A DNA stretch of 39,678 nucleotides, from assembly GCA_903923925.1 (NCBI GenBank), contig CAIXZF010000031.1, positions 1-39,678 on the forward strand. The letters run 5' to 3'. Positions 1 to 39,678 of the stretch are shown one piece after another (within the stretch, counting starts at the first letter, position 1; every line of letters begins with the position of its first letter). The position numbers were made by a program, and so were the translations under genes. The notes beneath the pieces are model-generated. The model was not told where the DNA came from. It searched no databases and was given only the letters and a program-made list of their open reading frames with translations. The stretch comes from an uncultured Bacteroidales bacterium. Its GTDB lineage: Bacteria; Bacteroidota; Bacteroidia; Bacteroidales; CAIXZF01.

Positions 1-181
1 GCAGGAGGCAGAAGGCAGAAGGCAGGAGGCAGGAGGCAGGAGGCAGAAGGCAGAAGGCAGGAGGCAGGAGGCAGGAGGCAGGAGGCAGGAGGCAGAAGGC
101 AGGAGGCAGAAGGCAGGAGGCAGGAGGCAGAAGGCAGAAGGCAGAAGGCAGGAGGCAGGAGGCAGTAGGCAGGAGGCAGGA
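1..181. repeat. Heptamer tandem repeat array (GGCAGGA/GGCAGAA)
   Basis: About 25 head-to-tail 7-bp units alternate irregularly between GGCAGGA and GGCAGAA, with one GGCAGTA variant, and run from the window edge to about 181. It is purine-rich on the + strand. The array ends about 50 bp before the nuoH start codon, so it separates nuoH from whatever lies upstream (nuoABCD would be expected). The same unit occurs inverted at the right end of the window and as a two-unit trace at about 39371-39386. It has no spacers of the CRISPR kind. It resembles the short tandemly repeated repetitive sequences found scattered in bacterial intergenic regions. The true left boundary is outside the window. Confidence 0.95.
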
Positions 182-232
182 AAAGGGTATTTAAAATAAT
201 GAAAAGAATTAAAAATCATTTAAACAGAGTAT

Positions 233-1321
233 ATGGCATTTAACATTTATGATTTCACCTCGTTTACGCAATCCATCGACCAGGGCCTGAATTCCGTTAT
301 GCCGGCATTTTGGGCTATGATCACCGAAATGGTGATTATTGGCGTTGCGATTCTTGCGTTTTACGCGTTGGTCGGACTGTTTCTTGTGTATGCCGAACGT
401 AAGGTTTGTGCATTCATGCAGAACAGAGTTGGCCCAAACAGGGTTGGCCCATACGGTATTATCCAGACCATCGCCGACTTGATTAAGCTATTGATGAAAG
501 AGCTCGTCGAGATCAAGAAGGCTGACAAGTTACTGTTTACCATTGCACCCTTTATTGTAATCATTGCTTCATTTATGGCTATAGCAGCTATTCCCTTTGC
601 AAAAGGACTTCATGCAATCGATTTCAATATTGGCGTACTTTATGTTGTAGCAGTTTCGTCGCTTGGGGTTGTTGGCATCCTGATTGCCGGCTGGTCATCG
701 AACAATAAATATTCATTAATCGGTGCAATGCGTAGTGGTGCGCAAATTGTGAGTTACGAACTTTCGGTTGGCTTATCACTAATAACAGCATGTATTCTGG
801 TTGGCAGCCTTCAGCTTTCTACTATTGTTGAAAGCCAGGCCGACGGATGGCTTATTTTCAAAGGGCATATACCCGCTGTTATCGCCTTTCTGATCTACCT
901 TGTTGCCAGTACTGCTGAAACAAACCGCGGACCTTTCGATCTTGCAGAAGCTGAATCAGAACTAACAGCTGGTTTCCATGTGGAATATTCGGGGATCAAA
1001 TTCGCGTTCTTCTTTCTGGCAGAATATATGAATATGTTTATAGTTGCCTCAATTGGTGCAACTATATTCTGGGGTGGCTGGATGCCTTTGCATATCGGAG
1101 GATGGGGATCATTTAATATGGTCATGGATTACATACCACCTTTTGTATGGTATATTGGAAAAACTGCAGTGATCATATGGATAATGATGTGGTTCAAATG
1201 GACCTTCCCTCGTTTGCGTATTGACCAGCTCCTGACTCTGGAATGGAAGTATTTATTACCCATCAACCTGTTCAACATCCTGCTGATGGCATTCATCGTA
1301 CTCATGGGTTGGCATTTTTAA
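233..1321 (+). CDS. nuoH: NADH-quinone oxidoreductase subunit H (NuoH)
   Basis: NuoH forms the quinone-entry end of the complex I membrane arm and contacts the NuoB/NuoD/NuoI connecting module. The 362-residue protein has about eight to nine hydrophobic segments. It carries the family hallmarks [20 protein letters not shown] (about residues 54-73) and [14 protein letters not shown] in the conserved charged loop (about residues 231-244). Length is close to the family norm, with a slightly long N-terminus. The ATG at 233 is chosen because it gives the full-length product; no strong Shine-Dalgarno is visible, as is usual in this phylum. It is the first gene of a nuoH-I-J-K-L-M-N run, and nuoABCD are not in the window. 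Confidence 0.97.
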
Positions 1322-1329
1322 TCAAGATT

Positions 1330-1809
1330 ATGAAAGACTTTTTCAACTACTTTTCAGAAATATTTAAAGGGGTGGCATCCTTGTTCAGAGGTATGAGAGT
1401 AACTGGTTATTACTTTTTTCACCCCGGCCAGATTGTAACACAACAGTATCCTGAAAACCGGAAAACACTTGTAATGTTAGACCGGTTTAAAGGAGAAGTT
1501 ATTATGCCTCATAACGAAAACAATGAGCATAAATGCACAGGTTGTGGAATCTGCGAACTTAACTGTCCAAACGGTTCTATTGAAATCATCTCGAAACAGA
1601 TACTGACAGATGAAGGCAAAAAGAAACGTATTATCGATCAGCACATTTACCATCTGGATATGTGCACCTTCTGCAGTTTATGTGTAAAGACCTGTCCATC
1701 AGATGCTTTGGCATGGGGACAAGAATTTGAGCATGCAGTATACGATCGTAGTAAACTTACGAAAGTGCTAAATCAAGCTGGTTCACAATTAATGAAAGGG
1801 GTAGAATAA
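1330..1809 (+). CDS. nuoI: NADH-quinone oxidoreductase subunit I (NuoI), 2x[4Fe-4S]
   Basis: NuoI is the ferredoxin-like subunit carrying clusters N6a and N6b, which pass electrons toward cluster N2 in NuoB. The frame is open further upstream, but the start is placed at ATG 1330. That gives 159 residues, begins 8 bp after the nuoH stop and leaves a normal N-terminal membrane-associating helix. Two complete cluster motifs are visible: C69-x2-C72-x2-C75-x3-C79P and C112-x2-C115-x2-C118-x3-C122P. The stop codon shares one base with the nuoJ start (TAATG), indicating translational coupling. Confidence 0.96.
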   Translation: MKDFFNYFSEIFKGVASLFRGMRVTGYYFFHPGQIVTQQYPENRKTLVMLDRFKGEVIMPHNENNEHKCTGCGICELNCPNGSIEIISKQILTDEGKKKRIIDQHIYHLDMCTFCSLCVKTCPSDALAWGQEFEHAVYDRSKLTKVLNQAGSQLMKGVE

Positions 1810-2327
1810 TGACAGGAAATCAACTTATGTTTGCGATTTTCGGGATGCTGATTATTATATTCTCCATCCTTACAGTTACCAGCCGCAGGATATTGCGGTC
1901 GGCAGTGTTTCTTCTTTTCGTGTTAGTAAGCACAGCCGGATTATACTTCATGCTTAACTATCAGTTTCTTGCAGCTGTTCAACTTACAGTTTATGCAGGC
2001 GGTATAGTGGTTCTGATCATCTTTTCCATTTTGCTAACCAGCCACATCAGTGAAAAATTTGAAGTTGTTGGGATGAAAAAGCAAATCTTCTCAGGACTCG
2101 CTGCCATAGCCGGTATAATTCTAACAATCAGCACTATACTTCAAACTGAATTTAAAGCAACAGAGGTAGCTGCAAAAGAAGTTGACATGGAAGCTATCGG
2201 TCTCAGTTTGCTGAACTATGGAGAAAACGGATTCGTACTTCCATTTGAGGTTATTTCAATTCTTTTACTGGCAGCAATGATTGCAGCAATCGTTATTGCC
2301 AAAAAAGGTAAAACTCAGAAACCATGA
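1809..2327 (+). CDS. nuoJ: NADH-quinone oxidoreductase subunit J (NuoJ)
   Basis: NuoJ is a small membrane-arm subunit next to NuoK and NuoA, near the first proton channel. The 172-residue protein has about five hydrophobic helices. The family core VQLTVYAGGIVVLIIF lies around residues 57-72, which corresponds to the conserved bulged helix of NuoJ. The start overlaps the nuoI stop by one base, and the end overlaps the nuoK start by 4 bp (ATGA). Confidence 0.95.
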   Translation: MTGNQLMFAIFGMLIIIFSILTVTSRRILRSAVFLLFVLVSTAGLYFMLNYQFLAAVQLTVYAGGIVVLIIFSILLTSHISEKFEVVGMKKQIFSGLAAIAGIILTISTILQTEFKATEVAAKEVDMEAIGLSLLNYGENGFVLPFEVISILLLAAMIAAIVIAKKGKTQKP

Positions 2328-2641
2328 ACACAGGAATACCATTAGAATATTTTTTGATCCTTGCCTCGGTAATGTTTTTCGTGGGGATCTACGGATTTTT
2401 AACGCGCCGCAACCTTATCACTATCCTGATGTCGGTTGAATTAGTACTTAATTCAGTGAATATCAATTTTCTGGCTTTCAACAAGTACCTTTTTCCGGAT
2501 CAGTTCCAGGGGCAATTCTTTGGATTAATAATTATAGCAGTAGCAGCAGCAGAAGCAGCAGTGGCAATTGCTATTATTATTAATATTTACAGGCATTTTA
2601 CCACAATTAATGTGGAAGATGTTGATCAAATGAAGTTTTAA
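2324..2641 (+). CDS. nuoK: NADH-quinone oxidoreductase subunit K (NuoK)
   Basis: NuoK is an MrpC-like three-helix subunit of the proton-pumping membrane arm. The 105-residue length is typical. The two membrane glutamates of this family are visible, E39 in the LMSVELVLNS motif and E77 in the AVAAAEAAVA motif. It overlaps nuoJ by 4 bp. A 52-bp AT-rich gap follows before nuoL, the first real gap in the operon; no terminator is seen there. Confidence 0.95.
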   Translation: MNTGIPLEYFLILASVMFFVGIYGFLTRRNLITILMSVELVLNSVNINFLAFNKYLFPDQFQGQFFGLIIIAVAAAEAAVAIAIIINIYRHFTTINVEDVDQMKF

Positions 2642-2693
2642 AAGACGCTACGCGCAACTTAAATTAAGTAATTAATTATCAGACAAATACAAT

Positions 2694-4619
2694 ATGATGG
2701 ATTTAAGCATTAGCATTTGGATACCGCTGATACCGCTCTTCATGTTTCTTTTGATCGGCTTGTTTGGACATCGTTTCAAACCTCTGGTGTCCGGCGTCAT
2801 GGGAACTATCGGGCTTGGTGTTGTAGCCATCCTTTCGTATACAATTGCCTACCAGTACTTCTTTGTTCAGGGTAAGGTTGATGGTGTATACCATAAAATA
2901 ATAGCATTTAACACAGTTTGGCTAAACCTTACAGACAAGCTGCATATCGATCTTGGTGTTCTTCTCGATCCGATAGCAGCCATGATGCTTGTTGTTGTTT
3001 CAACAGTATCGTTTATGGTTCACCTTTATAGCATTGGGTATATGCACGGGGAAAAGGGCTTTCACAGGTTCTTTGCTTTCCTGTCGTTATTCTCATTTTC
3101 TATGCTTGGGCTGGTACTGGCAACAAATATTTTCCAGATGTACATATTCTGGGAACTTGTAGGGGTTTCGTCATTCCTGCTTATTGGTTTTTACTATACA
3201 AAACCGTCAGCAGTTGCCGCCTCCAAGAAAGCATTTATTGTAACACGTTTTGCCGACCTGGGATTCCTTATCGGCATCCTGATACTTTCATTTATCACCG
3301 GCACATTCGATTTTATTACCTTAACAGATACCTCCGGTGAGGCAATTCGCCAGGGTGCCACTATCGGCTTTCTCGGAATGTCTGTAATGACATGGGCGAT
3401 GTTGCTCATTTTCATGGGAGGTGCAGGAAAATCAGCCATGTTCCCATTACACATCTGGCTACCGGATGCTATGGAAGGCCCTACTCCTGTTTCGGCACTT
3501 ATCCACGCAGCTACTATGGTTGTAGCCGGTGTTTACCTGGTTGCAAGGATGTTCCCTGTTTTCCATACATCTGCTCCGCATGCACTCGAAATAATTGCAT
3601 GGATTGGCGGATTTACTTCATTATTTGCTGCGGTTATCGCATGTACTCAATTGGATATCAAACGCGTGCTTGCATTCTCCACTCTTTCGCAGATCGGGTA
3701 TATGATGCTGGCGCTGGGTGTTTCGGGTTATGGTGGTGAAGAAGGCCTCGGATTTATGGCTTCAAACTTCCATCTATTCACACACGCTATGTTTAAAGCC
3801 TTGTTATTCCTTGGTGCAGGAGCTGTTATTCACGCAGTTCACAGTAATGTTATGAATGAAATGGGCGGACTGCGCAAATATTTACCCATCACACATATCA
3901 CATTTCTTATTGCCTGTCTTACTATTGCCGGAGTTCCTCCATTTTCAGGCTTCTGGAGCAAGGACGAAATCCTGGTAGCAGCCTTCCATTTCAACAAAAT
4001 TTTATTTGCTGTTGAATATGCTGTTGCAGGTTTAACTGCTTTTTACATGTTCCGCTTATATTTCACAGTATTCTGGGGCAAGGACGACCGTCATTATCAT
4101 CATACACCACATGAGTCACCATTAACCATGACGATTCCTCTGATGCTTCTGGCTGTTGCTTCAATTTTCGCCGGTTTTATTCCGTTCACAGAACTTGTAA
4201 CTTCTGATGGTGCAGCCTTCGAACCTCATATTGATTATATGATTGCAGTACCTTCAGTTTTAATAGGTATCGTGGGAATTATCGTTGCCATGGTAATGTA
4301 CCGTAAAGAAAACGGCATGCCAGAAAAAATGGCAAACAATCTCAAATACTTGTATAAATGGTCCTTTAATAAATTCTATATTGATGAAGTTTACATGTTC
4401 ATCACCAAGAAGATCATTTTCAACTATATCTCCAGACCGGTAGCCTGGTTCGACCGTCATATTATCGATGGCACCATGAACGGTATTGCAGGCGTAACCA
4501 ACCTGGTATCTTTCGAGATCCGGGGGTTCCAGTCAGGTCAATTACAGAAATATGCCTTTGTATTTGTAACAAGCGCATTAGCTCTGGTATTGGCATTCAT
4601 TTATTTATGGACAAATTAA
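2694..4619 (+). CDS. nuoL: NADH-quinone oxidoreductase subunit L (NuoL)
   Basis: NuoL is the distal antiporter-like proton-pumping subunit, with the long lateral helix that braces the membrane arm. The 641-residue protein is highly hydrophobic. It shows the family motifs IFWELVGVSSFLLIGFYY with the key glutamate E154, GGAGKSAMFPLHIWLPDAMEGP-type sequence around residues 242-263 with the conserved lysine, and a C-terminal extension ending in a hydrophobic helix. Two adjacent ATGs (2694 and 2697) make the exact start ambiguous by one residue. A 13-bp gap follows before nuoM. Confidence 0.96.
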   Translation: MMDLSISIWIPLIPLFMFLLIGLFGHRFKPLVSGVMGTIGLGVVAILSYTIAYQYFFVQGKVDGVYHKIIAFNTVWLNLTDKLHIDLGVLLDPIAAMMLVVVSTVSFMVHLYSIGYMHGEKGFHRFFAFLSLFSFSMLGLVLATNIFQMYIFWELVGVSSFLLIGFYYTKPSAVAASKKAFIVTRFADLGFLIGILILSFITGTFDFITLTDTSGEAIRQGATIGFLGMSVMTWAMLLIFMGGAGKSAMFPLHIWLPDAMEGPTPVSALIHAATMVVAGVYLVARMFPVFHTSAPHALEIIAWIGGFTSLFAAVIACTQLDIKRVLAFSTLSQIGYMMLALGVSGYGGEEGLGFMASNFHLFTHAMFKALLFLGAGAVIHAVHSNVMNEMGGLRKYLPITHITFLIACLTIAGVPPFSGFWSKDEILVAAFHFNKILFAVEYAVAGLTAFYMFRLYFTVFWGKDDRHYHHTPHESPLTMTIPLMLLAVASIFAGFIPFTELVTSDGAAFEPHIDYMIAVPSVLIGIVGIIVAMVMYRKENGMPEKMANNLKYLYKWSFNKFYIDEVYMFITKKIIFNYISRPVAWFDRHIIDGTMNGIAGVTNLVSFEIRGFQSGQLQKYAFVFVTSALALVLAFIYLWTN

Positions 4620-4632
4620 ACAGATTCAATCA

Positions 4633-6132
4633 ATGGATTTTCTCTCACTATTCGTTATAGTCCCTTTCCTTACAGTTGTAGGGATCGTTTTTTGCAAGGA
4701 CTTTAAACAGGTAAGATTAACAGCAGCAATTGGCATGACTATTCAGTTAGGACTTGCAGTTGCGCTGATTTTCATGTACCTGGCAGAACGCAAGGCAGGA
4801 AATATGGCTGAAATGCTCTTTATGGCAGATTACGTCTGGTTCCCGAGTCTCAATATCCGTTATGCAATCGGGGTAGACGGTATTTCCGTGGCCATGATTG
4901 GATTGACTGCTGTTGTTGTTATAACAGGAATTTTAGCTTCATGGGAGGTACAACACCTATCACGTGAGTTTTTCATCTCTCTGATTCTGCTTGCCACAGG
5001 AGTTTTTGGCTTCTTCATCACAATCGATCTTTTCTCGATGTTCTTGTTTTATGAACTCGCAGTTATCCCGATGTACCTTCTTATTGGTTTATGGGGTACC
5101 GGACCTAAAGAATACAGTGCTATGAAGCTGACGCTCATGCTCATGGGGGGTTCTGCACTTTTACTTGTTGGCATCTTCGGTTTGTATTTCAATTCTAACC
5201 CTGATGGTGGTCAACTTACGTTCCACATCCTGGAAATCAGCAAGGTTCATATTGATCCAATGGCACAACGCTTTTTCTTCCCCTTCACTTTTGTAGGATT
5301 CGGAGTTCTTGGTGCAATGTTCCCGCTTCACACATGGTCACCTGACGGTCACTCTTCGGCACCTACAGCAGTTTCAATGTTGCACGCAGGTGTACTTATG
5401 AAACTCGGTGGTTACGGTTGTTTCCGTGTAGCTATCTTCTTAATGCCGGATGCAGCACATGAACTGGGCTGGATCTTCCTGATTCTTACCACTATCAGTG
5501 TTGTGTATGGTGCTTTCGGAGCTATTCAGCAGAAAGACCTTAAATACATCAATGCATATTCATCAGTAAGTCACTGCGGACTTGTTCTCTTTGCTATTCT
5601 GATGATGAACAAAACTTCAATGAACGGTGCTATCCTTCAGATGATCTCACACGGTCTTATGACAGCCCTTTTCTTCGCATTAATCGGGATGATCTATGGC
5701 AGAACACATACGCGACTTATCAATGAAATGGGTGGACTTATGAAAATTATCCCCTTTCTTGGCGTAGTTTATGTTATCGCTGGTCTTGCGTCCCTTGGTC
5801 TTCCTGGTTTAAGTGGTTTTGTTGCTGAAATGACAATTTTTATTGGTTCATTTCAACATACAGACACATTCCACAGAGTATGCACTATTGTAGCCACCTC
5901 ATCCATTGTAATTACAGCTGTATACATTTTACGTGTTGTAGGAATTTTATTGATGGGGCCAATTAAGAATAAAGAGTTCGAAAATCTTGGTGATGCTAAA
6001 TGGTTTGAACGTCTTTCGCTTGGTACACTCGTTGTGGTAATTGCAAGTATTGGTCTTGCTCCACTGTGGTTATCAAATATGATAAACGACAGCCTGGTGC
6101 CAATCATCGAGAAATTAACGATGAATCTTTAA
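4633..6132 (+). CDS. nuoM: NADH-quinone oxidoreductase subunit M (NuoM)
   Basis: NuoM is the second antiporter-like proton-pumping subunit. The 499-residue protein has the usual 14-helix hydrophobicity. It contains the FYELAVIPMYLLIGLWG motif with its conserved glutamate and the motif MFPLHTWSPDGHSSAPTAVS around residues 231-250. The latter differs from the more usual LPDAH form by SPDGH. Start ATG 4633 follows nuoL by 13 bp, and a 39-bp AT-rich gap separates it from nuoN. Confidence 0.95.
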   Translation: MDFLSLFVIVPFLTVVGIVFCKDFKQVRLTAAIGMTIQLGLAVALIFMYLAERKAGNMAEMLFMADYVWFPSLNIRYAIGVDGISVAMIGLTAVVVITGILASWEVQHLSREFFISLILLATGVFGFFITIDLFSMFLFYELAVIPMYLLIGLWGTGPKEYSAMKLTLMLMGGSALLLVGIFGLYFNSNPDGGQLTFHILEISKVHIDPMAQRFFFPFTFVGFGVLGAMFPLHTWSPDGHSSAPTAVSMLHAGVLMKLGGYGCFRVAIFLMPDAAHELGWIFLILTTISVVYGAFGAIQQKDLKYINAYSSVSHCGLVLFAILMMNKTSMNGAILQMISHGLMTALFFALIGMIYGRTHTRLINEMGGLMKIIPFLGVVYVIAGLASLGLPGLSGFVAEMTIFIGSFQHTDTFHRVCTIVATSSIVITAVYILRVVGILLMGPIKNKEFENLGDAKWFERLSLGTLVVVIASIGLAPLWLSNMINDSLVPIIEKLTMNL

Positions 6133-6171
6133 CAATTAACAGAAATTTAAATTTCAATATAATTCAACACA

Positions 6172-7596
6172 ATGAGGTTAGAAGACTTTTTGTTAATGAG
6201 GCATGAATTATTGCTGACTTTGATCGCAATAATCATACTGATCGCTGAGATTTTCACGGACGACTTCAAAAAGCAGGGCATCCGTCCTTTGTCCATCATT
6301 CTGATGGCAATTGTTACGATCGTCGGCTTTTTACCTGCACCCACGGGCACCCTTTTCGGAGGGATGTACCAGGCAACAGATATGCGTCTGATGATGAAAA
6401 ACATCCTGAATATCGGTGCTTTGATAGTATTCATCCAATCAGCTTCATGGCTGAAAAGCGATGATAATCAGAATAAAGTCAGTGAATTTTTCTTACTGCT
6501 GATTTCGACCCTGATCGGTATGAACTTCATGATCTCCTCCGGAGATTTCCTGATGTTTTACCTCGGACTGGAACTTGCAACCATACCTATTGCCGCACTT
6601 GCTGCTTACGACAGGTACAGTAACAAGAGTTCTGAAGCAGGTATAAAGCTGATTCTGATATCTGCTCTTTCATCGGGAATATTACTATATGGTATTTCCA
6701 TGATCTATGGGACTGTCGGTTCTGTTTATTTCGACAAGGTTTCTGTAGCATACGGAGCAACTCCGCTTCAGATTATGTCGTTCATCTTCTTTTTTACAGG
6801 TATGGCCTTTAAGATCTCTATTGTTCCTTTCCATTTATGGACAGCCGACGTATATGAAGGTGCGCCAGTAAACGTAACTTCCTATTTATCGGTAGTTTCC
6901 AAAGGAGCGGCAGTATTTATTTTCAGCATTATGCTGGTAACTGTTTTCCAGAACATTGCTGCTATGTGGAAAGATGTAATGTGGATAACTGCTGCAATTA
7001 CAATGACTTTAGGGAACCTGTTTGCGATGCGGCAGAATAACCTCAAGCGTTTCCTTGCCTTCTCCTCAATTTCCCAGGCTGGTTTTATCATGCTTGGTAT
7101 TATTGGAGGATCAGAACTTGGTATGGCTGCAGTTGTTTATTACATTTTGGTTTACATTTTCTCTAATCTTGGTGCTTTCGGCGTGATTGCCGCAATATCT
7201 AATGCTTCAGGAGGCAAAGAAAATATGAGCGATTATGATGGCTTATATAAAACAAACCCGGCTTTATCGCTCACATTAACGCTTGCATTATTTTCTCTGG
7301 CAGGGATCCCTCCTGTTGCAGGTTTTTTTGGTAAATTCTTCCTTTTCACTGCTGTTGCAGAAAAAGGATATTGGTGGCTGCTAACAATAGCTGTATTGAA
7401 TACGATTATCTCACTTTACTATTATTTACTGCCGGTTAAAGCCATGTTTATCAACAAAGCAGAAACTTCGATAGCCTATTTCAAAAGCGACGGATGGACT
7501 AAAGTAGGGCTTATTATCTGCGTTGCGGGTATGGTAATTGTAGGTTTTGCCAGTGTTATTTTTGAATATATCAGGACTTTATCATTTGGGTTATAG
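6172..7596 (+). CDS. nuoN: NADH-quinone oxidoreductase subunit N (NuoN)
   Basis: NuoN is the antiporter-like proton-pumping subunit nearest the NuoK/J/A/H part of the arm. The 474-residue protein has the motifs FYLGLELATIPIAALAAY (conserved glutamate), MAFKISIVPFHLWTADVYEG around residues 205-224 and SLAGIPPVAGFFGKFFLF in the late helices. It is the last canonical nuo gene in the run. Only 43 bp separate its stop from the next start, with no terminator-like hairpin, so transcription probably continues into the following redox genes. Confidence 0.96.
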   Translation: MRLEDFLLMRHELLLTLIAIIILIAEIFTDDFKKQGIRPLSIILMAIVTIVGFLPAPTGTLFGGMYQATDMRLMMKNILNIGALIVFIQSASWLKSDDNQNKVSEFFLLLISTLIGMNFMISSGDFLMFYLGLELATIPIAALAAYDRYSNKSSEAGIKLILISALSSGILLYGISMIYGTVGSVYFDKVSVAYGATPLQIMSFIFFFTGMAFKISIVPFHLWTADVYEGAPVNVTSYLSVVSKGAAVFIFSIMLVTVFQNIAAMWKDVMWITAAITMTLGNLFAMRQNNLKRFLAFSSISQAGFIMLGIIGGSELGMAAVVYYILVYIFSNLGAFGVIAAISNASGGKENMSDYDGLYKTNPALSLTLTLALFSLAGIPPVAGFFGKFFLFTAVAEKGYWWLLTIAVLNTIISLYYYLLPVKAMFINKAETSIAYFKSDGWTKVGLIICVAGMVIVGFASVIFEYIRTLSFGL

Positions 7597-7639
7597 CTTG
7601 ATTCCACTGCGTTTCAAATACACCCCAAAACTAAATATT

Positions 7640-7981
7640 ATGGGAAATTTAACAAAAGGTAAGCATGTTATTCAGGAATTCGACGGTGTACGTTGTACAG
7701 TTGTTGAAACAGGAATTGGTTCTGAAAGGATGAACTTCCTGAAAGGTATTCTTGAAGCCAATAAGCTTGAAGTTAAAACGACGATTGAAAAGCAGGAAGA
7801 TGCTGCTGATAAATATTCGATTGGTGTTACTGATTTAGTTTTTAATCCTGTGATGGCAATCTATGCCAGAAAACTGTTTATGGAAGACGGCAGGATTATC
7901 ACAGCAGCTTTCTGGAACCAGCAAACCGATTATATTGATCCTCGTTACTGGCGTTTCAAGATCAGGAAAGAGAATACGTAA
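7640..7981 (+). CDS. Conserved-looking small protein of unknown function between nuoN and flxD
   Basis: I do not recognise this 113-residue protein. It appears soluble, has no cysteines, no signal peptide and no membrane helix, and reads as a mixed alpha/beta domain. A GIGSERMNFLKGILEANK helix lies early in the protein, and the C-terminal half is rich in aromatics (FWNQQTDYIDPRYWRFKI). The frame is open upstream, but ATG 7640 is preferred because it lies after the nuoN stop and starts a compact domain. Its position between nuoN and the Flx-type genes suggests an accessory or assembly role for one of these complexes. That is inference from context only. Confidence 0.75.
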   Translation: MGNLTKGKHVIQEFDGVRCTVVETGIGSERMNFLKGILEANKLEVKTTIEKQEDAADKYSIGVTDLVFNPVMAIYARKLFMEDGRIITAAFWNQQTDYIDPRYWRFKIRKENT

Positions 7982-8024
7982 CATTATGTTGTTCAACTCA
8001 TTATACTAAGCTAATATTAACGCT

Positions 8025-8477
8025 ATGGCTGAATTTGAACCAAGGATTGTGGCATTTGTGTGCAATTGGTGCACCTATGCCGGCGCCGACCTTACAGGTA
8101 CCAGCCGCATCAAGTATGCAACCAATGTGAGGATAATCCGATTCCCGTGTACAGGCAGGATCGATTTTATGCTTCTGCTTAAGGCTTTTGGAAATGGAGC
8201 TGATGGTGTAATGATTTCAGGCTGTCATCCGAACGACTGCCATTACACTTCTGGTAACTTCCATGCCCGCAGGCGCTGGATGATATTCCGCCGCCTGCTC
8301 GACTTTGCAGGAATCGACCACAGGAGAATTATTTTCTCATGGGTTTCTGCTGCCGAAGGTGCCAAATGGGCACAGGTTGTAAATACTGCTGTTGAAGAAT
8401 TCCGTCAGCTCGGACCTTATGACAATTATCACGCGGCTTCCAAAGAGCCATTGGAAAGAGAGGTAATCAATGGATGA
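8025..8477 (+). CDS. flxD: FlxD/MvhD-like [2Fe-2S] electron-transfer protein
   Basis: The protein belongs to the MvhD/FlpD family, whose members carry a [2Fe-2S] cluster and hand electrons from a hydrogenase or an NADH-oxidising module to HdrA. At 150 residues it matches the stand-alone form. Family motifs are intact: C13NWCTYAGAD, the C42 of RFPCTGRID, and GCHPNDCHYTSGN with C67 and C72. The gene heads a flxD-C-B-A order and overlaps flxC by 8 bp. In Desulfovibrio the equivalent flxABCD works with HdrABC as an NADH dehydrogenase/heterodisulfide reductase; no HdrABC is present here. The family assignment is firm, and the Flx name rests on the four-gene set. Confidence 0.88.
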   Translation: MAEFEPRIVAFVCNWCTYAGADLTGTSRIKYATNVRIIRFPCTGRIDFMLLLKAFGNGADGVMISGCHPNDCHYTSGNFHARRRWMIFRRLLDFAGIDHRRIIFSWVSAAEGAKWAQVVNTAVEEFRQLGPYDNYHAASKEPLEREVING

Positions 8478-9273
8478 TCTCAGAAAGAAAGCTAAAGATT
8501 TACTTGAAAGTCAAGCTGTTAATGTAATTATCGGTTATGGCGAAGGAACTTCTGGAGCAGTTCGGGCAATTTTTCCCCGTAAAGCTGAAGAAACCGACAA
8601 GCTTATCTATGATGACAGGTGCACTCAGAACCTCGCTGTTTACCTGATGAAGCACGAAATTAAGCATATGGAGAAAAAGGGCATTGTTGCTACTATTCCT
8701 GCAATGCGTAGTATTCTTCAGGTTGCTTCCGAATATCAGCTCAAAGAAGACGAACTGGTAATACTTGGAATTGGCCCGGATGGCAAGCTTGTTGATATTC
8801 CCGGTTTCAAAGCCATGGAAGACTACCTTGCTACCCAGGATTTTGGCATACAAGAGGATGACAAAGCAATACTCCGCAAAATCGATGCAATGAGCATGGA
8901 GGAGCGCTGGAGTTTCTGGAAAGACGAACTTTCGCCCTGCTTTAAATGCTATGCCTGTCGCGCTGCCTGTCCAATGTGCTATTGCACCCGTTGTTTTGTA
9001 GAAGTTAACACTCCACAATGGATTCCGATATCAGCCAATGAAATCGGAAATTTTGAGTGGCACCTCTTAAGGGCTATGCACCTTGCAGGTCGTTGCATCA
9101 ATTGCGGCGAATGCGGTCGTGCCTGCCCATTGGAAATCCCAATCCATCTTCTTACATATAAGATGACTGAGGATGTTCAAACTGATTTTGGCGTGACGGC
9201 AGGTTTAAAAGCCGACATGCCTTCCGTACTCTCAACATACAAACTGGAAGATAAAGAAACCTTCATCCGTTAA
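8470..9273 (+). CDS. flxC: FlxC-like 4Fe-4S dicluster protein
   Basis: This is a 267-residue iron-sulfur protein. The N-terminal ~150 residues lack cysteine clusters. The C-terminal part has a cysteine-dense block (C157, C160, C163, C167, followed by C170, C172, C175) and a second motif C209-x2-C212-x2-C215-x3-C219P, consistent with two [4Fe-4S] clusters and possibly an extra site. It lies in register between the MvhD-like and the FlxB-like genes, overlapping the former by 8 bp and leaving 3 bp to the latter. Its expected role is electron relay between the flavin subunit and FlxD. It could also be described as an HdrA-/FrhB-associated ferredoxin-like protein. Confidence 0.82.
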   Translation: MDDLRKKAKDLLESQAVNVIIGYGEGTSGAVRAIFPRKAEETDKLIYDDRCTQNLAVYLMKHEIKHMEKKGIVATIPAMRSILQVASEYQLKEDELVILGIGPDGKLVDIPGFKAMEDYLATQDFGIQEDDKAILRKIDAMSMEERWSFWKDELSPCFKCYACRAACPMCYCTRCFVEVNTPQWIPISANEIGNFEWHLLRAMHLAGRCINCGECGRACPLEIPIHLLTYKMTEDVQTDFGVTAGLKADMPSVLSTYKLEDKETFIR

Positions 9274-9276
9274 GCC

Positions 9277-10293
9277 ATGGATATCGAAAGGAAACTCATT
9301 AAACGCGCATCCCTCGGCAAGCTGGTAGAACAACTACGCGCTGAGGGCAAAGTGGTACTGGCGCCCAAAAAGAAAAAGAATGTGGTATTTTTCGAACCGA
9401 TCAATACGATCGACGAAATGAGCACCGACTATATAGCAACTACTCAGTCGCCAAAGGCAGCTGCCTTCCCAAAATCAGACCGGATTTTAAAGTTTGAGAA
9501 TGGGAAAGAAGGGATAAAGTTTGAGGGACAGCCAACTTCCGTTTATCCGGAAACAGTTGTGCTCGGTCTCAGACCCTGCGATGCTACAGGTTTTGATTCG
9601 CTGACCGCCATTTTCAATTGGGATTATAAAGATCAGTTGTACAACGACAGGTTGGCGAAGACTACCTTTATCGGTATTAGCTGTGCCAGCTGCGATGCAT
9701 ACTGTTTCTGTACTTCTGTAAAAGGTGGTCCGGGCAATACGCATGGAACTGATATACTGCTGACAGCTGTTGATGGAGGCGATTTTCTCGCTGAGATTGT
9801 ATCAGAGAAAGGCAAGAAGCTGGCAGTAAGCGGTCAGCAGTATTTTGAAGCTGATTCCGGTGCTGACAAAGAAAAATTCCTTGCGAATGTACCAGTGAAA
9901 TTCGACGTGGATACCCTGGTTCCAAAAGCCCAGAACAGTTTTGAAAGCCCTGTTTGGCTTGAGCAATCCTTGCGATGTATTGGCTGTGGTGCCTGCGCAT
10001 ATGTTTGTCCTACCTGTGCCTGCTTTGACATGCAAGATGAAACAACAGGTTCTAAGGGACAGCGTGTTCGTTGCTGGGACAGTTGTGGTTTCGGGCTTTT
10101 TACGCTTCACACTTCCGGGCATAATCCAAGAGAAGTACAAAGTGCCCGCTGGCGTCAGAGAGTACTGCATAAATTCAGCTACATGCCTGAACGCTTAAAC
10201 GTTGTTGGCTGTATAGGATGTGGCAGATGCAGCCGTGCTTGTCCTGTTGACATGAACCTGAGTGAACATCTTGTAAATTTAGCGGAGGCTTAA
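9277..10293 (+). CDS. flxB: FlxB-like 4Fe-4S protein (sulfhydrogenase beta / AsrA family)
   Basis: The 338-residue protein belongs to the family that includes the sulfhydrogenase beta subunit and anaerobic sulfite reductase subunit A. Visible hallmarks are LGLRPCDATG around residues 96-105, the CASCDAYCFC segment around 136-145, and two classical [4Fe-4S] motifs, C234-x2-C237-x2-C240-x3-C244P and C312-x2-C315-x2-C318-x3-C322P. It relays electrons between the FAD/NAD(P) subunit encoded just downstream and the other iron-sulfur subunits. The gene is 3 bp from both neighbours, so all four Flx genes are tightly coupled. There is no NiFe-hydrogenase large or small subunit in the window, so a hydrogenase role is not supported. 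Confidence 0.85.
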   Translation: MDIERKLIKRASLGKLVEQLRAEGKVVLAPKKKKNVVFFEPINTIDEMSTDYIATTQSPKAAAFPKSDRILKFENGKEGIKFEGQPTSVYPETVVLGLRPCDATGFDSLTAIFNWDYKDQLYNDRLAKTTFIGISCASCDAYCFCTSVKGGPGNTHGTDILLTAVDGGDFLAEIVSEKGKKLAVSGQQYFEADSGADKEKFLANVPVKFDVDTLVPKAQNSFESPVWLEQSLRCIGCGACAYVCPTCACFDMQDETTGSKGQRVRCWDSCGFGLFTLHTSGHNPREVQSARWRQRVLHKFSYMPERLNVVGCIGCGRCSRACPVDMNLSEHLVNLAEA

Positions 10294-10296
10294 ACT

Positions 10297-11136
10297 ATGT
10301 ATAAGGAAAATATTTATCTGCCCTATTTGATGAACATTGAAAGGGTTACCGAGGAAGCTCCTTTTGTAAAGACCTTCAGGCTGAAATTTGCCAACGAAGA
10401 AGAAGGCAAACAGTTTACCTATAAAACCGGACAATTCGGCGAATGGTCGGTATTTGGTGAAGGTGAATCCACATTTTGCATAGCCTCCGCCCCTACCCGC
10501 GAAGGCTATATCGAATGCACTTTCCGTCAGGCCGGACGCGTAACATCCGCTCTTGCCAGCTTAGGCGAGGGCGACCAGATTGGGTTCCGTGGTCCTTACG
10601 GCAATGTATTTCCGATTGAAGAATGGTATGGAAAAAGTCTGCTGTTCATTGCAGGAGGCATTGCACTTCCGCCAATGCGTTCCGTAATCTGGAATTGTCT
10701 TGATCTCCGGGATAAATTTAAAGATATTACCATTTTATATGGTGCCCGTGCTGTGAAAGACCTGGTGTACAAACAGGAGCTTGAAGCATGGAAAAATATG
10801 CCGGATGTAAACCTTCACCTCACCGTTGACCCTGGAGGAGAAACCCCTGAATGGAAGGGAGAAGTAGGCTTTGTACCAACAATCCTCGACAAAGTTGCAC
10901 CTGCAAGCAAAGATTGTATTGCAATTGTTTGTGGTCCGCCAATCATGATCAAATTTACCTTCCCTGTGCTCGAAAAGCTTGGATTTGCAGACAATATGGT
11001 CTACACAACTCTTGAAAACCGTATGAAATGCGGCATTGGCAAATGCGGCCGATGCAATACAGGCAGCGTTTATATTTGCAAAGACGGTCCTGTTTTCACA
11101 AGGGAACAGCTGAAAGGGATTCCTGCGGAATATTAA
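10297..11136 (+). CDS. flxA: FlxA-like FAD/NAD(P)-binding reductase
   Basis: This 279-residue flavoprotein belongs to the ferredoxin-NADP reductase-like group with a C-terminal [2Fe-2S] cluster (PyrK/sulfhydrogenase gamma type). It has the FAD-binding barrel in the first ~100 residues with a degenerate FCIASAP flavin motif, a nucleotide-binding segment beginning FIAGGIALPPMRS around residue 117, and VCGPPIMIKF around 211. The C-terminal cluster cysteines are C245, C250, C253 and C261. It would be the NAD(P)H-oxidising subunit of the Flx module. It is the last gene of the nuoH-flxA unit and is followed 10 bp later by an intrinsic terminator. Confidence 0.87.
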   Translation: MYKENIYLPYLMNIERVTEEAPFVKTFRLKFANEEEGKQFTYKTGQFGEWSVFGEGESTFCIASAPTREGYIECTFRQAGRVTSALASLGEGDQIGFRGPYGNVFPIEEWYGKSLLFIAGGIALPPMRSVIWNCLDLRDKFKDITILYGARAVKDLVYKQELEAWKNMPDVNLHLTVDPGGETPEWKGEVGFVPTILDKVAPASKDCIAIVCGPPIMIKFTFPVLEKLGFADNMVYTTLENRMKCGIGKCGRCNTGSVYICKDGPVFTREQLKGIPAEY

Positions 11137-11146
11137 AATATCGAAA

Positions 11147-11178
11147 AAAGGCTGTCAATAAAAATGACAGCCTTTTTT
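11147..11178 (+). terminator. Intrinsic terminator after flxA
   Basis: A perfect 11-bp stem (AAAGGCTGTCA, 11147-11157, with its complement at 11165-11175) encloses a 7-base loop ATAAAAA and runs into a T tract. It starts 10 bp after the flxA stop. Because the stem ends in A:T pairs, it could also work on the opposite strand. It is the first convincing terminator after nuoH. Confidence 0.92.
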
Positions 11179-11222
11179 ATTTATCACTATAACAATTTAA
11201 TTATCAATTATTTAAATATTTT

Positions 11223-11260
11223 ACTCAATACGTTGAGTTATTTTACTCAAGGTTTTGAGT
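11223..11260. promoter_or_regulatory. Twin palindromic operator candidate upstream of the HicB-like gene
   Basis: Two copies of the palindrome ACTCAA-n4-TTGAGT lie at 11223-11238 and 11245-11260. The 6-bp arms are identical and perfect in both copies, while the 4-base spacers differ (TACG and GGTT). The start-to-start distance is 22 bp, about two turns of DNA, which would put two bound dimers on the same face. They sit 30-67 bp upstream of the start at 11290 and overlap the region where its promoter must be. This suggests autoregulation. Confidence 0.6.
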
Positions 11261-11289
11261 ATTTTGTGTTTTTGTAAAAAAAGCTGAGT

Positions 11290-11499
11290 ATGAACGAAAT
11301 CATTTTTCTTGTTGAGGAATCAGATGAAGGCGGTTATATTGCTAAAGCCCTGGCAGAGAGCATTGTTACACAAGCTGAAACAAAAGAAGAACTAAGAGAA
11401 CAAGTAAAAAGTGCCGTTCAGTGTCCTTTTGAGGAAGAGAATTGTCCAGACATTGTTCATCTTCATTTTGTCAAAGGCGAAACTTTTGCAATACGATGA
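11290..11499 (+). CDS. HicB-like antitoxin family small protein
   Basis: The 69-residue protein resembles the short HicB-like family (IFLVEESDEGGYIAKALAES, followed by an ETKEELREQVKSAV helix and a C-terminal strand) that often sits beside a HicA/YcfA-type mRNA interferase. It consists only of the HicB partial-RNase-H-like fold and has no added ribbon-helix-helix or helix-turn-helix domain. No intact HicA follows. Directly after it there is only a 30-codon reading frame whose ATG overlaps this stop (ATGA). It is separated from the nuo-flx unit by a terminator and has its own upstream palindromes. Confidence 0.65.
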   Translation: MNEIIFLVEESDEGGYIAKALAESIVTQAETKEELREQVKSAVQCPFEEENCPDIVHLHFVKGETFAIR

Positions 11500-11709
11500 A
11501 AGTCCAACAAATCCCAGAGAGATGCATCATGGATTTCATTATACTAAAGGTTCTCCCGATAGATTTGAACGAAGAAATGGCGAAATAAATCAATGTGCAA
11601 ATCTACCAGCAAAGTAATTTACCAGATTTACATATCAAGGAATTATTTCCATCACAAAAAGGCAATTTCATGCCAACATCAATAAAATGGCTGACATTTA
11701 TCAATTTTG
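11500..11709 (+). other. Intergenic stretch, possibly a decayed hicA toxin gene
   Basis: About 315 bp separate the HicB-like gene from the cytochrome gene, and no intact gene is visible. A 30-codon ORF starts at 11496 and ends at 11588. In another frame, the translation around 11535-11615 contains GSPDRFERRNGE followed by PAK. This faintly recalls the GSH-x-R...NGE...IPAHK core of HicA toxins, so a degenerated toxin gene is possible. The rest of the stretch is AT-rich and holds the promoter candidate listed separately. Confidence 0.3.
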
Positions 11710-11740
11710 TTGGTTCAAAATAGGAAACAGACTAATTTTG
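11710..11740 (+). promoter_or_regulatory. Bacteroidota-type promoter for the heptaheme cytochrome gene
   Basis: TTG at 11710-11712, a 20-bp spacer and TAATTTTG at 11733-11740 match the primary-sigma consensus of Bacteroidota (-33 TTTG/TTG and -7 TAnnTTTG). It predicts a 5' leader of about 65-70 bases before the ATG at 11816. It is the best promoter match I noticed in the window. Confidence 0.55.
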
Positions 11741-11815
11741 ATTTTTATCACATCTAAGAATCTATACTCACTGCATTTTTGTTAAAAATCATTATAACCC
11801 AAAAATATTTACACT

Positions 11816-13315
11816 ATGAAATTCCCAAAATCGTTTTACAACTGGATGAGTATTTCAGGCTTTATCATTGCCCTGAACAGTCTGGTGCTGATCTTAATTC
11901 TCTTTATCCTCTCTCTTACATCCATGACGGGGAATACCTACCTTGGGGTGTTCATTTACATGGTACTTCCTGCCTTCCTGATTATTGGATTGTTAGCGAT
12001 CCCTGTCGGTATGCTTTGGGTAAAGAAAAGAAGGTACGAAATTGAAGGAACTGACCGCTGGCCACGACTGGATTTAAACAATAAAGATCACCGCAGTACT
12101 TTCATTAAAGTAGCAGTTATTACTTTTTTCTTCCTCATTGCTTCTGCAATGGGAAGTTATCAGGCCTTTACCTACACCGAATCCGTTGAGTTCTGCGGTA
12201 AACTCTGCCACAAAGTAATGGCTCCGGAGCACACTACCTACATGAATTCGCCACACGCCAAGGTTGCCTGTGTTGAATGCCATGTTGGTGAAGGTGCCGA
12301 TTGGTATGTAAAGTCGAAAATGTCGGGTCTTTATCAGGTTTACAGTGTACTTTTCAACAAATATTCACGTCCGATTGCAACTCCGCTTGAGAATTTACGT
12401 CCGGCAAGAGAAACCTGCGAGCGCTGCCACTGGCCAGAGAAATTTTATGCAACAAAATTACGTAACGAACGCAGATATCTCGCTGATACAAACAATACTG
12501 AGTGGAATATGTCGATGATGATGAAAATTGGTCCTTCATACAGCGCAATGGGCCTTAAAGAAGGCATTCACTGGCATATCAATAAAGATTTCAAGATCGA
12601 TTACATTGCAACTTCCCGCGACAGAGAGTCTATTCCATGGGTAAGACTTACAAATCTTAAAACCGGTGAAGTAAAGATATTTGAAGATGAGGAAGCTCCA
12701 CTTGATGCAAAGGCAAAAGATACGCTCGCAATACGTTCAATGGACTGCATGGATTGTCATAACCGTCCTTCACATCTTTACAAATCACCGCAAGTTTACG
12801 TTGACAATGCAATTGTATCCGGACAGATTCCTAAAGACATCCCTTTCTTTAAATATGCTGTAATGCAGGCACTCAAACTGCCATTCAAGACTACTCCTCA
12901 GGCAATGAGCTTCATTCACGATACGATCATCACCATTTACAAAGCTGATTATCCTGATGTTTACACTAAGGAATCCTCCAGAATTGAAAAGGCCATAAAG
13001 GTAATTCAAACAGAATATGCGAAGAATGCTTTCCCTGAAATGGGCGTTGAGTCGAGCAAATATCTCAACCACATCGGCCACCTTGAATCAATGGGATGTT
13101 TCCGCTGCCATTCCGATAAGCATAAAACTACCAAAGGCGAAGTTATCAAGAAAGATTGTAATCTCTGCCATACGTTCATTGCTCAGGGTCCAACAGGAAA
13201 GATGGACTACACCTCTGTTAACCAGAGTCTTGAATTCGTGCATCCTGTCAAACTAAGAAATGATGCATGGAAAACCGGCTTCTGCAGCGAATGTCATAAA
13301 AACCTGTTTGAATAA
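11816..13315 (+). CDS. Membrane-anchored heptaheme NapC/NirT-type cytochrome c
   Basis: This 499-residue protein has three hydrophobic helices near the N-terminus (about residues 12-36, 43-68 and 96-116) followed by a periplasmic multiheme domain. Seven heme-attachment sites are visible: C127-x3-C131-H132 (the unusual CX3CH form), then CXXCH at 152, 201, 311, 428, 448 and 490. The MNSPHAKVACVECHVGEG segment is typical of the NapC/NrfH quinol-dehydrogenase family. Most NapC proteins have one anchor helix and four or five hemes, so this is an enlarged variant. It probably takes electrons from menaquinol to a periplasmic acceptor, or returns them. No terminal reductase gene is adjacent. Confidence 0.85.
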   Translation: MKFPKSFYNWMSISGFIIALNSLVLILILFILSLTSMTGNTYLGVFIYMVLPAFLIIGLLAIPVGMLWVKKRRYEIEGTDRWPRLDLNNKDHRSTFIKVAVITFFFLIASAMGSYQAFTYTESVEFCGKLCHKVMAPEHTTYMNSPHAKVACVECHVGEGADWYVKSKMSGLYQVYSVLFNKYSRPIATPLENLRPARETCERCHWPEKFYATKLRNERRYLADTNNTEWNMSMMMKIGPSYSAMGLKEGIHWHINKDFKIDYIATSRDRESIPWVRLTNLKTGEVKIFEDEEAPLDAKAKDTLAIRSMDCMDCHNRPSHLYKSPQVYVDNAIVSGQIPKDIPFFKYAVMQALKLPFKTTPQAMSFIHDTIITIYKADYPDVYTKESSRIEKAIKVIQTEYAKNAFPEMGVESSKYLNHIGHLESMGCFRCHSDKHKTTKGEVIKKDCNLCHTFIAQGPTGKMDYTSVNQSLEFVHPVKLRNDAWKTGFCSECHKNLFE

Positions 13316-13332
13316 GGTATATATATTGTCCT

Positions 13333-13348
13333 CAGTGCTTTAGCACTG
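13333..13348. terminator. Short hairpin after the cytochrome gene
   Basis: A perfect 6-bp inverted repeat, CAGTGC-TTTA-GCACTG, lies 18 bp after the cytochrome stop. It has no T tract behind it, so terminator function is weakly supported; it may be a processing or pausing hairpin. It is in the 75-bp gap before the SDR gene. Confidence 0.35.
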
Positions 13349-13390
13349 CTAACAAAAGGTGCATTTACTTGTTATACAATAAATTGGTCG

Positions 13391-14875
13391 ATGAAAGTTC
13401 TTCTGACCGGATGTACCGGATATATTGGTAAACGATTGATGTTTCTGCTTGCTGAAAGAGGCGACGACCTGACCTGTTTTGTCCGGAATCCCGACAGGCT
13501 GGTTTATCCAAAACGGGCATTGAACGGAATCATCAGCTTTAAGGTTGATCTGCTTAAGAAAGTACCCGATTCGCTACAGACTCTTAACATTGATGTAGCC
13601 TTCTATCTTGTTCATTCGATGACTTCTTCCATTGGTAGTTTTGATGAAGAAGAAGCAGAGAGTGCCAGAAATTTTGCGAATTTCATTAGAGGAACCAATT
13701 GTAAACAGATTATTTATCTGAGTGGAATTTCCAATTCAGATAAATTAAGTAAACACCTTTCGTCCAGAAAAAATGTTGAAAGTATTCTCGAGTCCTCAGG
13801 CGTTCCTGTGACAGTATTGAGAGCAGGAATTATTGTTGGGTCAGGTAGTGCTTCTTTCGAGATTATCCGTGATCTGATGGAAAAAATGCCCATCATGGTA
13901 ACTCCTTTATGGGTTAAGACCTTGTGCCAGCCAGTTGCCATACGCGATGTAATGAAGTACTTTACAGGCTGCATGCTGAACGAGAAAACCTACAGGCAGG
14001 TTTTTGATATTGGTGGTCCGGAAATCCTGTCGTACAAAGAGATGCTTCTTCAATATGCCGGCATCCGCGGATTGAAACGGAGGATCTGGACTGTAAACTT
14101 TATCAGCCCGAGAATATCTTCGTATTGGCTTTATTTCGTTACATCTACCTCCTATTACCTGGCAGTAAACCTTGTTAACAGCATGAAAATTGAGGTTGTT
14201 TGCAAGGACAACCGCCTTCAGGAGATGCTCGGGATACAAACCGTTGCCTATAAAGATGCTGTAAAGCAGGCACTTGAACGTATTAATCTGGGTACAGTTG
14301 AATCCCGCTGGACAGATGCCCTCACTCTGAAGAAAAACAACCAGCAATTATTCGATTACATGGATGTTCCAACTTATGGTACCATGGGAGATAAACGAAT
14401 TTTCAAAATAGAAAAGAATCCGGAAGAAGTATTAAACCGGGTTTTTTCTATTGGAGGAAATGTTGGTTGGTATTACATGGACTGGACCTGGCAGATCAGA
14501 GGAAAAATAGACAGATTAGTTGGTGGTGTAGGTTTGCGCAGGGGCAGAAGGAGTCCTACAGAGTTAAATCCCGGTGATGCACTGGATTTCTGGCGGGTGT
14601 TAGTTGCCGACAGGCGACAGATGCGACTGTTGCTATTTGCGGAAATGAAAGTTCCCGGAGAAGCCTGGCTCGAACTGAAGATTATTAAAAAAGAAGACGG
14701 ATATTACCTGCATCAGCAAGCCACTTTTATGCCGATGGGACTGAGTGGCAGGCTATATTGGTACCTGCTTCTCCCAATTCATATTTTTATTTTTAAAGGA
14801 ATGGGTAAAAATATTATTCATAAGAAATTGAAAAATCAACCTCAATTTTTAACCAAAAATCCAGCCAATGGTTAA
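13391..14875 (+). CDS. SDR-family NAD(P)-binding protein with C-terminal DUF2867 domain
   Basis: The 494-residue protein begins with a Rossmann nucleotide-binding motif, LLTGCTGYIGKRL (residues 4-16), of the atypical SDR type. A YLSGIS strand and an FLVHS-like segment (FYLVHSM) follow, as in YbjT-like proteins. The C-terminal ~150 residues (YMDWTWQIRGKIDRLVGGVG, then DFWRVL and LLFAEMKVPGEAWLEL) match the DUF2867 domain, which usually trails such SDR domains. The substrate is unknown. It stands alone after the cytochrome gene and overlaps the following membrane-protein gene by 8 bp, so the two are probably co-translated. Confidence 0.85.
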   Translation: MKVLLTGCTGYIGKRLMFLLAERGDDLTCFVRNPDRLVYPKRALNGIISFKVDLLKKVPDSLQTLNIDVAFYLVHSMTSSIGSFDEEEAESARNFANFIRGTNCKQIIYLSGISNSDKLSKHLSSRKNVESILESSGVPVTVLRAGIIVGSGSASFEIIRDLMEKMPIMVTPLWVKTLCQPVAIRDVMKYFTGCMLNEKTYRQVFDIGGPEILSYKEMLLQYAGIRGLKRRIWTVNFISPRISSYWLYFVTSTSYYLAVNLVNSMKIEVVCKDNRLQEMLGIQTVAYKDAVKQALERINLGTVESRWTDALTLKKNNQQLFDYMDVPTYGTMGDKRIFKIEKNPEEVLNRVFSIGGNVGWYYMDWTWQIRGKIDRLVGGVGLRRGRRSPTELNPGDALDFWRVLVADRRQMRLLLFAEMKVPGEAWLELKIIKKEDGYYLHQQATFMPMGLSGRLYWYLLLPIHIFIFKGMGKNIIHKKLKNQPQFLTKNPANG

Positions 14876-15251
14876 ATTTATACCTGAAATGATACTGAAA
14901 ATAGACAATATGTGGTTTTTTCTATCCACATCTATTTTCCTTATCCTGATTATCGGATCCCTTTTTAATTTTTTCTCCATATTTCTGAAATTCCTGAATG
15001 CCAAGGGTTGTTTTGCAGTTGTACTGCTGTTTTTTATCGGCCTGCCTTCAGTTCTTGTTCTTCTTTTGCTTGGCGGCTATAAATACACCAGCATAATCCT
15101 GCTAATTCTATCTGTTCTGGGAGCATTTACAGGCTATGTAGCCAGAGATACTGAAGGTAATGTAGGGACTTTTGGCTACTTTCTTATGATATTGTCTATC
15201 ATTACACTGATAATCACGCTTTTAACAAGTAGGATGTTTGGCTTATTCTGA
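14868..15251 (+). CDS. Small integral membrane protein of unknown function
   Basis: The 127-residue protein has about four hydrophobic helices (roughly residues 17-40, 47-68, 70-90 and 103-122) and no recognisable motif. The ATG at 14868 overlaps the SDR gene by 8 bp, which supports it as coding; a later in-frame ATG at the MWFFLS segment is an alternative start. Its stop codon directly abuts the stop codon of the convergent gene on the minus strand, with no base between them. No function can be assigned. Confidence 0.65.
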   Translation: MVKFIPEMILKIDNMWFFLSTSIFLILIIGSLFNFFSIFLKFLNAKGCFAVVLLFFIGLPSVLVLLLLGGYKYTSIILLILSVLGAFTGYVARDTEGNVGTFGYFLMILSIITLIITLLTSRMFGLF

Positions 15252-17699
15252 TTAGCGGATTAGCCGGATCGCCTTTTTAATTAGGTTTGTGTTGCAGACC
15301 TGGCCGTGAGGTGGTTTAAATTTTACTACACAGACATAAATATCAGGTGGCGACATTTTTCCTTTACAAGTTCCATCCCAGCCTTCGTTTACATCTTCAG
15401 AATAAAACACCTCATTCCCCCAGCGGTTATAGATTGCCATACTGTACTGAGCCAATTCAAATCCGCATTTTGCGTAAAAAACATCATTAATGCCATTGTT
15501 ATCGGGCGAAAATGCATTAGGAACGTAAACACATCCAAGCAGATCTACCATTACAGTGTCGATATCCTTACAAATCAGCCAGCCACCATTCGGGTAATAA
15601 TCGGCTTCAATTTTCAAGGAATACAAACCGCTTGAATCTACTGTCAGATAACGCAAATGGCTGCCGTCTGACCATGTATACCGATAAGGACCCACAGGAC
15701 CTTCCAGGATGAGCTGAGCACCAAATAGTTCGTAAATATCGGGTCCGAGATCAAGGTAAGGCTTTTGAAATACTTCCACTAAAACACTTGCTGTATCCCA
15801 ACAGCCAGGAATATTATAGCCGGTTACTGTATAAACTGTTGTTATTAAAGGGTTTACAACATGCCAGTTTCCCCAGCCATTCCCATCGCTCCAATTATAG
15901 TAAGTCGCCCCGTAAGCCTTCAGGTTTACGTAATCGCCAGTACAGACTATAGTCGGATTTGCTGTAACACTTACTGTAGGAGGAGCCTTCACATTAATAT
16001 TGAAGGTGATGGTATCGGAACATCCTGTTGATGGGATCTGATAGATGTACATCACCGAATGAGAACCAAGTCCAAACAAGGAAGCCTGAAAACTACCATA
16101 AGGGAAACCATTTACAAAATAGCTTCCGCCTTCCGGAGTGCAATTATTCAGGGCAAAAGGCTCTTCAGTAAGGCAAATAGTATCGATTGGTGTTGATGAA
16201 AGGAGCGGCAAGGGATTCACAGTTATCGTAAGCGTATCTTTTGCAGAACAGCCGTTGGTACTTGTACAGGAATAAATAAGCTCAAAAGTTCCCAAACCTG
16301 CCAGTATTGGATAGAACACCAGACCCTGGATTCCAATACCGGAAAATGTACCTCCGGCCGGCGAAGTTGAAGAAAGATCCACAAGGTTTGAATTCAGGCA
16401 CTGAGGAGGAACATTGGGAGTGATAATATGAGGCATCGGCAGCACTGTTACCGGAAGTGAATCAGCGTTCATACAGCCATGAGCTGAGGAAACCGAATAG
16501 GTGATAAAGTGAGTACCACCGCCGGCTGCAAGCGGATTAAAGATCGTATTTGTTACACCTGCACCAGAGTATGTGCCATTGGCAGGTGATCCTCCGCTCA
16601 GAATAAAAGGATTGGCATTTTCGCATAACGTTGGAAGTGATGCCACAAAACTTACGTTTGGTCTGAAGTTAAACACAGAATCACAGAGCACAGCATGCAT
16701 CCCAAGTGCATCAGTAACAGTAACGCAATAATAGCCTTCGCAAAGCTGAAATGCAGTATCATTGGTTTGTCCAAGGGCATCACTCCACAAATAAGAGTAG
16801 GGCGGTGTGCCTCCACTAACAGCAACAGAAATTTCGCCATTACCGATACAGCTAACAAGAGGTGCGGGAATACAGGCTGCATTGCAGGTACCATAAGTAG
16901 GAACGGCCTGATTATTAATCATCCAGTTTCCCCCATCAGGCAGACGCTGATAGCAAAGTCCGGCTGCTGGCATAAGTGTTGAAATCTTTGTTTTCCGGTA
17001 GGCAGGAATCTGGTTATAAGAGCTAAGTATCCCGGTAAATGGGCATAATCCGGAAGGATTACAGGGATGTCCATCTAGATCCGAATTTGTGGAATCTGCC
17101 CAGGTAATAGCATCCTGAGGTACACCATCGCGATCATAAAACGCAAACCATCCGCCTAAATTCGGAAACCACAGTCTGTATCCCCCACCTATGCATACAT
17201 TCGAAGGATCTGAAACAACAATTTCGATAGTATTTCCTCCATTCTGGATCAGCAGAAAATTTGGTACAGGCGGAGCGTGTTTACCCCTGATGATTACAAA
17301 GCCTCTTGGCGGAACTACTGTGCCCTGTGGCAACTCAAATCCTCCCGCGTAATCAACACTTTGATCGCGGGAATTATTTCCCAGAAAGTAACAGGAAATA
17401 TCAATAGGTTCGCAGCGATCCGGATTGTAAAGCTCAATCCACTCACCCTGACAAGTATCGCCGATGAAACCCGGTCCGATACCATAAATTGAGCCATCAT
17501 AGGTTGAAGGACTTATATTGACCTCGTTAATAAGAATCGACGGCCCAATATAGTTACAGGCATTGCTGTCGCAGATAGAATTAATTGATTTATGCGCTAT
17601 TAAAGTTAACTGAGCATTCAGGTCATTGGAAACCAATAAGATCACAATAAGGAATAACCTCATTACGATAGTACCAGATGCCCTTTTCTTCTTCATCAT
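15252..17699 (-). CDS. T9SS-exported surface protein with lamin-tail and SprB-like repeats
   Basis: This 815-residue secreted protein has an N-terminal signal peptide (about 1-29). A lamin-tail (LTD) domain spans about residues 45-190 (NEVNISPSTYDG, EWIELYN, GFVIIRG). An SprB-type repeat lies around 285-335 (SGGTPPYSYLWSDA...GYYCVTVTDA), followed by several PKD-like/Ig-like modules. The C-terminus is a gliding-motility-type signal domain (VPNAFSPDNNGINDVF ... IYNRWGNEVF ... GWDGTCKGK), i.e. type B T9SS sorting. It is the last gene of a minus-strand operon; its ATG overlaps the stop of the preceding gene by 4 bp (ATGA). It is likely a cell-surface adhesin or structural protein; no catalytic domain is evident. 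Confidence 0.88.
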   Translation of the reverse strand: MMKKKRASGTIVMRLFLIVILLVSNDLNAQLTLIAHKSINSICDSNACNYIGPSILINEVNISPSTYDGSIYGIGPGFIGDTCQGEWIELYNPDRCEPIDISCYFLGNNSRDQSVDYAGGFELPQGTVVPPRGFVIIRGKHAPPVPNFLLIQNGGNTIEIVVSDPSNVCIGGGYRLWFPNLGGWFAFYDRDGVPQDAITWADSTNSDLDGHPCNPSGLCPFTGILSSYNQIPAYRKTKISTLMPAAGLCYQRLPDGGNWMINNQAVPTYGTCNAACIPAPLVSCIGNGEISVAVSGGTPPYSYLWSDALGQTNDTAFQLCEGYYCVTVTDALGMHAVLCDSVFNFRPNVSFVASLPTLCENANPFILSGGSPANGTYSGAGVTNTIFNPLAAGGGTHFITYSVSSAHGCMNADSLPVTVLPMPHIITPNVPPQCLNSNLVDLSSTSPAGGTFSGIGIQGLVFYPILAGLGTFELIYSCTSTNGCSAKDTLTITVNPLPLLSSTPIDTICLTEEPFALNNCTPEGGSYFVNGFPYGSFQASLFGLGSHSVMYIYQIPSTGCSDTITFNINVKAPPTVSVTANPTIVCTGDYVNLKAYGATYYNWSDGNGWGNWHVVNPLITTVYTVTGYNIPGCWDTASVLVEVFQKPYLDLGPDIYELFGAQLILEGPVGPYRYTWSDGSHLRYLTVDSSGLYSLKIEADYYPNGGWLICKDIDTVMVDLLGCVYVPNAFSPDNNGINDVFYAKCGFELAQYSMAIYNRWGNEVFYSEDVNEGWDGTCKGKMSPPDIYVCVVKFKPPHGQVCNTNLIKKAIRLIR

Positions 17700-19660
17700 T
17701 TTTTAACCAATACAATCGATTTTTTGTTAAAATCGGCAGCAGCGTTTATTACAGCTCTGAATTTTTCAAACTGATCAGCCGGATAAAACAGCTGCTTATA
17801 GTATTCATCTATCGTTACTATTAGTTTATGTCCCTGAACAACTGCCGAAGATACAAACCCGGCAGTTTGTTTTTCATCAGGAATGAGAACATTGGTATTC
17901 AGCATGCTGATATCCGGAATTGCAAATCCTTCGGGTATTTCAAAAGTTATTATCCTGTAATACCGTCTGTTAAATTGATTTTCAACAGGCATTTTTCGTT
18001 TCCGCTCCTGGTATAATTCTGCCTGCCGGCCAATTAGTTCGCCAATTTTTACAATGTACTTATTCCCAGCCTGTTCGAGAATTGTTGCCTCAGCAGTTCC
18101 ATTGAACACTATTGGCAATTTACAAACATCTTCTTTTTTAACATTTAATACTTCGGAGGTAAGCAGAGTGGTGTTGTTGCAGAGTTTCAGGAAAATATCG
18201 GTTGCATTGGTTTTTTCCTGTTCACCGAGCAAGGCATAATAAGGCTGTACAGCATGAGCATTAAGTCCGGTTAAAGCCCTGTGAACTTTAAATTCCACTT
18301 TAGACATACTTTCATCCAGGTTTGCAGTAACCAGAATTGAATCAACATTCTGAAGATAATCTCCAGCAGGTATTTTACGAATGTCGCGGGCAAAACTTTC
18401 CAGATCACCTAATTTTATAAGCTTGAGGTTTATTCCGTAATTCTCTGAATAATTATCGTTAATAGAACCCAGATGGTAGGAGAAATCGACAGGTTCCATA
18501 TATTTATCAAGATCGGGGAAATAGATAAGGAATTCGTCCAGAAAATTCCAGGCATCAAATTTTTGGTCGAATTTCCGTTTATTGCGGTCGCAGGTAATAA
18601 TGAGTTCGAAAGGAATTCCAAGCTCTACAAAACTGCGAAGAAAAAGCTTAACAAAACCCTGATCGTTCGCATAGGCCTTGTCCAGAATTTCGTTCAGCGT
18701 AGTTGTTTCTGAAGGCGCATTTTTAACATAGGAAATCGTCGTTTTAACGTAATCTTCAAGCTTTCTCACTGCTTCTTCCTGAGGTAAATCCTTGAGAGCC
18801 AGTTTTGCCAGAACCTTTTTTAACTGCTTATCTCCTTTTTTATCCTCATCGAAAATCTTTGAATACATATAATGCGCTGCATGGTCGAGAGAGCGGATTC
18901 GTGTATTATTTACCGCATAATTGTAGGCAATGGCATATTCTACCCTCTGTTTATTAGCATCGAAAGGAGCGTATTCCTCTTCTTCCAGGGCCGGAACACT
19001 GTCGGCTTTAGCAGTATAGTTCCAGGTTTCTTTATCCTCCGACATCTTTTCTTCAACTTCAGGGAAGCCGTTATAGGTTTTTACAATCATTCGGATGTTG
19101 CGAGGAGTTCTCATTCTGAATTCCACATTCCTGGCAGCCAATCCGCTTTGAAGCGAGTACCGGCCCTGCAGGTCGGCATATTTCTTCAGGATGTAATAAT
19201 ACTCAATGATGCCGTTTACGCTGGCACCTTCAATAGCAAACAGCTTGAAATTACCTTTTTCATCCAGGTTCTCCACTGTTTTAATATTATCCTTGTTTAA
19301 CTCCACAACCTTGTGCTGATCGCTCACAAAACGGGCTTTAATCTCAACTATATCAATCACATCATCCATCCCAACATAAATCTTGTTGAGTCCTTCGAGT
19401 GCATCATTCGTGCGGATAAAGTACTGTTTATGAACAGTTTCATAGGTAATCAGATTATTTTTATCCGAATCGTATTCATATTCAAGAATTATTTTGTTTT
19501 TCAACAGGACAGCACCACCAACATCAGAGGCTGCGCCGGTAGCGGGAACAGCAGGGATGCTATCCCAGCGGTAGTTCTTATACATTAGTTCCTGAGCATT
19601 TCCGGTCAGACAACTTATTAGTAGTACAACACTTAGGGCAAATCGATTAAAGCTGTTCAT
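17696..19660 (-). CDS. DUF3857 protein with a catalytically dead transglutaminase-like domain
   Basis: The 654-residue exported protein (signal peptide about 1-22) has the layout of DUF3857 plus transglutaminase-like proteins: an N-terminal beta-sandwich, a helical core and a C-terminal beta domain. In the core, around residues 325-391, the positions that normally hold the Cys-His-Asp triad read ANDQGF, WNF and MEP, so the catalytic triad appears lost. It lies 2 bp after an active-looking paralogue and overlaps the T9SS surface-protein gene by 4 bp. It probably acts as a binding or regulatory partner rather than as an enzyme. Localisation to the periplasm or outer-membrane face is inferred from the signal peptide. 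Confidence 0.8.
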   Translation of the reverse strand: MNSFNRFALSVVLLISCLTGNAQELMYKNYRWDSIPAVPATGAASDVGGAVLLKNKIILEYEYDSDKNNLITYETVHKQYFIRTNDALEGLNKIYVGMDDVIDIVEIKARFVSDQHKVVELNKDNIKTVENLDEKGNFKLFAIEGASVNGIIEYYYILKKYADLQGRYSLQSGLAARNVEFRMRTPRNIRMIVKTYNGFPEVEEKMSEDKETWNYTAKADSVPALEEEEYAPFDANKQRVEYAIAYNYAVNNTRIRSLDHAAHYMYSKIFDEDKKGDKQLKKVLAKLALKDLPQEEAVRKLEDYVKTTISYVKNAPSETTTLNEILDKAYANDQGFVKLFLRSFVELGIPFELIITCDRNKRKFDQKFDAWNFLDEFLIYFPDLDKYMEPVDFSYHLGSINDNYSENYGINLKLIKLGDLESFARDIRKIPAGDYLQNVDSILVTANLDESMSKVEFKVHRALTGLNAHAVQPYYALLGEQEKTNATDIFLKLCNNTTLLTSEVLNVKKEDVCKLPIVFNGTAEATILEQAGNKYIVKIGELIGRQAELYQERKRKMPVENQFNRRYYRIITFEIPEGFAIPDISMLNTNVLIPDEKQTAGFVSSAVVQGHKLIVTIDEYYKQLFYPADQFEKFRAVINAAADFNKKSIVLVKK

Positions 19661-19662
19661 TA

Positions 19663-21609
19663 TCAGAGTTTTTGCTTGAGAATAAGTGATTGATTGTATC
19701 CCTGATTCAATTGTTTGACAATTTTATTGAAGACTTCATATCCCGACTTAGGCAGCACTAAGGTCTTTGTTTTAACATATTGATGAAGGATAACCTGATT
19801 CCCTGTTTGTTTATAGGAAAAGCTATAGGCAAGAAATTCGTTTTCACCAGAGACATCGGGAGGCACAAAATCCACTTTAAACCCCTGAGGAATCTCAAGT
19901 ACAAAATAATTATCACTCAGATACCTATACCGGTATTCGGTGTCGAATTTCTTAGTTTTAACTTCTACAGCACCATTGAGCAATGGCTTTTCAAGATGAA
20001 GGTTTACATAGGTTTCATCTCCATTTTTTCTTATATAATCCGGAACCGTGAATTCGTAAGAAACAGAAAAGGCAGCATCTCTGTTGTATGGTGTAAGCAG
20101 TTTAAAGGTATCCAGCTTGCATTTATCATTCCCTTTTGAGATATAGGCGGAAAAACTGCGTTTCATCTTTTCTGCATCAAGTTCCATTATTCTTTCTATA
20201 AGGTAAATCTTGACAAAACCAGTGGTTAGTATTTTGCCTTTGCCTTTGATGAGATCCCTGTCAATAGTGAGGTACACAGAATCTTTGGTCAGATTATCTT
20301 CGGCAGGAACAATGGGTACAGTATCTATTTTGAAATTACTGTGATCTTTTTCTACCAGTGCTTCTTTCTCCTGAATAGCGATGCTCGGAAGTTTCCAGGT
20401 TAAAAACGTATTTGTGGCATCCAGAAACCATGGTTTTCCTGATGAATCGTAATAGGTAAGAATCATGTGATCGGCATTTCCGGAACAGGGAAGATTGGTA
20501 TACCTGTAGGGCAAGACCCGTGTTCCAATCCAGGTAAGATTCGCTTTAACATTCGCCAATCCAAGTAACGTTTTCAGCAACAATGATTTATCCTTACAAT
20601 CGCCGTATCTCTTTTTAAAGACATCAGACGGATTATGGGGAATTAACCCCATATAGCCTTCTTCAAAGGCAACATACTTAATATGATCCTGAACCCAGTA
20701 ATAAACGGCCTTAAGCCTTTCCTCATCGCTTTTGAGATTGAGGGTAAGAGAATCGACCAGGGTTTTCATCTCCGGAATTGTATGAACATCAGAACTATCT
20801 GTAAGTTTTACATACCAGTTGTATAAATCCTGCAGGTCGGACAAGTACTTAATCTCCCTGCCATCTTTATCTTTGTAGGATGCTATCCATACTTTCGTGT
20901 GAATCATGAACCTGCGCATACTCGAAACATCACTTTCACCTCTTACCTTATCGAGTTTCTCCAGATGCCAGGTCCATACCTTATTGCTGCGGTGGCTTGT
21001 AACTTCGGGTTTAACACTATAGTTATCAGGCCCGAATGATTTATTGCCAATCACCATTTCTTCAGGAGCCTCGATGACAAAGTCACTGGAAATTACCGGA
21101 TCAGAATCCTGGAAAAAATTTGCACCAAACAATCGTGGTTCCTTGTATTTCACAGTGTAGGTAACCACCGTTTTTGCGCCTGGCTGCAGAGAAGGAAAAA
21201 CAAAACTCTGCTGTATTTCATCATCAAAAAACACCGATGCATCCGGATTATTGATACTTCTGAACTCGTTTACCATTTCTTTACGGTAATGCTTGCCGTC
21301 AGGAACCAGTGTATATGCTTTAATCTCAAGCAATTCAACCATTCCCGAATAGGTAACATGATCTTCTATATAGCTTTTGAAATTATCGTTCAACAGCAAA
21401 TGTTCCGAATAACACATTTCTGTGATTTCCGGTATGCCGTTTTTCAGGGTAATTGTTACCTCTTTTCGCTGCGACAATACCACAGCATCATCGTTTGGAT
21501 AAGCCACCCGGTATGCTGCCAGCTCCTCTGCAGGTTGCGCTTTGATACCAGAAATCGTTAGTAAAACAAAAACGATAACACCGAAAAACCTTCTGATCGA
21601 ATCTTTCAT
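19663..21609 (-). CDS. DUF3857 / transglutaminase-like protein with intact triad
   Basis: The 648-residue exported protein (signal peptide about 1-24) has an N-terminal DUF3857 domain and a transglutaminase-like core. The core carries RYGDC338KDKSLLLKTLL, NADH381MILTYY and WFLD397ATN, the Cys-His-Asp triad of this fold, and is followed by a C-terminal beta domain. Members of this superfamily act as papain-like proteases or crosslinkers on peptides, but the substrate here is unknown. It lies 2 bp from both neighbours in the operon. It is the only likely enzyme of the group and so the best candidate for processing or crosslinking the surface proteins encoded beside it. Confidence 0.85.
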   Translation of the reverse strand: MKDSIRRFFGVIVFVLLTISGIKAQPAEELAAYRVAYPNDDAVVLSQRKEVTITLKNGIPEITEMCYSEHLLLNDNFKSYIEDHVTYSGMVELLEIKAYTLVPDGKHYRKEMVNEFRSINNPDASVFFDDEIQQSFVFPSLQPGAKTVVTYTVKYKEPRLFGANFFQDSDPVISSDFVIEAPEEMVIGNKSFGPDNYSVKPEVTSHRSNKVWTWHLEKLDKVRGESDVSSMRRFMIHTKVWIASYKDKDGREIKYLSDLQDLYNWYVKLTDSSDVHTIPEMKTLVDSLTLNLKSDEERLKAVYYWVQDHIKYVAFEEGYMGLIPHNPSDVFKKRYGDCKDKSLLLKTLLGLANVKANLTWIGTRVLPYRYTNLPCSGNADHMILTYYDSSGKPWFLDATNTFLTWKLPSIAIQEKEALVEKDHSNFKIDTVPIVPAEDNLTKDSVYLTIDRDLIKGKGKILTTGFVKIYLIERIMELDAEKMKRSFSAYISKGNDKCKLDTFKLLTPYNRDAAFSVSYEFTVPDYIRKNGDETYVNLHLEKPLLNGAVEVKTKKFDTEYRYRYLSDNYFVLEIPQGFKVDFVPPDVSGENEFLAYSFSYKQTGNQVILHQYVKTKTLVLPKSGYEVFNKIVKQLNQGYNQSLILKQKL

Positions 21610-21611
21610 TC

Positions 21612-24600
21612 TTAATTTATTACCTCTTTCAACAGTTCTCCATAATAATAAGAACGTAGCGTTTTCAATTTTCCTGTGCGATCGTAATATTTACATTCAC
21701 CATTCAGCAATCCAAAGAAATAATGCTCGTCTGATTTGAGAATTCCGCCTTTGTACCAGACTTTCTTAGCACCATGCATATCGCCGTAATAATATTCTGC
21801 TTCCTCACTTTTACTTCCATTTTCGTAAAAATTCACCAGGATCCCATGAATTTCGGAATTAACATAGGTGGCTTTCTCGAGGACCTTTCCCGAAGGATAA
21901 TAAAAAACCCTGTTTCCGTTGCGGTATCCGTTTAAGAAACTTATCTCGGCTGAGATCTTCGCATTCTGAAAATATGTTTTTACAGTGCATTCACCTTTGG
22001 TAACGGGAATTGGTTCACTTAATTTGCCACCCGGCAGCTGATAGCTCACTGATTTTACAGCATCCTCAACATAATTCAAAACACAAATCAAACTTCCGTC
22101 CCTGGCATAATAAGTTGAAGGCCCGTCCCGGTCGTCATCTTCAAAAACGGCAGTCGTTTCCAGGCCATCATCATTATACCATCTGGCAGTTCCGTTACAG
22201 TTGTCATCAAGATAGTCGGCCTCATAACTTTTCAATCCATCTTCCTCCCATGAAATGATCTTGCCCTCAGCTTTTCCAAGAACATCCTGATTTTCCCTCA
22301 ATATTTTCCCGGAAGGATAATACTCCCGATAAGGACCCTGGATTTTTCCTCCGATGTAAAGTGACCTAATTCTGACTTTTCCATTTACAAAATACTGTAC
22401 CAATGTATCATAAATAGACCCGTTTAGATAGGCCATCTCGTTTTTTACTTTTCCGCCCGGATAATGGGTAATGAGTTTACCGTTTCCATTGGTGAGCTTA
22501 CAGGATTCATAAAGAACGCCTGAAGTGTCGTATGAATTAATACCGGCGAGCAAGCCTTCAGTGTAAATCTCTTCGTAATTCTTCTTTCCGTTTGGCAGGT
22601 AAAACTCCTGGTAACCATCCAGCTGATTGTTAAGAAACCAACTTTTAACCCTTATACTGCCATCAGGATAATAGGTGCGCCATTCCCCCTCTTTTTTGTC
22701 GTTTTTATACCATCCTAAATAATTGAACTTTCCGTTAGTCTGAAAGGAAACATAATACCCATCAAGCATGTCATCCTTGTGATGTATAAGACTTTTTAAA
22801 CTGCCATCGGGATGAAAAAAACGCTCATCTCCGTCTGTTTGTCCTTTAGCAAAATGTTTCTGGCTGGTAAGATATCCCAGGGCATTGTAATATTTCCAAA
22901 AGCCGTCAGCTTCGCCGAATTTCTCTATTCCTTCGCTTCTGGGTGTGTTATCATAATAAACAGAATTCAATGCTATGCTTCCTTTTGATTGTTCAGCAGT
23001 GGAAAGAACCTTTCCTTTTTTATCGTAATACTCATACTTCTCAAGCTCCATCCCCTTAAGAAAGTATTTTGCAATCAAGGTAGTATCCTTATCGAAGAAC
23101 AATCTTTGGCCGTTTCCCTTGCCATTGTCATCCAGTACGAACATATTATCCAAACTTCCTGAGGTCCGGTAATTCATGGTTTTTCCAGCTAATTTCCCTT
23201 TATCATCATAATTTACATTGCCTGACAATTTTCCGTTACTGAAATAAATCTCCCATTTCCCCACCATTTTTCCATGCAAATACTTTCCCTTATTCTGAAT
23301 ATTTCCATTCTCGAAATATTCAACATAATCGCCATCCAGAGCATCATCCAAATAATTGATATCATATTGCAGCTTCCCATTCAGATAATACAATTTTGAA
23401 TTCCCATTTTCTTTCCCGTTTATATAGTTCTTCGTGAATCTGACTGCTCCGTTCGGATAAAATCCTTTAAATATACCTTCGAAAACTTCATTAGCCAACT
23501 GACCTTCCTGGTAGAGTTGTCCGCCGCTATAGTATTCGGCATACTTTCCTCCGGCTTTACCGGAGTAAGTAGTATATTCCTGGTTTTTAGTGCCATTGTC
23601 ATGATAATTTGCCACCGGACCATCATCAATATCATCAACAAATTTCAGCGTTTTTACTATATTACATTCATTGTTATATATAGTTACCGCACCTTGTCGC
23701 TTATTGTCCACGAAATTGAGTTTTGCCTCTATAGCGCCATTTTTTAAGACACTAACCCATTCGCCGGTTTTTACTTTGCGCGTATTATCGGTATATGCAC
23801 CGAAAAAGTTCATATTATTTCCGTTGTATTCATAAACTACAGGGCTTTTAACAGTTTCAGGATCAATGGCATGCGTACTTCTGATTTCGTTAATTAGTTC
23901 TACAGCCCTGGTAGTCATTTTCTTTATGCTTTTTTCCTCTTTGGAAACTTTTTTCTGAATTGATTCTTTATCTACACCGGAAAAAAGGTGGTATAATAAG
24001 GTTTCCGTATACTCTTCGGCAGCCATAGTAGCGAAAAATCTCGCCGGGAACTGCATATAATACGATTTTACTGATTTGTCATATTTAATATTCTCAAGCA
24101 GTAGTTGCCCTTGCTTAATTACAATATTATTAATATCAACCTTGGTTTTATATTTTGAATTAAGAACGATGTTGGATTTGATATAGGTAGCAATTTCATC
24201 AAAATTGCGGCATTTTTCGCCGGGTTTGCAGGGATAATCCTCAGGTTTACTTTCGATTCCGCTTTTACTGTTGAGGTAATCCTCTAGTTCTTCGAGGTTC
24301 CTCATATAATTCGGATTTTCAATTCCACACATGTAATAACACAGCAGAGCTTCAGTAATTCTTCCCATCGACTCGTTTGTAAGTCCCAGGTTGTAAAGGC
24401 TTGTTATATGATAAGGATTGAGTGTGGATGATGCAATGAAAGCTTTTTCAGCCTCCAGGAATTTATCGTTCTTTAAATAAGTAACGCCTTTATTAAAGTA
24501 AATCAGATAGTTGTATGGATAGATTGCAATAGCTCTCTCATAAATCTTCAAAGCACTGTCTGTTTTACCTTGTTTGTCGTAAATATTACCAATAAGAATA

Positions 24601-24917
24601 TAATGATTTGATTTTTCTCCCGGAAGTGTTAATCCCTCATAAGCGAGTCTTAATGAAGAATCGTATTGTTTAAGTGCTTCACGGGTCAGAGCCAGCTCAT
24701 AAAGTGCGTCAGCATAGGCAGTGTCATTGCGGTTTACCTGGCTGAATACTGCAGCGGCTTCAAGGTATTTACTACTATCGTAGAGTTCAACACCCTGTTT
24801 TATCAGGTCGCCCGAAGGGATCAGAGTATACTGGGGTGTTGTATCCTGAGCGAGTAAACGTATGGAAACCAGAAAGATAAATTGAAAAATAATAAGGCAT
24901 TTGGGGAGTGTCTTCAT
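21612..24917 (-). CDS. Large exported TPR + MORN-repeat protein
   Basis: This 1101-residue protein has a signal peptide (about 1-24, ending LLAQ) and TPR repeats around residues 45-205 (for example AIAIYPYNYLIYFNKGVTYLKND). After a linker to about residue 375 comes a long run of MORN_2 repeats of about 23 residues each, such as YYPDGSIRVKSWFLNNQLDG and YYPSGKVLEKATYVNSEIHG. I estimate 25-30 units, some degenerate. YwqK-type MORN proteins are common in Bacteroidota and function as scaffolds or binding surfaces. It opens the tight operon 2 bp before the transglutaminase gene. No enzymatic domain is visible. Confidence 0.88.
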   Translation of the reverse strand: MKTLPKCLIIFQFIFLVSIRLLAQDTTPQYTLIPSGDLIKQGVELYDSSKYLEAAAVFSQVNRNDTAYADALYELALTREALKQYDSSLRLAYEGLTLPGEKSNHYILIGNIYDKQGKTDSALKIYERAIAIYPYNYLIYFNKGVTYLKNDKFLEAEKAFIASSTLNPYHITSLYNLGLTNESMGRITEALLCYYMCGIENPNYMRNLEELEDYLNSKSGIESKPEDYPCKPGEKCRNFDEIATYIKSNIVLNSKYKTKVDINNIVIKQGQLLLENIKYDKSVKSYYMQFPARFFATMAAEEYTETLLYHLFSGVDKESIQKKVSKEEKSIKKMTTRAVELINEIRSTHAIDPETVKSPVVYEYNGNNMNFFGAYTDNTRKVKTGEWVSVLKNGAIEAKLNFVDNKRQGAVTIYNNECNIVKTLKFVDDIDDGPVANYHDNGTKNQEYTTYSGKAGGKYAEYYSGGQLYQEGQLANEVFEGIFKGFYPNGAVRFTKNYINGKENGNSKLYYLNGKLQYDINYLDDALDGDYVEYFENGNIQNKGKYLHGKMVGKWEIYFSNGKLSGNVNYDDKGKLAGKTMNYRTSGSLDNMFVLDDNGKGNGQRLFFDKDTTLIAKYFLKGMELEKYEYYDKKGKVLSTAEQSKGSIALNSVYYDNTPRSEGIEKFGEADGFWKYYNALGYLTSQKHFAKGQTDGDERFFHPDGSLKSLIHHKDDMLDGYYVSFQTNGKFNYLGWYKNDKKEGEWRTYYPDGSIRVKSWFLNNQLDGYQEFYLPNGKKNYEEIYTEGLLAGINSYDTSGVLYESCKLTNGNGKLITHYPGGKVKNEMAYLNGSIYDTLVQYFVNGKVRIRSLYIGGKIQGPYREYYPSGKILRENQDVLGKAEGKIISWEEDGLKSYEADYLDDNCNGTARWYNDDGLETTAVFEDDDRDGPSTYYARDGSLICVLNYVEDAVKSVSYQLPGGKLSEPIPVTKGECTVKTYFQNAKISAEISFLNGYRNGNRVFYYPSGKVLEKATYVNSEIHGILVNFYENGSKSEEAEYYYGDMHGAKKVWYKGGILKSDEHYFFGLLNGECKYYDRTGKLKTLRSYYYGELLKEVIN

Positions 24918-24998
24918 TTTCTGAAGTTTTAGTAAAGAAGTAAAATAATGAAATAAAATTAGGCAAAAACACAGATATTAACAAGGGCGAACGATATT

Positions 24999-26078
24999 TC
25001 AGAACAAGTATCCAAAACCCAGTTCCAGATCGAGTCCTCCTCCATCGAGGTGTTGGTAGTCTTCACCTGAGCCGGAAACAATCACAGCAGGAACTCCGTT
25101 AAGTGTAATCCGATTCAGATCGTAGCTTACAGTGGAATATCTTAAATTGGCCGACAGGCAGACTCTCTTTATGAGCAATCTCCATTCGAGGAAGACCTGG
25201 TATCCAATGGCGTCTTTATAGTATAAGATTACTTTTTCATTGTTAATTCGTGTAGCATCAAGCATCAGCCGTGGATTCTTGTATGAACTGATACCAGAAC
25301 CGATTCCAAGAAAATTCTTTTCTGTCAGCATATGCATAGCCAGAAAATCGCCGCTTAAGATGAATCTTCCGAAATTTCCGCTTGCATTATTTAATATCTG
25401 ACTCAGGGTAGACACCTGGTAGGCTGCCCCGGCGGTTCCATCAAAAAAACGGTTAAATGTGTACCCAAGTTTTACACCGTAAAGAGAGCCTCCACCCGGA
25501 CTGATTTTTACATAACCACCATTTGTTTTTTCAAAGGCATCGTAGCTGGAGAATCCTACGCCGCTTGCAGTTCTTATCCCAATATGTCCATAGTTGGAAT
25601 GCAGGGCTGCAAAAGGAGTCATGTCTTCGGTTGAAAGTCGGTTCAGGTATCCGTCGATAATAATTTTATTGGCTGTTTCCTTCGTAATTTCGCTTAAACG
25701 GTAGGTGAAATCAGATCGTTTGTAGACGCTGTTCGTATCCTCCTCAGCAGGAACCACCTCAAGTAAGAGGTAATAGGTTGCCCCGGGCTGCGGTGATTCA
25801 ATAAGTGCGAGAGAATCCTTGCTGTGCCCGAAAGTGTAAATTGGCAAGGAATCCCCTGAATTTAAGTAGCCATCAAAATAGCTTTTATTCTTTAATTTGC
25901 CTACTTGCCCATCGTTCTGGTAAAGTTTAAAAACGAACCAGGATGCCAAATGATTTGCTTCCCGAACAATAACCACCCTGGCCATTGAATCTCTGGGTTG
26001 TTTTTTAAACAGGGTTGTTTGCGCAAATCCAGAAATACAGGCAAACAGAAGGCTAAACAGTATGACTCTTTTCATCAT
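24999..26078 (-). CDS. Outer-membrane protein candidate with N-terminal DUF2846-like domain
   Basis: The 359-residue exported protein (signal peptide about 1-19, ending GFAQ) has two parts. Residues ~30-110 resemble the DUF2846-type beta domain (ARVVIVRE...VFKLYQNDGQVGKLKNKSYF...PGATYYLLLEV). The remainder alternates polar and hydrophobic residues, is glycine- and aromatic-rich, and ends in ...LELGFGYLF with a terminal Phe, as outer-membrane beta-barrels do. Two start ATGs are adjacent. It lies 81 bp upstream of the MORN-protein gene on the same strand and may belong to the same transcription unit. Function unknown. Confidence 0.7.
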   Translation of the reverse strand: MMKRVILFSLLFACISGFAQTTLFKKQPRDSMARVVIVREANHLASWFVFKLYQNDGQVGKLKNKSYFDGYLNSGDSLPIYTFGHSKDSLALIESPQPGATYYLLLEVVPAEEDTNSVYKRSDFTYRLSEITKETANKIIIDGYLNRLSTEDMTPFAALHSNYGHIGIRTASGVGFSSYDAFEKTNGGYVKISPGGGSLYGVKLGYTFNRFFDGTAGAAYQVSTLSQILNNASGNFGRFILSGDFLAMHMLTEKNFLGIGSGISSYKNPRLMLDATRINNEKVILYYKDAIGYQVFLEWRLLIKRVCLSANLRYSTVSYDLNRITLNGVPAVIVSGSGEDYQHLDGGGLDLELGFGYLF

Positions 26079-26188
26079 GTAAAGATAAATAAGAGGACTT
26101 CATTTTCAAAATAATGATTTAACAATATGAAATAAAGCTATTCCTGAGAATGACATACAAGAACACATTAAATTCCGGAGAAAGGTTG

Positions 26189-26196
26189 TAATTTTG
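26189..26196 (+). promoter_or_regulatory. Possible -7 element for the ABC-F gene
   Basis: TAATTTTG matches the Bacteroidota -7 consensus TAnnTTTG in the 199-bp divergent gap, about 80 bp before the ATG at 26278. No clear -33 TTTG is seen at the right distance, so support is weak. The rest of the gap is AT-rich, with nothing else recognised. Confidence 0.3.
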
Positions 26197-26262
26197 CATC
26201 AGGGGAATTAGCCACATTATTTAACACGTTTTACACTATCTCCTATTCTTATATTATACTGA

Positions 26263-27957
<1,695 letters not shown>

Positions 27958-27993
27958 CTGGAGGGAGTTTGAGTAACTTCAAATTGTAAAGTC

Positions 27994-30012
27994 ATGAATA
28001 TTTTCCTGAACAGAATTCTGCTGCTTTCTTTGATGTTTATTTCGCTGAGATCGATGGCAGGTGAATTCTCAATACAAATTAATTCGCCTGATCAGAAACT
28101 AATAATCCGGGCAGAGTTAATTCATAACCGATTGTATTACAAGCTACTGAAAGAAACTGAAGAATTGCTCCGGCCTTCTTCCTTAGGTTTTGTATTCAGT
28201 GGTTCTGATAGTTTGAATGAGGTTGAAATTCTTGATAGCGAAATCACAACAGTTGATGAAACCTGGAAAACTGCCTGGGGGCAGCGAAGTGAGATCCGCA
28301 ACAATTACAGGCAGCTGGAATTGTTTTTAAAGGATAAAAAGAAAGACAGAAAATTCAAGCTGATCTTCAGGGCTTTTAATGATGGAATCGCTTTCAGGTA
28401 TGAGTTTTCTGAAAATCCTGAAAATCTCACGATACTGAGTGAGGAAAGCAGGTTTGCCTTTGCCGGCAATAACGACTGCTGGTGGATCTGGGCCGATTAC
28501 TACACTTTGGAAAAGCTATACAACCATAGTTTGCTGTCGAAGGCACAACATGTGGCAGCACCTTTTACAATGGTAAGCCAATCGGGAACCTACATGAGTA
28601 TACTGGAGGCAGACCTCGACGATTATGCGATGATGTCGCTGAAACAGGAAGCAGGAGATTCTCTCTGTTTCAAGGTGAACCTTGCACCCTGGGCAGATGG
28701 GAGTGCAGTTAAAACAAGTGGTGCATTTAAAACACCATGGCGAGTAATGCTGATTGGTGATAATGCAGGAAGTTTGCTCGAATCAAACATTGTACTAAAC
28801 CTCAATGAACCCTCCCTTATCAAGGATATTTCATGGATAAAACCTATGAAATACATCGGAATCTGGTGGGAGATGCATCTGGGTTTGGCAAGTTGGGGTC
28901 TGGAAGGTGGCAGGCATGGTGCGAATACCAACAATGCAAAAAGGTACATCAACTTTGCGGCGGAGCATAAAATAAGTGGCGTTTTATTTGAAGGATGGAA
29001 TACGGGATGGGAAAACTGGGGGAAGCCTGATGCATTTGACTTTGTGACTCCCTACCCTGACTTCGATATACGCACTATTGCAGCGTATGCAAAAAATAAG
29101 GGCATCGAAATCATTGGGCATCATGAGACGGGTGGCGACATTATTGCTTATGAAAAGCAGCTCGACAGTGCGTTTGCTTTGTATAAAAGTTTGGGCATTC
29201 ACATTGTAAAAACAGGCTATGCCGGCCCCACAAATCCAAATACGGAAAACCACCACGGACAATATATGGTTAGGCATTTCAACAAGGTAATGCGCATTGC
29301 TGCTAAATATCAAATCATGCTCGATGTACATGAACCATCAATACCATCGGGCTTGAGCAGAACTTATCCGAACCTTATGTCTTTCGAATGTGTACGCGGC
29401 ATGGAGTGGAACGCCTGGAGCGAAGGGAATCCTCCAACTCATACCTGCACCTTGCCCTTTACCCGGGGATTGGCAGGCCCAATGGATTATACACCAGGTA
29501 TTTTTGATATCCTCGAAAACAAACAAGCTGAAAAGCGGGTAAAATGGAATTGGCAGGATAAGGGAATTTCGGCAGTTCACAGCACCTTATGCAACCAGAT
29601 TGCGCTGATGATTGTGCTTTACAGTCCGCTGCAAATGGCTGCCGACTTACCGGAAAATTATGAAGGACAACAGGCGTTCAGCATTATTGAGCAGATTCCC
29701 ACAAGCTGGGATGAGACCCACTTTGTTGATGGCAAAATTGGGGAGTTCCTTGTTGTGGCCCGCCGGAGCGGTTCGAAATGGTTTATCGCGGGGATTACAA
29801 ATGAAGAGGCAAGGAAAATTACTATTCCGCTTGGCTTTCTAAAAAAATCGGAGACCTATTCGATTAGCAGATGTTTCGATGGAAAGGATGCTCATTTTGA
29901 GAAGAATCCAACAGAATATACCATAGACAAAATGAAGGTTACAGGACCAAAATCCATTGAAATGCCTATGGCAGCCGGAGGTGGCGGAGTTATAATCCTG
30001 GAGGTTGACTAA
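27994..30012 (+). CDS. GH97 family glycoside hydrolase, SusB-like inverting alpha-glucosidase type
   Basis: This 672-residue exported enzyme (signal peptide about 1-22) has the GH97 layout: an N-terminal beta-supersandwich, a central (beta/alpha)8 barrel and a C-terminal beta domain. Catalytic glutamates appear in HHE378T, VHE447P and RGME471W. The spacings of 69 and 24 residues are the same as between E439, E508 and E532 of SusB. The segment IVKTGYAGP replaces the Asp-containing motif of retaining GH97 members, so an inverting alpha-glucosidase is most likely. Probable location is the periplasm. It is not accompanied by SusC/SusD or regulator genes and is bracketed by copies of a palindromic repeat. 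Confidence 0.9.
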   Translation: MNIFLNRILLLSLMFISLRSMAGEFSIQINSPDQKLIIRAELIHNRLYYKLLKETEELLRPSSLGFVFSGSDSLNEVEILDSEITTVDETWKTAWGQRSEIRNNYRQLELFLKDKKKDRKFKLIFRAFNDGIAFRYEFSENPENLTILSEESRFAFAGNNDCWWIWADYYTLEKLYNHSLLSKAQHVAAPFTMVSQSGTYMSILEADLDDYAMMSLKQEAGDSLCFKVNLAPWADGSAVKTSGAFKTPWRVMLIGDNAGSLLESNIVLNLNEPSLIKDISWIKPMKYIGIWWEMHLGLASWGLEGGRHGANTNNAKRYINFAAEHKISGVLFEGWNTGWENWGKPDAFDFVTPYPDFDIRTIAAYAKNKGIEIIGHHETGGDIIAYEKQLDSAFALYKSLGIHIVKTGYAGPTNPNTENHHGQYMVRHFNKVMRIAAKYQIMLDVHEPSIPSGLSRTYPNLMSFECVRGMEWNAWSEGNPPTHTCTLPFTRGLAGPMDYTPGIFDILENKQAEKRVKWNWQDKGISAVHSTLCNQIALMIVLYSPLQMAADLPENYEGQQAFSIIEQIPTSWDETHFVDGKIGEFLVVARRSGSKWFIAGITNEEARKITIPLGFLKKSETYSISRCFDGKDAHFEKNPTEYTIDKMKVTGPKSIEMPMAAGGGGVIILEVD

Positions 30013-30037
30013 GTGCAGTTTAACCCCGGCGCTTTTT

Positions 30038-30071
30038 AACCCTGGCAGGGCTTGAAGCCCCTGCCAGGGTT
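30038..30071. repeat. Palindromic dispersed repeat, copy 2 (between convergent genes)
   Basis: A perfect 13-bp inverted repeat (AACCCTGGCAGGG with its complement CCCTGCCAGGGTT) encloses the loop CTTGAAGC. It lies between the stops of the GH97 gene and the convergent FG-GAP gene, where it could act as a bidirectional terminator. The preceding segment (AAGTGCAGTTTAACCCCGGC, about 30011-30030) is also related to the sequence after copy 1 (AAGTGCGCAGTTAACCCTGC). Confidence 0.88.
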
Positions 30072-30083
30072 AGAAAGCAGGGA

Positions 30084-31865
30084 TTATTGCTTTACGAAAC
30101 GGAAACGTTGGATTGTGTTATGTGGCATCCTTATCTGCACAATGTATATACCCGCATGAATTTCGTTCATAGTTACTGGAATAATGCCGCTTGCAGTGCT
30201 TGTAAACTCAAGCAGTACTCTTCCATATAAATCAGATATATTAATATTCTTTTGCAGAGTCTCTGTTCCGGCATTAATATTCAGTACATTGTCCACCGGA
30301 TTCGGGAAGATGTTTATGGTATTTTCGTTTGCATTTTCGATACCGGTGACAATAACAGCCAGGCACTGCGAAGTATCAGAACAGCCATTCTGGGTAACAA
30401 TTACGGCATAGGAACCGCTTTGAGTGGCAGTGTATGTCTGAGCTGTTGCATTTGGAATAACTGAAAAACCGTTCGTGCAATTTATCCACTGCCAGCTTGC
30501 ATTTGCAGCCTGAGCGGTAAATGTTACCTGATTCAAACTCATCATAACATTGACAGGTGTTACAGTAAGAGTGCCTACAATATTGCTGTCGCAGCCATTT
30601 GAGGCAAGGAAATGACTAACATGCATACATGGAATATTGGAGACAAATCCATCCGGGAAAGTATATGAATCTCCCTGGCAAATTGATGCATTTACAGCAG
30701 TAACACTAAAACCAGGAGCCCCGAAGAAAACTTTATCTCCATCGCCGCCAAACTGGCCCATGAAAGTATCGTAATAGGCATCGCCGTTTATCTTACCTAC
30801 GTCAAATCCATGAGAATAAGTACCTGGCATTGGCGAAACATTTTCATAACAAAGGCTCAGGTTAGCTTCGCCATCGTTGCTCCACACTTCAAGTCCGTTG
30901 CTTCCGTAGGTTGAAACGAAGATGTCGGGATCGCCGTCGTAATCATAATCAACCAGCTTAATGTGCATATCATAATTGCTACCCGGATAAGTTGCCAGAA
31001 TCGTAAAATTGCCGGCTCCGTCATTCCGTATAATAGTCAGTGGGCCGTACATACAACCAAAAACCATATCAGCATCTCCGTCTTTATCGAGATCGCCGGC
31101 TGCACAAGCATGGTAACTGTCGCTGATATTTCCCAGTGTAATACCAGCATCAGTAAAGGTGCCAGTTCCATTATTTAAAAGCAATCTTCCTCCCATGCTA
31201 CTTGAAACTACAACAGCATCCTGGTCGCCGTCGCCATCGAAATCGGCCATGGCGATATCATTTGAACTCCCGAAATTAACCAAGGAAAGTGCAGAGCCTA
31301 CAGTAAAGTAACCACTACCGTTATTTTTAAAAACGCCAACAGCTGGACCCATCCAGCCAGGTAAAACTATATCCAAATCATTGTCCCCATCAACATCGGC
31401 AATACCTGCATACCTTGCACCAATATTCGAAGAAATCGATTGAAAGAGTGTAAAAGTACCTGCTCCGTTATTCTTGTAAATTTTCAAACTTGTTGAATTG
31501 TAAAAAGGAACAACAACAGCGTCCAGGTCGCCGTCGTTATCGAGATCAGCCAGGTGAACACCCATATTGTTTTCTTCGCCGCCAGTTGGTGTAATAGTCT
31601 GACTAAGTGTAAACAGTCCGCTACCATTGTTCGAAAAGATTTTAATGTCCACATAAGCATCAATTGTGAAAGCATCCACATCGCCATCTCCGTTGAGGTC
31701 GCCTAAGGCTACCCCAAATGTGGGCAAACTGTCGAGGTTCTGACCAGAATTGGTAAAATTGCAGCATTGTGCACAAAGCTCAACTGTTGAGAAAGTTAAA
31801 AGGAAAGAAAGGAGGATACTGATTGTGATGCCTGAAATTTTTATTACCGAAGTAGTTTTTTTCAT
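30084..31865 (-). CDS. Secreted FG-GAP/VCBS repeat protein with T9SS type A signal
   Basis: The start is placed at the ATG at 31865 (MKKTTSVIKISG), giving 593 residues; the upstream in-frame TTG at 31883 is less likely. A signal peptide (about 1-33) is followed by six or seven FG-GAP/VCBS repeats with calcium-binding motifs (DLNGDGDVDAF, DLDNDGDLDAV, DVDGDNDLDIV, DFDGDGDQDAV, DLDKDGDADMV, DYDYDGDPDIF) that would form a beta-propeller. An Ig-like segment follows (about 450-510), then a C-terminal T9SS type A sorting domain (INIFPNPVDNVLNI ... GIYIVQI). It is predicted to be a cell-surface or secreted binding protein; the ligand is unknown. Confidence 0.88.
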   Translation of the reverse strand: MKKTTSVIKISGITISILLSFLLTFSTVELCAQCCNFTNSGQNLDSLPTFGVALGDLNGDGDVDAFTIDAYVDIKIFSNNGSGLFTLSQTITPTGGEENNMGVHLADLDNDGDLDAVVVPFYNSTSLKIYKNNGAGTFTLFQSISSNIGARYAGIADVDGDNDLDIVLPGWMGPAVGVFKNNGSGYFTVGSALSLVNFGSSNDIAMADFDGDGDQDAVVVSSSMGGRLLLNNGTGTFTDAGITLGNISDSYHACAAGDLDKDGDADMVFGCMYGPLTIIRNDGAGNFTILATYPGSNYDMHIKLVDYDYDGDPDIFVSTYGSNGLEVWSNDGEANLSLCYENVSPMPGTYSHGFDVGKINGDAYYDTFMGQFGGDGDKVFFGAPGFSVTAVNASICQGDSYTFPDGFVSNIPCMHVSHFLASNGCDSNIVGTLTVTPVNVMMSLNQVTFTAQAANASWQWINCTNGFSVIPNATAQTYTATQSGSYAVIVTQNGCSDTSQCLAVIVTGIENANENTINIFPNPVDNVLNINAGTETLQKNINISDLYGRVLLEFTSTASGIIPVTMNEIHAGIYIVQIRMPHNTIQRFRFVKQ

Positions 31866-31976
31866 CTGTTTTTTTTGATTCAATTTATTAAACCTATGGA
31901 AATAGAAAACTAAAGGTAATAATTATTCTATTTTGCTGGAAACAAAATGGCATTAAAAATTTAACTATCAGACCCT

Positions 31977-32074
31977 ATGCCCTCCAGCGGGCGGCCTACC
32001 TAAGTGATGGTAAAATCAACACAGCATGAAACACAGCAACAGCCATGCCCTGTAGGGGCGGCCTACCTAAGTGA
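31977..32074. repeat. Two direct copies of a GGCGGCCTACCTAAGTGA-containing repeat
   Basis: Copies at 31977-32007 and 32045-32074 share ATGCCCT, a short CAG/TAG-containing middle and GGGCGGCCTACCTAAGTGA. They are separated by 37 bp in the 210-bp gap between stnC and the FG-GAP gene, both on the minus strand. The CCCTGTAGGGG part is itself palindromic. This looks like a dispersed intergenic element; the rest of the gap is AT-rich, with no gene seen. Confidence 0.75.
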
Positions 32075-32093
32075 AGATACAATGTGCAATCTG

Positions 32094-35000
32094 TTAGAAG
32101 TTCGCAGCAAATTCCTCATCGAACATCTTGTTCACGACGTCGCAACCGTGGTTGAACAGGCGTTGATTATCCTTCATTTCATTGATAATGAAAGATTTTT
32201 TCACATTTTCATTTTCGATAGGGAAAAGTTTAAATGCTTCTGCCAGAATATCCTGTGTTTCAGATGAATTTTGAATTCCGAACAAATTAAGCAAGGAAGA
32301 TAATTGATCTAAAGAACATTTCTCCGACTTTGAAGGAAGTACTGCATCAAACTCCTGAATAACCCGCTGAGTATTGGTGAAACTGCCACCGGTTTCAACC
32401 GGCAGTGAAGCTGGGAGAATAAGATCGGCCTGCTGGGCTGTATCGGTCATAAAATAGTCCTGAACAACGATAAATCCTGCAGTATCTAACCAATTAGCAA
32501 CTTTCTGCTTGTCGTTTGTACATCCTAATGGATCTTCACCAAAGATGAAAAGATTCCTGAGTTTACCTTCTTCCAGCAGTTGAAACTGGCTTGAAGAAAC
32601 TGCAGTATTCAGATCCTGAACAACCCATGTTGATTTCATCTTCTCAACTACAGATTCTTTCATAATTGACTGATTTCCAGGAGCAAGTTTCATACAAATG
32701 CCCATATCGAAAATTCCCTGAGAATTGTTTTTTTCTTTCAGGGATATCAGACCATTTGAGGTTTTTCCAAGTTTTCCGGTTATCATTGAGAGATTTCTGA
32801 TTTCGATGCATGCTGCTGAGCCCAGTTCTTTCTCTGAGAATATCATAATAGCATTCATCTCCTCATTGTACTCACTTGCAAATTCAATAACCACTGCGGC
32901 ATTTACTCCACTTTTGGTAACAAGATCAGCAAAGTCCTCCTTCAATAAAGCAGCTTTGTAAGCATTAAAACCTGCAGTATTATCGTCAATAAACAGTTGA
33001 TTCTGAAAATTATTAGCCAGGAGATAATGATTAACCGCTTTAACAAAACTCGTATAGCATTTGATTGTCAATACTTTATCAGACTTAAAGCGCATGCCGG
33101 AATCCTGCTTATTTGTGATAAGCTCTACACTAATATGATTCAGGTATTGTGCTTCACGGACCATAAAACCAGCCACTGCATTGTCGCGGTTTATTTCGGA
33201 ACCGAGCAGGTAAATTCTGCTTGCTCCGCCAATTTGTTCGAAGGGAACATTACTGTCGGAGTTATTAATATTACCATCCCCTCTGTTCAAGTAGTGGAAA
33301 CTTGTAACATTATTGGTTTTGGCTCCCGCTCTTGCTAATTTCTGGATAAGGTAGAGTTCTTCATTTGTAAGCCTGGCGCCAGCAAAGAATCCATTTTCAT
33401 CAGCATTTACAGATTTTATTTTATCAGCAATTACAGTAAAGGCTTTATCAAAAGTAATTTCTTCGAATTTGCCATCAACTTTAAGCATTGGTTTTGTTAT
33501 CCTGCTGCTGCTGTTAAGGTATGTATAACCGAATTTAGGGTAACGGCAAAGGTTGCCAAGTTTATTTACCTGGCCATTCGCACCGTTTACCTTCATGGTA
33601 TATCCGTTTTTATGGTTTAGGGTAATTTTGCAACCCACTGAACAATAATTACAAATTGTTTCTACAGCTTCCAGCTTTACAGGACCCGGCTTGAAGGTAA
33701 AATTCTCGGTAATTGCGCCGGTAGGGCAGGTAGAAATACACATTCCACATGATTCGCAATGAGTATCCTGCAAGGCCGCGCCCATGCTGGGTGCAACGTA
33801 GGTATCGTAGCCACGGTTTATGAGTCCAAGAGCATTCGCGCCGACAACTTCGCGGCAGATGCGCACACAACGTGAGCAAAGGATACACTTATTGTTATCA
33901 ATTTCGATATACGGATGACGGAAATCGACCTTATATTCCTTGAATTCGCCTGGAAAATGCTTTTGTTCTGCGTTATACTCCGTACCAAAACGTTTCAGAT
34001 CGCAGCTGTAATATTCAGTACAGCCGCACTCGAGGCAGCGTTTAACTTCCTGAACAGCTTGTTCCTCGGTATATCCAAGTTCAACTTCTTTGAAGTTTTT
34101 CCTGTCTTTTGGATCCATGGTCGGCATTTCTTCCCTTGATTGGCTGGGATAAAATCCGAAATAATCTTCCTTATTTTGTTCTTTAAAGTTATCGCGTTTG
34201 CTGACAAATTCCTTCTGCGGTGCTTCAATCGGCAATCCCATAAGGAATTGATGGCAGCTTCGGCTGGCCACTCTGGCCTGACCTACAGCCTGGATAAGAG
34301 TTGCCGGACCAGTAACACCATCTCCGGCAGCGAAGAAGTTAGGAGCGCCCATTTGTAATGAAACCTTATTTGCATCCAGATCGCCCCAACGATTTGCTTT
34401 TACTTCAGCTCCATTAAGATTTTGGTTGATATCATTCAGGAAATCGGCATCGGTTTTCTGTCCGATAGCGGCTAAGATATAGTCAACTTCCACATCAAAA
34501 TCAGAACCTTCAACCGGCACTGGCCTGCGGCGGCCTGATGCATCAGGTTCACCAAGTTCCATCTTCAGGCAGGTTACAGATTTCACCTTGCCAGTTTCAT
34601 CTTTATTTACTTTCGTAGGATTTGTAAGCAACATGTATTGAACGCCTTCCAGTTTCGATTCGTGAATTTCGATGGGATTGGCAGGCATTTCATTTTCGGT
34701 ACGACGATAGATAACATACACTTCATCTGCACCGCAGCGGATGGAGGTACGGCAGCAGTCCATGGCAGTATTACCACCGCCTACAACAGCAACTTTTTTT
34801 CCTCTGAAATCGGCAGGTTTGCCGCTCATTTCCATTTCTTTCAGAAAATCAACTCCAGAAAGCACATTTTCAGCGTCATCACCTTCGCAACCGATGCCAG
34901 TACCTTTCTGAGAACCAACAGCAAGAATAAAGGCATCATATTTTGTTTGCAGGCCGGCAAACTTCACATTTTTACCAAGCTGTTGGTTGTAATAGATATT

Positions 35001-35777
35001 TACACCCATTTCTGCGATATTATCAACTTCCTGCTGCAGGAGATCGTTGGGGAGGCGATATTCAGGGATACCATAACGTAACCATCCACCAGGTTTCGGA
35101 CTAGCTTCATAAATATCAACACCATGACCTTCCTTCCGGAGGAAGAAGGCAGCTGAAACGCCACCGGGTCCGGCACCAATTACAGCCACTTTTTTACCAG
35201 TTTCAGCTTTAATTGTCGGACGCCATTTATTTTCTTCAAGGTCGCGGTCAGAGGCAAACCTCTTTAAGTAATCAATACCAACGCCATAGCCTTCATCAAG
35301 AAGATTTCTGCGGCAGGCAACTTCACAAGGGCGCACACACACACGACCACAGATAGCAGGAAGCGGGTTCGTTTCCTTTATCAGTTCAACAGCTTCGTGA
35401 TACATTCCTTTTTCGATGAAGCTGATATAGCCCTGAACATCAACACCGGCAGGACAGGTTTCCTTGCAGGGGGCAACACAATCAGCATAATGATTGCTAA
35501 AAAGCAGGTCGAGTGCAGTTTTGCGTGATTTGGCAATTTTTTCGTTATGGGTAACAACTTTCATCCCTTCGGTGATTTTCGTGGAACAGGAAGGCTGAAG
35601 ACCTCTCATTCCTTCAATTTCCACCACACAAACATAACAGGAGCTATAAGGCTCTATTCTGGGATCATGACAAAGGGTAGGTATTTCGATACCATTATTT
35701 TTTGCAAGGTCGTAAATAGTCTGCCCTACTTCCCCTTTTATGATATTTCCGTTTAAGATGACGTTTATTTCGTTCAT
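32094..35777 (-). CDS. stnC: StnC-like subunit: NuoG-GltD fusion of an electron-bifurcating transhydrogenase
   Basis: Domain order in this 1227-residue protein is as follows. A NuoG-type [2Fe-2S] domain (C36, C47, C50, C64) comes first. Then an NfnB/GltD-like unit with iron-sulfur cysteines (C100, C104, C108, C143, C147, C151, C155), FAD motif GAGPGGVSAA (201-210), nucleotide motif GGGNTAMD (333-340) and FFAAGDGVTGPATLIQAVGQ (481-500). Then C581LECGC, and a NuoG/HydA-type ferredoxin pair (C631-C641, C674-C684). Last is a molybdopterin-oxidoreductase-like domain with a [4Fe-4S] motif (C709, C712, C716, C744). The position of the FDH catalytic Cys/Sec reads TNNVTSFHYLNR, so it is not a formate dehydrogenase. 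In the Sporomusa Stn complex, StnC binds NADP(H) through the GltD-like domain. It is cytoplasmic and lies 14 bp after stnB. Confidence 0.85.
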   Translation of the reverse strand: MNEINVILNGNIIKGEVGQTIYDLAKNNGIEIPTLCHDPRIEPYSSCYVCVVEIEGMRGLQPSCSTKITEGMKVVTHNEKIAKSRKTALDLLFSNHYADCVAPCKETCPAGVDVQGYISFIEKGMYHEAVELIKETNPLPAICGRVCVRPCEVACRRNLLDEGYGVGIDYLKRFASDRDLEENKWRPTIKAETGKKVAVIGAGPGGVSAAFFLRKEGHGVDIYEASPKPGGWLRYGIPEYRLPNDLLQQEVDNIAEMGVNIYYNQQLGKNVKFAGLQTKYDAFILAVGSQKGTGIGCEGDDAENVLSGVDFLKEMEMSGKPADFRGKKVAVVGGGNTAMDCCRTSIRCGADEVYVIYRRTENEMPANPIEIHESKLEGVQYMLLTNPTKVNKDETGKVKSVTCLKMELGEPDASGRRRPVPVEGSDFDVEVDYILAAIGQKTDADFLNDINQNLNGAEVKANRWGDLDANKVSLQMGAPNFFAAGDGVTGPATLIQAVGQARVASRSCHQFLMGLPIEAPQKEFVSKRDNFKEQNKEDYFGFYPSQSREEMPTMDPKDRKNFKEVELGYTEEQAVQEVKRCLECGCTEYYSCDLKRFGTEYNAEQKHFPGEFKEYKVDFRHPYIEIDNNKCILCSRCVRICREVVGANALGLINRGYDTYVAPSMGAALQDTHCESCGMCISTCPTGAITENFTFKPGPVKLEAVETICNYCSVGCKITLNHKNGYTMKVNGANGQVNKLGNLCRYPKFGYTYLNSSSRITKPMLKVDGKFEEITFDKAFTVIADKIKSVNADENGFFAGARLTNEELYLIQKLARAGAKTNNVTSFHYLNRGDGNINNSDSNVPFEQIGGASRIYLLGSEINRDNAVAGFMVREAQYLNHISVELITNKQDSGMRFKSDKVLTIKCYTSFVKAVNHYLLANNFQNQLFIDDNTAGFNAYKAALLKEDFADLVTKSGVNAAVVIEFASEYNEEMNAIMIFSEKELGSAACIEIRNLSMITGKLGKTSNGLISLKEKNNSQGIFDMGICMKLAPGNQSIMKESVVEKMKSTWVVQDLNTAVSSSQFQLLEEGKLRNLFIFGEDPLGCTNDKQKVANWLDTAGFIVVQDYFMTDTAQQADLILPASLPVETGGSFTNTQRVIQEFDAVLPSKSEKCSLDQLSSLLNLFGIQNSSETQDILAEAFKLFPIENENVKKSFIINEMKDNQRLFNHGCDVVNKMFDEEFAANF

Positions 35778-35791
35778 TGTAGTTTCCAGGT

Positions 35792-37567
35792 TTAAATTAC
35801 TTCAATTGCGTTAAACTTACATTTTGTGAAGCAGTCGCCACACTTGATACAATCTTCCTGACGGATAAAATGTATTTTTTTACGTTCCCCGTCGATAGCA
35901 TTTGCAGGGCAGTTTTTGGCACAAACCATACATCCTGTGCAGGCATCGTCCACTACTCTATAGGTAAGGAGTGGTTTACAAACTTTAGCAGGGCATTTTT
36001 TATGGTTAATGTGAGCTTCATATTCGTCTCTGAAGTATTTAAGCGTTGTCAGCACAGGGTTTGGGGCCGTCTGACCAAGTCCGCAGAGTGAATTATCTTT
36101 GATTTGATATGACAATTCTTCCAGGGTTTGCAAGTCGTTTTCAACACCTTTTCCCTCTGTTATCCTCGTAAGGATTTCGAGCATTCGTTTTGTTCCTATC
36201 CTGCAGAAGGTGCATTTGCCACAACTTTCTTTCTGGGTAAAATCGAGAAAAAAAGCGGCAATATTCACCATACAGGTTGTTTCATCCATAACAACCATGC
36301 CACCGGAGCCCATAATAGCACCAGTTGCATTTACGCTATCATAATCAACAATTGTGTCGGCGAGGTATTCAGGGATACATCCGCCCGAAGGACCACCAAG
36401 CTGAACAGCTTTGAATTTTTTATCATTCTGGATACCACCACCTAATTTGAAAATGATATCGCGGATTGTACTTCCCATCGGAACCTCAACCAGACCTGAT
36501 CTTTTAATTTTACCGGCGAGAGCAAAAACCTTGGTACCCTTGCTTTTTTCGGTGCCATAGGCTGCGTAAGCCGCAGCACCATTGGTAATAATCCATGGAA
36601 TATTGGCAAAGGTCTCAACATTGTTGATGTTGGTAGGTTTGCGCCACAAACCTGACTGAGCAGGGAATGGCGGGCGACGGCGTGGCATGCCCCTTTCGCC
36701 TTCGATAGAAGCGATCAGTGCAGTTTCTTCGCCACAAACAAAGGCTCCAGCGCCTTCTTTTATGTAAATATCGAAGTTAAAGCCTTCAATTCCCAGAATA
36801 TTCTTCCCAAGGAATCCATTTGCCCGGGCCTGATCAATTGCGATATTCAGGCGTTTGATAGCAAGCGGATATTCGGCACGGCAATAAATAACTCCTCCAT
36901 TGGCTTCAATAGCATACGCCCCGATAATCATTCCTTCGAGAATACTGTGAGGGTCGCCTTCGAGCACAGAACGATCCATAAAGGCACCGGGATCTCCTTC
37001 ATCTGCATTACAGATGATATATTTTTCGGGCGACTTATTATTGTTAGCGAGTTTCCATTTCATACCGGTGGGAAAACCACCGCCTCCACGACCACGAAGT
37101 CCTGAAGCAAGAATAGTCTGGATAACATCTACTGCAGTAATTTTTTCTTCTGCGATTTTGCGAATAGCATTATACCCGTTTCTTGCCTGGTATTCCTCAA
37201 TGCTTTCAGGATCCATGAAACCACAATTTCTCAAGGCAATTTTCACCTGTGACCTGGCGAAATCATTATCGCTTGCATCGAAAAGATCGGTTTGTACAAC
37301 CCATTCGCGTACTGGTGAACTTTGGTTTATATGTTTATCGAGCAGTTCGATAGCACGGTTTTCATCAATTTCGCCATAGAGGTAGGTTCCTGAGTCATCG
37401 GTGATTTCCACCAGTGGTTCGCGGTAACACATCCCCACGCAGCTGGTTTTTTTCAAGCGGAAATCCAATCCTTCCGCAAGTTGCAAGGCTTTAATCTTTT
37501 CGTATGTTTTGTTGGCGCCAGCAGCGATTCCGCAGCTCCCAAGGCCTACAGTAACAGTTGTCTGCAT
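35792..37567 (-). CDS. stnB: StnB/HydB/NuoF-like NADH-binding flavoprotein subunit
   Basis: This 591-residue protein has an N-terminal thioredoxin-like [2Fe-2S] domain (C12, C43, C47 visible). The NuoF core follows, with GLRGRGGGGFPTGMKW for FMN/NADH binding, ICNADEGDPGAFMDR, KEGAGAFVCGEETALIASIEG-type sequence and an SLBB domain. Then come the N3-type cluster motif CGKCTFC...C and two C-terminal ferredoxin clusters (C543, C546, C549, C553 and C573, C576, C579, C583). This extended NuoF is the form found in bifurcating HydABC and Stn complexes, where it holds the flavin that bifurcates electrons between NADH and ferredoxin. It lies 12 bp after stnA and 14 bp before stnC. Without the third subunit it could be read as HydB; the neighbour decides for Stn. 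Confidence 0.9.
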   Translation of the reverse strand: MQTTVTVGLGSCGIAAGANKTYEKIKALQLAEGLDFRLKKTSCVGMCYREPLVEITDDSGTYLYGEIDENRAIELLDKHINQSSPVREWVVQTDLFDASDNDFARSQVKIALRNCGFMDPESIEEYQARNGYNAIRKIAEEKITAVDVIQTILASGLRGRGGGGFPTGMKWKLANNNKSPEKYIICNADEGDPGAFMDRSVLEGDPHSILEGMIIGAYAIEANGGVIYCRAEYPLAIKRLNIAIDQARANGFLGKNILGIEGFNFDIYIKEGAGAFVCGEETALIASIEGERGMPRRRPPFPAQSGLWRKPTNINNVETFANIPWIITNGAAAYAAYGTEKSKGTKVFALAGKIKRSGLVEVPMGSTIRDIIFKLGGGIQNDKKFKAVQLGGPSGGCIPEYLADTIVDYDSVNATGAIMGSGGMVVMDETTCMVNIAAFFLDFTQKESCGKCTFCRIGTKRMLEILTRITEGKGVENDLQTLEELSYQIKDNSLCGLGQTAPNPVLTTLKYFRDEYEAHINHKKCPAKVCKPLLTYRVVDDACTGCMVCAKNCPANAIDGERKKIHFIRQEDCIKCGDCFTKCKFNAIEVI

Positions 37568-37579
37568 AATATTGTGAGA

Positions 37580-38113
37580 TTAGTTACTTTCTTGTAATCT
37601 GATATTTTTAATAATCTTTACTGTAGACCCCCCACTAAGTTTACCATAGGTTTCACCACTGATCATCATTACAGGTGCAAGGGAACAACAGCCCAGACAG
37701 GCAACAGATTCGAGGGTGAAGAGACCATCTTCGGTGGTGGCACCATCGTCGACTTTGAGTGCCTCTTTGAGGGCATCTGTAATTGAGTTGGCATTCTGCA
37801 CGTGGCAGGCAGTACCATGACAAACCTTGATTACATGTTTACCAACGGGATTTAGCCGGAACTGGGCATAAAAAGTAGCAACACCATACATGTCGCTCAG
37901 ATTCAGGCCGGTTTCATTGGCTATTTTTTCAAAAGCTGTTTTTGGTATATAACCAAACATCTCCTGTGTTCCCTGTAGTAAAGGGATAAGGTTACCCTTT
38001 TTACCCTTGTATTTTTTGATAAGATAATCGAGTCCGCCGAGATCTGGTTCCTGAGCTGTTGTAGCTTCTTCGCTGGTCTTTGTTAAACGTGCAATTCGCA
38101 TGGCATAGTTCAT
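37580..38113 (-). CDS. stnA: StnA/HydC/NuoE-like [2Fe-2S] thioredoxin-fold subunit
   Basis: The protein is 177 residues, or 173 if the second ATG at 38101 is used. It has the NuoE fold: an N-terminal helical bundle (LIPLLQGTQEMFGYIPKTAFEKIA) and a thioredoxin-like domain with [2Fe-2S] ligands C98-x4-C103 and C139-x3-C143 (ACLGCC). It is the partner of the NuoF-like subunit, supporting the flavin site with the N1a-type cluster. It is the first gene of a three-gene operon, and 145 bp separate it from the divergent flavoprotein gene. Confidence 0.9.
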   Translation of the reverse strand: MNYAMRIARLTKTSEEATTAQEPDLGGLDYLIKKYKGKKGNLIPLLQGTQEMFGYIPKTAFEKIANETGLNLSDMYGVATFYAQFRLNPVGKHVIKVCHGTACHVQNANSITDALKEALKVDDGATTEDGLFTLESVACLGCCSLAPVMMISGETYGKLSGGSTVKIIKNIRLQESN

Positions 38114-38129
38114 TAATTATTAAGCGCTT

Positions 38130-38137
38130 CAAAATTA
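38130..38137 (-). promoter_or_regulatory. Possible -7 element for the stnABC operon
   Basis: On the minus strand this reads TAATTTTG, a perfect TAnnTTTG -7 box. It lies only 17 bp before the ATG at 38113. If real, it gives a very short leader, which would favour the second ATG at 38101. No good -33 box is seen at the usual distance. Confidence 0.3.
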
Positions 38138-38190
38138 GGAAAACTCGCTGAAAGCATTGATTTAAAGGTTCAATTTGAACTCAGTCTAAA

Positions 38191-38222
38191 TTGAATGGAA
38201 AATCCAAATTTCCTTATCTTCG
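38191..38222 (+). promoter_or_regulatory. Possible promoter of the lhgO-like gene
   Basis: TTG at 38191-38193, a 21-bp spacer and TATCTTCG at 38215-38222 match the Bacteroidota promoter with one mismatch in the -7 box (C for T). It would start transcription about 30 bases before the ATG at 38259. Confidence 0.4.
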
Positions 38223-38258
38223 TAAATTCCAAAAACCAGGACTCAAAGGTTATTTTTT

Positions 38259-39374
38259 ATGTCAGATGCCACTGTAACAATTATTGGTGCCGGTGTTGTT
38301 GGTTTGGCTGTTGCTGCCAGATTAAGCAAGACTTTTGATCGCATTTTCATCATTGAAAAGAACAAGAATTTCGGGCAGGAAACAAGCAGCAGAAACAGCG
38401 AAGTTATTCATGCCGGAATTTATTACCCTAAAGACAGTCTGAAAGCCTTGTTATGTGTGAAAGGGAGGAAATTGTTATATGATTACTCTAAAGAATATGA
38501 TGTTCCTTTTAACATGTGCGGGAAAATTATTGCAGCAACAAATAATGAAGAAATTAGCATTCTTGAAGGGATCAGGCTGAAAGCTGCCAATAATAGAGTG
38601 GACGATATCCGGGTAATTGATCAGGATGAAATCCATGAACTGGAACCTAATGTTAAGGCATTAAAGGCATTGTATTCCCCTTCTACCGGAATAATTGATT
38701 CTCACTCTTTTATGAAACAACTGGAAACCAATGCTATACAAAATGGAGTCCAGATAGCCTATGGTGCCGAAGTAACTGAAATAAAGAAGACTAACACTGG
38801 TTATGAAATTTTTCTCAGGGAAGCAGATGGAAGCGGATATTCTTTTACAAGCAGCAATGTAATTAATGCTGCCGGCCTTCAATCAGATAAGGTAGCCGCT
38901 ATGGTTGGAATGAACGACAAAGACCTAAGGATTTCGTTTTGTAAGGGAGAATATTTCAGACTGAATCCACCGAAGAACAAACGCTTAAGCAGGTTGGTTT
39001 ACCCGGTACCGAATCCGAACATGGAAGGCATTGGAATCCATGTAACTATTGACATGGGTGGCGGGGTGAAGCTGGGCCCTGATGTTACCTGGCTCGACAA
39101 AAATGAGTATGATTACAAAGTGACGGCCAGCAAACAGGAGGCATTTTACAAATCGGCAAAGCGTTTTCTTCCTTTCCTGGAATTAGATGACTTATCTCCT
39201 GAAATGGCTGGTATCCGGCCAAAGATCCAGAAAAAAGGTGGCCCGGAGGTTGATTTCTATATCCAGGAAGAAAGCAAACGGGGATTTCCGGGCTTTATCA
39301 ACCTGATTGGGATAGAATCTCCCGGCCTGACAGCCTCTCTGGCCATTGGGGAGTATGTGGAGGGAATGGTGTAG
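38259..39374 (+). CDS. lhgO: L-2-hydroxyglutarate oxidase/dehydrogenase-like FAD oxidoreductase
   Basis: The 371-residue flavoprotein of the DAO family has an N-terminal FAD motif IIGAGVVGLAVAARL (residues 8-22), FIIEK closing the Rossmann unit, and SSRNSEVIHAGIYYP, the hallmark of the LhgO/L2HGDH group. Its C-terminus FINLIGIESPGLTASLAIG completes the FAD site. LhgO enzymes oxidise L-2-hydroxyglutarate to 2-oxoglutarate, removing a by-product of NADH-dependent dehydrogenases and passing electrons to the quinone pool or oxygen. The gene is monocistronic and divergent from stnABC. Its stop codon abuts a two-unit trace of the GGCAGAA repeat. A different 2-hydroxyacid substrate is possible. Confidence 0.83.
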   Translation: MSDATVTIIGAGVVGLAVAARLSKTFDRIFIIEKNKNFGQETSSRNSEVIHAGIYYPKDSLKALLCVKGRKLLYDYSKEYDVPFNMCGKIIAATNNEEISILEGIRLKAANNRVDDIRVIDQDEIHELEPNVKALKALYSPSTGIIDSHSFMKQLETNAIQNGVQIAYGAEVTEIKKTNTGYEIFLREADGSGYSFTSSNVINAAGLQSDKVAAMVGMNDKDLRISFCKGEYFRLNPPKNKRLSRLVYPVPNPNMEGIGIHVTIDMGGGVKLGPDVTWLDKNEYDYKVTASKQEAFYKSAKRFLPFLELDDLSPEMAGIRPKIQKKGGPEVDFYIQEESKRGFPGFINLIGIESPGLTASLAIGEYVEGMV

Positions 39375-39389
39375 AAGGCAGAAGGTGAC

Positions 39390-39428
39390 TTAATTCTAAG
39401 TGTTAGTTTTTTAAACACTTAGAATTAA
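39390..39428. terminator. Long AT-rich perfect inverted repeat after the lhgO-like gene
   Basis: A perfect 15-bp stem (TTAATTCTAAGTGTT, 39390-39404, with its complement at 39414-39428) encloses the 9-base loop AGTTTTTTA. It starts 16 bp after the stop codon and lies between the two traces of the heptamer repeat. There is no trailing T run on either strand, so it may be a non-classical terminator or the core of a small mobile repeat. Confidence 0.55.
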
Positions 39429-39473
39429 TAGAAAACAAAAAAATAAAGACGTTTAATTGGATTCTAAACTCTG

Positions 39474-39567
39474 CACTGCCTCCTGCCTCCTGCCTCCTGC
39501 CTCCTGCCTCCTGCCTCCTGCCTTCTGCCTTCTGCCTCCTGCCTTCTGCCTTCTGCCTTCTGCCTAC
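39474..39567. repeat. Heptamer tandem repeat array, inverted orientation
   Basis: About 13 units of TGCCTCC/TGCCTTC, the reverse complement of the GGCAGGA/GGCAGAA unit at the left end of the window, run to a TGCCTACCGC boundary. The two arrays therefore form a large inverted pair around 39 kb. Read on the minus strand the array stays open as a GRRQEA-type repeat peptide, which I regard as spurious. The remaining ~110 bp to the window end hold no recognisable gene. Confidence 0.93.
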
Positions 39568-39678
39568 CGCTAACCTGCCAGATAAACCGGAATTGTCGGA
39601 ATTTTCCTGACTTCGACACTTTTTTAGACACTTTTTTTAACAGCCTCATAAACAGGAGTGTATGTTTTTTGGGACACC

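Follow-up and report, generated by a model that had tools for sequence, protein, structure and literature searches.

An FlxABCD-HdrABC-type bifurcating NADH dehydrogenase and an 11-subunit complex I predicted to share one operon in Bacteroidales

Introduction

What feeds electrons into a complex I whose gene cluster lacks nuoEFG and is followed by flx genes? The question is raised by a 39,678-nt contig of an uncultured Bacteroidales bacterium (the whole stretch analysed here, hereafter the window). In the accessible text of earlier papers, the donor of the 11-subunit complex I of B. fragilis is drawn as an unknown ‘Xred’ (PMC7002350), the role of the Prevotella enzyme is left open between respiration and antiport (PMC6560451), and the question of the direct donor is said to remain in a Desulfitobacterium study (PMC11238625). 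FlxABCD-HdrABC is known as an NADH dehydrogenase/heterodisulfide reductase of Desulfovibrio vulgaris (Ramos et al. 2015, as cited in the accessible parts of PMC10553843, PMC6037941 and PMC5296606). The first-pass annotation of the window described the flx genes as an orphan module without HdrABC, and proposed that Flx stands in for the NADH-input module of complex I or links NADH to it in another way.

Results

The flx genes close a one-strand gene run

The window opens with a 7-bp tandem repeat, followed on one strand by nuoH through nuoN, orf113 and flxDCBA (Table 1). The four flx genes are present as first annotated, although nuoN is followed by five open reading frames rather than four, the first being orf113. 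The reported gaps of at most 43 bp from nuoN onward and the terminator after flxA, a hairpin flanked by an A-run and a T-run, were both borne out. Against Rfam, the window gave no match at gathering scores.

Table 1. Features of the gene run in the window.
Feature	Position	Strand	Basis or context
AGGCAG(A/G) 7-bp tandem repeat at contig end	1..185	n/a	5' of nuoH; found again after nuoD, where contig C83 ends
nuoH	233..1321	+	ORF list, NuoH matches
nuoI, two 4Fe-4S motifs in translation	1330..1809	+	start codon inferred (listed ORF longer, 1243-1809); match to L082
nuoJ	1809..2327	+	place in run and match to relative L082
nuoK	2324..2641	+	place in run and match to relative L082
nuoL	2694..4619	+	place in run and match to relative L082
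nuoM	4633..6132	+	place in run and match to relative L082
nuoN	6172..7596	+	TIGR01770 above cut-off
orf113, 113-aa protein without family	7640..7981	+	3' of nuoN
flxD, MvhD/FlpD family	8025..8477	+	PF02662, E 8.8e-49
flxC, 4Fe-4S dicluster protein (two 4Fe-4S motifs)	8470..9273	+	domain matches
flxB, sulfhydrogenase beta / HydB/AsrA-like Fe-S protein	9277..10293	+	domain matches
flxA, sulfhydrogenase gamma / AsrB-like; NAD- and FAD-binding and DHODB-type Fe-S domains	10297..11136	+	domain matches
Palindromic terminator-like hairpin (A-run, stem, T-run)	11144..11178	+	directly 3' of flxA

The hdr genes lie at the end of another contig

Contig C83 of the same genome (G000) ends with hdrC-hdrB-hdrA-nuoA-nuoB-nuoC-nuoD, followed by the repeat that opens the window's contig, C31. 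The repeat is therefore a likely assembly break hiding hdrCBA-nuoABCD, and the claim of an orphan Flx, for which no Hdr gene had been seen, fails; it is true only of the surroundings of flx within the window. The repeat is common, with 280 exact 21-mer matches genome-wide, and also lies near other contig ends, so that gene content and a relative are what make the inferred link between C83 and C31 specific. That relative, G487, is the sole other genome of the same family (f1) examined, and its single contig C16 (locus L082; public JAKLIX010000023.1) carries hdrCBA-nuoABCDHIJKLMN-orf113-flxDCBA, with nuoH directly after nuoD. Judged by the repeat, the gene content and the order in this relative, the two contig ends most likely belong together, and flxDCBA most likely forms the 3' end of a single long operon whose hdr genes lie on a different contig. 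Two genomes of one family are known to have the full nested order, the window's own as two contig ends; the case cautions that ‘missing’ partner genes can be artefacts of contig breaks.

Genes for NuoE-, NuoF- or NuoG-like proteins were absent from the nuo run, in L082 from nuoA to nuoN and in the window's genome in both halves. The statement of the first-pass annotation that nuoEFG is absent stands for this run. It does not extend to the rest of the genome, where a NuoE/NuoF/NuoG-like set lies at 32094-38113 (-) in the window itself, and a second nuo cluster (L141, contig C113) carries NuoE and NuoF together with a stretch that weakly resembles NuoG. The presence of that second cluster does not exclude the nested one from the 11-subunit class.

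All junctions of the hdr-nuo-flx series have gaps of at most 83 bp, apart from nuoD-nuoH, which falls in the contig break. The -7 box of Bacteroidota, TAnnTTTG, was found in neither the nuoN-flxD gap nor the hdrA-nuoA gap; two copies lie within 450 bp 5' of hdrC, with no match to the fuller -33/-7 promoter pattern there. Within positions 1-14000, sigma-70-type promoters (36 vs 33.0) and terminators (13 vs 11.5) were counted at chance level, so the operon reading relies only on the flxA hairpin and the gap lengths.

The seven hdr and flx genes resemble a known bifurcating enzyme

The assignment of the four Flx proteins as one MvhD-like, two Fe-S and one FAD/NAD(P) protein agrees with their domain matches. 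FlxD belongs to the MvhD/FlpD family, of which MvhD is the 2Fe-2S subunit docking on HdrA. Residues 3-132 of FlxD align with the MvhD chains of 7bkb, 9sw2 and 5odc (E 3.8e-45), and FlxA matches PF00175, PF00970 and PF10418, all above cut-offs. FlxB and FlxC are Fe-S proteins whose identity comes from domains and gene order, there being no Flx-specific model among the matches; a contig scan with FlxC as query returned no relative.

HdrA carries a FAD domain and Fe-S motifs and matches 5odc_A over 3-664 (E 1.5e-207), and HdrB, which has both CCG motifs, matches 5odc_B (1e-39). Their motif cysteines, the presumed ligands, align with those of the solved complex in alignments read by eye. The cysteine spacing of HdrC fits two 4Fe-4S motifs, with HdrC models matching below cut-off. 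The seven genes thus most likely encode the known FlxABCD-HdrABC bifurcating NADH dehydrogenase, as judged from homology. The lack of an MvhD part in HdrA was considered as a peculiarity and set aside: the 666 residues of HdrA run up to the start of the MvhD part in the HdrA2 model, and FlxD matches that part.

Hdr modules recur beside 11-subunit complex I

The order comprised 393 genomes, 130 FlpD-positive and 263 FlpD-negative. We chose 39 flx-type genomes from the 130, using first FlpD score and then layout, a biased draw in which relatives are counted separately, and compared them with 20 FlpD-negative genomes listed out of the 263. Named loci are the best 80 of 573 and overlap with these genomes (for example, L151 = G521, L152 = G487 and L196 = G554).

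Each of the 39 flx-type genomes examined has a matching HdrA, which further contradicts the orphan reading. HdrA lies no more than 4 kb upstream of flxD in 35 of the 38 genomes other than the window's own; the distance is about 10 kb in the nested operon of G487, and in G000, G451 and G584 HdrA is on other contigs. Across the rest of the order, hdrCBA and flxDCBA usually form an unbroken series, being neighbours in 35 of those 38 genomes, and nuo is unlinked to it, comes after it or runs divergently. Most Hdr-Flx loci examined have no nuo genes nearby, with some hidden by contig ends, a locus being called alone when no nuo gene lies within the fetched stretch; the named loci of Planctomycetes and Chlorobiaceae likewise have hdr-flx but no nuo gene in the retrieved stretch.

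Where linkage to an 11-subunit complex I occurs, the Hdr module is nested in f1, in tandem downstream in G617, G521 and G637, and divergent in six named loci. In G554, of a second family (f110), flxD lies 3' of nuoN-orf113; its hdrCBA lies on a separate contig, with no nuo after it. In the partly checked cluster of G710, an 11-subunit-type complex I precedes hdrCBA-mvhDGA, the hydrogen-fed form of the enzyme. This Mvh set next to the same complex I type suggests that the recurring partner is the Hdr bifurcator.

NuoH lies within 15 kb of flxD in five of the 39 genomes against 0.49 expected, the five not being independent. An 11-subunit-type NuoH is present in 38/39 flx genomes versus 10/20 FlpD-negative genomes (Fisher test, with input counts from the NuoH match table), where the 11- and 14-subunit types were told apart by match length (942-951 nt), a criterion set after viewing the matches. 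The cluster content behind the NuoH type was checked in G000, G487, G617, G521, G637 and G736, and partly in G710. In a quick HdrA tree (SH-aLRT only; 81 of 108 HdrA sequences, with L172 and G710 left out), which gave a long-branch warning and an outgroup that did not hold together, there were at least six linkage changes, either gains or losses, and the linked rows cluster (6 changes vs 11.4 in shuffles).

orf113 accompanies nuoN of the 11-subunit complex I

The protein encoded by orf113 has no Pfam or NCBIfam match; at a loose Pfam threshold one of four sequences gave a single insignificant match to DUF3234, and its predicted structure (pLDDT 75.7) matched no PDB entry at E <=0.001. The gene accompanies nuoN of the 11-subunit complex I whether flx is present or absent. 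Matches to orf113 came from 73 genomes, one of which, G451 (22 bits, long frame), is probably spurious.

Discussion

We lean towards a model, based on gene content and order, in which one operon encodes the FlxABCD-HdrABC bifurcating NADH dehydrogenase and the 11-subunit complex I, and ferredoxin reduced by the former is probably oxidised by the latter. FlxA and FlxB would oxidise NADH, and FlxC and FlxD would hand the electrons on to HdrA. The FAD of HdrA would split them, one branch running through HdrC and HdrB to a disulfide and the other reducing ferredoxin. The headless complex I would oxidise the reduced ferredoxin through NuoI onto menaquinone and pump ions, and the nested operon would co-express the ferredoxin maker with the ferredoxin-consuming pump. 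In keeping with this model, the genome encodes a 55-aa 2[4Fe-4S] ferredoxin (L273:510-677), and all six of its PF01512 matches adjoin NuoE- or NuoG/Fdh-like genes, so none looks like RnfC; a Hyf/Ech-like cluster (L142, 24-37% matches), on the other hand, is an alternative candidate for ferredoxin oxidation. The functional link between Flx and complex I envisaged in the first-pass annotation survives, given recurrent linkage in several orientations, but as one made through the whole Hdr-Flx enzyme, probably via ferredoxin.

A tighter arrangement would have HdrABC-FlxABCD dock on NuoI/NuoC and pass the low-potential electron from HdrA to NuoI with no free ferredoxin. The hdr genes head and the flx genes end the nuo operon, and the accessible text of two papers offers a cited hypothesis of the 11-subunit complex I as a docking platform for various donors (PMC11238625) and a precedent in Nuo-Bfu operons, in which complex I includes a bifurcating module (PMC9304861). 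However, most of the Hdr-Flx loci examined are unlinked from nuo and their arrangement varies, so that loose coupling mediated by ferredoxin fits better, and the operon holds no extra docking gene besides orf113, itself also found without flx. We therefore regard such a supercomplex as unlikely. Similarly doubtful is the broader proposal that the HdrABC bifurcator family is the donor of headless complex I in Bacteroidales and that, here, HdrABC-FlxABCD joins complex I in one membrane-attached machine leading from NADH oxidation to bifurcation and ion pumping, with an input interchangeable between NADH (Flx) and hydrogen (Mvh).

Shared regulation could also explain the operon, with anaerobic energy genes grouped together and no direct electron coupling between Hdr-Flx and complex I. 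This would suit the 39 flx genomes, in most of which nuo linkage to hdr-flx was not observed, and the nuo-free loci of Planctomycetes and Chlorobiaceae. Yet the linkage recurs in differing orientations and Mvh stands in for Flx beside the same complex I type in G710, which makes co-regulation alone rather improbable in our view.

A direct docking of FlxABCD on the Q-module, by which it would take over NADH input from NuoEFG with HdrABC out of the path, is very unlikely. The position of flxD directly 3' of nuoN-orf113 in f1 and in G554, with hdrCBA on another contig in the latter, and the absence of nuoEFG from the cluster would agree with such a role. Against it, every flx-type genome examined has a matching HdrA, FlxD aligns with the MvhD chains of solved Hdr complexes, and the input module beside the same complex I type in G710 is the Mvh hydrogenase of an HdrABC-MvhDGA set. 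Moreover, the 11-subunit-type NuoH occurs without FlpD in half of the 20 comparison genomes, so Flx as a plain NuoEFG substitute, as first suggested, is disfavoured.

Both enzymes of the favoured ferredoxin-coupled model are known already; their union in one operon appears undescribed in the accessible open literature, in which we found no description of a nested hdr-nuo-flx operon (subscription papers lie outside this search). As far as the accessible text of the cited work goes, all seven genes, the MvhD-family FlxD and the NAD/FAD protein FlxA are shared with Desulfovibrio, whereas here an 11-subunit complex I and orf113 stand between hdrA and flxD. The window's genome also gave no PF04358 match for DsrC, found in the E. 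coli control; DsrC is the disulfide partner postulated for Desulfovibrio and is not a family-defining gene. The gene set nuoABCDHIJKLMN without nuoEFG is that of the Bacteroidetes headless complex I, but unlike the B. fragilis and Prevotella examples, as far as described in the text accessible, it shares its operon with a putative ferredoxin-reducing bifurcator. Nuo-Bfu, in the accessible part of PMC9304861, likewise combines a bifurcating enzyme with complex I in one operon, with menaquinone as predicted acceptor; there the BfuABC module sits mid-cluster and replaces NuoEFG, whereas Hdr-Flx is of another bifurcator class and brackets the nuo genes. Compared with HdrABC-MvhADG (5odc), HdrA, HdrB and MvhD/FlxD show homology along most of the sequence and their motif cysteines line up, but the input here is Flx (NADH) and no MvhA or MvhG gene adjoins flxD. 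The bracketing operon, the linkage in other orientations and the Mvh swap in G710 together give a specific, testable donor hypothesis for the headless complex I of Bacteroidales, with an Hdr bifurcator as its partner.

Entry of NADH through the NuoE, NuoF and GltD-NuoG-like proteins at 32094-38113 (-) is highly improbable. In its favour, some of these genes occur about 2.5 kb past flxA in G487, the NuoF-like protein scores 492 bits against the NuoF family and a Chloroflexi genome has a nuoEFG operon separate from its 11-subunit nuo (accessible text of PMC5736913), but that NuoF-like score is below the NuoF cut-off, the protein has a C-terminal ferredoxin domain, the NuoG-like protein carries a GltD part, and four further NuoE/NuoF sets lie on C70, C25 (two) and C63. 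A NuoF with a C-terminal ferredoxin domain and a GltD-NuoG fusion are, we assume, the make-up of soluble HydABC/Bfu-type enzymes.

Complex I genes probably lie within an Hdr-Flx operon

On the plus strand of the window, seven consecutive genes, nuoH to nuoN (H-I-J-K-L-M-N), are followed by a 113-aa ORF (orf113) and then flxD, flxC, flxB and flxA. Each of the two gaps preceding flxD is 43 bases long, an 8-base overlap joins flxD to flxC, and 3 bases separate flxC from flxB and flxB from flxA. The gene calls of the first-pass annotation and its terminator after flxA are borne out by this run and the hairpin; its count of four genes holds for flxDCBA but omitted orf113.

Coordinates of orf113, the flx genes and the hairpin in the window
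Feature	Position	Strand	Remark
orf113	7640-7981	+	113-aa ORF
flxD	8025-8477	+	
flxC	8470-9273	+	
flxB	9277-10293	+	
flxA	10297-11136	+	
Palindromic hairpin	11144-11178		A-run, stem, T-run; directly 3' of flxA

The same annotation described Flx as an orphan module without HdrABC. An HdrA2 search of the window's genome (117 contigs, rated 100% complete and 1.74% contaminated) identified C83:25627-27621 (E 2.6e-228, model positions 1-644), and the unmatched part of the model is the C-terminal MvhD part, which FlxD matches. The end of this contig, C83, encodes hdrC (191 aa), hdrB (301 aa), hdrA (666 aa), nuoA, nuoB, nuoC and nuoD, and an AGGCAG(A/G) repeat begins immediately after the nuoD stop and runs to the contig end. 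The same repeat opens the window (contig C31), with nuoH next; this 7-bp tandem repeat occupies both window ends (1-185 and 39482-39565). Since it is abundant in the genome (280 exact 21-mer matches, several close to contig ends), the repeat alone does not prove that C83 and C31 are joined. The join rests on the matching gene content and on the order in G487, the only other genome of the window's family in the comparison set. There, contig C16 (public record JAKLIX010000023.1, Bacteroidetes bacterium RA.bin97) carries, without a break, hdrC-hdrB-hdrA-nuoA-B-C-D-H-I-J-K-L-M-N-orf113-flxD-C-B-A (L082), with proteins 58-83% identical to those of the window's genome. The repeat apparently lies within the operon of the window's genome, between nuoD and nuoH, where only ~38 bp separate the matches in G487. 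With hdrCBA found before nuoABCD on C83 and the whole order present in G487, Flx most likely looked like an orphan only through a contig break.

The alignment of HdrA to 5odc_A spans residues 3-664 (E 1.5e-207), and HdrB aligns to 5odc_B (E 1e-39). By eye, their motif cysteines are in register with 5odc, both HdrB CCG motifs included, and we presume that they are cluster ligands as in 5odc-type enzymes. FlxD matches MvhD chains from solved Hdr complexes, while the nearest solved chain to FlxA is a sulfhydrogenase gamma subunit. No second FlpD occurs in the window's genome. Contig C35 (L011:6317-9108) encodes another HdrC/HdrB/HdrA-like trio (227, 356 and 345 aa), different from that on C83.

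Distribution and linkage of Hdr-Flx and complex I

FlpD (the MvhD/FlxD family) was identified in 114 of 395 genomes of the phylum and 130 of 393 of the order, and 39 order genomes with a Flx-type locus, chosen by FlpD score and layout, were examined. With the window's own genome excluded, 35 of 38 have hdrA in the 4 kb upstream of flxD; the other three are the nested operon of G487, the locus of G451, which is truncated by the end of its contig, and that of G584, where hdrA is not adjacent, the latter two genomes having HdrA on other contigs. An adjacent hdrA was also found in 74 of 80 named loci (the best 80 of 573, partly overlapping with these genomes), the exceptions being nested L152, L196 with flxD after nuo-orf113, L170, L180, L189 and L202. 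Thus, most loci have hdrCBA-flxDCBA, and an intervening nuo cluster is exceptional. The hdr-flx loci L164, L181 and L183 are from Dysgonomonas. The flxDCBA loci without hdrA in the 4 kb upstream are L122 (G584), L170, L180, L189 and L202, several of which, judging by their names, presumably come from termite-gut symbionts.

The nested order is on one contig in G487 and probably holds in the window's genome. In G554 (L196), flx follows nuo-orf113 and hdrCBA lies elsewhere with no nuo after it. Genomes G617, G521 (public locus L151) and G637 have the tandem order hdrCBA-flxDCBA-nuoA..N, loci L157, L158, L159, L161, L165 and L172 have nuo divergent from hdrCBA-flxDCBA, and in G736 and G590 nuo-orf113 lies ~7-8 kb before hdrC. 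The stretch fetched from G710 (L271, G710:C22) reads, on one strand, nuoD-H..N-orf113-hdrC-hdrB-hdrA-mvhD-mvhG-mvhA-protease; mvhG and mvhA match VhuG and VhuA, and the last gene is hydrogenase-protease-like. NuoH lies within 15 kb of flxD in 5 of 39 genomes (0.49 expected by chance) and within 30 kb in 10 of 39 (0.98 expected), counts that overstate independence because relatives are counted separately, and that miss some links concealed by contig ends. The linked/unlinked label requires 6 changes on the HdrA tree (81 of 108 rows), also when only well-supported branches are used, versus 11.4 for shuffled labels, indicating that linked rows cluster with their kin.

Orf113 was detected in 73 of the 393 order genomes (one match is probably spurious). 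Gene order was examined at 30 loci, and in 28 of these it directly follows nuoN; the other two loci are short or cut. It also occurs in FlpD-negative genomes such as G399, G404, G414 and G423. Because it follows nuoN with or without FlpD, orf113 is a candidate accessory protein of 11-subunit complex I. Its AlphaFold model is of moderate confidence (pLDDT 75.7) and has no match in the PDB at E 0.001 or less.

A possible ferredoxin link

Match length identifies an 11-subunit-type NuoH in 38 of 39 flx genomes versus 10 of 20 FlpD-negative order genomes (Fisher p 2.6e-5, uncorrected for kinship or genome size). Headless-type complex I thus does not need Flx, yet it is present in almost every genome with Flx. 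The joining of Flx to complex I is real, but the suggestion that Flx replaces the NADH-input module NuoEFG is disfavoured by these FlpD-negative genomes and by G710, which has Mvh instead. The presence of Mvh beside the same pump type argues that the common part, HdrA with its ferredoxin output, would be what counts.

Passages of PMC10553843, PMC6037941 and PMC5296606 describe HdrA-type enzymes as splitting an electron pair at FAD, one path leading to ferredoxin and the other via HdrB to a disulfide, and cite FlxABCD-HdrABC as the NADH-fed form. According to PMC7002350, nuo deletion in B. fragilis left NADH:quinone activity unchanged, and the nuo donor is drawn as unknown; a passage of PMC11238625 gives ferredoxin as a proposed donor in Desulfitobacterium. 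The operon probably encodes both an enzyme that supplies ferredoxin and one that consumes it. Both enzymes are known; their nesting in one operon is, as far as the papers searched show, new, and it bears on the question of what donates electrons to headless complex I.

Other electron-transfer genes

Contig C35 has a gene for a 55-aa 2[4Fe-4S] ferredoxin. DsrC gave no match in the window's genome, with a positive E. coli control. The genome has six NuoF-family matches, each beside NuoE-like or NuoG/Fdh-like genes, and none of the six resembles RnfC. A second nuo cluster, on C113, contains NuoE and NuoF together with a stretch that weakly matches NuoG, and C115 carries a Hyf/Ech-like cluster (weak matches).

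In the window, an NrfH-like membrane cytochrome (11816-13315, +), with six CxxCH motifs and one haem-like motif of wider spacing, lies ~0.7 kb after flxA and is a possible menaquinol outlet. An ATPase, of ABC-F type by eye (26278-27923, +), apparently comprises two overlapping ORFs (400 and 155 aa), possibly through a frameshift. The minus strand at 32094-38113 encodes a NuoE-like protein, a NuoF-like protein with a C-terminal ferredoxin domain and a 1227-aa NuoG-GltD-Fdh-like fusion, in whose Fdh-like part no motif of the CxRxCH type, which we take to be metal-binding, was seen by eye. Homologues of these genes lie ~2.5 kb after flxA in G487 (L152). Four further NuoE/NuoF/NuoG-like sets in the window's genome (L143, L144 and L145; contigs C70, C25 and C63) make up a large stock of HydBC/Bfu-like modules.
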